A stretch of DNA of 64,000 nucleotides from Flavihumibacter fluvii (GTDB lineage: Bacteria > Bacteroidota > Bacteroidia > Chitinophagales > Chitinophagaceae): assembly GCF_018595675.2 (NCBI RefSeq), contig NZ_CP092333.1, forward strand, positions 644,001-708,000. Reading direction: 5' to 3'. Numbering within the stretch: position 1 is the stretch's first letter; each line of letters begins with the position of its first letter. Shown here piece after piece: positions 1 through 64,000 of this stretch. The position numbers and the translations under genes were made by a program. The notes beneath the pieces are model-generated. The model ran no database searches. It was not told the DNA's origin and worked only from the letters and a program-made list of their open reading frames with translations.

Positions 1-354
1 GATGTTGGTGGTATGGTGAGTGGTGCATTGGGTGGTGGTGACGTGAAGCCCGTTCCACGCGGAACTGTTCCGGTTGTTCTCCTTGTATGGGGACCAGGTC
101 GCATCGTGCCGGTAAGGCTCACCAGCTTCAGTGTAGAAGAACAGGCATTCTCCCCGCAACTTTATCCGATCCGCGCCAAAGTGAGTATCGGACTGAAAAT
201 ACTGACCCCGAAAGATTTTCCGAATTGCAAGAAAAAACTCAGTGAAGAACTGGCCATTGCCGCATTCAAATTCACCCGCAAACAGAAAGAGATACTGGCT
301 GCAGCCAACACTGCCAACAGCATCGAATCGATCATTGGTATGCTGCCTTTCTGA
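1..354 (+). CDS. CIS tube/cap protein, C-terminal part (5' end outside window)
   Basis: The reading frame is open from the first base, so this is the last ~117 codons of a longer gene; the internal ATG at 13 is not a credible start. After a glycine-rich loop the residues 'PVVLLVWGPGRIVPVRL' and 'LYPIRAKVSIGLKIL' resemble the conserved core of CIS tube/tube-initiator proteins (Afp7/Pvc7-like), which join the inner tube to the baseplate hub. The C-terminus is helical, alanine-rich and ends in 'GMLPF'. A LysM-like gene and the hub and spike genes follow, which is the usual CIS order. The assignment rests on motif recall and gene order; the N-terminal half cannot be judged. Confidence 0.7.
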   Translation, partial: DVGGMVSGALGGGDVKPVPRGTVPVVLLVWGPGRIVPVRLTSFSVEEQAFSPQLYPIRAKVSIGLKILTPKDFPNCKKKLSEELAIAAFKFTRKQKEILAAANTANSIESIIGMLPF

Positions 355-383
355 TGGTGATAAAATAGTAAAAAAACATTCCC

Positions 384-659
384 ATGTTCGACGACAACAG
401 CCGTTATAAAAATGCACCGACCTATGCGGTGAAAGACCGGCGGGGCCGAACCGTTACTGTGGTTGCTACACCAGCGCCACCATTGCAGTCCTTGTTGGGC
501 TTCCATGTATTAAAGCAAGGCCAGCACATCGATCACCTGGCAGGCAGGTACCTGAATAATCCAGCTGCATTCTGGCGTATCGCGGAGATCAATGAAGTGA
601 TGCTTCCGGAAGCAATGACCGAAAGAAAAGAAATCGCCATCCCCAATAGCCGTAGTTAA
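384..659 (+). CDS. LysM-like small CIS baseplate protein (tail X / gp53-like)
   Basis: A 91-residue protein without a signal peptide. Residues ~40-88 look like a LysM/tail-X module: 'LKQGQHIDHLAGRYL' followed by an 'AFWRIAEIN' helix and a final 'IAIP' strand. In phage tails and CIS particles such short LysM-like proteins sit at the hub or wedge and help to attach the tube initiator. It lies 29 bases after the tube/cap gene and 2 bases before the hub gene, so all three are surely co-transcribed. It is unlikely to be a secreted peptidoglycan-binding protein, because it lacks a signal and its context is wholly structural. Confidence 0.75.
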   Translation: MFDDNSRYKNAPTYAVKDRRGRTVTVVATPAPPLQSLLGFHVLKQGQHIDHLAGRYLNNPAAFWRIAEINEVMLPEAMTERKEIAIPNSRS

Positions 660-661
660 TA

Positions 662-1726
662 ATGGGACTAGATATCGTTATCTGTATCGACGACAAAGGC
701 AACCAGGCACTTACTGATGCCGTGAGTAATATTGAAGTGCAGGAAAAGATGGACCAGAACAGTAGTTTCAAATTGCATTTTATGGTTGATATCTGCAAGG
801 AAGACATCGCCCGTGATATGGATGCGACCACAGCACCCGGCAAAATATTATCTGTGCTTGCCAAAGTAAAAGATGACCTGGTTTGCCTGGTAAAAGGGCC
901 CATCACCCAGGTAGAATCTAATCTTGAACACGGCGGTGCCGGATCCTGGATACAGGTACAGGGCGAAGACATGGGGTACCAGATGAACCGGACCACTAAA
1001 TTCGCCAATCTTTCTGCCGTGAAAGATTCTGATATCGTTCGAAAACTTATTGCCGGCAACGATAATATGACGCCGGATGTGGAAGAGACCAATGGCAGCC
1101 ATGAGGAAGAGAACCACAGCTTTGTACAAACAGAAACAGACCTCCAGACCATCCGTCGCCTTGGGCAGCAGAATGGTTTCCATTTCTGGATCACCTGCAC
1201 CAATAAAGGTGAAGCCACCGGGCATTTCCGCACCCGCGACCTGAATGGTAAAGCAAAGCAGGTACTGACTGTAAACCTTGCCGATAACAATATTGATGCA
1301 CTTCGCATAACCGTCGATTCCAAACGACCTTCCCAGACCATCGGAAAGCAGATCGATCTCCGGACCAAGGAAGAAATGGGGGGTGAAGTGAAACTGACTG
1401 ATACCGTTCTCGCAAAAACAGGTTTGCCGGGAGCTGCCGGCAGCAATGTGCAGACCATGCAACTCGCACCAGTTGTCGATAGCGCCGGTGCCCTGAAAGC
1501 CCGGAGCGATGCGGCCCTGAAAGAAACCCAATGGTTCATCACCGCAACCTGCAAAACTAACCTCCATCGTCTCTGCGATGTAGTGCGCGTTCATACTATA
1601 GTCGAGATCCAGGGTGCCGGCACCAAACACAGCGGCAAATATTATGTCACTGGTGTGAAACATACCATCGATGCAGTTGGATATACTATGGACATAGAAT
1701 TGGCAAGAAATGGCTGGGGCATCTGA
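662..1726 (+). CDS. CIS hub protein, phage late control gpD / gp27-like
   Basis: A 354-residue cytoplasmic protein with the composition and length of phage gpD/gp27-type hub proteins, which form the trimeric base that carries the central spike and receives the inner tube. Features seen: an N-terminal strand-rich domain, a central segment with 'SDIVRKLI' and 'TDLQTIRRLGQQNGFHFWI' typical of the gpD family, and a C-terminal 'YYVTGVKHTID' segment. The spike protein that is fused to this domain in VgrG is a separate gene here (next downstream), as in Afp/PVC-like and phage systems rather than in most type VI secretion systems. The start is 3 bases after the LysM stop. Confidence 0.85.
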   Translation: MGLDIVICIDDKGNQALTDAVSNIEVQEKMDQNSSFKLHFMVDICKEDIARDMDATTAPGKILSVLAKVKDDLVCLVKGPITQVESNLEHGGAGSWIQVQGEDMGYQMNRTTKFANLSAVKDSDIVRKLIAGNDNMTPDVEETNGSHEEENHSFVQTETDLQTIRRLGQQNGFHFWITCTNKGEATGHFRTRDLNGKAKQVLTVNLADNNIDALRITVDSKRPSQTIGKQIDLRTKEEMGGEVKLTDTVLAKTGLPGAAGSNVQTMQLAPVVDSAGALKARSDAALKETQWFITATCKTNLHRLCDVVRVHTIVEIQGAGTKHSGKYYVTGVKHTIDAVGYTMDIELARNGWGI

Positions 1727-1747
1727 CGGCCCGGCGACTGAAATCAT

Positions 1748-2452
1748 ATGGACAACACCGACCTGGAAAAAGTGCTTTACTGGATCCGCCACCGCCATTT
1801 CGGCAAATACCGCGGACTGGTAACAGACAACGACGACAGTACCAAACGGGGTAGGATCAAAGTGAAAGTGCCTGCCGTACTCCAGGACCTGGAAGTATGG
1901 GCTGTTCCCTGTTTGCCCTACACAGGCAAGAATGTGGGGTCTTATCTTATCCCGGAACCAGGTGCAGGGGTGTGGGTAGAATTCGAAGGCGGTGATCCTT
2001 CTTATGCTATCTGGACCGGCGGTTATTGGGCCGATAATGAATTGCCGCAAAACGAAGCGGGCAGCGAGGCAAAACCACAACGACGAATGCTGCGCAGTGA
2101 AAAAGGATTGATGATCTGTTTTGACGATGATGCAGAGAAACTGACTGTCAGCGATGAGAATGGCAACAATATGATCAGCATAGAAGTGCAGGCGGGAAAG
2201 ATCAGGATCAATGCCAATACCAAAGTTGTAGTGGAAGCAACCAGGATCGAATTGGTGGAGAATTCATCGCATCCGCTGGTGTTCGGCGACGATTTGCTGC
2301 AATACCTCAACCAGTTCGTCAATACCTTCAATACGCATATGCATCCGGGTGAGTTGGCACTTGGCGTATTACCTGTAACGCCTATGATTCCCATGGTGCC
2401 AATGGCGCCTGCAACGCCGAGCCTGCTATCTACCAAAGTAACTACCGGATAA
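1748..2452 (+). CDS. CIS spike protein, baseplate assembly V / gp5-like
   Basis: A 234-residue protein with a gp5/VgrG-type OB fold at residues ~15-100: 'YRGLVTDNDDSTKRGRIKV', 'WAVPCLPY', 'PEPGAGVWVEFEGGDPSY', 'IWTGGYW'. A repetitive beta-prism needle segment follows (~115-175), then the His-rich 'THMHPG' and a proline/methionine-rich tail ending 'PSLLSTKVTTG', a common ending of phage gpV-like spikes. It forms the membrane-piercing tip. No separate PAAR tip gene was seen next to it. It lies 22 bases after the hub gene. Confidence 0.88.
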   Translation: MDNTDLEKVLYWIRHRHFGKYRGLVTDNDDSTKRGRIKVKVPAVLQDLEVWAVPCLPYTGKNVGSYLIPEPGAGVWVEFEGGDPSYAIWTGGYWADNELPQNEAGSEAKPQRRMLRSEKGLMICFDDDAEKLTVSDENGNNMISIEVQAGKIRINANTKVVVEATRIELVENSSHPLVFGDDLLQYLNQFVNTFNTHMHPGELALGVLPVTPMIPMVPMAPATPSLLSTKVTTG

Positions 2453-2462
2453 ATATATAACC

Positions 2463-2732
2463 ATGCCATTAAAACCCGGCACCATATCCGATTTCGACAG
2501 CAGCATGGCCAAATCCATGGAAGAGGCTTTCCTCGCTGAATGGAAAAATGCCATGGGCGATGCAGATGCACCTGAACCGAATAACCAGATGCGCCTGTTG
2601 TTCGTAGCTATAGCGCAGGGATTGGTAAAGCACCTGCATGAAAATCCAGACGCCTTCCGGATCGACAATTTCATTGGAAGTTTCCATCTGAAAACAGGAC
2701 TGAAAGCGATTGAATCCAACTTAGATCCCTGA
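2463..2732 (+). CDS. small CIS-cluster protein of unknown function
   Basis: An 89-residue, mainly alpha-helical acidic protein with no signal peptide or membrane segment. I do not recognise its family. It sits 10 bases after the spike gene and 6 bases before the gp25-like gene, so it is part of the operon. The slot between spike and gp25 holds the PAAR tip gene in Afp/PVC-type clusters, but this sequence has no PAAR repeats and few glycines, so it is not a PAAR protein. It could be a chaperone or a small wedge or hub component; this is a guess from position. Confidence 0.7.
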   Translation: MPLKPGTISDFDSSMAKSMEEAFLAEWKNAMGDADAPEPNNQMRLLFVAIAQGLVKHLHENPDAFRIDNFIGSFHLKTGLKAIESNLDP

Positions 2733-2738
2733 TCGATT

Positions 2739-3116
2739 ATGAATGAACCTATCCATAGCATTTCTTACCCCTTCCGCATCGATGAAGGCCTGGGCACTCT
2801 CGGTGAAGAAAGGGACTATGCCCGTCATGTAGAACAACTGATGCGGCAGGTATTATTCACCAATCCGGGTGAACGCATCAACCGCCCCGATTTCGGTTGT
2901 GGCATCCGGCGCATGGTCTTCGCACCCAACAGCGATGTAACGGCCAGCCTGACGAAAGTGATCATTACGCAATCGCTGGAAAAATGGATCGGCACGCTGA
3001 TAGAAGTGATCGATGTGACCACAGTTGCCGTCGAAGAGAAACTGGAGATCAGGATTATTTACCTGATCAAGGCAAGGCAGGAACGCAGGTACCTCAATGT
3101 TGAACTCACCCTTTAA
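2739..3116 (+). CDS. CIS baseplate wedge protein, gp25-like
   Basis: A 125-residue protein with a clear gp25/GPW pattern: N-terminal 'ISYPFRIDEGLGTL', then 'HVEQLMRQVLFTNPGERINRPDFGCGIR' in consecutive pieces, then 'SLEKWIGTLIEVIDV' and a C-terminal pair of strands. gp25-like proteins are core wedge subunits that start sheath polymerisation in phage tails, type VI secretion and extracellular CIS. The length is typical. The start codon lies 6 bases after the upstream stop, and 2 bases separate it from the first baseplate-J gene. Confidence 0.92.
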   Translation: MNEPIHSISYPFRIDEGLGTLGEERDYARHVEQLMRQVLFTNPGERINRPDFGCGIRRMVFAPNSDVTASLTKVIITQSLEKWIGTLIEVIDVTTVAVEEKLEIRIIYLIKARQERRYLNVELTL

Positions 3117-3118
3117 CC

Positions 3119-5581
3119 ATGGCAGCCCTTAAAGACAGGATCACAGAATTAACCGCCCAGAATAAGGTAACGGGAATCGATTTTATTTATGTGTATCCCG
3201 ACCAGCAGCAACTGGATATCTACTTCCTGACCGATGTGGCGGTTATGGCAACACCTTTACCGGGATCACTCACACCCGATGCGATCCGTATTCACAGCAA
3301 TTATGCGGAACTGCCACTGATCGGCATCATACCGCTGCTGCAATGGCCCCTGGTCGATGGTCAGCCTGTATTGCGGATCACCACTTTGTCACCAGGTGAT
3401 TTTGCCTTGTACCAATTCCAAATTGAAGATGTCCGCATAGATCCTTTCTTCAACGATGTGTCGTTTAGTTTCAAGGCGAATTGCCCGAGCGACCTGGATT
3501 GCAAACCGCCGGAGCATGAATGTCCGCCTGAAGAACTGGTCGACTTCCCGATCGATTACCTGGCCCGTGATTTCTGGAGTTTCCGCCGTGCACTGCTGGA
3601 TTTTGCTTCCCTTCGTTATCCCAAATGGCTCGACCGGCTGGAAGCCGATGCGGGTATCATGATGGCAGAACTGATGAGCGCAGCAGGAGATGAGATGGCC
3701 TATTACCAGGACCGGATCAACCGCGAGGCTTACCTGGAAACGGCCACACAAAGACGTTCCATGCGGGCGCATGCCCACCTGGTGGATTACTACCTGCACG
3801 ATGGAAGGGGAGCCAGCACCTGGCTGGATATACAGGTAGGTGCCGGAATGGGGGTTTTAATGCTAAGTCCTGGTACTGGTGTATATGCCGCTGCCGACGA
3901 TAATACCCTGGTCCATTTTGAGATCGGCAACAGCATCCGCGAAAGGCTCGCTGTTCCGGCCATCAATTTCAAAGTGGATATTGCCTGCAATGTGTTTAAG
4001 CCTCATATCTGGGACGATGACCTGCTCTGTCTGCCTGTTGGTTCCACTGAACTTTATCTTGAAGGCGACCAGACAGGCGTATTACATTTGGATGATTTGT
4101 CGCTGGGACCCTTGCATCCTGGCAAGTGGGTGTTGCTGCAAACCAACCCGGTTGATCCTGCACAACCAGCGCGGGCCCAGATGGTCCGGATCACCAGCAT
4201 TACGAAAACAACAGATCCGGTATTCCTGGCCACTATCACCCACGTGAAATGGGAAAAAGCGCAGGCAACCCGTTATGAATTCGATCTGAAACAATTATCC
4301 GTCAAAGGAAATATGGTGCCCGCAACTGCAGGCAAAACAGAGACCGCCTTTTTCCTGATAGGGAAATCGCCGGAATCCTTGTCCGGTGCAGAATTAAATG
4401 CATTTCATGCACCTGTAGAACAAAGCATTGAAAGAGCCGCTCCGAATGGCAACAGTATTCATTTGAAAAGCCTTCCCGGATCCATCGAGCGATCATTGGT
4501 GTTCCTGGGAAAGGACCTGCAAAAAACAGCACCTGAAATCATATTGGAGGAAATGACCTTTAACGGAGTTAACTGGGTGCCAGCTATTGGTAAACCAGCC
4601 TGGGAATGCAGGCAGACGCTGGTTGGCATCCATTCTTCGGCGCCGTTCGACAGGCACTACCTGGTCGACGACGGCAGTTGGTTGCCCGTGGTCAATTACC
4701 AACGTGCAGGATATAATTTTCAGCACCGTGATTATGCATCGGGGAATGGCGTAAGTATCCGGTTTGGTGACGGCGAATTTGGCCGCATCCCTGATACGAA
4801 TACCGTCTTCCGGGTGCGGTACAGGCTTGGAACAGGTACCGATACCAACGTGGCGGCGGCTGCTATTCATTTCCCGGAGAGCAGTAGCTATAGCATTTCT
4901 AATCCTCTACCTGCGATCGACGGACTAGATGCAGAAACCGCGAATGAATTAAGGCAGTCCGCACCGGAAGCATTCCGCGCCATTACTTACCGAGCGGTCC
5001 GGCCGGAAGACTATGCAGAAGCAGCGGAACGCCTGCCCTGGGTGCAGAAAGCCGGCGCGGTATTCCATTGGACCGGTAGCTGGCTAACCGCATTTGTCAC
5101 GCCAGATCCCAAAGGGAAACTCACCATCGACGATACTGACCGGGCCGATCTTATGGCGCAACTCAATCGTTTCCGGCAAGCCGGCAGGGAGGTGCACATT
5201 TCCGATCCTGTTTACGCCAATATCGATCTCAGGATCGGGCTCTGCATCCGGGAATCAGCCTATGCGGGTCATGTGAAAGCAAGGGTGATGGCTGCACTGA
5301 TGGGCACGCATGGTATCTATCCGAAGCAAGGCTACTTCTCACCTGACCGCTTCAGTTTCGGTACGCCGCTGGACCGGTCCACGCTTGAAGCCTGGATCCA
5401 GGATATCCCTGGTGTAAAAGCAGTTGAGCATATCCGTTATCGAAGGCGCGGCTGGTTCGATTGGCAGGATTTTACTGAACTGAGTTACGACCCTGGCAAG
5501 AACGTCATCATAAGGATTGCAAATGATCCCTTACACCCCGAGCGGGGCATTCTTACACTTCAAACACATGGTGGATTATGA
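3119..5581 (+). CDS. CIS baseplate assembly protein J (first, Afp11-like)
   Basis: An 820-residue wedge protein of the 'putative baseplate assembly protein' / gpJ type. Recognisable parts: a Cys cluster C122/C128/C135 rich in Pro; 'FPIDYLARDFWSFRRALLD' at ~142-162; 'MAYYQDRINREAYL' just after; a mid-protein 'GVSIRFGDGEFGRIP' segment typical of J proteins; and the C-terminal 'AITYRAVRPEDYAEAAERLPWV' module with 'DLRIGLCIRE'. J proteins form the wedge arms that open at contraction. Its stop overlaps the next gene's start by 4 bases (ATGA), suggesting coupled translation of the two J subunits. Confidence 0.88.
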   Translation: MAALKDRITELTAQNKVTGIDFIYVYPDQQQLDIYFLTDVAVMATPLPGSLTPDAIRIHSNYAELPLIGIIPLLQWPLVDGQPVLRITTLSPGDFALYQFQIEDVRIDPFFNDVSFSFKANCPSDLDCKPPEHECPPEELVDFPIDYLARDFWSFRRALLDFASLRYPKWLDRLEADAGIMMAELMSAAGDEMAYYQDRINREAYLETATQRRSMRAHAHLVDYYLHDGRGASTWLDIQVGAGMGVLMLSPGTGVYAAADDNTLVHFEIGNSIRERLAVPAINFKVDIACNVFKPHIWDDDLLCLPVGSTELYLEGDQTGVLHLDDLSLGPLHPGKWVLLQTNPVDPAQPARAQMVRITSITKTTDPVFLATITHVKWEKAQATRYEFDLKQLSVKGNMVPATAGKTETAFFLIGKSPESLSGAELNAFHAPVEQSIERAAPNGNSIHLKSLPGSIERSLVFLGKDLQKTAPEIILEEMTFNGVNWVPAIGKPAWECRQTLVGIHSSAPFDRHYLVDDGSWLPVVNYQRAGYNFQHRDYASGNGVSIRFGDGEFGRIPDTNTVFRVRYRLGTGTDTNVAAAAIHFPESSSYSISNPLPAIDGLDAETANELRQSAPEAFRAITYRAVRPEDYAEAAERLPWVQKAGAVFHWTGSWLTAFVTPDPKGKLTIDDTDRADLMAQLNRFRQAGREVHISDPVYANIDLRIGLCIRESAYAGHVKARVMAALMGTHGIYPKQGYFSPDRFSFGTPLDRSTLEAWIQDIPGVKAVEHIRYRRRGWFDWQDFTELSYDPGKNVIIRIANDPLHPERGILTLQTHGGL

Positions 5582-8112
5582 GTTGTGCAGTTTGTGCCGG
5601 AAAGAATAAGAACGCAGTCAGGTTTTCCTGTACATGTGACAGCTTCGTTCATCCGGAACCGTTATCCATCGCCGAGGGCCTGGACTATCTGCCCAGGCAG
5701 ATCGCCGGGTTCCCGGAATTCCGAAGGGCGATGCTTCATGGTATCCGTACCGTAGTACTGAAAGTGTTAGATGAGAATAATCTTATGCTGGAAGTGCGCC
5801 CGCTCGAATATTGGCGTGCCAGGAAAAAAGAAGACCTCGGCATGATGCTGCTGGACATGTGGGCGTATATCTGCGATTCACTGTCCTTTTATGACCAGGT
5901 GATTGCACAGGAGACCTACCTGCGTACCGGGCTCCAAAGACCTTCTACCCGTAAACTGGTTGCCCTGTTGGGTTACCTGCCTCGACCCGCAGTTGGATCC
6001 ACTGCTTTTCTCGCCGCCATGGCAGAAGGCAGGATCAAAATCAACCTGCCTGCCGGAACAGCTTTCGAGTCGGGTGCGTTCAATGGGAATGCCCCGCAGG
6101 TCTTCGAACTGGAAACAGGGAAAGCGATTCATCCGCTACTGAACCGTTTCCTTTTGAAAACGCCGGTGCAACAGCTACTGAAAGCCGGCACGGTTTTGAA
6201 AAGCCTGCTGGTGAAGTTGCAAGGGGAGATCAGGGAAGATATGTTCCTGCTTCTGGCAGACCGAAATAATGCTGAAAATAATGTGGTGGTGGTTGTACAA
6301 CAAATAGCAGTCCATCTGGGTAGTGACCAGCAAAAATACCAGGAGGTATTTTTCACCCGCGCGATCACCATTCAAAAGAATACCCGGCTGGACCAACTGC
6401 GGCTGATGCAGCCATCAAATTCTGTCAACACCTGGGAAAATCCAGGTACCCTCATCAGGAAAAAAGCAGTGACATTACAATATGCCGGTGGAATTAAATA
6501 TGCAGGCAGTAGTATACTGACGCTGAATGGCATTAACGCAGCCATTTATTTCGGCACAACAATTACGCTCAACAGCCAGGTAAACGGGATCAAAGAAGGG
6601 GAATTAATCATTGCCAAAAAAAGTGATGACCTGAAATGGTTTCGCATAACCGCCGTGGAGAATGTCCAACGCCAGCAGGTACCCGGCGGAAAAATAAAGA
6701 TCAACGGAAATGCATTCGATATGCCCGGTGTCAGCACCACAGTAACGGAAATCACTACCGATGTTTCTTTAAACAACAATAAAAGGGGTACCGGTAAATG
6801 GCCAGCAGATGGACCTTCCGGGCTGGAGATTTACTACGGACTTCAAACAGTTGCCACCGTTGTACAGGAAGCAGACACATTGGTATCAGCTGCCGGGCCT
6901 TTATTGCTGGAAGGCTTCGTGGAAACGCCTATACCAGGATTTGCCCCAACGGAGTTCTTATTGCAGGACAAAAATGGGAATGGTGCCGAAGTTTCGGGTA
7001 TGATCGATTTCAGGCAACGGCAGCTAAAGCTGAGCCAGGGTGCAGGCTGGTCGCCCGACCTGGTGGCGCCTGCTTCAGTATTTGGAAATGTATTGACCGT
7101 TACCCGCGGACAATCTGTATACAATGAATTGTTAGGCACTGGTAATGCATCGGCCATACATCAACAGTTCAAACTCAAGAAAAAACCACTGACTTATTTC
7201 ACGTCAGCAACTTCAGGCAACGACCAATTGGTGAAAAATACCCTTAGCATACGTGTCAATGGAATATTGTGGAAAGAGGTAAATGGGTTCTATGGAAAAG
7301 GGGAGGGGGACCAGGTATATACCGTTCGCCAGGATGATGCGGGCGATAGCTGGATCAGTTTCGGGGATGGCATACGTGGTCAAAGATTGCCTTCCGGAGC
7401 CGATGTGGTGGCCAATTACCGTTTTGGAGCAGAAGGAGCCATGCCACCGGCTGCTGCTATCAACCAGATCTCCAAACCTGCCAAAGGATTACAGTCGGTG
7501 AAAAATCCAATGGATGCCTTTGGCGGCGACGATGCCGAGCCAACGGAAAACCTTAAGGTATATGCACCAAAATCGGCTTTGTTATTGGGCCGCGTAGTAT
7601 CAATGAAAGACATGGAAGCCTTAGCTGCCGGCTTCCCGGGCGTTCGTGCCGTTAAGGGCGAATGGCGCTGGGACCTGCACTGCCAAAGAGCCACTGCACA
7701 ATTGATCTACATCGGCGATGGACAACTCGCCACCGGACTCACAAAAGCCGTTCGCAATATGGCCGATCCGGCAACCCCTATTTCCATTGTTACAGCCATT
7801 CCAAAAGCACTCCGGCTTTCGTTGTCCATAAAAACTGACCCGCGTTACCCCGAAACCGATGTGTTAGTGATGGTGCGCGCGGCACTACTCAATTCAAAAA
7901 CAGGACTGCTCGCTGCGGAACGAATCGGAATCGCACAGCCTTTGTACCGCAGCCAGGTTTTCGATGCGGTGCTGGCAGTTGAAGGCGCTGTTTCTGTCTC
8001 AGGTATTTTCATCAATGGACGTCCATTCAATCGATTTGCTGTAGTGCCTGGACCAGCCAGTTATTTCTCCATTGAAAATGGAAAACTTTTGCTTAACGGA
8101 AAAGACGAATAA
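5578..8112 (+). CDS. CIS baseplate assembly protein J (second, Afp12-like)
   Basis: An 844-residue second J-like wedge protein. Its first 20 residues carry four cysteines (C3, C6, C18, C20; CxxC and CxC). Then come 'EGLDYLPRQIAGFPEFRRAML', 'MMLLDMWAYICDSLSFYDQ' and 'TGLQRPSTRKLVALLGY', the N-terminal pattern of the larger J paralogue. Mid-protein 'DSWISFGDGIRGQRLPSGA' matches the conserved J core and 'SMKDMEALAAGFPGVRAVKGEW' the C-terminal module. It overlaps the previous gene by 4 bases and the next by one (TAATG). In known systems two different J proteins form a heterodimer in each wedge. Confidence 0.87.
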   Translation: MSCAVCAGKNKNAVRFSCTCDSFVHPEPLSIAEGLDYLPRQIAGFPEFRRAMLHGIRTVVLKVLDENNLMLEVRPLEYWRARKKEDLGMMLLDMWAYICDSLSFYDQVIAQETYLRTGLQRPSTRKLVALLGYLPRPAVGSTAFLAAMAEGRIKINLPAGTAFESGAFNGNAPQVFELETGKAIHPLLNRFLLKTPVQQLLKAGTVLKSLLVKLQGEIREDMFLLLADRNNAENNVVVVVQQIAVHLGSDQQKYQEVFFTRAITIQKNTRLDQLRLMQPSNSVNTWENPGTLIRKKAVTLQYAGGIKYAGSSILTLNGINAAIYFGTTITLNSQVNGIKEGELIIAKKSDDLKWFRITAVENVQRQQVPGGKIKINGNAFDMPGVSTTVTEITTDVSLNNNKRGTGKWPADGPSGLEIYYGLQTVATVVQEADTLVSAAGPLLLEGFVETPIPGFAPTEFLLQDKNGNGAEVSGMIDFRQRQLKLSQGAGWSPDLVAPASVFGNVLTVTRGQSVYNELLGTGNASAIHQQFKLKKKPLTYFTSATSGNDQLVKNTLSIRVNGILWKEVNGFYGKGEGDQVYTVRQDDAGDSWISFGDGIRGQRLPSGADVVANYRFGAEGAMPPAAAINQISKPAKGLQSVKNPMDAFGGDDAEPTENLKVYAPKSALLLGRVVSMKDMEALAAGFPGVRAVKGEWRWDLHCQRATAQLIYIGDGQLATGLTKAVRNMADPATPISIVTAIPKALRLSLSIKTDPRYPETDVLVMVRAALLNSKTGLLAAERIGIAQPLYRSQVFDAVLAVEGAVSVSGIFINGRPFNRFAVVPGPASYFSIENGKLLLNGKDE

Positions 8113-10403
8113 TGGCAACTGATCAATTCGAAGACTACTACAAAGAAAAGTTCTGGGAGATGGTTCCCACCATCTACCGGCATGAAGACGGACTGGCAGC
8201 AAATCCCGGCGTGCTGGAAGCGATCGTAACAGTGATGGCACGGCAGGCCGCGATCCTGCGGCGCAGCCAGGACCAGTTGTGGGATGATCAATTCATTACC
8301 CGCTGCAGTGAGTGGGCCATTCCCTATATTGGAGACCTGGTAGCAACGCGCATGTTATCAGCACTGAACAACAGGGGCCGGCGCATCGATGTTGCCAAAA
8401 CCATTTATTATCGTCGCCGCAAAGGCACGCCAAGGATACTGGAAGAGCTGGTCTTCGATATCAGTGGATGGAGCGGCAAAATGAAAGAACAGTTCACACA
8501 GTTGATTAGGGCAAGGCATGGGCTGGATCCGCATCCGGAATCATTAAAGGGCCGGTATTCCGGTACGCTTCCGGGCGGAATAGCAGACCTGCGCAATCCA
8601 CGAACAGCAGAGATTGCTTATGGTCCCTTCGAGGAATATTTTCATACACCCGATATTCGCCAGCACCATGGTTTGCTTGGCCGTTACAATATTCCCAAAC
8701 TGGCATTCTATCTCTACCGGTTGAAAGTCTATGATGCGTTAGATGTGGATCCGTTTATGATGCCTGATCGCAGGAAGTCCAGTTTCGATCCGTCCGGGCG
8801 GAGAATACCACTCTTCAGTAAACGGTTACCCTTAAACGATTGGGACGAATGGCGCGAACCTTATGAATGGGAATTGTCTGCCCCTATTCCCTGCAGGCTT
8901 CTGGGCCACGCCGAGTACCAGGTAACGGAAAAAACAGTGATTGATCTATTGGCCGATCCGGTTAATCCAATCAGTGCAGCGGAAGCAACCCGGTTACGCA
9001 AGATTGCCGGTTTGCATTTCAGGAACGAAGCTGCATTCTTCCGCTTCCTGTTGCCGGTTTTCCTTCCACCAACACCAACGGATCCTGGATTCCTGGCAAA
9101 ACTGCATCTGGTATATTCATTGGCTTTGTTACATGATTGCGGGAAATCGGCCTTGTTACCTGATGACAGTACCCGGGCCGACCAACCCTTCGACGATAAT
9201 TCGATTTTGGTGCGTACCGGCCAGCCACCGGATAAGATCATTTGCAGCCAGGATATAACGGCAGCAAACCTGGAGACAATTCCAACAGTGAACCGAAAAC
9301 TCTCTGTAGATGCAGAAAACGGATTGTTTCTATTGAAGGATCCCTTGCCAGCCAACGAGGAAACGATAGTCAGCTATCATTACGGATTTTCAGGAGATAT
9401 AGGCGCAGGCTTCTATGAACGGAGATGGATACTCGAAACTAACCCCGTAAAACATATCCAGAATGGCGGTGCTATCCCTGCAGCGAATTTGGCGGTCAAT
9501 GGCATAGCACAGATTGATGACAGTAAAACCTATTCATCCATTGCTGATCTTGCCGGCATTACAACAATGACCCTGCAGGCAGCAAATGAGAAACGTCCGT
9601 ATTTAAGGTTAGGCAACGATTGGAACCTGACAGCGATTGCAGCAGGAGCAGATACAAGCCTGGTATTGGATGGCCTGTGGCTGGGAGTTGAGGGAGGCAA
9701 AACAGTTTCTATTTTTTTGAATGGGAACTTTAAATGTGTTACTATCCGGAATTGCAGTATCGATCCGGGCAATATCGGCATCAAGGATATTAACGGAAAG
9801 GCACTATTGCCAGTTGTCATCAAAGTTGCCGGTGTGGTGCAGAACCTTTGTATCGAATCTTCCATAACCGGCCCAATACAAACCCAGGGTGCAGGAGTAA
9901 TTGAGACGCTGTCCATTACAGATTCCATTGTTCAATCCACTGATCCGGCGCTCAATGCGATCAGTATGGACGACGGTAAACTCTACCTCGACCGGGTTAC
10001 GGTATTCGGGAATCTTGATATCCATTGGTTGTATGCAACTGAAACCATCATCACGGGAGATGTGGATACCACCGATACCCAGCATGGCTGTTTCCGTTTC
10101 AGTGCAGCCTCTAAAAACAAGCCCGGCAATCCCCTGCAGCCGAACAGGCTGCCACATCCTTTTGCATCTTTCCTTTTTGGGAAAGACAGCCACCATTGGT
10201 TCAGCTCAAGGCAGTTCGGTCATCCTGGTTTTGCGCAACTGAGCGAAACGGCTCCGGAAGAACTGGTGCGGGGTGCAGAGAACGGATCTGAAATGGGGGT
10301 TTTCGCAGCGCTCCTGAATCCTGTTAAAATGGATGGATTGAGATCAAAAGTGGAAGAATATATGCCCTTTGGCCTGATTGCCATCTTCATCAATAAAACC
10401 TAG
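8112..10403 (+). CDS. CIS tail protein I-like protein with beta-helical C-terminus
   Basis: A 763-residue protein. Residues ~1-130 look like a tail-I/wedge protein: 'FWEMVPTIYRHEDG', 'QLWDDQFITRCSEWAIPYIGDL', 'IYYRRRKGTPRILEELV'. Such proteins tie the J wedges to tail fibres. Residues ~430-690 have short repeating strands and Asn/Ser turns ('VTIRNCSIDPGNIGI', 'LSITDSIVQST') that suggest a right-handed beta-helix. The ending 'ENGSEMGVFAALLNP...YMPFGLIAIFI' recurs, as I recall, in CIS tail proteins of this size. It may combine wedge and surface or receptor-contact roles. The start overlaps the J2 stop by one base. Confidence 0.78.
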   Translation: MATDQFEDYYKEKFWEMVPTIYRHEDGLAANPGVLEAIVTVMARQAAILRRSQDQLWDDQFITRCSEWAIPYIGDLVATRMLSALNNRGRRIDVAKTIYYRRRKGTPRILEELVFDISGWSGKMKEQFTQLIRARHGLDPHPESLKGRYSGTLPGGIADLRNPRTAEIAYGPFEEYFHTPDIRQHHGLLGRYNIPKLAFYLYRLKVYDALDVDPFMMPDRRKSSFDPSGRRIPLFSKRLPLNDWDEWREPYEWELSAPIPCRLLGHAEYQVTEKTVIDLLADPVNPISAAEATRLRKIAGLHFRNEAAFFRFLLPVFLPPTPTDPGFLAKLHLVYSLALLHDCGKSALLPDDSTRADQPFDDNSILVRTGQPPDKIICSQDITAANLETIPTVNRKLSVDAENGLFLLKDPLPANEETIVSYHYGFSGDIGAGFYERRWILETNPVKHIQNGGAIPAANLAVNGIAQIDDSKTYSSIADLAGITTMTLQAANEKRPYLRLGNDWNLTAIAAGADTSLVLDGLWLGVEGGKTVSIFLNGNFKCVTIRNCSIDPGNIGIKDINGKALLPVVIKVAGVVQNLCIESSITGPIQTQGAGVIETLSITDSIVQSTDPALNAISMDDGKLYLDRVTVFGNLDIHWLYATETIITGDVDTTDTQHGCFRFSAASKNKPGNPLQPNRLPHPFASFLFGKDSHHWFSSRQFGHPGFAQLSETAPEELVRGAENGSEMGVFAALLNPVKMDGLRSKVEEYMPFGLIAIFINKT

Positions 10404-10410
10404 TTCAATT

Positions 10411-13400
10411 ATGGGACACTATGATATCAGCCGGGTAAATACAAATCCCGCCCAGCACTACGACGGCGTGCGCATGCAACAGGGACGTGTGCTGAGTGAT
10501 GATGACTGGAATGAGCGGGAGCGGATCGATGATGAAATGGAACGGCGTGCGCTGGTCGACATTATCGGTCCAACGGGTAGTCCCGATACTGGTTTTAAAA
10601 TTGACAATGTATCGGTTGTTGGTACACAGATCGATTTCGATATCCTGCCGGGTCGTTTATACCTGGGCGGAATAGCATTCGATCTCGGTGCAAAAGAAAC
10701 CTATCTTTTGCAGAAAGACTACCTGCAACTCTCTGCAGCCAGTAATCCTTTACCTGCGTTTGATGGGGAACGTTATGACCTGGTCTACCTGGAAGGTTGG
10801 CAGCAACCTGTTTGTGCGGTGGAAGACAGCGCCCTCTATGAAGTAGCACTTGGTGGGCCTGATACTACCATCAGGATGCGGAATATGCGCAGGGTGCACC
10901 TTGCTGCAGCACTTGGGAAATGCAGTTGCCAGGAGGCCTGGGAGGCACTGAAACAAAAATGGCTTACCGACAAACTGGGCGATTTTGAAGGCGGTTATGA
11001 ACGACTGGTAGACGCATTGTTGAAAGTGACCTATACTAACCAGGGCGAGTTGGAAGACCTGTGTACGCCGAATGCAGCCGGCGGTTACCTCGGTGCCGAA
11101 AACCAGGCTATCAGGGTGCAACTGACCAGATCAGATTGTTTCACCTGGGGTTACGACAATGCTTCACCCATTTATAAGGTGCAGGCCAGGGAAAAGAAAA
11201 CGGATGCAGCCGGAAATACTACACAGCGATTCCATTTTGTTACGCAGCCAAAAGACCAGTACCATTGGCCCCTCAGCAACCAGGTTGTGGAGATCATCCC
11301 CTGGTCGGCTGTCTTGTCGAATGGTGAGAAAGTAGCTGAATTGTCTGGGAAATGGGCCAAGGTGGAGAATTCCTTTGATCCGGATACCGGTGATATCACG
11401 ATACTCGGCAGTCTCGATCCGGGTTTCGGCGAAGAATGGAAAAACCGGACAGACAAGAACGATCTCGATGACCAGGATCCGGCAGATTATTTCTACCTGC
11501 GGGTATGGAACCGCGGAACCGACCTGGCTTCTGATGCAGAAATAAAATTTGTCCCGGGAACTGCTGTTCCATTGGGCAATACCGGACTCGCTGTTACGCT
11601 GACCGGCACCCAATTCGTGGTGAATGATTTTTGGGTGATCGCTGCCAGGCCCGAAACACCTGACCAGGTTGTCCCCTGGGCACTGGAGTTGGGGAATGGG
11701 ATTTCGCCCCATGGGGTTCGCCGTTTTTTTACGCCACTTGCCATTATTAAATGGACACTGGATGCAAACCGCCGGCCTATTGGTAAAATTGTTTCAGATT
11801 GCCGGAAACGATTCAACCCACTTACTGCAGAAGATTGCTGTTGCACCTATACCGTTGGAGATGGCAAGACCAGTTTCGGTGATTTCAATTCCATCCAGGA
11901 AGCGGTGGACAGCATGCCTTCCAATGGCGGTAAAATTTGTGTCCTTCCCGGTGAGCATTTCACCAACACAGTTGTCAGCAACCGCAGGCAGGTACGGATC
12001 AGTGGTTGCGGCGACAGGAGTATCGTTGCCCCTTTGAAAGAAGACCATCCGGTATTCACCATCCTGCAATCACAGAAGGTACAAATCGATTCAATGACCA
12101 TTACGCATTTCAAAGGGGTCGGTGTGCTGGTGACAGATCCTTTCAAACAGGAATCAAAAATGCTGACCGAGCAGATCACTATCCGTGATAACAACATCCT
12201 CGCCGGCATCACTGCTGTCCATGTGGAACTCGACCGGGCAAAACGGGGCGATGATTTTATCGAGATCCTCTACAATAAGATCGGGATGATCGATATCGAA
12301 AATGATTTTCCTGCCATCTTTAGCCTGGCGAAAGGCGGGTTGATCGAAAGAAACCGTATAGTGGTGATTGCACCAAACAGGGATGATCCCGGTGATCCGG
12401 GCGAACCTGGTGATCCGGGTGAAGGCGATCCTTTTGATCCATGTGCAAAGCCGAATGAGATATATCGCAGGGGTTTTTCAAATCGTTACAAGTATTTTAC
12501 CCTGATCCGGTATATATCCGTTTACCTGCCCCTCGGGTTTTTCAGGGTTGGGTACAAGACCAATGGTGGTATTCAGATCGGCAGCGGATCAGAAAGGGTA
12601 AGGATATTGGAGAACGATATTATTGGTGGAAAAGGCAATGGCATAACCCTGGGTCACCTGCGTACGATAAAAGAAACAGATGGTCCCATCCTGCGTGAAA
12701 TGGCGGCCAATATGCCGCAGCAACCTTACGGTTACCTCTATGAGATCATCATTGAAAGCAACAGGGTGCTGCAAATGGGATTGAGTGGCATCAGTGCATT
12801 ATTGCCAGTAGAATTTCCCCGTTTCATGGTGTTTGCAGACGATATCCATGTTTGCAGGAACACGATCAGGTTCTGTTGTCAGCAAATCGGTCAGCGTAAT
12901 GTAGATGCACGTGAAGCCCTGACGGCATTTGGCGGCATTGTATTACAGTTCTGCGAGAATGGCCGTTTCGAACAGAACAGGATTGAACAAAATGGTTTAC
13001 GCGATGCCTTACCTATTTGCGGCATATTTATTTATTATGGGGAGCATATCAATATTGCGATGAACCTCATCCTGCACAATGGCCTGCCACAGTTGACCAA
13101 TGATCGCGTGTTGAAAGGGAATAGGGGTGGAATTGTATTGCGCTACCTGTACAAAACACCTGATACACAAAAAATATACGTCCGAACGCTCCCGGTTTTT
13201 GATGGTGTGCCGGCAGTGAAGATCCATGATAATATCGTAGTGCAGCCTTTAGGCCATGCCCTTTATGCAACGGTGCATGGACCTGCATCTGTGGTAGCCA
13301 ATCAATTCACCTCGATGGGTACGGATCGAACCAATCCTTTGTCGGTCATTGCATCAACAGTGATGATCCTCAACCTGGGTATGTCACCCGATATGTTGGT

Positions 13401-13929
13401 TGCTATGGGCATTCTCCAACTCATCCGGCATCCCGATCCCAAATTCAACGAATCGGTGTACCGGAAGCATCCAGTCTACATCAAACTACTGCAACTTCCG
13501 TCCGGAAAAACACTTTTCAGCTGCAACCAGTCAACACTCGACATGCGTTCGCCCGATCGGAATATTTCTATTAGTTCGCAACTGATTCTTTCGTTGGATG
13601 ATATTGCATTTAATACAAACCAAAGCGACTGTACCGGCATGTTTGGTTTTGCAGACAACGGAGTAATAGCAGATATTACCCTCATCAATACTGTACTATT
13701 GGGCGCTTCAGTAAGGTCGAATGACAATCGATTTACGGAAGGTATAACCATGGCGTTGTATTCCCTGTTTGCCGTCGGCTTCCTGATGGCGACAGCAACC
13801 GGCAACCAGGCTTCGCACTGCCTGGTGGTTGGAGCACCACGGCGCATTGAAAAAGACAACCTGGTTTTGAATGATGATCTCTGCAGGGAAGGCAGGAAAT
13901 CATTTTCGAATTTGGTCGTACACCAATAA
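10411..13929 (+). CDS. DUF6519-type CIS protein with right-handed beta-helix, putative fibre
   Basis: I chose ATG 10411 (MGHYDISRVN) because it lies just after the upstream stop; an in-frame ATG at 10378 would overlap the previous gene. The 1172-residue product begins with the DUF6519 pattern ('HYDGVRMQQGRVLSDDDWNE'). From about residue 480 it has a pectate-lyase-like beta-helix: 'FNSIQEAVDSMPSNGGKICV' followed by many short 'I...N.I' coils to ~1000. Residues ~658-678 are a Gly-Asp-Pro-rich collagen-like linker ending in Cys. No export signal. Its place after the tail-I gene suggests a tail fibre, receptor-binding or baseplate decoration protein. Enzymatic activity cannot be excluded. Confidence 0.78.
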   Translation: MGHYDISRVNTNPAQHYDGVRMQQGRVLSDDDWNERERIDDEMERRALVDIIGPTGSPDTGFKIDNVSVVGTQIDFDILPGRLYLGGIAFDLGAKETYLLQKDYLQLSAASNPLPAFDGERYDLVYLEGWQQPVCAVEDSALYEVALGGPDTTIRMRNMRRVHLAAALGKCSCQEAWEALKQKWLTDKLGDFEGGYERLVDALLKVTYTNQGELEDLCTPNAAGGYLGAENQAIRVQLTRSDCFTWGYDNASPIYKVQAREKKTDAAGNTTQRFHFVTQPKDQYHWPLSNQVVEIIPWSAVLSNGEKVAELSGKWAKVENSFDPDTGDITILGSLDPGFGEEWKNRTDKNDLDDQDPADYFYLRVWNRGTDLASDAEIKFVPGTAVPLGNTGLAVTLTGTQFVVNDFWVIAARPETPDQVVPWALELGNGISPHGVRRFFTPLAIIKWTLDANRRPIGKIVSDCRKRFNPLTAEDCCCTYTVGDGKTSFGDFNSIQEAVDSMPSNGGKICVLPGEHFTNTVVSNRRQVRISGCGDRSIVAPLKEDHPVFTILQSQKVQIDSMTITHFKGVGVLVTDPFKQESKMLTEQITIRDNNILAGITAVHVELDRAKRGDDFIEILYNKIGMIDIENDFPAIFSLAKGGLIERNRIVVIAPNRDDPGDPGEPGDPGEGDPFDPCAKPNEIYRRGFSNRYKYFTLIRYISVYLPLGFFRVGYKTNGGIQIGSGSERVRILENDIIGGKGNGITLGHLRTIKETDGPILREMAANMPQQPYGYLYEIIIESNRVLQMGLSGISALLPVEFPRFMVFADDIHVCRNTIRFCCQQIGQRNVDAREALTAFGGIVLQFCENGRFEQNRIEQNGLRDALPICGIFIYYGEHINIAMNLILHNGLPQLTNDRVLKGNRGGIVLRYLYKTPDTQKIYVRTLPVFDGVPAVKIHDNIVVQPLGHALYATVHGPASVVANQFTSMGTDRTNPLSVIASTVMILNLGMSPDMLVAMGILQLIRHPDPKFNESVYRKHPVYIKLLQLPSGKTLFSCNQSTLDMRSPDRNISISSQLILSLDDIAFNTNQSDCTGMFGFADNGVIADITLINTVLLGASVRSNDNRFTEGITMALYSLFAVGFLMATATGNQASHCLVVGAPRRIEKDNLVLNDDLCREGRKSFSNLVVHQ

Positions 13930-13945
13930 TTATAAAATTAAAGAT

Positions 13946-14521
13946 ATGGCTACCAATAAAAGAAGGACCGGTCCGGAAATTGATGCAGAAGGTCAACTAT
14001 TTGAGTCGATCGATCGCCTGGATGAGACAAGAATTACAACCTTGAAAGTGATTGCAGAAGAACAGAAATGGAAGCTGGCCGTGATGCGCGCTGAAATGGA
14101 AAGACTTGAGCCAATATTAACCCCGGAACATCCGCGACTTATTCGCATGCGATCATTGGTGGAACATTACGGGCAATCGCGTGAAGCTATTGAGATCCTC
14201 GTAAATGCAAAAGATGATGGGGAAGAGCCTTTACCTGAGGGCAACTGGGAATTGACAGGGATAGTTCGTTATGATAAATTGGGATCGCCGGAAGGCCTTA
14301 AAGTCGCACTTGAACCACAGGGGAAGGCACTGCCTGTATTAGAGGCGGAATGCAATACTGATGGCTTTTACCGTATGATACTGGAAGCTGAGCGTTTGCG
14401 CAATTACAGGGATGTTCCGATGCTCCTGAAAGTGTATAACAAAGCCAAAAAACCGGTCTACACCGCAGCCGAACCGATCTTTCTCCAACCCGGACAAATT
14501 CAACAGGATATCAACATCTGA
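13946..14521 (+). CDS. CIS-cluster protein, coiled coil plus beta-sandwich, function unknown
   Basis: I chose ATG 13946 (MATNKRRTG), 16 bases after the upstream stop; an in-frame ATG at 13871 would overlap the fibre gene. The 191-residue product has an N-terminal helical, heptad-like half (~15-85, 'IAEEQKWKLAVMRAEMERL') and a C-terminal half that reads like an Ig-like/carboxypeptidase-regulatory beta-sandwich ('WELTGIVRYDKLGSPEGLKV', then a Tyr-rich strand). There is no signal peptide. As the last gene before the terminator it could be a trimerising accessory fibre, a chaperone or a cargo-related protein. I do not recognise the family. Confidence 0.75.
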   Translation: MATNKRRTGPEIDAEGQLFESIDRLDETRITTLKVIAEEQKWKLAVMRAEMERLEPILTPEHPRLIRMRSLVEHYGQSREAIEILVNAKDDGEEPLPEGNWELTGIVRYDKLGSPEGLKVALEPQGKALPVLEAECNTDGFYRMILEAERLRNYRDVPMLLKVYNKAKKPVYTAAEPIFLQPGQIQQDINI

Positions 14522-14560
14522 TTTCCCTTCCGGGTATTTCCGGACTTAGATAACAATATT

Positions 14561-14600
14561 GCCCACCAGTTAATAAGCTTTGGTGGGCTTTTTATTTTTC
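14561..14600 (+). terminator. rho-independent terminator of the CIS operon
   Basis: GCCCACCA (14561-14568) pairs perfectly with TGGTGGGC (14581-14588) across a 12-base loop and is followed by TTTTTATTTTT. It lies 40 bases after the last CIS gene and ends the operon. Confidence 0.88.
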
Positions 14601-14670
14601 CAACTTTTACCGGCGCTGATTGTAATAAAGTATACTTGCACTACTTTATTAACTTTTGAAAATTTATTTT

Positions 14671-15621
14671 ATGTCCCCCAAAAAGATCATTGTCATATTC
14701 GGTGCCACCGGTGCCCAGGGTGGCGGTTTGGCCCGTGCCATCCTTAACGACAAGAACAGCGAATTTGCGGTACGTGCTGTCACCCGCGACCCAAACTCCG
14801 ATAAAGCAAAGGAATTGTCGGCTTTGGGTGCAGAGCTCGTACAGGCCGACCTGGCCCATCCTGAAACTATATTCAAAGCCATGGAAGGCGCATATGGCGC
14901 ATTCTGCGTGACTTTTTTCTGGGCCCATTTTTCTCCCGAACAGGAAGCTGCTGAAGCCAAATGTATGGCTGATGCTGCGAAGGCCGCTGGTGTTAAACAT
15001 GTCATTTGGTCAACCCTTGAAGATACCCGGATCCTGGTGCCATTGGCTGATAACCGGATGCCGACGCTTATGGAAAAATTCAAGGTTCCCCATTTCGACA
15101 GCAAGGGTGATTCCAACCATTTCTTTACAGATGCAGGGGTTCCAACCACATTTCTGCTCACGACCTTTTATTGGGACAACCTGATCTATTTTGGCATGGG
15201 CCCCAAGCGGGGTGAAGATGGTGTATTGGCAATTACCTTCCCAATGGCCGACAAGAAATTAAGCGGGATAAGTGCTGAAGATATTGGCAAATGTGCGTAT
15301 GGGATTTTTAAGAAGGGGGATTCCCTGATCGGGAAAACTGTTGGCATTGCGGGTGAACACATCACCTGTGCGGATATGGCAAAAGCCCTTACGAAGGCAT
15401 TGGGTGAAGAAGTGCGCTACAATAGTGTGACGCCTGCTGTCTTCAGGTCATTTGGATTCCCTGGCGCTGAAGACCTGGGAAATATGTTCCAGTATTACCA
15501 GGAATTTGAAAAAGAATTTACTGCCGCAAGGGATATTGAAAATGCCAGGACATTAAACCCGGAATTACTGTCCTTCGACATGTGGCTGGCTGAGAATGCA
15601 AAACGGTTGCCGCTGAGTTAA
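14671..15621 (+). CDS. NmrA/HSCARG-like NAD(P)-binding protein
   Basis: A 316-residue atypical short-chain dehydrogenase. Near the N-terminus it has the dinucleotide-binding motif GATGAQGG (residues 11-18) after the strand 'KKIIVIF', then 'VRAVTRDPNS' and 'GAELVQADL', typical of NmrA-like proteins that bind NADP(H) and often act as redox sensors or quinone/flavin reductase-like enzymes. ATG 14671 is preferred to an in-frame TTG 15 bases upstream. It is a single-gene unit between two terminators, unrelated to the CIS operon. No partner regulator is visible, so its substrate or partner is unknown. Confidence 0.88.
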   Translation: MSPKKIIVIFGATGAQGGGLARAILNDKNSEFAVRAVTRDPNSDKAKELSALGAELVQADLAHPETIFKAMEGAYGAFCVTFFWAHFSPEQEAAEAKCMADAAKAAGVKHVIWSTLEDTRILVPLADNRMPTLMEKFKVPHFDSKGDSNHFFTDAGVPTTFLLTTFYWDNLIYFGMGPKRGEDGVLAITFPMADKKLSGISAEDIGKCAYGIFKKGDSLIGKTVGIAGEHITCADMAKALTKALGEEVRYNSVTPAVFRSFGFPGAEDLGNMFQYYQEFEKEFTAARDIENARTLNPELLSFDMWLAENAKRLPLS

Positions 15622-15640
15622 GAAAATGTATTGAATTAAA

Positions 15641-15667
15641 AACCCCTTTATTAGAGGGGTTTTTTTA
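15641..15667. terminator. terminator after the NmrA-like gene, possibly bidirectional
   Basis: AACCCCT (15641-15647) pairs with AGGGGTT (15655-15661), with a 7-base loop and seven T (15660-15666) on the + strand. An A run on the left side would give a U run for minus-strand transcripts, so it may also end the GH92 operon, whose last stop codon is at 15798. Confidence 0.85.
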
Positions 15668-15797
15668 TGGTGCAATTTTTTGTCCGTTGTGCATGAAATA
15701 GCATTCATTACACTACTGATGCTACCGCTGTTTGTACAGGATACAAAATGGCAGTCAGGGATAAGCATACTGCCCCCGCGGTAAATGGATTAATTCA

Positions 15798-18110
15798 TTA
15801 TTTCCAGTTTTTATTGGGTTCAGGGCCCATGTCAAAAACCAGCCTGGATCCATTGATGATTTCCGTATGGCTGATAAATGGATGTTCGATCGCTTTACCA
15901 TCTAGTTGTACACCCTGTACGTAAAGATTTTTTTCAGACAGGTTATTGGCCACTATTTCCAGTGTTTTCGGTTGTGTGCCGACTTTATAGTTAATGGTTA
16001 GTTTTGGGTACTGTGGTGCCCCGATGGCGTAGATACCGGAAGCTGGTGTTACGGGGTAAAAACCCATCACACCAAAAATATACCAGGCTGCCATCTGGCC
16101 GCAATCTTCATTACCATTAATACCCAAAGGTTTGTTGAGGTAATTGATCGTAGTGTGTTTCCTGATCAATTCCTGGGTTTTCCAGGGCTGGCCACAATAA
16201 TCATATAAATAAGCATAATGATGGCCCGGTTCATTATCATGGCGGTAATGTCCACCGGAAAAATTCTCATCCAGCTTAGTTGCAAAGGGTTCATTGCCGC
16301 CCATCAGTTCGATCATGCCTGGAATGTCCTGGATCGCACCGAAGAGATAGGTCCACTGGTCGCCTTCTGTAAATCCATCCTGACGCCCAAGCTCCTTCTT
16401 TGGATTGTATTCCAGGAAAGAGCCATCTAACATCCTGGGTACGAAAAAGCCGGCTTTCTTGTTATAAAGGTTTTTATAATTTTTACTCCAGCCCATTAAG
16501 CGATTGTAATCTTCAGTCCTGCCCATTTTTTTTGCCATCTGGGCAACTGAATAATTATCAGAGGAATATTCTAAAGTCCTTGAAACAGATTCAGCCGTTT
16601 TTCCAAAAGGAATATAGCCCATCGAGTTAAACCGGGTAAGTCCGGCGCGAACTTCATACCCCGTCCACTTATCGCGGTCGCCATAAGGAAGGATGGTGTC
16701 ATTGTCCGGTGGCACCGTGGCGTCTTTCAATAGAGCTTCATAAGCCAGCGTGGTGTCATACCCGGTAAACCCTTTCAGGTAAGCATCTGCGATCACGGCG
16801 TCCGCATGTGTGCTGATCATGATATTGGTCTCAGCGGGGTTGGGCCACATTGGCAGCCAGCCCCCTTCCTTGTACATCTGCAGCATCGCATTCACCATAC
16901 CATTCACACGATCGGGCTGTGTAAATATTAACAGGGGATGAAGTGCACGGTAAGTATCCCACAAAGAAAAATCAGTATAAGATTCACCCGTATGCACTTT
17001 GTCATCAAAAGCGCTGTAGTATTTTCCATATTCCGACATCTCGCGCGGGAATTGCATGGTATGAAAGAGTCCTGTATAAAAAACAGCTTTCTGGTCTTCA
17101 GAAATTCCTTCCGGCTTTAGGCGGGACAATTCATTTTGCCAGGCATTGCGGGTGGCTGTCACGAGCTTGTTGAAATCCCAATCCGGCACTTCTTTTTGAA
17201 GGTTCTCACGGGCCTGTTCCAGGCTGATAAATGAGGTTCCTATGCGGACCTTCACTACTTCACCTGCTGTTGTTTTAAAATTGATATAAGCGCCCATCCG
17301 TGTGCCAGATTGTTCTATTGAGGCAGGGGAGTTAGTGGCATTATCCCAGGTGCCGAAGGATGTTATTTTTTTATCACATTGTATGATGAAATAGCCTTTG
17401 AAGTTTGGCAGTTCTGGACCGATCTGGGCAGACTGGCGATCGGGATTGTACCCGGTGATCTCATTTTTTTGGGTATCGATCTTTACGTAACCTTTTATTT
17501 TTTTGATCCGGTCTTCATATTCATTTGACGGGTCGGTTAATTCGCGGTTCAGGTTAATGCCCTGGATCACAAAGCGTGCTTGCTCAGCAGCAGGGAATGT
17601 GAACTGGAAAAGAGCCGCCCTCGAAGCAGCCGCTATCTCACTTTTTATTTTTTGCTGGTCGGCAGTATTGAGTATTACAGAATAATAATGCGGGCGTGCA
17701 ATTTCATCTTCGTGCCTGAAGGAAAGTGCACGATCCTTTGGCAGCAGTTTCAATTCACCGATCTGTGGCATAACAGAAACATATCCATAATCACCCATCC
17801 ATACCGTAGGTTGGTGCGAGGCCAGGAAACCCATGATGGTGCTGTCTTCGTATTTGTAAGCATTATGGCCCATATTATTTTCGCAGGACTGGGGCATGAA
17901 ATTGGTCATAGCATAAGGCAGGCCGACAGCAGGCAAAGTACCACCCCCGTGGATCTCTTCAGCAAAGCCTGCATAGGGTGTGCCAATTAGAGTATTTACA
18001 TAATCCACCTCCTGTTTTTGGTCAGCAGACTGTTTTTCTTTAGATTGTTGCTTACAGGCGCATAATGCAATGCAGGCCGTTAAGCAAAAGAAAGCGAATT
18101 TATTTTTCAT
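15798..18110 (-). CDS. GH92 exo-alpha-mannosidase, lipoprotein
   Basis: A 770-residue enzyme with a lipoprotein signal (hydrophobic N-terminus, Cys-19 in 'LCACKQQ'), so probably on the outer membrane or in the periplasm. Family GH92 hydrolyses terminal alpha-mannosides with inversion and Ca2+. Seen: N-terminal 'VDYVNTLIGT', 'GGGTLPAVGLPYAMTNFMPQ', 'YSSDNYSVAQMAKKMG', 'YRHDNEPGHHYAYLYDYCGQ' and 'GNEDCGQMAAWYIFGVMGFYP', the family's signature near the catalytic centre. The length is normal. It is the last gene of the ThuA/cytochrome/ThuA/GH97/GH92 operon, 51 bases after GH97. The linkage specificity cannot be read from the sequence. Confidence 0.95.
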   Translation of the reverse strand: MKNKFAFFCLTACIALCACKQQSKEKQSADQKQEVDYVNTLIGTPYAGFAEEIHGGGTLPAVGLPYAMTNFMPQSCENNMGHNAYKYEDSTIMGFLASHQPTVWMGDYGYVSVMPQIGELKLLPKDRALSFRHEDEIARPHYYSVILNTADQQKIKSEIAAASRAALFQFTFPAAEQARFVIQGINLNRELTDPSNEYEDRIKKIKGYVKIDTQKNEITGYNPDRQSAQIGPELPNFKGYFIIQCDKKITSFGTWDNATNSPASIEQSGTRMGAYINFKTTAGEVVKVRIGTSFISLEQARENLQKEVPDWDFNKLVTATRNAWQNELSRLKPEGISEDQKAVFYTGLFHTMQFPREMSEYGKYYSAFDDKVHTGESYTDFSLWDTYRALHPLLIFTQPDRVNGMVNAMLQMYKEGGWLPMWPNPAETNIMISTHADAVIADAYLKGFTGYDTTLAYEALLKDATVPPDNDTILPYGDRDKWTGYEVRAGLTRFNSMGYIPFGKTAESVSRTLEYSSDNYSVAQMAKKMGRTEDYNRLMGWSKNYKNLYNKKAGFFVPRMLDGSFLEYNPKKELGRQDGFTEGDQWTYLFGAIQDIPGMIELMGGNEPFATKLDENFSGGHYRHDNEPGHHYAYLYDYCGQPWKTQELIRKHTTINYLNKPLGINGNEDCGQMAAWYIFGVMGFYPVTPASGIYAIGAPQYPKLTINYKVGTQPKTLEIVANNLSEKNLYVQGVQLDGKAIEHPFISHTEIINGSRLVFDMGPEPNKNWK

Positions 18111-18161
18111 GTCATTTTATTTATGTAGCCATTTTGATATAACAGCCATGGTTATTCCTTT

Positions 18162-20945
18162 CTAATAGAAGAACATGGATGCAGGTATTAGTTTTTTCTC
18201 TGTCCCCGGACCTTTTATATACACTTTTAATGATTGCCCTGACCCGTTCTGGAAATAGTTGATGGTAAAGCTGTGCATTCCGGCAGCAAGTGCTTTTTCA
18301 CCTGATTTTTCAAGGTCACCATGACAGCCATCATTATCCACCAGTTGCTGTCCATCCATTAATAATTGTGCGCCGTCATCAGAAACAATATAGAACGTAT
18401 ATACACCACCAGCAGGAATATTGATATAACCTGAAAATTGAACCGCATAAAATTCTTTACGCGTTTTCAGCAGGTTAAGGTCCGGTAGGGTAACCAGTTC
18501 TTTTTTCTTTGGGGACAGTTTTGTGAAATCGGGCATCATGGTCCATTTTCCTTCGTAATAGGAGGCAGATAATCCGCTTACTGTTGTTCTGCCTGTAATT
18601 GCGGGAGTGGGTGTAGCTTTTATGAAATTTGTAGTTACAGTTGTGCTTGCTAATCCTGACGGAAAAAATATTTTGGCCTTGAGCGTGGCTGTGCCGGTCA
18701 GCAATATGGAATCCTTAAATAAGGGTGCGGTGTTCGATGGTTCGCTGCCGTCCAGTGTATAATGGATGTCGCCATTCTTTTGTCCGCCTGACACGAACAG
18801 CCATTTTGAATTAATGAAAATCCCGCCGGGTGAAGACAGTTTAGGAGCCGGCGCCAGCAGGAACTGCGCAACACCGATTGCAGCAAGAGGTTGGGCGTTT
18901 CGGAAAACGCGGGCCCTGATTATTCCAGGATTTGTTATTGTTATAGGCCGTTCATACAAAGTAGCGTTCATTGTAGGCTCAGTGCCATCCATCGTGTATC
19001 GGATTTCACCATTCGGATTTGCTGATATGGTGACCAGGGCAGGGGCATACAAATATCCACCCTGGGGTTTGATCGTTATGGCGGGCACTTCAATATTTGT
19101 TTTGATAAAGGATGCTGCAAATCCACCTGCAGGTTTCATAACAACAAGTATTGAATCCGAAGCAGAATAGGCTGATTGCATATGCAGGAGATGGTCACTG
19201 TTGGTGAGGTCATCCTGAATGACCTGGGCCGCAAAATTACCGGCACCTAAAAAATCCAGCGGTAATACGATCCGTTTTTCATCACCGGCATTGATGATAC
19301 CAAGGTACCAGTCATTACCTTTCCGCCTGGCAAAAGCTGCAAGTTCACCAATGCGGCTATGTGTTAAAACAATGGTTTCGTCCCAGGTTGTGGGAATGGA
19401 TTTAATGAGTGGAAGTGCAGCGCTGGATAAATAAAGATCAGGATCTGATGGCCAGCAGCTTAATACGGAATTAAAGATGATCTGTAAAGCCAGTTGGTGT
19501 GCCCATGAAGTGCCATAGGCCCTTTTGCTATCGAAAACCCCCGGCGTATAATCCGCCGGACCAGCGATGAAACGGGTGAATGGAATGATACAATTATTTA
19601 GGGGGCCTTGTGGCGTATAGGTGGTCCACTCCTGGCCATAAATGGCTTCACGGGTAAGCTCATTCGGATAAGTGCGGTTGATACCGGTGGGTTTATTTGC
19701 ACCGTGAAAATTAATCATCAAGTGTGCAAGTGCGGCATCTTTGAGGGTATTCTCATAAAATTTCACCTGGCTGATTCCTTCCTCATCTATAAAATCAATT
19801 TTTACGCCCGCAACCCCGATCTTGCGGAGCGCCGCAAAAAAAGTTCGCCTGAAGGTGGACTCTTTTAAAGATGCGTAACTTTTCCAGACCCAGATACCGA
19901 CTTTTTTTTGTTGTGCATAGTCCACTAATGCTTTGAGTGAATCCATAGCATCGGGCCAGCTTGACTCCCAGCCTGCATCTACCATATTATATTCAAAGCC
20001 AAGCAGGGCAGCTTTATCAATGTATGTTCTTTCCAGGTCCATGGTGGTTACGTTCTCATGTTCGAAATAGGACCAAACGGCCCGGCCGGGTTTTATCCAG
20101 CCTGCATGGTGAAAAATGCTATCCGGTGCAGGATTCAGGTTTTGAATGATGTCTGCATTTACAAGTCCGTTGAGGTCTTTAGTGATGATAGCTGCACGCC
20201 ACGGGGAAACCACGGTGTCCATTATGGTCCAGCCTTTCGGATCATTAACGAAAGCTGCATGGAGCACACCTTTGTTATCTGATTGCAGTGACATGCCGCT
20301 GTAATTATATAATGCTGCTTCTGTAATACTTACATATATACTATCTGTGGTTTGGTATGTTAATGGCGGGCCGATTCTTTTGGCGCCCAGTTTTGATAAT
20401 GGTGTTGCATTATACAAGCCTTCATAGTAAAACACATTGTCCTGGAACCAGACTGTTGAACCTTTTGGTATTTTCCATGAGCTGGCTTCACCGCTAACTA
20501 ATGAGCTGCCTTTTTTGGGCAATAGGTACCGAAATGCCAGACCATTATTAAAAGCCCTTACCTCAAGCTGGTAATTTGTTCGGGTTTTAATATGCCTGAC
20601 CTGGACGATGGCGGAACGGTAATGATTGGCAGCCAATGCATGCACGCCATTAGATGGATAAGTTTCATTCACCAACGAAAAAATGGGCGATGCTATTTCA
20701 ACACCAGCTCCGAGATTTTTTTGATCAATCGTAATACCCAGGGAGGATGGTTCAATAACCTGCCTGCCATTATAGTGCACCGTATAAGTCAGGTTGCCCT
20801 GACTTGTCAGGAACAGGCTAAATTTGATGAGTTCCGATGGACTGAATATTTCAATACTACCATTACCTCTGGAGGGCTGTTGGGCTGAAATTACCTGGCT
20901 AAAAAATACAATAGCACAGGTCGCGGAAAGAATCCTTTCCCTCAT
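18162..20945 (-). CDS. GH97 alpha-glycosidase with two chitobiase-like domains and PA14
   Basis: A 927-residue secreted enzyme (signal peptide ending 'ISAQQ'). Residues ~30-640 are GH97: an N-terminal beta-sandwich, then a barrel with 'NMVDAGWESSWPD', 'GIWVWKSYASL' and 'GVAGVKIDFIDEEG'. The Asp in 'KIDFID' sits where retaining (alpha-galactosidase-type) GH97 enzymes have their nucleophile; inverting SusB-type glucosidases lack it, so retention is inferred. Two chitobiase-C-terminal-like Ig domains follow ('IRYTMDGTEPT', 'IHYTLDGSEPS') and a C-terminal PA14 domain ('GVYTFYIVSDDGAQLLMDG') that probably binds sugar. GH97 enzymes are usually ~650-700 residues. The start overlaps the upstream ThuA stop (ATGA). 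Confidence 0.93.
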   Translation of the reverse strand: MRERILSATCAIVFFSQVISAQQPSRGNGSIEIFSPSELIKFSLFLTSQGNLTYTVHYNGRQVIEPSSLGITIDQKNLGAGVEIASPIFSLVNETYPSNGVHALAANHYRSAIVQVRHIKTRTNYQLEVRAFNNGLAFRYLLPKKGSSLVSGEASSWKIPKGSTVWFQDNVFYYEGLYNATPLSKLGAKRIGPPLTYQTTDSIYVSITEAALYNYSGMSLQSDNKGVLHAAFVNDPKGWTIMDTVVSPWRAAIITKDLNGLVNADIIQNLNPAPDSIFHHAGWIKPGRAVWSYFEHENVTTMDLERTYIDKAALLGFEYNMVDAGWESSWPDAMDSLKALVDYAQQKKVGIWVWKSYASLKESTFRRTFFAALRKIGVAGVKIDFIDEEGISQVKFYENTLKDAALAHLMINFHGANKPTGINRTYPNELTREAIYGQEWTTYTPQGPLNNCIIPFTRFIAGPADYTPGVFDSKRAYGTSWAHQLALQIIFNSVLSCWPSDPDLYLSSAALPLIKSIPTTWDETIVLTHSRIGELAAFARRKGNDWYLGIINAGDEKRIVLPLDFLGAGNFAAQVIQDDLTNSDHLLHMQSAYSASDSILVVMKPAGGFAASFIKTNIEVPAITIKPQGGYLYAPALVTISANPNGEIRYTMDGTEPTMNATLYERPITITNPGIIRARVFRNAQPLAAIGVAQFLLAPAPKLSSPGGIFINSKWLFVSGGQKNGDIHYTLDGSEPSNTAPLFKDSILLTGTATLKAKIFFPSGLASTTVTTNFIKATPTPAITGRTTVSGLSASYYEGKWTMMPDFTKLSPKKKELVTLPDLNLLKTRKEFYAVQFSGYINIPAGGVYTFYIVSDDGAQLLMDGQQLVDNDGCHGDLEKSGEKALAAGMHSFTINYFQNGSGQSLKVYIKGPGTEKKLIPASMFFY

Positions 20946-21961
20946 TTCATTTCATATTTGGAAGGGAAGCTGCCTTTCTTAAAGTTATCAAAACCGAACA
21001 TAGTGGGTTTGAAATCCTTGATGAAACTGACATTTGCCTTTTCAGGAATCTGCTTTTCAATTCCAACTGCCCAAAAACAGGCGTTTACGATCAACCTTCT
21101 CAGGTCTTCATTCAGCAGATCTACTGCTGCACCCATTGTTGTGGCAAAGGCTTTTCCTTCCCGGCCACCAGGCACCTGGTAGGTCCTGGTCCAGGCTACC
21201 GGCATCACGGATTTTTCCAGATTTACAGGGGCTGTTGGTGTCATGCCATTTGTCGATTGTCCATATACTAATATATTGGCCCTGGTGAGTTGTTGGATAC
21301 TATATACATCAGTTGGTGTCCAGATATCTTTTACCCCATTCAGGATCGGGTTTTTGCCATCCTGTTCAATACCATTGATAAGGCCTCGTGTTCCTTCTTT
21401 CCCGTGTATACCATGGTGGTTGATCCAGGTCTCACCTAATACTAATTTGCCGAATCCACCTTCCCAGCCGGGTACTTCGGAATTGAAACTATATTTCGCA
21501 TATACGCCGGCGGTATCCCTTGAGTAATTAAAAGGATGTGTGGCAGTCCGGAGGCCGATGACCGGCTTTCCAGCTTTTACATATTCATCAAAATATTTCA
21601 TTTGTGCATCGGGCAATTCGCGGAACCTGGTGAGCATCACGAGGAGGTCTGCTTTCTGCAAATGTTCCAGTCCTGTAATATTCGTTTGGTAACGGGCATC
21701 GATCTCACCGGTTTTCGGGTCGGTCGAAAACAAGACCGTGCAGTTGAATCCATATCTTACGGCGAGGATCTGGGCCAGCATGGGTAAACCTTCTTCAGAA
21801 CGGTATTCTTCATCACCACTAACGAACACGATGTTCCTGCCTTTGCCAGGACCATCATTTCCCGGGTAGGTCACCCATGTTTTTTTTTCCTGGGCGCAGG
21901 AAAACATACTATAGGCCAACAAAATCATTACACTTACTGTACGTAACATACTTGACATCAT
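20942..21961 (-). CDS. ThuA-like periplasmic protein (second in operon)
   Basis: A 339-residue protein with an N-terminal signal ('VMILLAYSMFSCAQEKK'; Cys placement suggests a lipoprotein). The ThuA/glutamine-amidotransferase-like fold is shown by 'NIVFVSGDEEYRSEEGLPMLAQIL', 'ADLLVMLTRFRELPDAQMKYFDEYVKAGKPVIGLRTATHPF' (written here as consecutive motifs 'ADLLVMLTRFRELPD' and 'GKPVIGLRTATHPF') and the late 'KAFATTMGAAVDLLNEDLRRL'. ThuA of rhizobia works with ThuB in keto-trehalose metabolism; the chemistry of most homologues is unknown. The stop overlaps the GH97 start by 4 bases, and only 3 bases separate it from the cytochrome gene, so the operon is coupled. Confidence 0.85.
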   Translation of the reverse strand: MMSSMLRTVSVMILLAYSMFSCAQEKKTWVTYPGNDGPGKGRNIVFVSGDEEYRSEEGLPMLAQILAVRYGFNCTVLFSTDPKTGEIDARYQTNITGLEHLQKADLLVMLTRFRELPDAQMKYFDEYVKAGKPVIGLRTATHPFNYSRDTAGVYAKYSFNSEVPGWEGGFGKLVLGETWINHHGIHGKEGTRGLINGIEQDGKNPILNGVKDIWTPTDVYSIQQLTRANILVYGQSTNGMTPTAPVNLEKSVMPVAWTRTYQVPGGREGKAFATTMGAAVDLLNEDLRRLIVNACFWAVGIEKQIPEKANVSFIKDFKPTMFGFDNFKKGSFPSKYEMK

Positions 21962-21964
21962 ATC

Positions 21965-24778
21965 TTATTTAGGTATTTTATGTATGGTTAAATAAACAAC
22001 ATCATTTAGTTTTACCCGGTCAGCTCCTGTAACTTCAAAACGGAGTCTCACCGTTTGGGCAGGACCTATGCCGGGAATATGCAAAACCACAGATTTTCCA
22101 TCTTCACTGATCAGGGCATCTTTCACCGGAAGGGCATCTTCACCTTCCTTATCTTTTTCCATTACAGAATAATGAGCTGAGCCATAATTGCTTGTCCATT
22201 TATAATTCCATTGGGAAATTGTATAATTGGAAAGATTTTGTACTTGTTGTTCATCCAGCCTGAAATTAAAGGATAGTTTGATGCCGTCCTTCACAACTTT
22301 CGCATCTTTTAATAAATGGCCTTCGCCACCTTTGAACCTTATTCTGCTGAGTACGCCGTATTTCACGGCCTGGGCATCATCCCATCCAGTTAGTCCGGTT
22401 ACGTAGACCTGTTTGTCCACAGGATTTACTGCAGCACGCTGGATTCCTGCATCCAATTGAAAGGGCAGGGCTACCATTGCGCCCTGGGTGATATCATCTA
22501 CTTTCTGCGTCATAAAAAAATAAGCCCAACCGGTGCCATAACTGGTGTGGATGAACTGGTCGCCGAGGGGTCCCCAGCTTTTATCACTCCACACGCCACC
22601 TCCCGGCGAATTGTCAAACTCCTGGGGTAGCCAGATGACAGGTGGATGAAATGTATCAGGTACTTTGACTATAGCTGGATTGATCACGTCACCGGCCATC
22701 TGGTCTTTGGTAAATATTTTACCATCCGGACTCCATTCTTTTCCACCTGTAAGGTTTGGTACATAGCCATAATAAGCGCCGAATTCAATCAGGTTGATTT
22801 TGTTGGCTGGTGTCCAGTTGCCCTGGTTGTCGCTTACAAAGATCCGGTCATCAGGTGTGATGGTAACGCCATTGTTCACGCGAAAACCGGTTGCAAGGCT
22901 TTCACTTTTTTTTCCATCGGGTGAAATTTTCATGAGGTTGCCCGGGTCTTTATTATCAGTGTACTCACCAGGTTTCGCATAATAGAAATTTCCCTGGCTG
23001 TCTGTTTCAAGGCTGAAATTGAAAGCATGGAAAAAGGATGATACATCCGTATCGGCATAGAAATTCTCATAAAAATCTGTCTCACCATCTCCATTCAGGT
23101 CGTGGAGCAATACAATGCCATTTCTCGTGGTGACAAATAGTTTATCTTTAATAACCTTTAAGCCCATACATTCGAAGAGTCCGGTTGCAATCCTTTGCCA
23201 CCTTATATTTTTCAGGGTACTATCAATGCCGGTGGCAATCCATACATCACCGGTATACGTACCGACCACGATGCTGCCATCGCTTTTGAAACCCAGGCAG
23301 GTTGGCCTTATCCAGGCATTATAGGCATTATTGAATGGCAGTCCGATATCATCAATGGTATATGGATAATCCACGGGTATGGGGACTAGTTTCTTCGGAT
23401 CATTCCTGCCAGCATCTTTGCGGAAGGCCGGATCGATGTGTGCCCTGTTAGCATTCAACGTGCCTGTAGCTTTCACTATTTTGGACCATTGTGCTGGTCC
23501 GCCTTTTGTCATTTGTGAAAGCTCTGGCAAATCAATTTTTGCAGTTTTCTTTTTTACAACATCCGCAAATGCAAGGATACCTTCGCGGTTATTCCCTGAG
23601 GTCCGTAATACCTGGACTGAAATTGATTCTGTGCTGGCAGGAATGTTTAATACAATCTTGTTATTATCTACGATGCATGCAATTTCTTTATTTAATGAAA
23701 TAATTCCTGCTGCTATGAATTTTTTCGTTTTTGGATCAATTAATGTGGTGATACCATTGGCATTACCTTTCCCGGCATTTGGCAGTTGCCCGATAATGAT
23801 TTTTTGTTCTGAGGTTCCGGGCGAGATGTTCAGGGTCTGTGCCAGGATAATTCTTCCGGAGATCGTTATGGCCTGTGGATATTCAAGTATATCCCGGCCG
23901 GCGATGGCATAGGAGAGGATCACACCTTTATTATAGGTATAGTGGCCATGGTAATTGAGGAACTCTTTTGGAAGGGGTGTCCGTATCCCGATAGTTTTTT
24001 GGAGGCTATCGATCCGGCCGTTGTAGGTCCATTGCCATAGGTCAAGTCCTTCCATCATTTGACCCTGTATCGAAGGCTGACCCTCACCGCGGTAATTTTT
24101 ATATTTCGTGGCTTCGAGGTTCAGTTCACCTTTCCAGGCAGCTGTTGTGCCCATCCGGAGAAGGTTATAACTTAGTTTGACATGGTTATCCAACAGGATG
24201 GTTAGCGCCGCAGTTGTATGCTCTTTTAATTGGGAATGGATGGCAGTACCATAATTGCTTTGATGGGCGCGGAACCATTCCTGTCCATATTTCTGTGAGC
24301 CCCGTAATGCTTCAGTTTTTGTAATGGCCAATTGTTGGGCAACAGTGCTGCCTGGCTTGGGTAAGGTGGCCAGGTACTCATCAGTAATCTTGTAATACTG
24401 GCCTGGATTGGGCTTCTTCATAAATGCCTCTCGTATGTACTGTACCACATAATAACGTTCTTCTGGTGCAAGCCATGTTTGCGGTGCCATCAATCCGGCC
24501 CCATTGGTGATCGTCTGCCACATCTCATATGGCTTGTTGCCAAAGCGTAATTTATCTTTGCTGAAAGACCTTGCTTGCGGATAGGAAGATGTGCCATTAC
24601 TACCATGACAGGTCATGCAGGAACTTTCATAGATCTGCCTGCCTTTTTCGAGAGTGGACTTGTTTAAACTTTTAATGACCGCAGCGTGATCAATGTCAGT
24701 GGGGCCATAAGGTCCGGCGTTCCGGAAACATAATATCAACAGAAGTGCGGGAAAGAAATAATAAATCGTTCTTTTCAT
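21965..24778 (-). CDS. cytochrome c / DUF6797-like beta-propeller protein
   Basis: I chose ATG 24778 (MKRTIYYFF), which overlaps the ThuA stop as ATGA; an ATG 12 bases upstream is also in frame. The 937-residue product has an export signal, then a class I cytochrome c domain: heme motif C54-M-T-C57-H58 and a likely axial Met97 in 'GLMAPQTW'. A central region (~200-430) resembles DUF6797-type proteins, and residues ~460-800 form a PVC-type/sorbosone-dehydrogenase-like beta-propeller ('DVWIATGID', 'VRVNNGVTITPDDRIFVSDNQGNW' as 'DDRIFVSDNQGNW'). It is likely a periplasmic sugar-oxidising or electron-carrying protein. The substrate is unknown. Confidence 0.88.
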   Translation of the reverse strand: MKRTIYYFFPALLLILCFRNAGPYGPTDIDHAAVIKSLNKSTLEKGRQIYESSCMTCHGSNGTSSYPQARSFSKDKLRFGNKPYEMWQTITNGAGLMAPQTWLAPEERYYVVQYIREAFMKKPNPGQYYKITDEYLATLPKPGSTVAQQLAITKTEALRGSQKYGQEWFRAHQSNYGTAIHSQLKEHTTAALTILLDNHVKLSYNLLRMGTTAAWKGELNLEATKYKNYRGEGQPSIQGQMMEGLDLWQWTYNGRIDSLQKTIGIRTPLPKEFLNYHGHYTYNKGVILSYAIAGRDILEYPQAITISGRIILAQTLNISPGTSEQKIIIGQLPNAGKGNANGITTLIDPKTKKFIAAGIISLNKEIACIVDNNKIVLNIPASTESISVQVLRTSGNNREGILAFADVVKKKTAKIDLPELSQMTKGGPAQWSKIVKATGTLNANRAHIDPAFRKDAGRNDPKKLVPIPVDYPYTIDDIGLPFNNAYNAWIRPTCLGFKSDGSIVVGTYTGDVWIATGIDSTLKNIRWQRIATGLFECMGLKVIKDKLFVTTRNGIVLLHDLNGDGETDFYENFYADTDVSSFFHAFNFSLETDSQGNFYYAKPGEYTDNKDPGNLMKISPDGKKSESLATGFRVNNGVTITPDDRIFVSDNQGNWTPANKINLIEFGAYYGYVPNLTGGKEWSPDGKIFTKDQMAGDVINPAIVKVPDTFHPPVIWLPQEFDNSPGGGVWSDKSWGPLGDQFIHTSYGTGWAYFFMTQKVDDITQGAMVALPFQLDAGIQRAAVNPVDKQVYVTGLTGWDDAQAVKYGVLSRIRFKGGEGHLLKDAKVVKDGIKLSFNFRLDEQQVQNLSNYTISQWNYKWTSNYGSAHYSVMEKDKEGEDALPVKDALISEDGKSVVLHIPGIGPAQTVRLRFEVTGADRVKLNDVVYLTIHKIPK

Positions 24779-25701
24779 GCGACTATCCATTTAGCAGCGT
24801 TTGATAAGATATTCAGGACATTTTTCTCTTTGAATACAGGGAAAGTCTCGTGGCCAGGCCTGAAGTAAAATATTTTTCCTTTGCCCAGTTCCCACAACAT
24901 GCCAGAGCGGAACCATTCACCTGTCGCCCACGATTCTTCGAAAATAACCGAGTCAGGTGCAGGTACGTGAAAGGGCTCATCATACATTTCAGTCTGCGGG
25001 ATTAAGAAACTTGCCGGTAGTCCGGCCATGATAGGGTGACCCGGCTGCAACACTTTCACGGTGCTGGGTTTGCCATCATTTCGATAGGCCGGGAAACAAC
25101 AAAATGGCAGGTGTACCTGCAATTTGGTCTGGCCGTCTGGGAACTTGCGTTCAACAGTATAAGGTGTTATACGGGCATCATAGTGAGGAACGGTGAATTG
25201 TTTCGGTGGTGCAATGAAACTGATGTTTGTCGATTTCACGGGACTATCCTTCAGGACATTCAACCGGGTAATCTCATTCATTGCCTGTACGAAGGGCGTA
25301 GACCAATGTGCGGAATGGAGTGCAATAAATGCCAGGGTGCCAGCTTTAATCCTTTCGACAATGTTTTTACCTTTCTCCGGACTTATTTCATCCTGCCGCA
25401 CATGCCCCCACCAAATCAGCAGGTCGGTTTGGTCGAGTGTGCTGTCTGGAATGCCCTGATCAGCGTCATCCAATCCAACGGATGCTACTGAAAATTCCGG
25501 ATTGGCCTTCAATTGGTCAGCAATGTAATTCCCTAAAAAATTATCGTAGGCTTCTTTTTGCTCATCACTCCGTTCATCCCATACCAGGATGCGGATCTTT
25601 TTTTTCACTTCAAGCAGCGGGATAACTGAACCAGGCAGAATGATACCTGAAAATGCTGTTAAAGAAGTGTTCTTCAAGAATTGCCGTCTGTTGTGATACA
25701 T
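24775..25701 (-). CDS. ThuA family protein with Tat-like signal (first in operon)
   Basis: A 308-residue protein. The N-terminus 'NRRQFLKNTSL' followed by a hydrophobic stretch is a Tat-type signal, so it probably folds in the cytoplasm and is exported. The ThuA fold is shown by 'IRILVWDERSDEQKEAYDNF', 'TDLLIWWGHVRQDEI', 'GTLAFIALHSAHWSTPF' and 'GHPIMAGLP', then 'GKIFYFRPGHETFPVF'. The His-Ser pair in 'ALHSAHW' is typical of ThuA proper and differs from the second ThuA in this operon. The gene leads the operon. The 200-base gap up to 25902 must hold divergent promoters for this operon and the symporter. Confidence 0.9.
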   Translation of the reverse strand: MYHNRRQFLKNTSLTAFSGIILPGSVIPLLEVKKKIRILVWDERSDEQKEAYDNFLGNYIADQLKANPEFSVASVGLDDADQGIPDSTLDQTDLLIWWGHVRQDEISPEKGKNIVERIKAGTLAFIALHSAHWSTPFVQAMNEITRLNVLKDSPVKSTNISFIAPPKQFTVPHYDARITPYTVERKFPDGQTKLQVHLPFCCFPAYRNDGKPSTVKVLQPGHPIMAGLPASFLIPQTEMYDEPFHVPAPDSVIFEESWATGEWFRSGMLWELGKGKIFYFRPGHETFPVFKEKNVLNILSNAAKWIVA

Positions 25702-25901
25702 TGACTGGATATGAAAATTGTAATTGAATGAAAACAGGCCTTTGAAGATACATCATCAATGCTATAAAAGGTGCCACCATTATGGTCAACCGTAATCAGA
25801 TGTCACATTGAAAAGTTCTGCATATCTTAAAAGGCCAAACCCCCCTTTTGCATTATGCAGTAGGGTATTTTTATGAAGTTTAAATTGAATAATTCTCAGT
25901 T

Positions 25902-27191
25902 ATGAATCATAAGCGACCGCTGATCACGCCTGGATACCTGCTGACCTTCGCCATGGTCACCGCTTTATTCTTTTTGTGGGCCTTACCCAACACGATGAAT
26001 GATGTACTTATTACACATTTTATGAAGTCCCTTGAATTATCCCGTCTAAAGGCAGGATTGATACAGTCTGCTTTCAAATTGGGTTATTTCGCATTTGCAC
26101 TGCCTGCTGGACTATTCATGCAACGTTTTGGATATAAATACGGGCTGGTTACGGGCCTGATCTTGTTTGCGTTGGGGTGTTTCTTATTTTGGCCAGCTGC
26201 CTTAGCCGGAAAGTATATTTTCTTTTTAGGAGCGCTGTTTGTAATTGCCAGTGGCCTTGCTTTCCTGGAGCTGGGGGCCAATTCATTAATTGTAAGCATG
26301 GGTGATCCTGACATGTCTGAACGTCGGTTAAATCTTGCACAAGCTTTCAATCCAATAGGGGCTATGACTGGTGTTGCCATTGGTACGGTATTCATTTTCT
26401 CGGGCAATGAACAAACACAGGCCCAGGTAGACATTATGAAAGCAGCAGGAACTTACAAGGCATACCTGGCAGAAGAGACCATGCGAGTTGGCCCGCCTTA
26501 TATTACTTTAGGTATTGTGGTATTGGTGTTTGCCTTTCTGATATCGAGGGCAAAATTTCCAGAGCAGGAAACCAGGGGTGCTGGCCATGAAAAAGGCAGC
26601 TTTAAAGCTTTAAGGCAATATCCGCACTGGTATAAAGCAATAGTTGCCCAGTTCTTTTATTTAGGTGCGCAATTGGGTACCTGGAGTTTTTTCATCCAGT
26701 ATGTAAAGGAGAATGCCGGGCTTTCGAATAAAATGGCGGGAGGGTTTCTCGTTGGAACACTGGCGGCGTTTATGGCTGGACGTTTTTCTTCCACGTTGTT
26801 CATGAAATATATCAAACCAACAAAATTGATGGGGCTATATGCCATGGCCAATATCTGCCTGGTATCTACAGGCATCCTGTTTCCCGGTTGGATCGGCGTC
26901 TGGGCGATATTCTTTACCAGTTTTTTTATGTCGGTGATGTATCCAACCATATTTGCATCGGGGGTAAAGGGACTTGGGCCCAACGCCAAATTAGGAGCAT
27001 CCTTTCTGGTAATGAGCCTTATCGGCGGCGCAGTGCTGACGCCTTTCATGGGATTGATTGCAGACCGTTACCTTGCCATTGCCCCGGCCATGGTGATCCC
27101 CTTGTTCTCCTATTTCGTGATCCTGTATTATTCCTTTTTCGGATCAAGGCCTTCCGGGCCATTGTACGACGCACGCAAAATGGAAGATTAG
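25902..27191 (+). CDS. MFS sugar:proton symporter, FucP-like
   Basis: A 429-residue membrane protein with about 12 transmembrane helices. Its N-terminal half matches the L-fucose/glucose-galactose porter group: 'ALFFLWALPNTMNDVLI', 'GLIQSAFKLGYFAFALPAGLFM', 'RFGYKYGL' and 'GLAFLELGANSLI'. It sits in the inner membrane and imports monosaccharides with protons. The neighbourhood (fucosidases, GH97, GH92) fits uptake of fucose, galactose or a related sugar, but the family also carries glucose and other hexoses, so the substrate is open. It is divergent from the ThuA operon. A weak hairpin about 115 bases downstream may end the transcript. Confidence 0.92.
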   Translation: MNHKRPLITPGYLLTFAMVTALFFLWALPNTMNDVLITHFMKSLELSRLKAGLIQSAFKLGYFAFALPAGLFMQRFGYKYGLVTGLILFALGCFLFWPAALAGKYIFFLGALFVIASGLAFLELGANSLIVSMGDPDMSERRLNLAQAFNPIGAMTGVAIGTVFIFSGNEQTQAQVDIMKAAGTYKAYLAEETMRVGPPYITLGIVVLVFAFLISRAKFPEQETRGAGHEKGSFKALRQYPHWYKAIVAQFFYLGAQLGTWSFFIQYVKENAGLSNKMAGGFLVGTLAAFMAGRFSSTLFMKYIKPTKLMGLYAMANICLVSTGILFPGWIGVWAIFFTSFFMSVMYPTIFASGVKGLGPNAKLGASFLVMSLIGGAVLTPFMGLIADRYLAIAPAMVIPLFSYFVILYYSFFGSRPSGPLYDARKMED

Positions 27192-27304
27192 TTTACATAT
27201 TTGCGCATTAGGCCAATTTGCATAGTGACTAAAGTCAGCGTTTATTTTCTGTTTGTACAGATTACCAGGGTTTAAATTAAAATTGATTGCCCCTTTTTGT
27301 AAAT

Positions 27305-27335
27305 CAGTATTACCGCCAATACTGGTTATTCTTTT
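27305..27335 (+). terminator. possible terminator downstream of the symporter
   Basis: CAGTATT (27305-27311) pairs with AATACTG (27318-27324) around a 6-base loop and is followed by a T-rich stretch (GGTTATTCTTTT). The stem has low GC and lies 113 bases after the stop, so the call is weak. Nothing else is apparent in 27192-27436. Confidence 0.4.
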
Positions 27336-27436
27336 CCCACCTTATATAACCCAGGAAAGGCAGCAGATCACTGAAGCAGAAGTGATGGCCAACATACCAA
27401 AAGGGCGTGAATAATCAAATTATAGCCCAGGAGAAC

Positions 27437-27682
27437 TTAGTAATTGATGGTGGCCGTATCGCCAGTATTTAAGCCATTCTGGTACCATTCTGAATACTGA
27501 CCTTTTACCCGGTATCCCGGAACAGAGTAGACACCCCAATGGATGAAGATCCCGAATTTAGCATCCCGGTACCATTGCGGAACCGGCCTTTTATCCAATG
27601 ATTCCCAGGTGGGTTGGTAGGTTTGTGCCTGTGATAATCTAGCCATGCAACAAACAAAAATTAATACCATGAAACCTTTCAT
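27437..27682 (-). pseudogene. truncated GH29 alpha-L-fucosidase (N-terminal remnant)
   Basis: Only 81 codons: a signal peptide ('[16 protein letters not shown]') and the first barrel strand of GH29 with the hallmark '[17 protein letters not shown]' and 'YSEWYQNGL'. Then it ends in TAA. GH29 enzymes are ~430-600 residues; the nucleophile region is missing. No convincing continuation was seen in the 245 bases downstream in any minus-strand frame, so the 3' part seems deleted rather than frameshifted. It begins 16 bases after the MGH1-like gene and is last in the PUL operon. It differs from the intact GH29 at 41344 (different N-terminal subtype), so it is not a fresh copy of that gene. Confidence 0.85.
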
Positions 27683-27698
27683 TGTCGGTGCATTTATT

Positions 27699-29306
27699 TT
27701 AATTAATGGTCAGTTCGATTTTTTGAATGGTTGGTGCCGAAGCGGCCTTTTTCCCGTTGATGAAGACATGGAATCCTTTCCCCCTTTTATACCGGCCACC
27801 GGTTTTATCATACAGGATGGTCAATAGTTTTCCGTGATAAGCAATATTATCGAGGCAAAAATATCCCCAACTGTTGCCTGGTATTAAAGGATTAACCACC
27901 AGCCGATCGCCCAACGCTGGCCGGAGTCCGACAAGCCCTGAGATGACAAGGTCGCAAAAACTGGAATGGTTATAATCTTTTCCTCTTTCCATGCCCCCTT
28001 TTTCTTTGGACCAGGTACCGTTATTCCAGGTTTTTAAACGGGTGCGCGAGATCCAATCGCCGGTATACGGGTTTAAATTTTCATCAATCCAGGGCACTGT
28101 TTTACCATCACTGCGTTTTAACTGGTGGCTGTTTGCGTATATGCCTAAAAGCTTAAAATAGTCAGCTTTACTTATGTTTTCCTGGCTATTATTATTAAGA
28201 AAATTTGCCAAAGCAGTAAGTGTGATAGAAGTTGCCATGGGCCAGCTTGGGCCGTTCCATTGGCATTCATGGCCTTCGTAGGCTATGGTAAAATCCGGAT
28301 GTCTTTGTTCTGCAGTTGTAGGGCCGTATGGGGCGAAAAAGTAAGTAGGGTCCATCAGGAATTTCCAGGCCCTGGAAAACGATGTATCCGGAAGGTTAAA
28401 GAACCAGGGCGTATAACCATGTAATTCCCTTGCTGAACAAAGAGTTGCGTTCTTATCTTTTGGGAGTACTTTAAAAAAAGCGGCAGTATCATCCCACAGT
28501 TTGTTTTGAAGGTGTTGTTTGATGAGGCTGGCCTTTTCTGTGAACCGCGCGGCTAGTTCAGGCTGGCCGGAAAGAATGGCAATGTCAGCGATAGCTTTTG
28601 CGTCACCGTACATATAGGAATTGATCGTAGCACGATAACCTGCATTATCAATAGAACCTGACCCTCCAATAGATACTTCCATTCCGTCATTGCCATCAAC
28701 CTGCCAGAATAAACCATTGCTGTCCAGTTTTTCTTTTTCCCAGGCTGTATAATTTTCAACCAGTGCCGGCAGGGAAGCAACGGCTAATGCAGTGTTATTG
28801 GTGACCTCTGCCTGGCGCAGCATCGCATTGGCTACCGGAAAACTATATGCGCGGATACTGCCGCCGCCTTTCAACCAGAAATTTTCGTAATCATTCACGA
28901 ATTGCTGGTCATGCAGCCATGATCCTTCGTAGATATGCAGGGCGGCAGCGCAATTGATGGTATTGTATTTTCCAGCCCACGGAACGGCGGGCAGGAATTC
29001 AGAAATCACAAATCCTTCCGGTGTCTTTTTAATGTGTTTGCGGTAGGTCCACCACCTGAAGTAATAGGTCCGCAGGAACATTGAATCCGGGCAATCGAAA
29101 AGGGGTATGTTTTTCGATAAAAAATCCCGGCTCTTTTCGTTGGTAATGAATTGCGGATAAAGTTCATTATCATTTGCGTTAAATGAATCTATAAAATGTT
29201 TGTAGTTCGCAAACGACAATACGGGTTGCCTATCGGCCTGTTTACAGGATGAACCCATAAGGCAGGCAATATAAAAAACCAGTACGGTTATTTTAGAAGA
29301 GGTCAT
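27699..29306 (-). CDS. MGH1-like (alpha/alpha)6-barrel glycoside hydrolase, lipoprotein
   Basis: A 535-residue protein with a lipoprotein-like signal (Cys-21 in 'LMGSSCKQ'). The toroid fold of mannosylglycerate-hydrolase-like/GH63-like enzymes is shown by '[15 protein letters not shown]', '[18 protein letters not shown]', '[18 protein letters not shown]', '[21 protein letters not shown]' and '[21 protein letters not shown]'. The Asp in 'DGNDGME' and Glu/His in '[10 protein letters not shown]' are plausible catalytic or sugar-binding residues. It overlaps the upstream beta-propeller gene by 14 bases. Related enzymes release alpha-linked residues; the linkage here is unknown. A second family member is at 55996-57642. 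Confidence 0.87.
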
Positions 29307-30237
29307 TTTCTTTATGGATTGCTATTCCGATTTGCTCAATATTATTTTGCCTTCCGTTATAGTATAGTAACCAGCCATTTTTATTTTGGATGACGTAAGG
29401 CTTATACACAGCACTGGAATCCCAGCCATTTCCGGGCCGGATGATCGGGTTCCCTTTAAAACGTTCCCAGTTCGAGATACCATCCTGGGACCGGGCCATA
29501 CCGATCTGGGCATAATCCACATTTTTAAATCCGATATAAAACATCAGGTAATCGTCAGCCCTTTTGATCACCTGGCAGGCCGTGACTTTTGCCTTTTCCC
29601 ATTCCTTATTCGGGTCTGGTTTAAAGACTGGATTCCTATTGTATTTTGTCCAGCTAAAACCATCCTTGCTGGTGGCATATCCGATAGCGTCGGGTTCATA
29701 TTGTTCACCCCCTGAATACCACATTTTAAAGCAGGAGTCCTTGTCATCCCAGATGACATGCGGGCATTGTACGGCTTTTTTTTCCCAGGGAACATCAGCT
29801 ATTAAAACAGGGTCCGGACTTGCTTTTGTAAAATGTTTTCCATCGGTGCTTATAGCATAACCAATGCTGGATGCGCTGTCGGTTTCACCGGTATACCACA
29901 TATGGTATTTGCCATTTTTTTTGAGGACAACCGGCCTGTTGACATCTCTTTCCCAGCCACTGCTGTCATTGTAGGGTAAACAGATCACCGGATCGGACCA
30001 TTTCAATCCATCCTTGCTTTCAGACAAGGCGATGCCTCTTTGCGGGCGCCAGGAACAAAACATCTGGTAAGCAGTGTCGTTATTTTGGAGTACACTGATA
30101 TCGAAAATTGTCCCAAATTTCCCGCCGAGTACAGGGTTGTGTGCATATTTTTCCCAACCGCCTGCAGTATCAGAAAGGGAATTACTTTGGCAGGATGCTA
30201 AGGTTACTATGAATATGGGAATGAAATGCCATTTCAT
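29293..30237 (-). CDS. five-bladed beta-propeller glycosidase-like lipoprotein (GH43/GH130-like)
   Basis: I chose ATG 30237 (MKWHFIPIFIV), which gives a clean lipoprotein signal ending 'TLASCQS'; an in-frame ATG lies 30 bases upstream. The 314-residue product is a five-bladed propeller with repeated blade motifs 'GIALSESKDGLKWSDP', 'KYHMWYTGETDSASSIGYA', 'FKMWYSGGEQYEPDAIGYA', 'YLMFYIGFKNVDYAQIGMA' and 'LLYYNGRQNNIEQIGIA'. This pattern is shared by GH32/43/117/130 clans. Catalytic acids cannot be fixed by eye, so hydrolase versus phosphorylase is open. It lies between the FG-GAP and MGH1-like genes of the PUL. Confidence 0.8.
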   Translation of the reverse strand: MKWHFIPIFIVTLASCQSNSLSDTAGGWEKYAHNPVLGGKFGTIFDISVLQNNDTAYQMFCSWRPQRGIALSESKDGLKWSDPVICLPYNDSSGWERDVNRPVVLKKNGKYHMWYTGETDSASSIGYAISTDGKHFTKASPDPVLIADVPWEKKAVQCPHVIWDDKDSCFKMWYSGGEQYEPDAIGYATSKDGFSWTKYNRNPVFKPDPNKEWEKAKVTACQVIKRADDYLMFYIGFKNVDYAQIGMARSQDGISNWERFKGNPIIRPGNGWDSSAVYKPYVIQNKNGWLLYYNGRQNNIEQIGIAIHKENDLF

Positions 30238-30263
30238 AAATGTTGGTTTTTTATATGGGAAAG

Positions 30264-33200
30264 TCAATAATTAAATAGTACCAATGGTCCATTGTTAAAT
30301 CCGATGAGCAGCGCTTTTTTACCACCGGCAAGTTGTATCGGCTGGATGCTTCTAACTTCACCATGGATATTTTCCAATGGTTCGGGGAGTGGTAAAACAG
30401 TTTTGAACCCACCTTTCCCATCACCTTTACTAAATGATAAGGGTAGCGCATCATATCGCCCTTCAAAAGGCGTGGTGCCATAAAAGTTGCCGCCTGCCAG
30501 CAGGTCAGTTTTTCCATCGCCATCAAAATCGCTGCAGGCAAATGCGAATATGGGTTGCCATTGCAATTCGGCCGGTAATGGTGAAGGGTTAAAATGCCCC
30601 TTTCCATCATTGATCAATGCCATGGAGGCTAGCGTATCAGCATAAAACATGATTGAGCCATTTAGTTTTTCACCAAACACTTCATCAACTGTTTTGCCCG
30701 CCATTTCCCCGTACCGCAAAAATTTCTTTTTGATAAAGGGTAATTGCTTTTCAATGTCTTCCTTATTCAGGAATGTATAATACTTATCGCCTTTTGCGAT
30801 CGCCAGGATCTGGTCAGGCTTTCCAAAACCACTGAGGTCCTTATTATACATTTTTAATGGATAATTCTTACTGGCTAAAAGTTTGCTATTTAACCCATAG
30901 TTGCCCAATAAGATATCCTCAAAGCCATCACCGTTCAGATCAGCAGTTTTTAATGAGCACCACCAGCCGGACATGCCTTCGTCATTACTGGTTAAAGCGG
31001 ACCTGGCTAATTTCCCCTGGTTATTTTTGAATAATACCGGTGGCATCCATTCACCAACTACAACAAGATCCAGCCAGCCATCTTTGTCTATATCTGTCCA
31101 GCTGGCATCTGTGACCATACCAAGTTGTAGTAAACTATCGGAAACCGGCGTTGGTGAAGAAATGAATTTTCCTTTACCATCATTGATGAGCAGGTAGGAT
31201 GCAGGTATTTTACTGTAATTCCTGGATATGGACCTGCCACCTATAAAAAGATCCAGGTCGCCGTCATGATCGACATCAGCTGGACGGACCACAGATTTAT
31301 TCTCATTCATGGCCGGTAGATTTTGAGAAAGGGTAAAATGTCCGTTTCTGGTATTGATATACAGCCTGTCATGCAATAAAGGTGTAATGCCGGAATAAAT
31401 ATTGCCACCGCTAACTACATACAGGTCCAGGTCTCCATCCTGGTCGGCATCAAAAAAGGCAGCATCAACATCTTCAGATGCTTTGTCCGTAACGAATGCG
31501 CTGCTATCTGCCAAAGGATAAAAAGTTCCGTCTTTTTGCTGCTGGAATATTGCTCCGGCCTGGTTCTTTGCGCCGCAAATATAAAAGTCATCCAATCCAT
31601 CATTATTCACATCACCAATTGCCAGTTTGGGTCCCTGGGTGGATAATTCATGTGGGATAAACCATTGGTCATTGAAATCAAAATAGGTATCTTCTGTATG
31701 CTTGAAATTTGGGCCCAGTTGTTTTGAAATGTCTGTAAACAGCAGGGTTTCCTTACTGTTTATAAGCCGGTTTATGAAGTCAGCATTGCTTGAAATAGTA
31801 TCGATGCCTGCCCTATTATACCTGATGGTCAGGATCGTGTCCGCTTTGATCTGCCTAAGCGTTTGGATGGTATTATCAGGCCAGATGATCACAAGGCTGT
31901 CTGCTGTTGTTCTATTACCCAGCCCATAATTCAACCTTTGTTCGCTGCTGCTCATAAATCCTTTCACCATTTGCATTTCCTTATATAACACCTTCCCATC
32001 CGTAAACAGGAAAACCTTAGTGCCAATCCCAAATGTATTTGGTGATTTGCCGTTAAGTTGAATGCTTAGATAATGGGCTCCTGGAAGTTTTTCACGCGAG
32101 TTGTTTTTATAGATTCCGGCAGGTTCATTCATATTATTGGTAATAATATCAAGATCGCCATCTCCATCCAGGTCAGCATAGGCAGCTCCCTGTGAAAGTG
32201 TTGCATCGCCAAATCCCCAATCAGTGGATTGGTCATTGAATTTTAAACTATCGCTTCCTTCAAAAATATAATTGTGCCATTTCCCGGTTGGAAGGTGATC
32301 CAGTATTTCGCGGTCATGTTCCCTTGCCCCTTTTGTGGAATGGGTGCGTGGTAAGCCGGAAATGAATTTTATATAGTCCAGGTCATTGGGCCTGTTTTTT
32401 ATTCCGTTGGAAATAAAAATATCAGCCTGGCCATCGAGGTTGTAATCCGCTATCAGAGGCGACCAGCTCCAGTCTGTTGCAGCAACGCCGCTGTACAGGG
32501 CGATGTCTGCAAATTTCATCCCGCGACCGGTATTTAGTTGCAGACAATTGCGGGCATACTGGTTTGAATAGCCAAATCTTCTTTGGTTGGTGTAAATATC
32601 AAGTGGATCATCTCCCAGAGAAGATTTTAAGATCTTTTCATCTTCTGGCAGCATGTCCGTGGTAATCACATCAGGCCAGCCGTCATTATTGATATCGGCG
32701 ATGTCATTCCCCATGGAGAATTTGGATTCGTGGCCAAAAGCAATACTATTCATTTCCTTAAAACTGCCATTACCCTGGTTTACATAGTAATAATCATTTT
32801 CATGGAAATCATTGCTCACATAGATATCATCAAACCCATCGTGGTTAAGGTCAGCCACCGCCACACCAAGACCATAGCCAAGAGCACTACTGATAATGCC
32901 AGACCCTTTTGTGACATTGGTGAATCGTTGGCCATCATTCCTGAACAGCTTGCCACCGCTTACTTCACTGTATTTGTCGCGCAAGGTTGAGGTGCCATAA
33001 GAATCTGTCTGGTGGGTAGAATGTTGTAACTGGAACATGTCGATGTCCCCATCTTTATCATAATCAAAGAATACGGCCTGTGTATTATAGCCCTGGATAT
33101 CGAGGCCCCATTCATTAGCACTTTCGGTGAAAGTATTGTTGTGGTTATTGAGGAATAACTGGTTTCGTGAGTTTTTGAAATACTGGTATGCAGCACCATT

Positions 33201-33632
33201 ATTGTCATTGGGATTGTGGTTGGATACCGTTGACACATAGATATCCAGGTAGCCATCACCATTAATATCAGCCATCGTAACTCCGGTGGTCCAGTCAGAT
33301 TTCCCGGCTGCGCCAGCTGTAACCGTGATATCTTCAAATTTGAAATTGCCTTTATTCAGGTATAATTTGTTGCCGCCGGCGTTGGATGCAAAATAGATAT
33401 CGGGCAGACCGTCATTATTAATATCGCCAACTGCAACCCCTGCACCATTATAATAGTAGAGGTAATCCATGATACTCAGGGTGTCTGTATCAGTATTTTT
33501 ATTGATAAAATCAATGCCTGTTTCTCCTGCCTCCATTGGCGTAAATAATGTGTCCTTGCTTTGCGTACAGGATGCAAGCCCTAAGAGTACCAATAAATAT
33601 ACCAGGTAGCGAGATGGATTTTTAATATGCAC
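30264..33632 (-). CDS. FG-GAP/VCBS-repeat, UnbV/ASPIC-domain lipoprotein (CRTAC1-like)
   Basis: A 1122-residue surface lipoprotein (signal 'LVLLGLASCTQS'). It carries many integrin-like FG-GAP repeats with Ca2+-binding Asp loops ('GDINNDGLPDIYF', 'DINGDGYLDIYVS', 'DKDGDIDM', 'DVNNDGLDDFYI', 'DVDHDGDLDLFIGG'), forming two beta-propellers. Between them, at about 520-605, lies a UnbV/ASPIC domain ('LSIQLNGKSPNTFGIGTKV', 'SSEQRLNYGLG', 'LVIIWPDNTIQTLRQI'). It follows susD in the same operon in the place where SusE/F-like surface glycan-binding proteins normally stand. Glycan binding is inference. A paralogue is at 57821-61324. Confidence 0.92.
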   Translation of the reverse strand: MHIKNPSRYLVYLLVLLGLASCTQSKDTLFTPMEAGETGIDFINKNTDTDTLSIMDYLYYYNGAGVAVGDINNDGLPDIYFASNAGGNKLYLNKGNFKFEDITVTAGAAGKSDWTTGVTMADINGDGYLDIYVSTVSNHNPNDNNGAAYQYFKNSRNQLFLNNHNNTFTESANEWGLDIQGYNTQAVFFDYDKDGDIDMFQLQHSTHQTDSYGTSTLRDKYSEVSGGKLFRNDGQRFTNVTKGSGIISSALGYGLGVAVADLNHDGFDDIYVSNDFHENDYYYVNQGNGSFKEMNSIAFGHESKFSMGNDIADINNDGWPDVITTDMLPEDEKILKSSLGDDPLDIYTNQRRFGYSNQYARNCLQLNTGRGMKFADIALYSGVAATDWSWSPLIADYNLDGQADIFISNGIKNRPNDLDYIKFISGLPRTHSTKGAREHDREILDHLPTGKWHNYIFEGSDSLKFNDQSTDWGFGDATLSQGAAYADLDGDGDLDIITNNMNEPAGIYKNNSREKLPGAHYLSIQLNGKSPNTFGIGTKVFLFTDGKVLYKEMQMVKGFMSSSEQRLNYGLGNRTTADSLVIIWPDNTIQTLRQIKADTILTIRYNRAGIDTISSNADFINRLINSKETLLFTDISKQLGPNFKHTEDTYFDFNDQWFIPHELSTQGPKLAIGDVNNDGLDDFYICGAKNQAGAIFQQQKDGTFYPLADSSAFVTDKASEDVDAAFFDADQDGDLDLYVVSGGNIYSGITPLLHDRLYINTRNGHFTLSQNLPAMNENKSVVRPADVDHDGDLDLFIGGRSISRNYSKIPASYLLINDGKGKFISSPTPVSDSLLQLGMVTDASWTDIDKDGWLDLVVVGEWMPPVLFKNNQGKLARSALTSNDEGMSGWWCSLKTADLNGDGFEDILLGNYGLNSKLLASKNYPLKMYNKDLSGFGKPDQILAIAKGDKYYTFLNKEDIEKQLPFIKKKFLRYGEMAGKTVDEVFGEKLNGSIMFYADTLASMALINDGKGHFNPSPLPAELQWQPIFAFACSDFDGDGKTDLLAGGNFYGTTPFEGRYDALPLSFSKGDGKGGFKTVLPLPEPLENIHGEVRSIQPIQLAGGKKALLIGFNNGPLVLFNY

Positions 33633-33647
33633 GGCAATAATTTAATG

Positions 33648-33678
33648 AAAAAGTAGCAACCAACAGGCTGCTACTTTT
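33648..33678 (-). terminator. hairpin with T run between susD and the FG-GAP gene (attenuator?)
   Basis: AAAAGTAGCA (33649-33658) and TGCTACTTTT (33669-33678) are perfect 10-base complements with a 10-base loop; on the minus strand five T follow. It lies 31 bases after the susD stop and 16 bases before the next start, so it should reduce transcription of downstream genes relative to susC/susD. Confidence 0.8.
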
Positions 33679-33708
33679 ATCAGAATTCAACCTACAAACC
33701 AAAAAAAA

Positions 33709-35406
33709 TTAATAACCCGGATTTTGCGTAATGTTCGGGTTAGATAAGATTACTGCAGATGGAATAGGCAATAAATAAGTATGCTTATCTGCGGGATCTG
33801 GTGCTTTTTCCGGCATTGTCCTTGCTTTCAGGAATGTACCAAACCTGATCATATCCTGCCTGCGTACCATTTCCCAGGCCAATTCCCTTGCCCTTTCTGC
33901 ATACAGGTTATCGAGTGTCAGGTCAGCCATGGTCCAGTCGTGACTGGTGCTTCCAGAATATGCCCTCCTGCGGACGTCATTTACCTGCTTAAGGGCATCA
34001 GCCATGTCTCCCCCCAACCGTACCTCGCATTCTGCCTGCATTAAGAGGATATCAGCATAGCGGAAAAGCGGTACATCATTACTGATGTTGTCACCAATGT
34101 TTCCTCCTGGTTCCGGCCAGTATTTAATATTTCTCAATCCTGCCATCCTGAACCAGGGAGCTGGATTTGAAATTAATTTCATGGTATCAAAATAGGCCAA
34201 TGGCAATTGCGACTGGTCGTCGTAAATAGTAATGGCCGAGGGGTCTGAATTCGGTAGTCCTGCCGGAAGCGTGTTGCTGCTGGCATAAAGGATATTCTGG
34301 TGGGGTGGATAGGTGATTCCTTTTACAAATTGCTGGCCGATCAGGAACTGGCCGGTGCGCATGTCATTAAAGGTCCTGTACACATTTGTATTACCGTTAA
34401 CCACTCTTGTTTCATATACTGAAGTAGTATCATAAAAACTATAAAATGGTTGGGTGGTACTCATTCCGTTATTACCCATTCCAGCCTGGCCAAAAGTTAA
34501 TAAGGCGTTGTTGAACTGGATAGAAGAAACGTTAATGTAGTTGCCGCCGCCTGCCGGCATGATATTGGCTTTAAACGGAACTGAAAAAATATTTTCATTG
34601 GAGGTCTCCTGTACGGCATCCCTGAAGTTATCAAAGTAGTTCGGCGTCAATGTATACCCGCCGGCAGTGATGGCTTCACACTGGTTAATGCATTCCTGCC
34701 ATTTTGGGGTACCGGTATATATTTCAGCGTTCAGGTAAAGTTTAGCCAGGATGCTATGCGCAAAGTATTTCGTCACTTTACCATAAGTACTGAGGCTAAT
34801 ATTGGTTGACAGGTCTGGTAGATTGCTATTCAAGTCGGCAACCAGTGAATCGAATACCTGGGCCCTTGGAATGTTGACTACCGTTGTTGGATCTTGCTTA
34901 AAATTGGTCACATAGGGTATGTTACCAAACAAATCCAAACCCAGGTAATAAAAATAGGACCGCAGGGTTTTGATTTCTGCCAGGTCTGCTTTCAGGGTAG
35001 GGGGAGCAGGGCTTAGGTTCTCTAGCGTATAAATAATATAGTTACACTTACCTACACCGCCATAGATCACGTCCCAGGCCCAGCCATGAAAACCGTTATC
35101 TGCAGTTTCAGTATGGTAAAATATGTTTGTCCAGGCACCGCCATCTCCCCAGTCTCCACCCCGTGTTGGGGTGATCATTTCATCGGAGCCAATTTCACTT
35201 TCCCAATATACTCCTGATTGCCCGGGTACGGCCTGCAATGCGGCATAAGCTGGTGACTTGCCAGCTGCGATCTGTTCCGGCGTCTGCCAGAAGTTTTCGT
35301 TAACAATCTGGGTGTATACTTTCGCATCCAGCTTGGTACATTGAAGACCAGGGAGTGCCAGGGCAATACAACCAAACAGGATTATTTTAAATTTCAATTT
35401 TTTCAT
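33709..35406 (-). CDS. SusD/RagB-family surface glycan-binding lipoprotein
   Basis: A 565-residue lipoprotein (signal with Cys-23, 'LPGLQCTKLD'). SusD family hallmarks: N-terminal 'NENFWQTPEQIAAGKSPAYAAL' read as 'NENFWQTPEQ', 'EIGSDEMITPTRGGDWGDG', TPR-like helices with 'EIKTLRSYFYYLGLDLFGNIPYVT' (seen as 'LRSYFYYLGLDLFGNIPYV'), and the C-terminal 'PLFRYADILLMQAECEVRLGG', 'ALKQVNDVRRRAY' and 'LLPIPSAVILSNPNITQNPGY'. It caps the SusC transporter at the outer membrane and binds the oligosaccharide. It is 43 bases downstream of susC and is followed by a strong hairpin. Confidence 0.96.
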   Translation of the reverse strand: MKKLKFKIILFGCIALALPGLQCTKLDAKVYTQIVNENFWQTPEQIAAGKSPAYAALQAVPGQSGVYWESEIGSDEMITPTRGGDWGDGGAWTNIFYHTETADNGFHGWAWDVIYGGVGKCNYIIYTLENLSPAPPTLKADLAEIKTLRSYFYYLGLDLFGNIPYVTNFKQDPTTVVNIPRAQVFDSLVADLNSNLPDLSTNISLSTYGKVTKYFAHSILAKLYLNAEIYTGTPKWQECINQCEAITAGGYTLTPNYFDNFRDAVQETSNENIFSVPFKANIMPAGGGNYINVSSIQFNNALLTFGQAGMGNNGMSTTQPFYSFYDTTSVYETRVVNGNTNVYRTFNDMRTGQFLIGQQFVKGITYPPHQNILYASSNTLPAGLPNSDPSAITIYDDQSQLPLAYFDTMKLISNPAPWFRMAGLRNIKYWPEPGGNIGDNISNDVPLFRYADILLMQAECEVRLGGDMADALKQVNDVRRRAYSGSTSHDWTMADLTLDNLYAERARELAWEMVRRQDMIRFGTFLKARTMPEKAPDPADKHTYLLPIPSAVILSNPNITQNPGY

Positions 35407-35449
35407 TGTTCAATTTATTTTGACATTCAAACCTTTGATGTGCTGTTTA

Positions 35450-38400
35450 CTATTTGAAGGAAACATTTATTCCTAAGGTGATTGAACGCGATTTTGGATA
35501 ATAACCACCATTTCCACTATATGTCAGGTCAATAAATGCCGGTGTCGCAGAATTGTTTACGGTAGCTATTTCCGGATCCAGGCCCTTGTACGATGATATC
35601 ACAAAAAGGTTATTGCCACTCACGTAGGCACGCATGCTTTCAACGCCTTTAATTTTAGGCAGGTTGTACGACAGTGTCATACTTTCGAGTCGCAGGAAGC
35701 TGGCATTTTCCAACCAATAATCAGAAGGTGTTGGGTTATCCCTTAAACCACTGGTAACTGCTTCTTTGAGTGTATTTACTGAAGGCAGGTTATTGTAATT
35801 CGCCAGGTTCAGGTTGGTGTTATTAAATATCTTGATTCCTGACACACCACGTAAGAAAACATTCAATCCCCAGTTTTTATATACCAGGTTGGTGGTGATT
35901 CCATAATTGAATTTTGGATAAGGATCGATGTAGTTGTTTTTTGCTTCCAGGTAGTTCGTGGTCAGGCTGCCATCTTCTTTTTCAAACTGTGATAAACCCT
36001 CATCTGTTTTACCTACATAATGCGGCAGGTAAAAAGTGTAAGGAGATTTGCCTACAACCAGGAAGGTGATCGGATTGGCACTAAGGCCACGACCACTTGC
36101 TGAACCAACCGGGATATTATCTGTAGATAATTTCTGGCCATTCCAGGTTCCTGATAAGCTGGTTACCTTGGTGTCAATGGTTGTTATCTGACCGCCAAGG
36201 GACCATACCAGGTCATTGTTCCGGATGATATCCCCATTCAATTGTATTTCAACACCTTTGTTAGACAATGATCCTACGTTGGCCAGTACTGATGGCACAA
36301 AGTTTGGTGGAACCTGCACTGCATAAGTGAACAACAGGTTTTTTGTCTGGTCATTAAATACACTGACAGAACCTGTGATCCGGCTTTTAAGGAAAGAAAA
36401 TTCAACGCCAAGGTTCTTACCATGCCTTTCTTCCCAAACCAGGTCCGGGTTGGGGTTTTGGTTAGGGGTGAATCCAACAGGGAACATGTTATTGGCATTG
36501 GTAGGGTCATATGTAACACCGGCACTGGTTAATGTAGTCAATGTATTATATGCACCAATTGCATCCTGGTTTCCTACCACACCATAACCACCACTGATTT
36601 TTAGTTCATCCAACCAATCAACATCTTTCAGGAAAGATTCGCTCTTTAAACGCCATGCAGCTGATATGGACGGGAAATTGGCCCACCTGTTGTTTTCGCC
36701 GAATTTAGAGGAGCCATCCTTTCTTAAACTTGCAGTCAGGTAGTACTTTGAATTATAGTTATAGGTGGCCCTGGCCAAAAATGAGATGATTTTGTATTCT
36801 TCCTTATAGGAACTGACCGTATTCAGGCTCGCATTACCATTCTGCAAGGCATTATTCTGATTGGCATCAACTACAAATCCTTTGCCGCTTGCACTGTAAT
36901 TGTCATACGTATAGTAATTGTATTCATACACGCCGGTAGCTGTGAAATTGTGTTTATTGATACTTTTCAGGTAATTGAGGTGGATATCACCTTTCTTTGA
37001 GTCCCTGTTGGCCGTTGTTTTCCTTCCGCCATTCAGGTTATTGGCACCTGGTATAACCGGCAGGTAATAATTACCCTGGGTATTAAATTTGCTGAGCGAT
37101 CCTGTTACACCAACAGTAAGGTCCTTGAATAATTTATAGTTAACCGTTCCATATTCCAGGGTCAGTTTTTCCCTCACGGTATTGAGTATAGAGTTCTGGT
37201 ATATAACCGGGCTCTGGTAATTATACTGGTATACAGGGTTATCACTTCCGTCAGCTTGTTTAATCCTTATATATGGTGGAATTACATTGGCCCAGTTGAA
37301 AATATCCCGGTTAACTAATTCGCGATCTGTCGAAGTATTTACAACACCCAATTGTATACTCAGTTTTCCGTTCAATGCTTTTTGTTCGGCATTAAAGCGC
37401 AGTCCGAGTTGTTCCTTGCCAGTGTGTATTACAATTCCTTCATTGTTGAGGTAGTTAACTGAACCACGATAACTGAAATTATCAGTGCCACCTGAAATGG
37501 CTATGGTGTGGTTATGCGAATATCCTGTACGCAGGATAGCACCCACCCAGTCATTTGTAACCCCTTCACCACTATTATATGAATCATATGTAGATGGATC
37601 AACGCCGATCTTTTCTGCTTCAGTATAAAATTCAGGTGTGCTAAGTAATTCCGGCTTCCTGGCAACTTTTGAGGCTGATACAAAACCTGAATAATCTACC
37701 TGCATCCGGCCACTGCGACCTTTCCTGGTATTGATGATGATAACACCATTTGCACCACGTGAACCATAGATCGCGGTTGCAGATGCATCTTTCAATACAT
37801 CGTAAGAAATAATATCACCGGGAAGTATGTTTGAGATCTGGCTTACTTCATCCAGGATAACCCCATCCAAAACCAGCAATGGGCTTTGACCACCTGATAA
37901 AGAAGTCTGGCCGCGCAAACGCAGAATAACCTCAGAGTTGGGATCGCCATCTGCCCTGGTTATTACAAGTCCGGGTACTTTACCCTGGATCTGGTCCATC
38001 GGGTTAGTTACCAGACCCTGAGTGAAATCCTTTGAAGTAATGCTCGATACCGAGCCGGTTATGTCTTTTTTCCTAGCAGTTCCATACCCAACAACAACTA
38101 CATCATTCAGACCGGATGCATCCGGTTTCAAGGATACCGAGATAGTTGATTCTTTTTCAATATTTACTTCCTGGGAAGAAAACCCGACATAAGAAATAAC
38201 GAGGACTTTGGCATCATCTGCGACCTCAATAACAAATGAACCATCTGCATCAGTAGTCACAGCCTTGGAGGAACCCTTTACCTGTACGGTGGCTCCGGAC
38301 AGCGGCTCGCCTTTTTCATTGGTCACTTTACCGGAAATAACTTTATTGACAAGCGCTTCCTTGCCGGTAAAGGCCCCGTCGTTCTTTGATATAACAAAAA

Positions 38401-38749
38401 TACCGGATGCTTCTATAAAGCGGTATTTCAATCCCTCTTTCTCCAAAGTGGTGTTTAATACTTCAGTAACCGGCATTTCCTTTACATCAATCGTAATGGA
38501 ACGGCCTTTTGGAAGTATATCATTACTGTAAGTAAAGCGGTAATTGGTACTTTGTTCTATCGCTTTGAATAACCGCGTAAATTTGACCCCTTTTAAGGAA
38601 AGCGAGACCTTTTTATCCTGAGAATACACACCTGCACTTACGGAAATGGTACAGGTTAACAGTAAAACAGCAACAAAGTTCATAACCATAAGCAGTTTGG
38701 CTATTGGCGGTGCATCATACCCCCGCCAATAAGCATGATTTTTTTTCAT
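35450..38749 (-). CDS. SusC/RagA TonB-dependent transporter with STN domain
   Basis: A 1099-residue outer-membrane transporter. Order: signal/anchor ~20-42; STN domain ~48-120 (receives and passes the signal to FecR); carboxypeptidase-like domain ~138-208 ('VISGKVTNEKGEPLSGATV'); TonB plug from ~215 ('DVVVVGYGTARKKDITGSVS', 'VLDGVILDEVS', 'SATAIYGSRGANGVIIINTR'); then a 22-strand barrel ending in 'SRSITLGINVSFK' with terminal aromatic. It imports glycan fragments with SusD. The STN domain and the upstream sigma/FecR pair point to trans-envelope induction. Two hairpins lie in its 107-base leader. Confidence 0.96.
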   Translation of the reverse strand: MKKNHAYWRGYDAPPIAKLLMVMNFVAVLLLTCTISVSAGVYSQDKKVSLSLKGVKFTRLFKAIEQSTNYRFTYSNDILPKGRSITIDVKEMPVTEVLNTTLEKEGLKYRFIEASGIFVISKNDGAFTGKEALVNKVISGKVTNEKGEPLSGATVQVKGSSKAVTTDADGSFVIEVADDAKVLVISYVGFSSQEVNIEKESTISVSLKPDASGLNDVVVVGYGTARKKDITGSVSSITSKDFTQGLVTNPMDQIQGKVPGLVITRADGDPNSEVILRLRGQTSLSGGQSPLLVLDGVILDEVSQISNILPGDIISYDVLKDASATAIYGSRGANGVIIINTRKGRSGRMQVDYSGFVSASKVARKPELLSTPEFYTEAEKIGVDPSTYDSYNSGEGVTNDWVGAILRTGYSHNHTIAISGGTDNFSYRGSVNYLNNEGIVIHTGKEQLGLRFNAEQKALNGKLSIQLGVVNTSTDRELVNRDIFNWANVIPPYIRIKQADGSDNPVYQYNYQSPVIYQNSILNTVREKLTLEYGTVNYKLFKDLTVGVTGSLSKFNTQGNYYLPVIPGANNLNGGRKTTANRDSKKGDIHLNYLKSINKHNFTATGVYEYNYYTYDNYSASGKGFVVDANQNNALQNGNASLNTVSSYKEEYKIISFLARATYNYNSKYYLTASLRKDGSSKFGENNRWANFPSISAAWRLKSESFLKDVDWLDELKISGGYGVVGNQDAIGAYNTLTTLTSAGVTYDPTNANNMFPVGFTPNQNPNPDLVWEERHGKNLGVEFSFLKSRITGSVSVFNDQTKNLLFTYAVQVPPNFVPSVLANVGSLSNKGVEIQLNGDIIRNNDLVWSLGGQITTIDTKVTSLSGTWNGQKLSTDNIPVGSASGRGLSANPITFLVVGKSPYTFYLPHYVGKTDEGLSQFEKEDGSLTTNYLEAKNNYIDPYPKFNYGITTNLVYKNWGLNVFLRGVSGIKIFNNTNLNLANYNNLPSVNTLKEAVTSGLRDNPTPSDYWLENASFLRLESMTLSYNLPKIKGVESMRAYVSGNNLFVISSYKGLDPEIATVNNSATPAFIDLTYSGNGGYYPKSRSITLGINVSFK

Positions 38750-38770
38750 ACCTTTAATTGGTTTTTTTTA

Positions 38771-38812
38771 TTAAAAAACTGAAACAGCAGTTAGTTTTAT
38801 CAAACTGTTTCA
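38771..38812 (-). terminator. terminator-like hairpin in the susC leader
   Basis: TGAAACAG (38805-38812 on the minus strand) pairs with CTGTTTCA (38780-38787) and is followed by GTTTTTTAA. It ends only about 21 bases before the susC start, so it would act as an attenuator of susC or as the end of the fecR transcript. Confidence 0.72.
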
Positions 38813-38823
38813 AAGTGTTGAAC

Positions 38824-38856
38824 AACAGGGGGGATGTCCCCACATCCTTCCCTGTT
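38824..38856 (-). other. strong GC-rich hairpin directly after fecR
   Basis: AACAGGG (38824-38830) pairs with CCCTGTT (38850-38856), and the inner GGATG (38832-38836) with CATCC (38843-38847). It starts at the base next to the fecR stop codon and has no T run. It could protect or process the fecR mRNA end, or fold together with the next hairpin. Confidence 0.7.
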
Positions 38857-39948
38857 TTATTTTACAATTTTTATTGTTGTTATATTTCCTGGTACTACAT
38901 CATAGTGGAATTTCCTTGATTCTTTCAGCACATCCAGCACCATTTCAAGGCTTTCTTTTTCAAAGGTTCCGGTGAAGCGGTAGTGTTTGATAGCATCATC
39001 ACCAAACTCAACTTTTATTCCATACCAACGCTCCAGCAGAACTGCAATGTCCTGCAGCGCATCATCATTAAAAATTAATTTGTTATCAATCCAGCCTACT
39101 TCTTTAAGGTCACCCATTTCGGTTTTTTCAAGTGGTGTTACCCAATGATCTGTAGTATCCTTCAGCTTTTTCGAATTTCCGGTAGACGCTTGATGTATTT
39201 CGGCAGTTTCTTTTTCCCAATGAATTTTTTGGTTTGGCTGGAGTATTAATTTTCGGCCATTTTCCTGGTTTAACGTGATCTCAACACGGCCCCTGAGTAA
39301 TGACGTCTCTGTTTTACCTTCGCCGGTATATGCTTTCACGTTAAAGGCTGTACCCAGGGCTTTAATATCCATTGCAGTAGTGTGTACAATGAAAGGCAGT
39401 TCCTTATTATGTTTTACATCGAAAAAGGCTTCGCCTTCCAGGAAAATATCCCTTGAAGAAATACCATAGGTCCCATTGATCTGCACATGGCTTCCGGCAT
39501 TCAGGATTACTATGGACCCATCCGGCAACTGAAAATTTTTCCGCTCGCCATAGGTTGCTTCGAAGGATTTCGATGGGATTGTATTTTTCACTTCCTGTTT
39601 ATCAAGGAATAAGTAGCCTAATAATAGTACTGCTGCCACTGAACCGGCCAGTTTCAATACTATTGAAACCAGCTTGCCGGTCTTATTACCACCAGACTCC
39701 GTCATTGGCACTATATGCGGCCCTTCCGATTGTGTAAGCCGGCTAACCAGCATGGCCTCCTGTTCCTCCCTGTCGTTTAGTGCCAGTGCACAATAAAGAT
39801 CCAGATAGGCTTGCTTGGCAGTTTCAACCAGCAACTGTTGCTCAGGGTTTTCCCTGATATAAGCCTCCCAGCGAAGTATATCCTCGTAATTGTCGTTTTT
39901 ACAGTAACTGATAAAAGACTCATCAGCTAATAAATCTTCAATATTCAT
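38857..39948 (-). CDS. FecR-family anti-sigma factor
   Basis: A 363-residue inner-membrane protein: a cytoplasmic N-terminal helical sigma-binding domain (~1-85), one transmembrane segment (~92-116, 'LVSIVLKLAGSVAAVLLLGYL'-like stretch), a periplasmic FecR domain (~128-235; 'YGERKNFQLPDGSIVILNAGS', 'AFFDVKHNKELPFIVHTT', 'KALGTAFNVKAY') and a C-terminal DUF4974/STN-like domain (~285-363; 'LEMVLDVLKES', 'TIKIVK'). It holds the ECF sigma factor until the STN domain of SusC signals ligand. It lies 105 bases after the sigma gene. Confidence 0.95.
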   Translation of the reverse strand: MNIEDLLADESFISYCKNDNYEDILRWEAYIRENPEQQLLVETAKQAYLDLYCALALNDREEQEAMLVSRLTQSEGPHIVPMTESGGNKTGKLVSIVLKLAGSVAAVLLLGYLFLDKQEVKNTIPSKSFEATYGERKNFQLPDGSIVILNAGSHVQINGTYGISSRDIFLEGEAFFDVKHNKELPFIVHTTAMDIKALGTAFNVKAYTGEGKTETSLLRGRVEITLNQENGRKLILQPNQKIHWEKETAEIHQASTGNSKKLKDTTDHWVTPLEKTEMGDLKEVGWIDNKLIFNDDALQDIAVLLERWYGIKVEFGDDAIKHYRFTGTFEKESLEMVLDVLKESRKFHYDVVPGNITTIKIVK

Positions 39949-40053
39949 TTTAACTGGTTAAATAGGAAAGTCTATTAAATAGGATGGTTGTAATAAAGAG
40001 GAGAGGGGTGCCTTGTATTTTTACCCTTTGAAACCAAGATAAATGCCGAATTG

Positions 40054-40680
40054 TTAAAAATCAGCCAGTATGAGATAATATTGAGCTATAATTGCGGCGA
40101 ATAGGACAGATAGCGCTGCGCCATAAATGCCTTGCTCTTTTTCAATATTTAATTTCAGTTTCTTTAAAGCCTCATGTATTTTATTATATACAGTACGATG
40201 GGTAAGTCCGGTTTTTTCTACGATCTCATCATAATTCAGCCCTTCATAGAACTTCATTACGATCAATTCCTTCTGCCTGGGGGGCAGGTTGTTGATATAA
40301 TTCAGGAGGAGTTCTTGCAGTTTCGTTTGATCCTGGCAGGCAATAAGATGTTCTTCAGGGGAAGGCAAATGTTCAATGGAAACATTGCTCCAGGCAAGTT
40401 CCAGCCTGCTGGATTTTTCGGTCCTTATGCCATCTGCAGCCAGCCTGCGCAGGAATGAATTGATCAGGTAAGACCGCACATTATTAGCTTCCTGTATGGT
40501 TTCCCTTTTTTCCCATAAATACAAAAACTGTTGTTGAATCGCATCTTTTACAAGGTGTGGGTCTTTAATCCTTTTCAATCCAATAAAGAGCAGGCTATGG
40601 TAATATTTTCTATAGAGCACCAGGAACATTTCCCGATCTCCACCTAACATGCCCCTCCACAATATCTCATCGGTATACAT
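40054..40680 (-). CDS. ECF-type RNA polymerase sigma factor with hydrophobic C-terminal tail
   Basis: A 208-residue ECF sigma factor. Region 2 is at ~12-75 ('DREMFLVLYRKYYHSLLFIG', 'DAIQQQFLYLWEKRE'); region 4 at ~120-175 ('LPPRQKELIVMKFYEGLNYDEI', seen as 'RQKELIVMKFYEGLNYDEI', and 'LTHRTVYNKIHEALKKLK'). The last ~22 residues ('YGAALSVLFAAIIAQYYLIL') are strongly hydrophobic, an unusual extension that could anchor it at the membrane. It probably directs transcription of the susC operon under FecR control. Upstream (40681-40910) is a promoter region with a palindrome and no other gene. Confidence 0.93.
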   Translation of the reverse strand: MYTDEILWRGMLGGDREMFLVLYRKYYHSLLFIGLKRIKDPHLVKDAIQQQFLYLWEKRETIQEANNVRSYLINSFLRRLAADGIRTEKSSRLELAWSNVSIEHLPSPEEHLIACQDQTKLQELLLNYINNLPPRQKELIVMKFYEGLNYDEIVEKTGLTHRTVYNKIHEALKKLKLNIEKEQGIYGAALSVLFAAIIAQYYLILADF

Positions 40681-40691
40681 AAACTGTCTAC

Positions 40692-40710
40692 AGATTGTTT
40701 AAACCAATCT
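40692..40710. promoter_or_regulatory. 19-base palindrome upstream of the sigma gene
   Basis: AGATTG (40692-40697) and CAATCT (40705-40710) are perfect inverted arms around TTTAAAC, whose core overlaps the palindrome GTTTAAAC. It lies 11 bases upstream of the sigma factor start and could be an operator or affect initiation. No cognate regulator is proven. Confidence 0.4.
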
Positions 40711-40910
40711 ATTAAATGACTTTTCCAATGTAGCCTTTTGTTTTAGAATCGGATGACTTATTATTTGCACGGTTTGAAATTATATTAATAAGTAATATTG
40801 GACAGGCGCTATGCCGGCCTTTCAATTAAGCCGGCAAACCCCCATCTCCTTTATAAGCAGCAATAGGCTGATATTCCTGCATCGCTTATTTTTATATCTC
40901 ATATTAATTA

Positions 40911-41243
40911 TTGATGAAGTCATGCATTTTTACCTTTCATACCCAAATGGTCTTTGCTGCCTTACTGTCCTCATGTGGAAAGGCAAAGGTGGAAATTGTG
41001 CCGTCATCAAAAATTGCCAATACCACTTTCAATTTCCACGTGGACCGGAATGCTTTATTGCCGCAGGATATAATCAATTCCCTCCCTGAGGTGGTGGATA
41101 TACTTGCACTACATCTGGATGCTTCCCAAAGAAAGGATTTCCAGCAAAGGAATATCCTGAACCAGGAGGTATACCTGAAAAACTACCTGTCCAGCAGGAT
41201 CGCCTGGCCGGATACTATTATTAACAGCAGCCGTTTTGACTAA
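40911..41243 (+). CDS. possible small lipoprotein, unknown function
   Basis: A 110-codon frame whose start region reads as a lipoprotein signal ('MVFAALLSSCGKAK', Cys at ~22 of the long form; the ATG at 40947 would give a short signal). The rest ('FNFHVDRNALLPQDIINSLP', 'YLKNYLSSRIAWPDTII') has ordinary bacterial composition but no family I know. It lies in the 663-base gap between the sigma gene (minus) and the GH29 gene (+), 100 bases before the latter. It may be a real gene or chance; if it is not coding, the gap 40681-41343 holds only promoter sequence. Confidence 0.45.
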   Translation: MMKSCIFTFHTQMVFAALLSSCGKAKVEIVPSSKIANTTFNFHVDRNALLPQDIINSLPEVVDILALHLDASQRKDFQQRNILNQEVYLKNYLSSRIAWPDTIINSSRFD

Positions 41244-41343
41244 GTTTCAGGTAAAATATAGTAAGTTGTCCGGCCTGAGGACCTCATTTATTGGAGTAAT
41301 TTCAATGCCGGTAAATTTTTTTATTTGATGATAAATTACTGTT

Positions 41344-42672
41344 ATGCGTAAGATTTTTTTTGCTTTGCTGGCGTTTTTCCAGGTGGCGTCTGCCAGTGCG
41401 CAGCACTATACTCCTTCGGCTGCGAACATCTCCGCCCGCACCCAGTTCCAGGACAATAAGTATGGGATGTTCATTCATTGGGGACTATCGAGTATGCTTG
41501 CCGACGGTGAATGGGTGATGAATAACCGGAACATCCGGGTTGAAGATTATAAACGCTTATTACATGCATTTAACCCGGCGGACTTTGATGCAGCACAATG
41601 GGTGTCCACTGCAAAAAAAGCGGGCATGAAATACATTGTATTTATTACCCGGCACCATGATGGTTTTTCCAATTGGGATACTAAATATTCCGACTGGAAG
41701 ATTACCAATACGCCTTATGGTAAAGACGTGTTGCGGCAGTTGGCGGATGAATGTAAAAAACAGGGCATGAAACTGGGCCTTTATTATTCTACGCTCGACT
41801 GGTCGCGGGATGATTATCCGTATGAAACAGGGCGGACTGGACAGAAAGCAGGGCGCTCGAAGAAAAGTGATTATTCATCCTACCTGCAGTTCATGAAAAA
41901 CCAGTTGACCGAATTGCTCACCAATTATGGTGAAGTGATGTCTATCTGGTTTGATGGACATTGGGATCAGACCAATCCAGAAGGCCATGCCAACAGGGAT
42001 TCGCGGATTGATTGGAAGTACGAAGAAATCTATGGACTGATCCATCAATTGCAACCGCAATGTATGATTGGTAACAACCACCACCTTTCACCTATCAATG
42101 GCGAGGATTTCCAAATGTTTGAAAGGGACCTTCCGGGAGAGAATAAATCGGGGCTCAGTTTCCAGAAAGCTTCTGCCCAGGTGCCGCTGGAAACCTGTGA
42201 AACCATAAATGGCGCCTGGGGTTATAATATTACCGACAGGAATTTCAAAACTGTTGAACAGATCATCCACTTGCTGGTGGGTGCAGCCGGCAGGAATGCC
42301 AACCTCTTGTTGAACGTTGGACCAATGCCAACCGGGCTGATCCAGCCAGAATTTGTGGATTCTTTGGGAGCAGCCGGCAAATGGATACAAGCACATGGCG
42401 AAAGTATATATGGTACACGCGGCGGACCATTGGTACCGCAGACCTGGGGTGTAACAACAAAAAAGGATAAACGCATTTTTATCCATTTCTTTAAGCCACC
42501 AACCGGAAATATGGTTTTCATGCCAGGCTTCACTGAAAAAATGCTTTCCGCCAGATTATTTGGTTCAGGCAAGACAGTGAAGTTCACCCAAATGAAAGAG
42601 GGGCTTTTAGTGAATGTGAACGATGTTGAAATAACAGGACCAGATACGATTGTTGAATTAACCATAAAATAG
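41344..42672 (+). CDS. GH29 alpha-L-fucosidase, secreted
   Basis: A 442-residue enzyme with a signal peptide ending 'ASASAQ' (~20). The GH29 barrel is complete: 'KYGMFIHWGLSS' (His45), 'YIVFITRHHDGFSNWDTK' (His104/105), 'GLYYSTLDW' and 'VMSIWFDGHWDQ' with the nucleophile Asp204, then 'NLLLNVGPMPTG'. GH29 retains configuration and releases alpha-L-fucose from glycans in the periplasm or outside. A short C-terminal beta domain follows. It starts the + strand group with the GMC, Gfo/Idh/MocA and AraC genes (9, 9 and 17 bases apart), so fucose or a fucosylated sugar may be the substrate of the oxidation that follows. Confidence 0.95.
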   Translation: MRKIFFALLAFFQVASASAQHYTPSAANISARTQFQDNKYGMFIHWGLSSMLADGEWVMNNRNIRVEDYKRLLHAFNPADFDAAQWVSTAKKAGMKYIVFITRHHDGFSNWDTKYSDWKITNTPYGKDVLRQLADECKKQGMKLGLYYSTLDWSRDDYPYETGRTGQKAGRSKKSDYSSYLQFMKNQLTELLTNYGEVMSIWFDGHWDQTNPEGHANRDSRIDWKYEEIYGLIHQLQPQCMIGNNHHLSPINGEDFQMFERDLPGENKSGLSFQKASAQVPLETCETINGAWGYNITDRNFKTVEQIIHLLVGAAGRNANLLLNVGPMPTGLIQPEFVDSLGAAGKWIQAHGESIYGTRGGPLVPQTWGVTTKKDKRIFIHFFKPPTGNMVFMPGFTEKMLSARLFGSGKTVKFTQMKEGLLVNVNDVEITGPDTIVELTIK

Positions 42673-42680
42673 AAATCTTC

Positions 42681-44369
42681 ATGCCAACCATCTATGATGC
42701 CATTGTGATCGGGTCCGGAATCAGTGGGGGCTGGGCCGCCAAGGAACTTTGTGAGAAGGGGTTAAAAACACTCTTGCTGGAAAGAGGAAAGCAGGTGGAA
42801 CATCTTAAAGATTATCCCACAGCCACCCAACATCCCTGGGAATTCCCCCGCAGGGGCAGGCTTCCACTGGAAACACTTCAGGAAAATCCAATTGTAGCAC
42901 GTTGTTATGCATTCAATGATACCAGCGACCATTTTTTTGTAAAGGATAAAGAGCACCCATATATACAGGAGAAACCTTATGATTGGATCCGCGGCTACCA
43001 GGTTGGTGGAAAATCATTGCTCTGGGCCCGTGCAACACAACGCTGGAGCAAATATGATTTTGAAGGTCCGGCCCGGGATGGATTTGCTGTGGACTGGCCA
43101 ATCAGGTATGAAGACATTGCACCCTGGTATAGCCATGTGGAATTATTTGCAGGGATCAGTGGCAATAAAGACGGGTTGGATACTTTGCCCGATAGTGAAT
43201 TCCTGCCTGCCTGGGAAATGAATATCGTTGAGAAGGACATGCAGAAAAAAATCATGGCACGCTTCAAGGACCGTCACGTTGTACAAGGCCGATGTGCACA
43301 TCTTACGGAGCCTAAGGAAATCCATTTGCAACAGGGCCGGGGTAAATGCCAGGCCCGGAGTATGTGTGAACGGGGTTGTCCATTTGGGGGATATTTCAGT
43401 TCTAATTCTTCTACCATTCCCTGGGCCGCAAAAACCGGCAACCTCACCCTGCGTCCCGATTCTGTCGTGCATTCCATCATCTATGATGATAAAAAAGGGA
43501 AGGCAAGTGGTGTCAGGGTAGTAGATGCACATACCAAAGAAATGACAGAATATTTTGCAAAAGTCATTTTTGTAAACGCCGCTACCTTAAATACAAACTT
43601 GATTTTACTGAATTCGACCTCTTCCCGTTTCCCAAATGGTTTGGGCAATGACAATGACTTGCTGGGAAAATATATTGCTTTCCATAACTACCGGGGAACC
43701 CTGAACGCAACTATGGATGGATATGAAAATGATTATTATTTTGGCCGGCGGCCAACTGCGCCAATGATGCCTAACTTCAGGAATGTTCACAAACAGGAAA
43801 TGGATTTTTTAAGGGGCTATATGACTTTTTATTCTGCCGGAAGGGCGGGCTGGGGGCATGATGTACCTGGCGAATCGATTGGTGCTGCTTTTAAGGAAGG
43901 TACCGCTGAAGCCGGACCATGGGGCGTTTTCATGATGATGCAGGGTGAAACGATCCCTAAGGTCACTAACCAGGTGAGCCTGGACAAAAACCAGAAAGAC
44001 CAGTGGGGAATTCCCTTGTTATCAGTTCGGGTAGACTATGATGATAATGATGAAAAAATATTAAAGGATTTCCTGGCACAGGGTGCTGAAATGCTGGATG
44101 CGGCAGGCTGTAAGAATATCAGGTCGAATGACAGCAAGCAGGCCCCCGGGCTAGATATCCACGAAATGGGCGGCGTGCGGATGGGTAAGGATCCCAAAAC
44201 ATCTTTGCTGAATAAGTGGAACCAGTTACACCAATGTGAAAATGTATTTGTTACCGATGGGGCCTGCATGGTGTCTACCAGTACACAAAATCCATCCCTT
44301 ACATTTATGGCGATCACTGCACGTGCGGCCAATCATGCCATTGAAGAATTAAAAAAAAGAAACCTCTAA
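42681..44369 (+). CDS. GMC oxidoreductase, FAD-dependent sugar dehydrogenase-like
   Basis: A 562-residue flavoprotein with the N-terminal FAD-binding fold 'AIVIGSGISGGWAAKEL' (GxGxxG at residues 11-16) and, late, 'DIHEMGGVRMG' (catalytic His) and 'TSTQNPSLTFMAITARAANHA' read as 'TSTQNPSLTFMAITARA' (Asn/Pro of the GMC active site). A Cys-rich stretch 'GKCQARSMCERGCPFGG' resembles the FAD subunits of gluconate-2-/glucoside-3-dehydrogenases, which pass electrons to cytochromes. There is no signal peptide. Oxidation of a sugar hydroxyl (for example to a 3-keto-sugar) is inference from the family and from the adjacent Gfo/Idh/MocA gene. Confidence 0.9.
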   Translation: MPTIYDAIVIGSGISGGWAAKELCEKGLKTLLLERGKQVEHLKDYPTATQHPWEFPRRGRLPLETLQENPIVARCYAFNDTSDHFFVKDKEHPYIQEKPYDWIRGYQVGGKSLLWARATQRWSKYDFEGPARDGFAVDWPIRYEDIAPWYSHVELFAGISGNKDGLDTLPDSEFLPAWEMNIVEKDMQKKIMARFKDRHVVQGRCAHLTEPKEIHLQQGRGKCQARSMCERGCPFGGYFSSNSSTIPWAAKTGNLTLRPDSVVHSIIYDDKKGKASGVRVVDAHTKEMTEYFAKVIFVNAATLNTNLILLNSTSSRFPNGLGNDNDLLGKYIAFHNYRGTLNATMDGYENDYYFGRRPTAPMMPNFRNVHKQEMDFLRGYMTFYSAGRAGWGHDVPGESIGAAFKEGTAEAGPWGVFMMMQGETIPKVTNQVSLDKNQKDQWGIPLLSVRVDYDDNDEKILKDFLAQGAEMLDAAGCKNIRSNDSKQAPGLDIHEMGGVRMGKDPKTSLLNKWNQLHQCENVFVTDGACMVSTSTQNPSLTFMAITARAANHAIEELKKRNL

Positions 44370-44378
44370 TTTGAACAC

Positions 44379-45449
44379 ATGAAAAATATCAGGGTTTTAG
44401 TAGTTGGTTGCGGAAATATGGGTGCATCCCATGCGCAAGCCTACCATCAATTGGAAGGATTTACAATTTGCGGCATTGTTTCCAGGGGAAACAGTAAAGT
44501 GTTGTTGAATGATTTGCTGGGTGGCGGGTTTGCTTTATTCGATCAATATGAAGAAGCATTGGCAAAAACGAACCCGGATGCGGTATGCATTTCAACTTAT
44601 CCGGAAACACATGAAGATTATGCCATTCAGGCACTGGAGAAAGGTTGCCATGTTTTCATTGAAAAGCCTTTGGCAGATACCGTGGCCGGAGCAGAAAGGG
44701 TAGTAGCTGCTGCAAGGAAGGCTGGCAAAAAATTGGTCACCGGTTATATTTTAAGGCATCACCCTTCCTGGCAATATTTTATCCAGGTGGCACACGGACT
44801 GGGCAAACCCCTGGTGATGCGCATGAACCTCAACCAGCAATCACATGGCCGCATGTGGACGGTACACCGTAACCTCATGCAAAGCCTGAGTCCGATCGTG
44901 GATTGCGGTGTACATTATATTGATGTGATGTGCCAGATGACACGTTCAAAACCGGTACAGGTCAGTGCCATTGGTGCAAGGCTTACTGAAGATATCCCGG
45001 CTGGCAACTATAACTATGGACAATTGCAGATCCGTTTTGAAGATGGTTCTGTAGGTTGGTATGAAGCCGGATGGGGACCGATGATCAGCGAAACGGCATT
45101 TTTTGTGAAAGACGTGATAGGACCTAAAGGTGCGGTTTCCATTGTGGCAAAATCAGCCAGTGCGGCAGGCCATTCTGATGATATAGGATCACATACCAAA
45201 ACAGAGTCTATCAGGATCCATCATGCCGATATTGACGCACAGGACGAGTTCATCAAAAAAGATGAATGGGTTGACCTGGATGATGAACCCGACCACCAGG
45301 AACTTTGTAACCGTGAGCAATTATATTTCCTGAATGCAATACACCATGACCTGGATCTAACTGATCATATGGAAGATGCTGTCAATAGCCTGCGGATCGC
45401 TTTTGCCTGTGATGAATCGGTTAGGACAGGACAGGTGGTATTACTGTAA
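44379..45449 (+). CDS. Gfo/Idh/MocA-family oxidoreductase (cytoplasmic)
   Basis: A 356-residue NAD(P)-dependent enzyme with an N-terminal Rossmann fold ('VLVVGCGNMGASHAQAYHQL', seen as 'GCGNMGASHA', residues 10-19) and the family's 'GCHVFIEKPLADTVAGA' motif (catalytic Lys of EKP). The C-terminal alpha/beta domain has 'VDCGVHYIDVMCQM', in which the His is often catalytic. Such enzymes oxidise or reduce sugars, inositols or keto-sugars; ThuB of the keto-trehalose pathway belongs here. It sits 9 bases after the GMC gene, in one operon with the fucosidase and the AraC gene. The substrate is unknown. Confidence 0.92.
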   Translation: MKNIRVLVVGCGNMGASHAQAYHQLEGFTICGIVSRGNSKVLLNDLLGGGFALFDQYEEALAKTNPDAVCISTYPETHEDYAIQALEKGCHVFIEKPLADTVAGAERVVAAARKAGKKLVTGYILRHHPSWQYFIQVAHGLGKPLVMRMNLNQQSHGRMWTVHRNLMQSLSPIVDCGVHYIDVMCQMTRSKPVQVSAIGARLTEDIPAGNYNYGQLQIRFEDGSVGWYEAGWGPMISETAFFVKDVIGPKGAVSIVAKSASAAGHSDDIGSHTKTESIRIHHADIDAQDEFIKKDEWVDLDDEPDHQELCNREQLYFLNAIHHDLDLTDHMEDAVNSLRIAFACDESVRTGQVVLL

Positions 45450-45466
45450 ATGATCCAGTTGCGGAA

Positions 45467-46336
45467 ATGAAAGCAGCAGTACATAAGTCAACCATTCCTG
45501 CATCCCAGTTATTTGTAATTAAGGAATTGCGGGAAAAACATTTTGACCCCACCTGGCATGCGCATTCTGAGTTCCAGTTATTTGTTGTGCTGGAAGGTAC
45601 CGGAACTCGTTTTATCGGTGATAATATCAAAACCTTCAAACCGGGTGAATTAATATTAACCGGACCAAACCTGCCCCATCTATGGCGCAGCGATGAAATA
45701 TATTTTTCAAAAAAAAGTGAGTTACTGACCCATGGCATTGTTATTTACCTGAATGAACATTTTTTAGGGGAAAAAAGCCTCGATAAGGAAGAGATGATCG
45801 GTGTGAAAAAAATGTTTTCAAAATCTATGCGGGGATTGGAGTTTTATGGTGAAAGAAAAGAACGGGCAATTGTTTTAATGAAGGAGATCACTGCGTTAAA
45901 TGGGTTGGAGCGGGTGATCGGTCTGCTGCAAATTTTGCACCTGCTGGCTGCGACTAAAGAATACCATTTTATTTCCCGGTCATCCTATCCAGATCCATTT
46001 AAGCAGGTTGAGACCGCACGGGCTAATATCGTTTATGAGTACGTGATCAGGAACTTCAGGAAAAAAATCAACCTCGAAGAAGTGGCTTGCCTGGTGCATA
46101 TGACGCCAACATCTTTCAGCCGGTATTTTACACGGAATAGCAATAAGACCTTTTCAGCTTTTGTGGGTGAGGTAAGGATCAGGCAAGCGTGTAAACTGTT
46201 GGTAGAAACCGAACAGTCCATTGAAGAAATCTGCTATGAATGCGGCTTTAATACCCTTTCAAATTTCAACAGGCAGTTTAAGGAGTTAATGAATGATAAT
46301 CCATCTTCCTACAGGAAAAGGTTCATGGCCTTATGA
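45467..46336 (+). CDS. AraC-family transcriptional regulator, cupin sensor domain
   Basis: A 289-residue regulator: an N-terminal cupin-like sensor (~15-100, 'HAHSEFQLFVVLEGTGTRF', 'GELILTGPNLPHLW') and a C-terminal double helix-turn-helix (~190-288; 'INLEEVACLVHMTPTSFSRYF', seen as 'LEEVACLVHMTPTSFSRYF', and 'SIEEICYECGFNTLSNFNRQFK', seen as 'IEEICYECGFNTLSNFNRQF'). It probably senses a sugar and controls the operon it ends, and perhaps the facing minus-strand operon. The last 6 bases overlap, tail to tail, the stop of the second Gfo/Idh/MocA gene. Confidence 0.93.
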   Translation: MKAAVHKSTIPASQLFVIKELREKHFDPTWHAHSEFQLFVVLEGTGTRFIGDNIKTFKPGELILTGPNLPHLWRSDEIYFSKKSELLTHGIVIYLNEHFLGEKSLDKEEMIGVKKMFSKSMRGLEFYGERKERAIVLMKEITALNGLERVIGLLQILHLLAATKEYHFISRSSYPDPFKQVETARANIVYEYVIRNFRKKINLEEVACLVHMTPTSFSRYFTRNSNKTFSAFVGEVRIRQACKLLVETEQSIEEICYECGFNTLSNFNRQFKELMNDNPSSYRKRFMAL

Positions 46337-47449
46337 TAATGTAAATTCCGGTAAGTGAATAATTTTTCCACCATTCATGGCAGATTCATGGGCCAGGATT
46401 CCGACGCAGGTAATATTAGCCGATTGCCGGGCATCTGGATAGGCTGGTCTTTTTTCCACCAAAGCACTGATGAATTCATGTACCAGGTGGGGATGGGAAC
46501 CGCCATGCCCGGCACCTTGTATAAATGACAGGTGCTGGTTGTCCTTCGCATCGTAAACTCCACCGGTAGTAAATGACTGAATAGCTTCCGGAAGCAGGTG
46601 GGCAAAATCTGGAATACTTACTTTTTCGGGTATTTCTCCAGTATGCAGGACGGAAGGTTCATGTTCGATTAAGGTCCATTCAAAACTTTTTTTAGAACCA
46701 TATACATCAAAGCTTTCGCGGTATTGCCGGGCTGTGTTGAATAGGGAACGGGTTACTTCGGCAGCGAGGTCTGAATCGCGGAATTTAATATGGCAGGTTT
46801 CAATGGCAAATGGTGATCCATACTTGCTCACAAGGTTTTCATCAATGCGGCCTGATCCCATGCAGGATATATATTCTGCGTCTTTTTTGGCCAATGCCAC
46901 TACAGGTGCCACACAGTGCGTGGCATAAAACATGGGTGGCAAACCTTCCCAATAACCAGGCCATCCAGCCATTTCCTGCTGGTGCGAAGCCCGCAGGAAT
47001 TGTAGCTTACCCAGTTCGCCGGATTCTGAAAGGCTTTTGATATACAAAAATTCCCTGCTGTACACTACTGTTTCCATCATCATATAAGTGAGGCCGGTAG
47101 CTTCTGTCAGGTCAACTATCTGTCGGCATTCTTCCACCGTTGTTGCCATAGGGACGGTACAGGCCACATGCTTGCCGGCTTTCAGTGCCTGGATGGACTG
47201 TGCTGCGTGGTTCTGAATGGGGGTGTTGATATGCACGGCATCAATTGCCGGATCCGATAATAGTTCCTCGTAACTGGCATATCGTTTTTCAATGCCAAAA
47301 GCTTCGCCGATCTGGTTCAGTTTTTTAGTATCCCGCTGGCAAATCGCATACATATTTGCATCAGGGTGGCGCTGGTAAATCGGTATAAATTCTGCTCCAA
47401 ATCCTAGTCCGATAATCGCTACATTAATGGGTTTTTTGTGCATATACAA
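46331..47449 (-). CDS. Gfo/Idh/MocA-family oxidoreductase (second, cytoplasmic)
   Basis: A 372-residue enzyme (start at MYMHKKP; ATG 47443 in frame, 6 bases in, is equally possible). Rossmann motif 'NVAIIGLGFGAEFIPIYQRH', seen as 'IIGLGFGAEF', then 'YASYEELLSDPAIDAVHINTP' and 'GKHVACTVPMATTVEECRQI', in which the usual E-K-P is replaced by T-V-P. The loss of the consensus Lys is notable and suggests a different catalytic mode. It is the last gene of an operon with a sugar isomerase/epimerase-like gene (34-base gap) and the ThuA-azurin fusion, on the strand opposite the AraC gene. Confidence 0.9.
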   Translation of the reverse strand: MYMHKKPINVAIIGLGFGAEFIPIYQRHPDANMYAICQRDTKKLNQIGEAFGIEKRYASYEELLSDPAIDAVHINTPIQNHAAQSIQALKAGKHVACTVPMATTVEECRQIVDLTEATGLTYMMMETVVYSREFLYIKSLSESGELGKLQFLRASHQQEMAGWPGYWEGLPPMFYATHCVAPVVALAKKDAEYISCMGSGRIDENLVSKYGSPFAIETCHIKFRDSDLAAEVTRSLFNTARQYRESFDVYGSKKSFEWTLIEHEPSVLHTGEIPEKVSIPDFAHLLPEAIQSFTTGGVYDAKDNQHLSFIQGAGHGGSHPHLVHEFISALVEKRPAYPDARQSANITCVGILAHESAMNGGKIIHLPEFTLS

Positions 47450-47483
47450 GTTTTTTAGTCATTGGTTTTGGTAAGGAAGGGCG

Positions 47484-48344
47484 TCATCCAGCCCATTGTT
47501 GCAGAAACGCAAGGCCAGCTCTGGCAAATGTATCCTGGCTCTCTGCAAACGGGCGCCAGATGCAAACCGCACCAGCCAGTTCCTGGTTTTTAGGCGTAAA
47601 GCTTTCTATCGATACCACACCTGAATAGCCGATCGTTTCCAATCCATTTCTTATCGCTTTCCAGTTGGTTTGGCCGGTTCCAGGTATACCCCGGTAATTT
47701 TCTGAAATCTGGAAATGAACCAGGTGTTTTCCTGCGGTAATGATAGCGCTCTCCATATCGGGTTCTTCAATATTCATATGGAACCCATCCAGCATAATTT
47801 TGGCTGCCGGATGATTGATATCGTTGACGAGTTGTACGACATCTGCCGCGGTATTCACAAGGTCTGACTCAAACCTGTTTAAAGGCTCCAGGGCTATCTG
47901 TAAATTTTTGGAAGCCGCCATTCCGCAAACTGTCCGCAGGTTTTTTACAGCGAGTTGCCATTCCTGCTTTCGCTGCTCAGGTGGCACCATCCTGGCTTTT
48001 CCAACTGCAGAATACATCGGCCCGGCGAGGAATCCAGCGTTCCAGGCCAAACAAAAATCAAAGCAGTTTTCTATGTATCTGAAACAATTATCATGGACGG
48101 CTGTGTCTTCATTGGTCAGGTCACGGGATGGACCAAATGCACCACACGTGATCACCTGCAGGTTGAATTCCTGCATGGCAGATTGTACGGCAATAGGGTC
48201 AATTAATGCAGGGTCTTCAATGGCAATTTCAATAGCTTCGAATCCCATGGCTGCTGTTTTTTCGAATAACGCCCTGATGTCAGCGGTCTGAAAAGGGGAG
48301 GTCCATATCCAGGTGCTGATGCCAAATTTTACCGGTATTGCCAT
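47484..48344 (-). CDS. sugar phosphate isomerase/epimerase-like TIM barrel
   Basis: A 286-residue xylose-isomerase-like TIM barrel (AP-endonuclease-2 superfamily). Motifs: 'FGISTWIWTSPF', 'MGFEAIEIAIED', 'IALEPLNRFESDLVNTAADV' and 'AKIMLDGFHMNIEEPD', 'LVHFQISENYRGIPGTG' and 'YSGVVSIESFTP'. Glu, Asp, His and Glu at these strand ends form the usual divalent-metal site. These enzymes epimerise or isomerise keto-sugars (as in tagatose-3-epimerase-like proteins) and are often encoded beside Gfo/Idh/MocA enzymes in keto-sugar pathways. It lies 17 bases downstream of the fusion gene and 34 bases before the oxidoreductase. Confidence 0.92.
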   Translation of the reverse strand: MAIPVKFGISTWIWTSPFQTADIRALFEKTAAMGFEAIEIAIEDPALIDPIAVQSAMQEFNLQVITCGAFGPSRDLTNEDTAVHDNCFRYIENCFDFCLAWNAGFLAGPMYSAVGKARMVPPEQRKQEWQLAVKNLRTVCGMAASKNLQIALEPLNRFESDLVNTAADVVQLVNDINHPAAKIMLDGFHMNIEEPDMESAIITAGKHLVHFQISENYRGIPGTGQTNWKAIRNGLETIGYSGVVSIESFTPKNQELAGAVCIWRPFAESQDTFARAGLAFLQQWAG

Positions 48345-48361
48345 ATAGAAAAATTGGTGGG

Positions 48362-51277
48362 TTATTTAATCACTTGCATTATTCCCTTCATGATACGCCA
48401 ATGGCCGGGGAAGGAACAGATATACGGATAATCACCCGGTGTACCGGGGACTTTCAGTATGAATGCGTAAGTGCCGCCTGGATTAATCAATGGCGTACTG
48501 GCCAGTACTTCCGGCATTTTCGGCACATATTGTTGGGTAATGCCAGCTGGAGATTTTGCGAGTTCATCAGCTGCAGCACCTACCTTATCAATGGTGCCTG
48601 GTTGCAATACGAGCAGGTTGTGTTGCATGAAATCAGGATTCTGCAATTCAATTTTTATGGTGCTTCCTGCTTTTACAGAGAATTTTTGTTGATCATATTT
48701 CATGGCCTCTTTGACTACTTTCAGCCGGATGAGCTGATCAAATTTTGCATTCGGTTCTGCTGCTGCAGTAATGGCTGGTTCCACAATTGTAGTTGGGGAT
48801 AGAATTTCTAACGCTTCTTTGATCCAGCGATCATTGATATTGTCCGGTTGCCTGGCCATGTCGGCAATGATGTCCGTTTTTTCAACTGATTCGGGGAAGC
48901 CGGATAAAGCCAATAGTGCAGCCAATCTAACCCGCAAATCTTTGTCTTTGAAAACACCGGCTGTTTTTAGCTGGCCGGTTAATGCTGCATTTCCTGGTAG
49001 CACCTGGATGGCTGCTTTTCGCACGCCTGCAGCTGGATGTTGCAGCGCTTTCAAGGCAACATCAAGCGCTTGCTGGTTATCGCCGTTCATTGCATGCAGG
49101 CCATGCATAGTCCATAATGCATGAATGGCTGGTGCATTGATCCCTGCTTCATCGAGACTTTCATCCTTTACTATTTTATACAGGGCAGGCAGCACAGTTG
49201 TATTGCCAGCCTCCACCAGTAGTCTTTGTGCATGCATTCGCCAAAACATGTTGTCATCAGACAATGCTTTGACCAAAGCCTTTGAATCTTTTTTATCCAG
49301 GGATGTCAGGTTGGAAGGCTTTGCGTTTTTATAAACAATCCTGTAGATCCTTCCACGGTCATGGTCCCGTAAAGGGTTGATATGTGCATTGCCCTTTCCG
49401 TTTCCAAAACCCGGGGGCGTTGGATTGTGCTGGATGATAAAATTATACCAGTCCGCCACCCATAAAGCGCCATCCGGGCCAACTTCAGCCTGGATGGGTC
49501 CCATCCATTCATCTGCACTGGCTAGTATATTCCAGCCGTCGCCTTTCTCTTTAAATCCGGCACCGTTTTTTTCAAGGACGTGTTGGTGGATGAGTCTTCC
49601 GGTCGGTTCACAGACAAATGCGACCCGGTTCCAGTATTCCCTGGGAAAATTCCTGGCGGTATATAAGTTGTGGCCCGCTGCAGCAGTGAATCCACCGAAA
49701 ACATCCACCTGCCGCAGGTTTTTGGTAACCACGTGCATGGCATAATGGTTGTCGATTTTATCTATGCCGGTTTTTTTATCCAACGCAAGATCCAGGACCT
49801 TTTTAGGCAGTCCATAAAAACCGCTATGGGTATTATTGGCCGTTGAAATAAATACATCAAATTCTTCTGAAAACCCCAATCCCCAGGTATTGTTGCTGGT
49901 GGTCGACAGAAATTCCAGTTGCTGCCCGTCTTGTTGAAAATGATACAGGCCCATGGAAAATTCCATTGAATCATTACCTACTTTTCCTTTGAAACCAGAA
50001 TAACCTACAGTCCCCCAAATGGTGTTATCAAATCCATACCGCAAATTAGACGGACCAGCATGTGTATCAAAAACGCCCCAACCGGTCATGATGGTATCTC
50101 GTTGATCTGCTTTATCATCTCCATTCAAATCCTGTAAAGAAATGAAATAAGGTGCCTGCGAAACAATGATGCCATTTTTATGAAAAGTAAAGCTTGTCGG
50201 AATATTCAGTTTGTCTGCGAATAAGGTGATCTTATCTGCTTTACCATCACCATCGGTATCTTCAAGTATTTTGATACGGTCATCTCCCTTTTGTTTGTCT
50301 TCCAAAACTGTATTCGGGTAGTCGACAGTTTCAATGACCCATAGGCGTCCCTTTTCATCCCAGTTCATGTAAATTGGGTTAATGATATCGGGTTCAGCGG
50401 CAAATAGTTTCAATTCAAAATCTACCGGCACCTGCGTTAATAACATTGATTCAGCAGGCGATAAGGCAGCTTGCAGCTGCGGCGGGGGATTTCGCTGTTC
50501 ATAATTTGGGATAACAGCATCTGTGTAAACAGGCGTGGGCATTTTCAGGGCCGTGAGCCGGTTGCGGGCTTTGTCTCCCACTGCCCAAAGGATACCGTTT
50601 TTGATGAGTTGCTGAACGCCCGGGTTATTGAAACTTGCTTCATCGTGGCCATAGGCTGTATAAAATACGCGGCCGTCACCATACTCCCGCACCCAGGTAT
50701 AAGGTTCATGGTGTGTACCTTCCACTCTTTCAGTGAGTACTTTAATGGATTTGCTGAGTTGATGGTGCACATAGGTTTCGTCTGTGGTTTTAAATACCGG
50801 AACATTTTTCATCACCGGATGCGAAGTGTCAGTGACCACAGCATAAAAGGAATCTACCTTGTGTGACAGGAACTGGCCGCCGATGAGTTCTATTACTTCA
50901 GGTGAATTCCTGAAGCAATACGATGCGCAATGCAAAGGGATAAAGCCTTTCCCTGATGTAACGAAATTCAGCAGAGCTTTTTCCTGTGCGGGTTGTATGG
51001 AATCATAGTTGGCATAAAGGATGAGTCCGTCGTACTTACTTAGATTTTCTGTGTTCAGGTCATCGGGCGTTGTGCTATAGGTAATGTTGATGCCCTCCTT
51101 AAAATATTCCCTGGCCAGTATCGATGCAAATACACCTGAATTGTGGTGTTCACTGTTATGTCCCAGGAACAGGATTTCTATTCGCCTGGGACGATCATCC
51201 ACGGCATGTTTACATCCAGGCACTAACAGTTGCAGGAGAACAAAAACCAGGAAGACCCAGCTGTATTTTTTATGCAT
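48362..51277 (-). CDS. ThuA / PVC-type beta-propeller / HEAT / azurin fusion, lipoprotein
   Basis: A 971-residue lipoprotein (signal 'LLVPGCKH'). Order: ThuA domain ~33-235 ('IEILFLGHNSEHHNSG', 'GKGFIPLHCASYCFRNSPEV'); PVC-type sugar-dehydrogenase-like propeller ~280-680 ('MNWDEKGRLWVIETVDYPN', 'DTDGDGKADKITLFAD'); HEAT-like helices ~690-850; and an azurin-type cupredoxin ~860-971 with copper ligands H886, C954, H959 and M963 in 'CSFPGHWRIMKG'. All domains would be periplasmic or surface-exposed. The propeller plus copper domain suggests oxidation of a sugar or keto-sugar with electrons passed to copper; there is no heme motif. Confidence 0.92.
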   Translation of the reverse strand: MHKKYSWVFLVFVLLQLLVPGCKHAVDDRPRRIEILFLGHNSEHHNSGVFASILAREYFKEGINITYSTTPDDLNTENLSKYDGLILYANYDSIQPAQEKALLNFVTSGKGFIPLHCASYCFRNSPEVIELIGGQFLSHKVDSFYAVVTDTSHPVMKNVPVFKTTDETYVHHQLSKSIKVLTERVEGTHHEPYTWVREYGDGRVFYTAYGHDEASFNNPGVQQLIKNGILWAVGDKARNRLTALKMPTPVYTDAVIPNYEQRNPPPQLQAALSPAESMLLTQVPVDFELKLFAAEPDIINPIYMNWDEKGRLWVIETVDYPNTVLEDKQKGDDRIKILEDTDGDGKADKITLFADKLNIPTSFTFHKNGIIVSQAPYFISLQDLNGDDKADQRDTIMTGWGVFDTHAGPSNLRYGFDNTIWGTVGYSGFKGKVGNDSMEFSMGLYHFQQDGQQLEFLSTTSNNTWGLGFSEEFDVFISTANNTHSGFYGLPKKVLDLALDKKTGIDKIDNHYAMHVVTKNLRQVDVFGGFTAAAGHNLYTARNFPREYWNRVAFVCEPTGRLIHQHVLEKNGAGFKEKGDGWNILASADEWMGPIQAEVGPDGALWVADWYNFIIQHNPTPPGFGNGKGNAHINPLRDHDRGRIYRIVYKNAKPSNLTSLDKKDSKALVKALSDDNMFWRMHAQRLLVEAGNTTVLPALYKIVKDESLDEAGINAPAIHALWTMHGLHAMNGDNQQALDVALKALQHPAAGVRKAAIQVLPGNAALTGQLKTAGVFKDKDLRVRLAALLALSGFPESVEKTDIIADMARQPDNINDRWIKEALEILSPTTIVEPAITAAAEPNAKFDQLIRLKVVKEAMKYDQQKFSVKAGSTIKIELQNPDFMQHNLLVLQPGTIDKVGAAADELAKSPAGITQQYVPKMPEVLASTPLINPGGTYAFILKVPGTPGDYPYICSFPGHWRIMKGIMQVIK

Positions 51278-51501
51278 GGCAAAAGATATTTTTAGATCGG
51301 GATCGTGAGGTACTAAATATCTCTATATAAATTGAAAAGTCATTTCCATTTCTTATCCAATAATGACTGTATTATGCCTTAATTTTTAGAGAAAAGTAAA
51401 AAGTAGGTTATTTTAAAGGGTGTGTTGCTGGTAATGACCTTTTTATGACAAGGTTAACATACAAAAAGTAAAGCAAACATTACATATTGGAAATCAAACT
51501 T

Positions 51502-51509
51502 TACCTTTG
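51502..51509 (+). promoter_or_regulatory. Bacteroidota-type -7 promoter element
   Basis: TACCTTTG matches the Bacteroidota -7 consensus TAnnTTTG and lies 22 bases before the start of the membrane-protein gene. No clear TTTG -33 box is found at the normal distance. Confidence 0.5.
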
Positions 51510-51531
51510 TGTTCAATATAAATCTCTTTTT

Positions 51532-52008
51532 ATGTATGTAAAATTCCTTTTCCCCAACCGGTTTAAAATGCTGGGCTGGATCATGGCGATCCCTGCATTT
51601 GTATTGATGTTATTTGTACTGCACAATGATTTTTCATTTGCCTTTCTGGACTACACCGCAAAAGGGAGCGATAGGCTGGCGCTGGATAATGGCTTTATTT
51701 ACAATGTGCAGTCGAACAACTTTACCGACGAGATCGGAAGTTTGTTGCTGATATCCGGCCTTTTATTCATTGCCTTTTCAAAAGAAAAAGATGAAGATGA
51801 GATGATTTCAAAATTACGGCTGGAATCCTTGTTATGGGCGGTATTTATTAACTCAATATTCGTAATGCTGGCCATCATTTTCATTTACAATTTGCTTTTC
51901 CTGAACGTTATGGCCTATAATATTTGTACAACTTTGATCCTTTTTATAGCAAGGTTCAACCTCGTGCTGCAATCTGAAAGAAAAAAATTAAACCAGGAGG
52001 CTTTATGA
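51532..52008 (+). CDS. small membrane protein paired with an HTH regulator
   Basis: A 158-residue protein with four likely transmembrane helices ('MLGWIMAIPAFVLMLFVL', 'IGSLLLISGLLFIAFS', 'ALLWAVFINSIFVMLAIIFIY'-like and 'VMAYNICTTLILFIARF'). ATG 51532 is preferred to an in-frame TTG 45 bases upstream, because a -7 promoter element lies between them. The stop overlaps the following Xre-type HTH start (ATGA). Membrane protein plus small HTH pairs of this kind are common, and the membrane protein may modulate the regulator. I do not recognise a named family. Confidence 0.85.
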   Translation: MYVKFLFPNRFKMLGWIMAIPAFVLMLFVLHNDFSFAFLDYTAKGSDRLALDNGFIYNVQSNNFTDEIGSLLLISGLLFIAFSKEKDEDEMISKLRLESLLWAVFINSIFVMLAIIFIYNLLFLNVMAYNICTTLILFIARFNLVLQSERKKLNQEAL

Positions 52009-52205
52009 AAAATACCCTCCGTATTGAACGGGCTATCCTGAATATTACCCAGGCAGACCTGGCAGAACAGGTGCAGGTCTCAAGGCAAACGATCAACGCT
52101 ATTGAGAGCAATAAGTACGTGCCTTCCACTGTGCTGGCGCTAAAGATCGCCCGCTATTTCCAAAAAAGGCTGGAAGATATTTTTATATTGGAAGATACTG
52201 ATTAG
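52005..52205 (+). CDS. small Xre-family HTH transcriptional regulator
   Basis: A 66-residue Cro/CI-type helix-turn-helix protein: 'ERAILNITQADLAEQVQVSRQT' (seen as 'NITQADLAEQVQVSRQT') with recognition helix 'SRQTINAIESNKYVPS', then 'ALKIARYFQKRLEDIFI'. This is the short YozG-like type whose genes often follow a small integral membrane protein. The start overlaps the upstream stop by 4 bases. An AGGAGG sequence at 51995-52000 sits 4 bases before the ATG, a strong Shine-Dalgarno-like site rare in Bacteroidota, though part of the upstream reading frame. Confidence 0.9.
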   Translation: MKNTLRIERAILNITQADLAEQVQVSRQTINAIESNKYVPSTVLALKIARYFQKRLEDIFILEDTD

Positions 52206-52209
52206 GGTA

Positions 52210-53337
52210 TCACTTGTTTAAAGTAACGGTCTTCCCGGTTTGGGCTGAGATCTTTGCTGCCTCCAGGATACGTGCAACAATCATATTTGTTTCCAGTGAA
52301 TACAATCCATAATGCGGGACACTGATCTTTTTGCGGATCACATCAGCGAAATACAAAAATGGATCTGTATAGGTGTTGGTTTCTTCGGGTTTCAGCACCA
52401 ATACCTGTTCGGGTGAGTTCCTGCCTTTGATGCGCAAGTCTTTATTGGTAGATGAAATGGCGTACCCTGCTTCTCCATATACTTCCATATCCTTTCGGTG
52501 GTAAGGCCAGCTCCAGGAAGCCTGTATGATGCATTGTGCGGTCGGGTAGGTCAGGATAATGGTGGCTTCATCATCTACTTTCGGGTATATGGCTGGTTTC
52601 AGTTGCTGGGTGACGCAGGTGACGGAAGTCGGCACCTGGCCCTTCATAAGGTAGGTCATGAGGTTGGCACCATAACATCCAAAATCCATCAATGCACCAC
52701 CACCCCCATTTTTCACTGGGTCGGTTAGCCATTCAAAAAACCAGGGCTGAACGCCTATCTCCTTCGGACCCATATGTCCATCGTGTACCACCACTTTCCT
52801 TATAATGCCCATAAATGAAGTGTCTGTTGCCAACTGGTAGGCTTTGTCGGTGACCGGGTACCAGGAGGTTTCAAAATTGGTCAATACCTGGGTATTATAT
52901 TTTTTTGATAGTGCCAGCATTTTATTCGCTTCAGCAGCTGTGGTGGCCAGGGGCTTTTCCACCATTACCGGGATTCCCCGGGGAGCACAGGCTTCCACAA
53001 CACTTAGGTGTGAATTAGTGGGACCGAATCCCAGTACGCCATCAGGTTTTATTTTATCGAGCATGTTGCCGAGGTCCGAATAAAACAGGGATTTGTCGAG
53101 TTTGTATTGGGCCGCCATGGCATCGGCCAGTTCTTTACTGGGCTCGTAGATGCCCGCCAGTTGGATGATCGCATCATCCTTGCGGTTCAACAGCCAGGAA
53201 TTATGTCCATGCGCTATACCTGCTACTGCAAGGCGAACCGGTCCGCTTTGCTGTGCACCGGCAGTAGGATTAAATCCCGGAAGGATCAGCGCCAGCAAGG
53301 CAAATGCCAAATAAAATTGTTTGATTTGTATACGCAT
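52210..53337 (-). CDS. exported Gfo/Idh/MocA-family oxidoreductase
   Basis: I chose ATG 53337 (MRIQIKQFYLAFALLALILP), which gives a typical Sec signal peptide ending 'TAGAQQ'; an ATG 36 bases upstream is in frame. The 375-residue product has 'VRLAVAGIAHGHNSWLL', in which the normal GxGxxG is altered to 'GIAHGH', then 'VMVEKPLATTAAEANKM' with the EKP lysine, and 'GGGALMDFGCYGANLMTYLM' in the C-terminal domain. A secreted Gfo/Idh/MocA enzyme would need tightly bound NAD(P), as known for glucose-fructose oxidoreductase-like and some periplasmic homologues. Its stop is 4 bases from that of the facing HTH gene. Confidence 0.92.
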   Translation of the reverse strand: MRIQIKQFYLAFALLALILPGFNPTAGAQQSGPVRLAVAGIAHGHNSWLLNRKDDAIIQLAGIYEPSKELADAMAAQYKLDKSLFYSDLGNMLDKIKPDGVLGFGPTNSHLSVVEACAPRGIPVMVEKPLATTAAEANKMLALSKKYNTQVLTNFETSWYPVTDKAYQLATDTSFMGIIRKVVVHDGHMGPKEIGVQPWFFEWLTDPVKNGGGGALMDFGCYGANLMTYLMKGQVPTSVTCVTQQLKPAIYPKVDDEATIILTYPTAQCIIQASWSWPYHRKDMEVYGEAGYAISSTNKDLRIKGRNSPEQVLVLKPEETNTYTDPFLYFADVIRKKISVPHYGLYSLETNMIVARILEAAKISAQTGKTVTLNK

Positions 53338-53579
53338 GCAATCTGTTTTGCATGAATTTAATGAAAATTCCATATGCTACAATTAGCTGTTCTGATTGAT
53401 GGTAACATCATTGCGGGTAATTGTGTTCTCCAAAAAAATTGCGCAATGTCTATTTTATCCAAAGGATGTACTGCCCCAATCGCAAAACCGGAAGAAGTGA
53501 AGCCGGGGAAATTGGATCATCACTAGTCTTATTTTTTGGATATATTGCCGCATCCATTCAGTGTTAATTTTTAAGCTAC

Positions 53580-54218
53580 ATGTCGACCCCTGCTGCTGCC
53601 GATAAAGTATTCTTCCAGGACGCTAAACCTGCCGCCATACGGCTCTGGCACTGGCTGCTGGTGGTATTTTTATTTTCATCCGTCATCACTGTTTTATTTG
53701 GTTCCACCCTTTTTAAAACCAAGCCCAATGTGGCGATGGTGCTGGAACAAGTGCAGCAGGAGGGCGGTACAATTTCTGAAAAGCAGGCCTGGGTTGTGGC
53801 GCATGAATTCAGTGATAAATTGTGGATGTTACACAAGTTTATTGGGTATGGGTTATCATTGTTGTTCCTATGGCGGATCATTGCTGAAATTACCCTGTCA
53901 AAAGAGAAAAAACTGTTTGCACGTATCCGCACAGCGGTGCAATATCCCGGCAATTCGCCCGAAAACAACCATTATAAGATGGTGCAGAATACCTACCTGG
54001 TTTTTTATAGTTTGTTTTTGGTGATGGTATTAACCGGATTGATATTGGCTTATGAAGACATCAAATTTTTAAAGCCCATTCATGAACCTGCGGAAGAGAT
54101 CCATGGATTCGTGCAATATGGTTTGTATGGGTTTATCGTCTTCCATATTATTGGCGTGATCAGGGCCGACATGGGCCGGTATGGTGGAATTGTATCAAGA
54201 ATGATAAATGGAAAATAA
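53580..54218 (+). CDS. cytochrome b561-like membrane protein
   Basis: A 212-residue inner-membrane protein with four transmembrane helices. '[15 protein letters not shown]' (His24), '[18 protein letters not shown]', '[21 protein letters not shown]' (two His) supply the likely heme b ligands, as in bacterial cytochrome b561/HyaC-type proteins that carry electrons between quinones and periplasmic partners. The gene is followed by the aldo/keto reductase gene, 1 base away. It may connect the periplasmic copper/heme sugar dehydrogenases of this window to the quinone pool; that link is inference. Confidence 0.88.
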
Positions 54219-54219
54219 T

Positions 54220-55206
54220 ATGATACCGTTAGCAAAACTTGGCAGTGAAGGGCTTATTACTTCCCGGCTTGGCCTGGGTTGTATGGGCATGAGTGAATTT
54301 TATGGCCATCATGATGATGCAGAGAGCCTGCGTGTATTGGACCGGGCTGTTGATCTGGGCATTGTATTCTGGGATACGGCCGATATGTATGGGCCGTATA
54401 CCAATGAAGTGCTGGTTGGGAAGTCCCTTAAAAAGCATCGGCAAAAAATTCTGCTGGCTACGAAATTCGGATTCGTTCGTGGCGAAGATCCTGCAGCGAG
54501 GGGCATCAATGGCCGGCCCGAATATGTGATGTCTTCCTGTGAAGGCAGTTTAAAAAGACTGGAAACTGATATGATCGACCTTTATTACCTGCACCGCAAG
54601 GATCCGAATACACCGATCGAAGATACGGTTGGTGCAATGGCAAAGCTGGTCAGCCAGGGAAAGATCCGGGGCATTGGCTTAAGCGAAGTTTCAGTTGAAA
54701 CTTTGCGTAAAGCACATGCTGTGCATCCCATCACAGCCGTGCAAAGTGAATATTCTTTATGGACCCGCGATCCGGAGGAAGGTATGTTGAAGGCTTGCAA
54801 AGAATTGGGCATCGCCTTCGTCGCGTATAGTCCATTAGGACGCGGGTTTCTCACAGGACAGATCAAACGCATCGAAGATTTTGAGCCGGATGACTGGCGC
54901 AGGTTTAGTCCAAGGTTCCAGGGGGATAATTTCCGTAAGAACCTGGACCTTGTGGATCAGGTAGCTGCTATTGCTGCAGAGAAGCAATGCACACCTTCCC
55001 AGCTTGCACTGGCCTGGGTATTGGCGCAGGGCGAACATATCTTCCCGATACCCGGTACCAAACGCATCAAATACCTGGAAGAAAATGCAGCTGCGTTCAA
55101 TGTACAATTAAATCCGGATGACCTGTCGCGACTGCACGAGGTATTCAGTGCCGGAGTTGCCGGCGACCGTTATCCCGAATTGGGCATGAAATTTATCAAC
55201 GGATGA
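54220..55206 (+). CDS. aldo/keto reductase
   Basis: I chose ATG 54220 ([11 protein letters not shown]), the base after the upstream stop; ATG 54208 is in frame, overlapping by 11 bases. The protein is an NADPH-dependent AKR of the ~330-residue YajO/AKR13-like type. The catalytic tetrad is visible: Asp and Tyr in '[14 protein letters not shown]', Lys in '[11 protein letters not shown]' and His in '[10 protein letters not shown]'. '[12 protein letters not shown]' and '[11 protein letters not shown]' follow, and the NADPH-site '[14 protein letters not shown]'. It likely reduces an aldehyde or keto-sugar. The stop overlaps the start of the CBM9-like gene (ATGA). Confidence 0.93.
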
Positions 55207-56009
55207 AACAAGCACCAGATTATATCGCGCATAAAATTGAAGGAGCCATAGTCATCGATGGCGATACCACAAAAAAAGTATGGCAGCACGCTCAATGGAG
55301 TAAGCGTTTTGTAGACATGGTGACCGGCGAACCGGGTATGTATAATACCCAATCGGCCATTGTCTGGAATGATACCCATGTGTATTTTGCTTTTGAAGCA
55401 GAAGAACCATTCCTTGAGGCAAAACTGACAGCCCGCGACAGTATCATTTTTTTAGAGAACGACCTTGAGCTGCTGATCGATGGGCAGGATTGTTATTATG
55501 AATTGGAGATCAACGCTGCCAATACTCTTTACGAGGTTTTCTTTATCTGGAAAGATGCCTATACAAAGGGAAGCCGGTTTGATATTCCGGAGTTTGATGT
55601 TCACCAGCCGCAGGCGTATACATTTGGCGGTGATTATGATCGCACCGGAGCCAGTTTCTGGAAGGGAAGGCATCCCCGCGGAATCAGGTGGGCATTTACA
55701 AATTTTGATTTGCCGGGACTGGAAACTGCCGTGCAGTTGCAGGGATCGCTTAATGATCACCGTGATATCGATAAAGGCTGGACTTTGGAAATTGCCATCC
55801 CCTGGACCAGCCTTGGTTTGCTGGCCAACGGCCGGTCCATTCCGCCCCGGGAAGGTGATATATGGAATATGTTTCTCGGAAGGTTCCAGAAACTGATGGC
55901 CGGCGGACAGGAAGTGACACCACATCCGGCTATGGCAATGACTTCACATGGTGTGTATGATACACACCTGCCTGATAAGTGGAGCAAAATATTATTTAGA
56001 ACTTATTAG
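55203..56009 (+). CDS. CBM9-like carbohydrate-binding protein without signal peptide
   Basis: A 268-residue beta-sandwich protein of the CBM9-like type (DOMON-like). Motifs: '[19 protein letters not shown]', '[19 protein letters not shown]', '[21 protein letters not shown]' in parts ('[18 protein letters not shown]'), '[10 protein letters not shown]' and '[14 protein letters not shown]'. Secreted members bind xylan or reducing sugar ends; this one lacks any export signal, so a cytoplasmic or co-exported role is implied. It overlaps the aldo/keto reductase gene by 4 bases at the start. At its end it overlaps the facing MGH1-like gene by 14 bases. Confidence 0.85.
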
Positions 56010-57642
56010 TACCGGGCTTGATCTCAAATATATTTGATCCGCCACCCCAGGTAAGTTTCAGTTTCATCGGGACATTCGATTCTACCACTAAATCTGGTTT
56101 TTGCTTTATGTTATTTCTTGTTCCGCAACGGAAAGACAGTAGTCCGTCTTTTCCAATCGGGTAACGTTCGATCCCATGTTCTTCCAGCAGGCGTACATCC
56201 CAGTTAATGGTTTGATCCTGCAGGTTGGAAGTAATACCAAAAATGCTTTCAAACATCACTGAAATGGGAACAAGGCCGGTCCACCCGATAAATTCCTTGC
56301 GGGCCAGGAAACCCGGCTCAGTGCTTTCGGGCGCATAATATTCAAAGAAGGTGCCGGTATTCTTAAATACTTCCATCACCTGCTGGTGGTGTTTCCTGGC
56401 AATGTCAAAAGCGAGTTCATGAAAACCTTTGTTTTTCAATCCGGCAATGATCATGTAATTCGTCGGTGCCCAAACACCACCTTGCCAGTATCGGCCATCG
56501 GCCTGGTATTTTTCATGATCGGCAGGGATAGATGCAACAGGGTGTTTACGGGCAAATGTTTTGGTATCGCTCAGGTGCGCAACAAATCGTTTCAGTTCTT
56601 CCTGATCGAGTATATCGGTCCAAAGCGCCCAGTATGCACCAATGCTTTTCAGTGTGCCCAGGGAACCATCGGCATAACGGTCATAAAAGAACGCCGTTTT
56701 TGGATCCCAGAGTTTTTCCTTGATATATTTTTTGAGGAATTTGGTTTCCTCTTCAATGTCTTCAATTTCCTGCCAGCGTTCAGTATAGAACCCAAAATCT
56801 ACAAGGATCTTTCCGATATATAATTGTTGCAGGCAGGTATCCAGCCAGGTCATAAACCCATTCGAATAAATGGGATTGTATTGCTTCTGAACCCGGGGTT
56901 GATTATCCATGCCGGTTCCCCAGCCGCTGGACCAATAGGAACCATCCTGCCAGGTACGGTTCAGCCGCAGCCACTGGTAGTAAGCGCATAGCACCGGGAA
57001 AATTTTATGGATCCTGCCAAGGTCGCCAAACTGCTGGTAATAGGCCAGCTCACTCCAGGGGATCAGGTTAGGGCCTGTACTGGTAGGATCATAGCGGTGG
57101 AAACAATCGCCCCCCGTCTTGCCCCACATTTCACGCGAGATAAAACCATCGGGATGTTGTTTTGCATAGAAATTATTCAGAGTCTGCTGAAAAGGATAAG
57201 CGCGAGTACCATAGCGGGCGAAAAGTGTGATAAAGGTCGAGTCCCACATAAAAATATTGCCATTGTACGCCGTGTCAATGTAAGAACAGGTAAATCCCGA
57301 TTGTGGTGCCGGGTCTTTGATGTTACCAATAGCTATCTCCCAGGCACGCCAATACATGTCAATGGCCTGCTGGTTGCCTTTCCAGATAGGGGAAGGCAGG
57401 ATCTCCCGCGCCTGTTTAAATGTAGGAGCAGGCACAAGTACAGGCCTGGCTCCCCTGAATTCATTTTCGGTTACAAAAATATTTTTGATGTAAGTATTCT
57501 TGTAAGGTGAATTTTCATCACCATCAATAAAATTTTTTTCGGGTGATTTCTCACGAGCCTGCAAAGCCGAATTAGGTATGGCAGCAGAGCCGGCGATCAA
57601 GGCAGCATTACGCAAAAATTTACGGCGCGAATCCATATGCAA
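55996..57642 (-). CDS. MGH1-like glycoside hydrolase with Tat signal
   Basis: A 548-residue protein. The N-terminus 'MDSRRKFLRNAALIAGSAA' is a Tat signal; start either MHMDSRRKF at 57642 or ATG 57636. The (alpha/alpha)6 barrel of MGH1-like/GH63-like enzymes is shown by 'YWRAWEIAIGNI', 'NGNIFMWDSTFITLFARYG', 'HPDGFISREMWGKTGGDCFHRYDP' in parts ('DGFISREMWGKTGGDCFHRY'), 'YWQGGVWAPTNYMIIAGL' and 'FFEYYAPESTEPGF'. The Asp in 'MWDSTF' and Glu in 'FEYYAPE' are plausible catalytic acids. It ends the sugar-oxidation region. A relative with a lipoprotein signal is at 27699-29306. Confidence 0.88.
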   Translation of the reverse strand: MHMDSRRKFLRNAALIAGSAAIPNSALQAREKSPEKNFIDGDENSPYKNTYIKNIFVTENEFRGARPVLVPAPTFKQAREILPSPIWKGNQQAIDMYWRAWEIAIGNIKDPAPQSGFTCSYIDTAYNGNIFMWDSTFITLFARYGTRAYPFQQTLNNFYAKQHPDGFISREMWGKTGGDCFHRYDPTSTGPNLIPWSELAYYQQFGDLGRIHKIFPVLCAYYQWLRLNRTWQDGSYWSSGWGTGMDNQPRVQKQYNPIYSNGFMTWLDTCLQQLYIGKILVDFGFYTERWQEIEDIEEETKFLKKYIKEKLWDPKTAFFYDRYADGSLGTLKSIGAYWALWTDILDQEELKRFVAHLSDTKTFARKHPVASIPADHEKYQADGRYWQGGVWAPTNYMIIAGLKNKGFHELAFDIARKHHQQVMEVFKNTGTFFEYYAPESTEPGFLARKEFIGWTGLVPISVMFESIFGITSNLQDQTINWDVRLLEEHGIERYPIGKDGLLSFRCGTRNNIKQKPDLVVESNVPMKLKLTWGGGSNIFEIKPGTNKF

Positions 57643-57820
57643 AGTATTTAAAGAAATTTAGCCCTTATTTGGCAAGTAATCCAATTCTCGCTAAGATATT
57701 GTTCATGAATATCCGTAATATGTGCAAAAGCGGAAATTATTCTTCAAAATGCGCAGGGTGTTTTCAGCCAGCTAATCCCGAAATAATGCGGTAATTTGAT
57801 GCTTAAATTTATCTCCTGAA

Positions 57821-60800
57821 ATGCGCAGCACTGTCTCGTTTTCCCTGTTCGTTATGTTCTCATTTTTATTTTCGGGATGTTCACAGCATGTTCAAAACCC
57901 AGTACTGCTTGAACTCATTCCCCCCGAAAAAACCGGTATCTTTTTTTCAAATGAGATCCATGAAGATGAAAACCTCAATATCTTAACCTTCGAGTACTTT
58001 TATAATGGTTCCGGCGTGGGCATCGGTGATTTTAATAATGATGGATTGCCTGATCTCTTCTTTAGTTCCAACATGGGGAAAAGCAGGCTGTACCTGAACA
58101 AAGGAGGCCTCAGCTTCCGTGATATCACCGATTCTTCCGGCATAAATACCCTGGGGAAATGGGCATCGGGGGTTTCCGTGGTGGATATTAACCAGGATGG
58201 GTTTGATGATATTTATGTCTCTTTCGGTGGTCCATATCCTGCTGAAAAAAGGGCGAATGCTTTTTACGTTAATAATCGTAATAATACATTTACAGACAGG
58301 GCGCAGGAATATGGACTGGCGGATACCGGCCATAGTGTGCAGGCAGTTTTTTTCGATTATGACAAGGATGCTGACCTGGATATGTACCTGCTGACCAATA
58401 TCACAGATGAGACCGGCCCGAATATAATCCGCCCCAAACGTAATAATAGTGAAATGGCTAATACCGACCGTTTATACCGGAACGATAGCGGCAGGTTCAC
58501 TAATGTTTCAAAGGATGCTGGTATCACCAAAGAAGGGTATGGCCTGGGGGTTGCTGTAACTGATATCAATGAGGATGGGTGGCCTGATATTTTTGTGTCG
58601 AATGATTACTTGTCCAATGACCTGCTTTATATCAATAACCGGAACGGCACTTTTACAGACCAGGCATCAACTGCGTTCAGGCATACCAGCTATTCTGCCA
58701 TGGGAAATGATGTTGCTGATATTAACAATGACGGGAAGCCTGATATCATAGAAGTGGATATGCTGCCTCCGGATAATTACCGGAAAAAGATGATGCTGGG
58801 GGCTACGAACAATGAGCGCTTTCGTTCTGAGATCCAGTATGGCTATGCCCCGCAGTATATGCGGAATACCCTGCAACTCAACAGGGGATTGGGACCGGAC
58901 GGAACCCCAACCTTCAGTGAGATTGCGCAGTTGTCTGGCGTAGCGGCCACAGATTGGAGCTGGAGCCCCTTGTTTGCTGACCTGGATAATGACGGATGGC
59001 GTGATCTGGTGATCACCAATGGTTATCCCCGTGATATTACGAATCGTGATTTCATCAATTACAGGGCCCAGGACCTGATGCAGGCCCACCAGGGGGAAAG
59101 CCTCCCCCAAAAAAGGTTTTCAGCCCTGCAGCAACTTGATGGTGCCTTACTGCATAATTTTGTCTATCAATACCAGAAAGACCTCCATTTTAAAGATGTT
59201 TCTGCAGCATGGGGCTTCACACAAAATGCGTATTCTAACGGAGCTGCTTATGCGGACCTGGATAATGATGGCGACCTGGACCTGGTGATGGTGAATACCG
59301 GCCAGCCTGCATTTATTTACAGGAATAATGCAGACACCCTGGTCCATCACCATTTCCTGAATATTTCCCTGCAAGGTCCAGGTGGAAACATTGATGGCTA
59401 TGGGGCAAAGATCAGCTTGTATGCAGACAGCCTTGCACTTTTTCATGAGCATTACCCTGTGCGGGGTTACCAGTCTACCGTAGAAAAAAGCATCCATTTT
59501 GGATTAGGGGAAAAAAGCAGGATTAATTCATTGGTGATCACCTGGCCAGATGGTAAAATGCAAAGCCTCAAAAATATCCAGGCTGACCAGCCTTTGCTGC
59601 TGAATTATGCAAATAGCGGAATGCCAGGCAAACAAGTCCGGGTGGAATCTGGCATAGTATTCAATACCGCTAATCATACATATGGAATTAATTTCCAGCA
59701 CAAGGAAACGCCCTATACCGATTTCAATATCCAGCCATTATTGCCACATAAGTTTTCACAAAGTGGTGCCGGAATTGCAGTTGGCGATATTAATGGTGAC
59801 GGCCTCGAAGATTTTTTCGCAGGTGGGGCCTATAATCAATCGGGCCAGGTATTCATGCAACAAGCTAATGGCGGTTTTAAGGCCAAAGCGCTGGTCGAAG
59901 GAAAGAAGCCCGAAGAAGACATGGGGGTATTGTTGTTTGATGCGGATAATGACAAGGACCTGGATCTTTATATCGTTAGTGGTGGAAACGAATATGCGGC
60001 AGGCTCAAAGTATTACCAGGACCGGTTATACAAGAATGATGGCCTTGGTGTTTTTACATTGGATCCCACTGCACTGCCTGTAGAAACTGCCAGTGGTTCC
60101 TGTGTTGTAGCCACAGATTTTGATGGCGATGGTGACCTGGATCTTTTTGTAGGTGGGCAGATCACTCCCCAGCATTATCCTGAAAGTGGCAGAAGTTTCC
60201 TGCTTGAAAATAAGGGTGGCCGGTTTATTGAGGTAACCGATAAAAGGGCGCCGGGATTAAAGAATACAGGTATGGTAAATGCTGCTATTTGGTCTGATTT
60301 CAATAATGATACAAAACCCGACCTGGTCATTGCCGGAGAATGGATGCCCATCACCGTGTTTATGAATAATGGCAATCAGTTAATAAATGTCACCAAAGAG
60401 CTAGGGCTTGAGAAAACCATTGGTTGGTGGAACAGTATCCAGGGGGGAGATTTTAATGGTGATGGCCAAACTGATTTTATTGTCGGCAACCTTGGTACCA
60501 ATAGCAGATACACTACTTCTGATCTTAGTCCCCTGCAGATTTACCTGCATGATTTCAGTAATACAGGACACCGGGAGGCGATCATCACGTATACTGAAAA
60601 CGGGGTCAGTTATCCCATCCATCCAAGGGATGATCTTATGCAGCAGTTACCCGGATTAAGAAAGAAGTTCCCCTTATACGCCGATTATGCGAAAGCTGGA
60701 ATAAAGGATTTGTTTTCTCCGGAATTATTACAACAAGCCGTTACCATCAGGGCTAATACATTCCAGACGGTACAGCTGCAGAATAATGGCAATAAGCCCT

Positions 60801-61324
60801 GGTTCATCAAGGCATTGTGTGTTGAAGCACAATTCGCGCCGGTATTTGGTATAATGGCCAATGATTATGATGGCGATGGGGTAGAAGATGTTTTATTGTC
60901 TGGTAATTTCTATGGTGCTGAGGTCATCAATGGACAATACGATGCGTTTAAAGGTCTTTTCCTGAAAGGAATCGGCAATGGTGATTTTAAGGTAACCGAA
61001 AACGGTTTTCGGGTGGAAGGGGATGGAAAGGGGCTTGCAGAGATTTTAACAAAGAAAAATAACCCATTGGTGCTGGCCGCATTAAATAATGATTCAATGG
61101 TTGTCCTCGAACATAAGGCAGGTAATGTTCATCAAATCCTGAAAGCCGGAGCTGATGATGCCTACGCGATTATCAGGATGAAAAACGGCAGGTCATATAG
61201 GAAGGAATTGTATTATGGATCAGGGTACTTATCTGCCCCGGGAAGATACCTGTATATTCCAAAAAATGCGGCACAGGTGGAAGTATATACCTATAATGGG
61301 GTAAAGCGAAAGTTAGTGTTTTGA
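57821..61324 (+). CDS. FG-GAP/VCBS-repeat, UnbV/ASPIC-domain lipoprotein (second)
   Basis: A 1167-residue lipoprotein (signal 'FVMFSFLFSGCSQH'). As in the paralogue at 30264-33632, Ca2+-binding FG-GAP repeats ('GDFNNDGLPDLFFSSNMG', 'DINQDGFDDIYVS', 'DLDNDGDLDLVMV', 'DINGDGLEDFFAGG', 'DFDGDGDLDLFVGGQ') form two beta-propellers around a UnbV/ASPIC domain at ~510-595 ('LNISLQGPGGNIDGYGAKI', 'EKSIHFGLG', 'LVITWPDGKMQSLKNI'). It is not in the susC/D operon here but convergent to it: the gene end overlaps the small lipoprotein gene by 12 bases. The upstream 178 bases carry its promoter. Function unknown, perhaps surface glycan binding. Confidence 0.92.
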   Translation: MRSTVSFSLFVMFSFLFSGCSQHVQNPVLLELIPPEKTGIFFSNEIHEDENLNILTFEYFYNGSGVGIGDFNNDGLPDLFFSSNMGKSRLYLNKGGLSFRDITDSSGINTLGKWASGVSVVDINQDGFDDIYVSFGGPYPAEKRANAFYVNNRNNTFTDRAQEYGLADTGHSVQAVFFDYDKDADLDMYLLTNITDETGPNIIRPKRNNSEMANTDRLYRNDSGRFTNVSKDAGITKEGYGLGVAVTDINEDGWPDIFVSNDYLSNDLLYINNRNGTFTDQASTAFRHTSYSAMGNDVADINNDGKPDIIEVDMLPPDNYRKKMMLGATNNERFRSEIQYGYAPQYMRNTLQLNRGLGPDGTPTFSEIAQLSGVAATDWSWSPLFADLDNDGWRDLVITNGYPRDITNRDFINYRAQDLMQAHQGESLPQKRFSALQQLDGALLHNFVYQYQKDLHFKDVSAAWGFTQNAYSNGAAYADLDNDGDLDLVMVNTGQPAFIYRNNADTLVHHHFLNISLQGPGGNIDGYGAKISLYADSLALFHEHYPVRGYQSTVEKSIHFGLGEKSRINSLVITWPDGKMQSLKNIQADQPLLLNYANSGMPGKQVRVESGIVFNTANHTYGINFQHKETPYTDFNIQPLLPHKFSQSGAGIAVGDINGDGLEDFFAGGAYNQSGQVFMQQANGGFKAKALVEGKKPEEDMGVLLFDADNDKDLDLYIVSGGNEYAAGSKYYQDRLYKNDGLGVFTLDPTALPVETASGSCVVATDFDGDGDLDLFVGGQITPQHYPESGRSFLLENKGGRFIEVTDKRAPGLKNTGMVNAAIWSDFNNDTKPDLVIAGEWMPITVFMNNGNQLINVTKELGLEKTIGWWNSIQGGDFNGDGQTDFIVGNLGTNSRYTTSDLSPLQIYLHDFSNTGHREAIITYTENGVSYPIHPRDDLMQQLPGLRKKFPLYADYAKAGIKDLFSPELLQQAVTIRANTFQTVQLQNNGNKPWFIKALCVEAQFAPVFGIMANDYDGDGVEDVLLSGNFYGAEVINGQYDAFKGLFLKGIGNGDFKVTENGFRVEGDGKGLAEILTKKNNPLVLAALNNDSMVVLEHKAGNVHQILKAGADDAYAIIRMKNGRSYRKELYYGSGYLSAPGRYLYIPKNAAQVEVYTYNGVKRKLVF

Positions 61325-61741
61325 ACTGGCCGAATCGATCCTTGAGAAATAACGGACTTCATACCTTGTTTGGTTTTTTCCTGGAAACAGGGGCTTTTTA
61401 TTTTTTTTGATGGCAAGTTGCTGCCGGTCAATATGCAGGATCGTAAAATCATCGCCAGGGCTCGTGTTATTTACCGACAAGGTGAGTATTGTGTCCTTCA
61501 CCTTGTAAAAGTATAGCTTTTCTTCACCCATGCCTTTGCGAAGGACTGTATTGTCTGGCCTGTATTCATATACTTCACGTGGTGAAGGATCCCTGTTGGT
61601 AAAACTGAACCCGTTATAATTATCATAGATTGAATCAATGCGCCAGGAGCCGATAATGCCGGTTTCCGTGGAAGCGTTGCAGGCGCTGAAAAAAGGGCTT
61701 GCAGTCATCATTAAGAGTAACGCGTATAAAAAGTATTTCAT
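61313..61741 (-). CDS. small lipocalin-like lipoprotein, function unknown
   Basis: A 142-residue lipoprotein (signal 'LLLMMTASPFFSACNAS'). The mature part begins 'GIIGSWRIDSIYDNYNG', like lipocalin-like/DUF-type small lipoproteins of the Bacteroidota, with a beta-rich remainder ('YRPDNTVLRKGMGEEKLYFYKV', 'DTILTLSV', 'FTILHIDRQQLAIKK'). It is downstream of susD but separated from it by a strong terminator at 61762-61816, only 20 bases before its own start. Its 3' end overlaps the facing FG-GAP gene by 12 bases. Confidence 0.82.
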   Translation of the reverse strand: MKYFLYALLLMMTASPFFSACNASTETGIIGSWRIDSIYDNYNGFSFTNRDPSPREVYEYRPDNTVLRKGMGEEKLYFYKVKDTILTLSVNNTSPGDDFTILHIDRQQLAIKKNKKPLFPGKNQTRYEVRYFSRIDSASSKH

Positions 61742-61761
61742 CAGGAAACTATAACAGTATT

Positions 61762-61816
61762 AAAAAAGCCACCCCGGTACCCTTACTTCAAATTTAATTA
61801 AAGTAAAGATACCGGG
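61762..61816 (-). terminator. terminator of the second susC/susD operon
   Basis: On the minus strand CCCGGTA pairs with TACCGGG (forward 61773-61779 and 61810-61816), with inner TTACTT/AAGTAA pairing, then GTGGC and six T (61762-61767). It lies 24 bases after the susD stop. Confidence 0.82.
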
Positions 61817-61839
61817 ATGACGTATTGGGTGCTACTAAA

Positions 61840-63288
61840 TTATTTGAAATTGGGATTCTGTTCCAGAACACCATTGCTCAGGTCGATCTGGCGCTGTGGT
61901 ATCGGGAAAAGGTAATTCTTTGGTCTTTGGAAATTACGTCCGGGTTTCCATTGGCCGCGATCGATCGCGTAGTGTGCTTTTAGGTCAATGATTCCTGCGC
62001 GGTCCCAACGCATCAGGTCCTGGTGGCGCTCGTTCTCACCGGCCAGTTCTACGCGCCTTTCATGGATAAGATCTGCCATGGTTGCATTGGAAACATCGGC
62101 TAGTCCATTGCGGCTTCTCACTGCATTGATCTCATTGTCACCATTGGCGCCAGACCTGATCTTTGCTTCAGCTACCAGCAGGTAAACATCAGCTGCACGA
62201 AGCATGACAATATTCATGTTGTTATCCAATCCGCCATCGGGCCTCCAGTTTACATACTTCAGGAAAAAATAACCGGTGTTGGTGAGTCCGGCCGGAACAG
62301 CCTGTAAACCACCATTTGAAGCACCCGGATCGATCATGTCGCCCACTTTACCCATGGTGTAAGTAAGGCGCTCATCATTGGGTTCAAATTCATCAGCCAG
62401 GTCCTTGATAGGCTCATTGAATCCCCAGCCGCCCCAGGGCCTTGGAGCAGAATAGATGGATGTTACGTTTTCTGTCCAGCCATCTGTGCACTGTATAGAA
62501 AACAACACTTCCGGGTTATTTTTTGTCAAAGCTTTGAAGTTATCGCCAAAGCTTGGTGCCAGCGCATAGGGCCCGGTAATTACTTTATTACCAGTCTCGA
62601 TAGCTTTTGCCCAGTCTTCATGGTATACATAAAATTTGGTAAGATAACCCCAGGCAGCACCTTTGGTAGCCCGGCCGAGATTGTCAGCATCATTTTGCAG
62701 TAACAGGTTTTCTGCCGCAATGGTGAAATCAGATTCAATGATGGCTTTCATTTCATCAATGCTGGCTTTCGGTACATTATATGTGCCGGCGATTACCTGC
62801 TCTTCTGTAATAATGGGCACCTGGCCATAAATACGGTAGAACTGCCAGTACATCAGGCCGCGCATGAAATGGGCCTCACCGAGGATCCTGTTTTTCAAAG
62901 TCTGGTCCATATCGATGTTCGGAACATTGATCAGCACAGCATTTGCACGGGAGATTACTTCATATTTCCTTGACCAGCTATCGTTTAACTGCACGTTACT
63001 AGGCTCGTAAGTGAATTCTTCAATAGCCTGGTCTTCAGGGTGGTCACCTGCCCGCCATTGGTCATCGGAGCAGATATCCCAGGTTTGTTCAGTATGGGCA
63101 AACATGTATTCATCCCCAATGAATGAATACAGGGCATTTGATGCTGCAATGGCATCATCAGCATTGCGGTAAAAGTCGGCGGAGGTTGATTGTCCGTATG
63201 GGGTTGAGATCAGTAAGTCTTTTTTACATCCAACTATTGAAACGACTGTCAACAGGATCAATCCACTTTTTACAACTGTATGTTTCAT
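61840..63288 (-). CDS. SusD/RagB-family surface glycan-binding lipoprotein (second)
   Basis: A 482-residue lipoprotein (signal 'LILLTVVSIVGCKKD'). SusD hallmarks: 'LISTPYGQSTSADFYRNADDAIAASNALYSFIG' in parts ('SADFYRNADDAIAASNALYS'), 'KYEVISRANAVLINVPNID', 'ILGEAHFMRGLMYWQFYRIYG' in parts, 'RAADVYLLVAEAKIRSG', 'EINAVRSRNGLADV', 'HERRVELAGENERHQDLMRW' and the C-terminal 'LFPIPQRQIDLSNGVLEQNP'. It is 18 bases after the partial susC. Its sequence differs clearly from the other SusD here, so it likely serves a different glycan. Confidence 0.96.
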   Translation of the reverse strand: MKHTVVKSGLILLTVVSIVGCKKDLLISTPYGQSTSADFYRNADDAIAASNALYSFIGDEYMFAHTEQTWDICSDDQWRAGDHPEDQAIEEFTYEPSNVQLNDSWSRKYEVISRANAVLINVPNIDMDQTLKNRILGEAHFMRGLMYWQFYRIYGQVPIITEEQVIAGTYNVPKASIDEMKAIIESDFTIAAENLLLQNDADNLGRATKGAAWGYLTKFYVYHEDWAKAIETGNKVITGPYALAPSFGDNFKALTKNNPEVLFSIQCTDGWTENVTSIYSAPRPWGGWGFNEPIKDLADEFEPNDERLTYTMGKVGDMIDPGASNGGLQAVPAGLTNTGYFFLKYVNWRPDGGLDNNMNIVMLRAADVYLLVAEAKIRSGANGDNEINAVRSRNGLADVSNATMADLIHERRVELAGENERHQDLMRWDRAGIIDLKAHYAIDRGQWKPGRNFQRPKNYLFPIPQRQIDLSNGVLEQNPNFK

Positions 63289-63306
63289 GTTACTTTCTTT
63301 AATCTT

Positions 63307-64000
63307 TTAAAATGTAATGTTGGCTCCAAAAATCCAGGTACGGGATTGAGGGTATTGTGCATAATCCACGTTAATCTGTTTGTTACCATCGGTGTAACCA
63401 AGTTCAGGGTCAAGACCGGAATAATTTGTGAAAGTAAATACGTTTTGACCGGTGATATAAAACCTTGTGCGGCCGATACCTATTTTATTGGTCAGGTCTT
63501 CTTTAAGTGTATAGCCAATCACAACATTTTTCAGCCTGAGGAAACTTCCGTCCTCAATGAACATATCAGAAGTGCGGTAGTTCCTGTTATCCCTTTTTGT
63601 AGTCATGCGGGGAATGGAATTGCTGGTATTAGGTCCGTTCCAGCGGTTTACAGTTTCTGCATACATATTGAATGAATAAGTGGGATCGATACCCTGCATC
63701 CGGTCTGCATTATAGATTTTCACACCAGCGCTACCCAGGAAGAAAAGGGAGAGGTCAAATCCTTTGTAACCGAAATCTGCGTTCAATCCATATACAATGG
63801 AAGGATGCGGGCTACCCAGGTTTCCGCGGTCTTTATCATCGATCATGCCGTCGCCATTGGTATCTATAAAACGAACATCACCTGGTTGAATCAGGCCACC
63901 GGTGCGGCGGGAATCATTCGCGATATTGGGATCCTTATTAATATCCTCTGCTGTCTGGTATAATCCGTCTGTTTTCCAGCCCCAGAAAACACCGAGCGGT
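63307..64000 (-). CDS. SusC/RagA TonB-dependent transporter, C-terminal part
   Basis: The minus-strand frame is open from the window edge at 64000; the visible ATG at 63846 is internal. About 230 residues of the barrel remain: 'PLGVFWGWKTDGLYQT', 'GDVRFIDTNGDGMIDDKDRG', 'YGLNADFGYKGFDLSLFFLG', 'FLRLKNVVIGYTLKEDL', 'RFYITGQNVFTFTNYSGLDPE' in parts, and the terminal 'SRTWIFGANITF' with a C-terminal Phe. These are standard for the C-terminus of SusC transporters. The N-terminal STN, plug and signal are outside the window. Confidence 0.94.
   Translation of the reverse strand, partial: PLGVFWGWKTDGLYQTAEDINKDPNIANDSRRTGGLIQPGDVRFIDTNGDGMIDDKDRGNLGSPHPSIVYGLNADFGYKGFDLSLFFLGSAGVKIYNADRMQGIDPTYSFNMYAETVNRWNGPNTSNSIPRMTTKRDNRNYRTSDMFIEDGSFLRLKNVVIGYTLKEDLTNKIGIGRTRFYITGQNVFTFTNYSGLDPELGYTDGNKQINVDYAQYPQSRTWIFGANITF

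Follow-up and report, generated by a model that had tools for sequence, protein, structure and literature searches.

Oxidative, elimination-based breakdown of glycans entered carbohydrate biology only recently, and to our knowledge little is known of how electrons are handed off from its external oxidation steps. Of two protein families that recur below, DUF7133 is without an assigned function in Pfam and ThuA is named only for trehalose utilisation. The B. theta genes BT2157-2160 are one operon that processes glycosides by oxidation, elimination, hydration and reduction. Others are the A. tumefaciens OGE operon (PMC10628242) and DgpABC, which combine oxidoreductases, including one of Gfo type, with two TIM barrels resembling sugar-phosphate isomerases. 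Proteins of the TIGR02604 'PVC-type heme-binding CxxCH' class join a propeller to HEAT repeats and then to a C-terminal electron carrier, and one of these, Lac161_ORF7, is reported to hydrolyse lactose (PMC5342196). GH109 NAD+-dependent N-acetylgalactosaminidases, and GH188 sulfoquinovosidases (PMC10755693), provide a further comparison.

We find that a gene cassette in Flavihumibacter fluvii resembles the operons above, and differs from them in that an exported copper protein fills the oxidative role; PF06439 has no match among the proteins scanned from the region. The host, a soil-type member of the Bacteroidota, has a complete genome of 5.0 Mb, from which a window of 64,000 nucleotides (the whole stretch analysed) was taken, with no RNA families or tRNAs detected in it at the thresholds used. 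Pfam scans recover at their expected places all the gene families that the earlier note had listed here. Members of the same families are frequent across the genome, with seven ThuA matches in a genome search, six GMC matches at E<=1e-30 and 16 matches to a Gfo2 profile at E<=1e-10, so that their mixture is in itself weak evidence, and conservation of the neighbourhood is the real test.

The core of the cassette is ThuAz (48362-51277, minus strand), a ThuA-DUF7133 propeller-HEAT-Copper-bind fusion (Pfam 134.1/397.6/33.6/39.1 bits, the second being PF23500 with a cut-off of 27). Beside it on the same strand lie APe (47484-48344, Pfam 124.8 bits), a ketose-3-epimerase-like TIM barrel of the AP_endonuc_2 family, and Gfo2 (46331-47449, Pfam), a Gfo/Idh/MocA protein with GH109-type active-site features. 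We examined the best 80 of 567 named relatives, 61 of which have flanks of 3.5 kb or more on each side, and called neighbours within 5 kb of ThuAz by blastp (E<=1e-15, coverage >0.6). Of these 61 Bacteroidota loci, 51 carry a homolog of Gfo2, 47 one of APe and 46 both; seven of the 15 that lack one or both partners are Dyadobacter. Gene order over the 71 loci with all three (T, ThuAz; E, APe; G, Gfo2) is TEG in 59, EGT in 10, and GET and GTE in one each, and linkage has therefore outlasted rearrangement. Across the Bacteroidota the trio is thus retained as a group, in several arrangements of the genes. An AraC-type gene is near ThuAz in 36/61, and in 34 of the best 80 named loci (31 carrying the complete set, 3 a part of it) it is divergent from ThuAz and adjoins it. 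What is conserved as a unit is a cassette in which three structural genes are joined by an AraC regulator; the other listed genes are mostly neighbours. Search listings of open-licence PMC articles contain no description of ThuA with azurin, or of this cassette.

Co-occurrence in relatives, which had been offered as a check on the whole region, holds for ThuAz, APe and Gfo2 and fails for GMC, Gfo1, Gfo3, b561, AKR and GH29. GMC, Gfo1, Gfo3, b561 and the MGH1-like gene MGH1b are each near ThuAz in 1/61 loci, that of Flavihumibacter profundi, AKR in 2/61, and GH29 in 3/61 at 22-35% identity. F. profundi is the nearest named relative found, its locus being 83% identical over ThuAz, and it keeps the block except for GH29, which is missing at this place even there; the contig of a third ThuAz-bearing genome of the genus, G006, is too short for this comparison. 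By neighbourhood, several genes are bystanders: Gfo3 (52210-53373, minus strand, Pfam; signal-peptide-like N-terminus by eye), the MGH1-like glycosidase (55996-57642, minus strand, Pfam 110.7 bits; Tat-like N-terminus RRKFLRN by eye), and an overlapping plus-strand run at 53580-56009 of cytochrome b561 (53580-54218, Pfam 76.3 bits), the aldo/keto reductase AKR (54208-55206, Pfam 280 bits) and a weak CBM9-like protein (55203-56009; 17.7 bits, below the 23.4 cut-off). The proposal that b561 is the electron sink had adjacency as its sole support, and falls with the 1/61 count.

The upstream genes lie on one strand in the order GH29, GMC, Gfo1 and AraC, with spacings of 8, 9 and 17 bp. They comprise a GH29 alpha-L-fucosidase-like protein (41344-42672, plus strand, Pfam 326.5 bits) with a signal-peptide-like N-terminus, a GMC oxidoreductase resembling fructose-dehydrogenase large subunits (42681-44369, plus strand, Pfam 71.5/43.1 bits), Gfo1, a canonical EKP Gfo/Idh/MocA protein (44379-45449, plus strand, Pfam), and the cassette's AraC-type regulator (45467-46336, plus strand, Pfam), which shares 6 bp with the end of Gfo2. 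This AraC sits inside the clade of trio regulators (47 rows versus seven paralogs, SH-aLRT 99), its best paralog in the genome being 41% identical; in G006 an AraC of 60% identity is found in the usual place, divergent beside ThuAz. The location of the trio regulator within the GH29-GMC-Gfo1 run makes co-regulation possible in this lineage, and its placement is the best, if lineage-specific, support for the wider link that the earlier note drew. These observations, with the block retained in F. profundi, would fit a single lineage pathway in which GH29 frees fucose, GMC and the Gfo proteins oxidise sugars, and azurin or b561 takes the electrons. We consider this unlikely, given that GMC, Gfo1, Gfo3 and b561 each accompany ThuAz in a single locus of the 61, and that six further genomes of the genus carry the GMC-Gfo1 pair with no ThuAz match. 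Gfo1 adjoins GMC in 7/8 same-genus loci examined; the two are a separate, lineage-specific neighbour pair, which appears to have come to share the regulator's gene run. The single 16-kb oxidative route put forward earlier is hence not a conserved unit; the GMC-Gfo1 pair and GH29 adjoin the cassette locally, and in this lineage its AraC regulator may serve them as well.

GMC itself also speaks against that pathway. It is a full-length match to the fructose-dehydrogenase-type chain 8k6k_A (E 3.4e-35), with which its DIHEMGG and TQNPSLT segments align and three of the four cysteines of a C-rich stretch are kept; these include the catalytic His/Asn and the Fe-S cysteines. No signal peptide is seen by eye, and unlike glucoside 3-dehydrogenase, which comprises GMC, Gluconate_2-dh3 and a carrier, GMC has no Gluconate_2-dh3 small subunit beside it; the three PF13618 genes of the genome, one of them confirmed by Pfam, adjoin other GMCs. 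A role for GMC in feeding azurin was rejected on these two grounds.

ThuAz has a lipoprotein-like N-terminus and ends in an azurin/auracyanin-like blue-copper domain (residues 852-969; 48371-48724, minus strand), detected by PF00127 (39.1 bits versus a cut-off of 21.2) and by phmmer matches to the blue-copper chains 6kol, 1ov8 and 2aan. The copper ligands H886, C954, H959 and M963 are invariant in 43/43 ThuAz sequences, and the domain falls short of TIGR02695, the equivalog for azurin sensu stricto (38 versus 105.1 bits). Like Lac161_ORF7 (PMC5342196), ThuAz places HEAT repeats after its propeller and an electron carrier at its C-terminus, and the propeller exceeds the curated TIGR02604 cut-off (245.1 versus 122.2 bits). 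Unlike those haem proteins, ThuAz has azurin in place of cytochrome c and an added N-terminal ThuA domain; ThuAz contains no CxxCH motif, which is present in the other five DUF7133 proteins above cut-off in the genome. Relatives of the propeller with haem c thus occur in the same genome, and also at one locus within the ThuA-fused family. Homology of ThuAz with the window's other ThuA-associated cytochrome c protein (21965-24790) was undetected by BLASTP or hhalign. Azurin is a separate gene adjoining the propeller gene in three loci (L086, L087, L089), and this, with the linkage of ThuAz, APe and Gfo2, bears out the earlier idea that keto-sugar-type enzymes are tied to an exported copper carrier.

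The modelled ThuAz propeller adopts the PQQ sugar dehydrogenase fold, and these enzymes are its best structural matches (VIA ranks 1-15) at 11-15% identity. At the sequence level it matches none of sGDH, ASD or the AA12 pyranose dehydrogenase; a profile search up to E 1 gives 21 matches, most of them WD40 or teneurin repeats and none a PQQ enzyme. When the PQQ residues of sGDH are mapped by eye, H406 is kept and the arginine positions are apparently N462 and G593 in the azurin type. TIGR02111 (PqqC), a marker of PQQ synthesis, is found in 0/39 genomes, including this one, with the control equally silent. The apparent loss of these arginines, and the hydrolysis of lactose reported for the propeller-HEAT-cytochrome c protein Lac161_ORF7 (PMC5342196), would favour ThuAz being a hydrolase or lyase in which the azurin (or haem) domain only senses, regulates or aids a transient internal redox step, with no net electron flow to respiration. 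We regard this as rather doubtful, since invariant type-1 copper ligands, the exchange of haem for copper at the same place and separate azurin genes beside the propeller gene all fit electron transfer.

Gfo2 departs from canonical Gfo/Idh/MocA proteins in having CTVPMAT in place of EKP, so that the usual catalytic lysine is absent, together with YATH and a GAGHGG loop; these active-site columns are conserved across 63 aligned rows, and no signal peptide is seen by eye. An alignment with five GH109-type proteins (from 12 fetched loci, L203-L214, those with a plus-strand ORF of at least 380 aa) extends over the full length and shows the GHGG loop in four and the YxTH motif (YPTH-type) with the missing EKP lysine in all five. 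Two GH109 structures rank first against the Gfo2 model, with one ordinary dehydrogenase tied. Unlike the GH109 types, Gfo2 is without an insert common to all five and without an N-terminal leader, and PF21252, the GH109 C-terminal model, has no match at 690334-691443 of the genome at E<=0.01 or in the window Pfam scan. We rejected the notion that hhalign scores single out the GH109 likeness, as an EKP paralog outscores each single GH109, and retain the motif argument, on which, with the model, Gfo2 resembles GH109 more than a generic dehydrogenase. The cut-offs of the BT2158/BT2159 equivalogs for glycoside or disaccharide 3-dehydrogenases (NF058561/NF058563) are missed by Gfo1 (25.4/31.9) and Gfo2 (48.2/47.5 versus 750/650 bits), and Gfo3 is unlisted. 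Family scans place Gfo2 only in the general Gfo/Idh/MocA family; the cassette predicts a cytosolic GH109-like glycosidase.

APe, for which no signal peptide is seen by eye, is a near full-length match to ketose 3-epimerase structures, including 7x7w and 7cj4. Its metal-site pattern is E153, D186, Q212 and E247, keeping three of the four ligands of an E/D/H/E site. Unlike D-psicose/D-tagatose 3-epimerases, it has His replaced by Gln as third ligand, in 57/57 rows with letters, and scores below the D-psicose 3-epimerase cut-off (NF051856, 176.8 versus 300 bits). Epimerase and lyase/dehydratase activities are both possible.

We hold it an evenly balanced proposition that the cassette encodes a copper-wired oxidative saccharide pathway. 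Beyond the inner membrane, exported ThuAz would act oxidatively on a glycoside; the electrons would go first to the copper domain of ThuAz and from there to the respiratory chain, this domain taking the role that cytochrome c has in related proteins. Import of the oxidised or shortened product would follow, and cytosolic Gfo2 with bound NAD+ would cleave the glycosidic bond by oxidation, elimination, hydration and reduction; APe would then isomerise or dehydrate the freed keto-sugar, with b561, AKR and Gfo3 outside the pathway. The physical joining of the propeller to a copper carrier makes the hand-off step testable with one purified protein, and a copper-wired oxidase, if true, would supply a function for the ThuA and DUF7133 families. 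The linkage could also be real and the role something other than catabolism, such as cell-envelope glycan remodelling or copper handling. ThuAz is patchy, matching at E<=1e-60 in 3/59 genomes searched (this one, F. profundi G013 and G006), and in 3/15 of the genus counting its own, and SusC-like genes are near it in 12/61 loci only. A non-catabolic role nonetheless seems very unlikely to us, as the companions belong to sugar-enzyme families, and two of the long ThuAz forms scanned carry weak Laminin_G_3 lectin-like matches (24.4 and 21.7 bits, below the 27.6 cut-off).

Returning to the copper-wired pathway, we suggest more tentatively that ThuAz may found a class of exported Bacteroidota saccharide oxidases, in which azurin would replace cytochrome c on a quinoprotein-type propeller and feed either of two interchangeable sets of cytosolic enzymes: set A, in which a GH109-like NAD+ glycosidase is paired with an epimerase-like lyase, or set B, a PF09370 TIM barrel that may be accompanied by UPF0261. 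In a phylum-even sample, 33/395 genomes are ThuAz-positive at E<=1e-100, yielding 35 loci (some genomes gave two). Gfo2 is present in 18 of the 35, a PF09370 'PEP hydrolase-like' protein takes its place in 14 (assigned by Pfam in four, by similarity in the others), and three have neither. UPF0261 lies within 5 kb in 9/14 of the PF09370-type loci, and a FastTree phylogeny of 116 propellers requires at least four changes of the A/B label.

We find that, besides ThuAz, the ThuA-DUF7133 propeller-HEAT-azurin protein, the window encodes another set that combines ThuA with an electron carrier; in this second set (20942-25701, minus strand) two ThuA genes flank a gene for a cytochrome c-DUF6797-propeller-like protein, with the genes overlapping or nearly so. 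No sequence kinship to ThuAz is detectable for this set, which has matches in 7 of 198 genomes of the phylum, its own included, at E ≤ 1e-60. A haem-type cousin locus is found elsewhere in the same genome (L233:677-13251; C1:1584676-1597250), encoding a GDSL-DUF7133-HEAT-cytochrome c protein accompanied by three AP_endonuc_2 proteins, an MFS protein, a Gfo protein and a PF06439 3-keto-disaccharide hydrolase.

ThuA-propeller-azurin proteins have a second conserved partner set, the PF09370 TIM barrel, present at 14 loci (L085, L091, L093-L102, L104 and L105) and joined by UPF0261 in nine of them; these two families correspond to the two halves of plant Tm-1. By eye, the exported Gfo3 (52210-53373, minus strand) retains EKP, with GIAHGH as its dinucleotide motif in place of GxGxxG. 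GMC genes form tandem arrays of three and five in two genomes of the same family (L026, L027).

A block of polysaccharide-utilisation type spans 15798-40680, with family matches to sigma-70/ECF, FecR, SusC, SusD, an ASPIC/FG-GAP protein, GH130/GH32-like, MGH1-like, GH97 and GH92, all on the minus strand except an MFS gene, which is on the plus strand. An MGH1-like glycosidase and SusD lie close to each of the two ASPIC/UnbV FG-GAP proteins (1122 aa, 30264-33632, minus strand; 1167 aa, 57821-61324, plus strand). Ahead of the glycan genes in the window, 13-14521 (plus strand) carries genes of contractile-injection-system type, matching CIS tube (weakly), Phage_base_V, GPW_gp25 and DUF6519.
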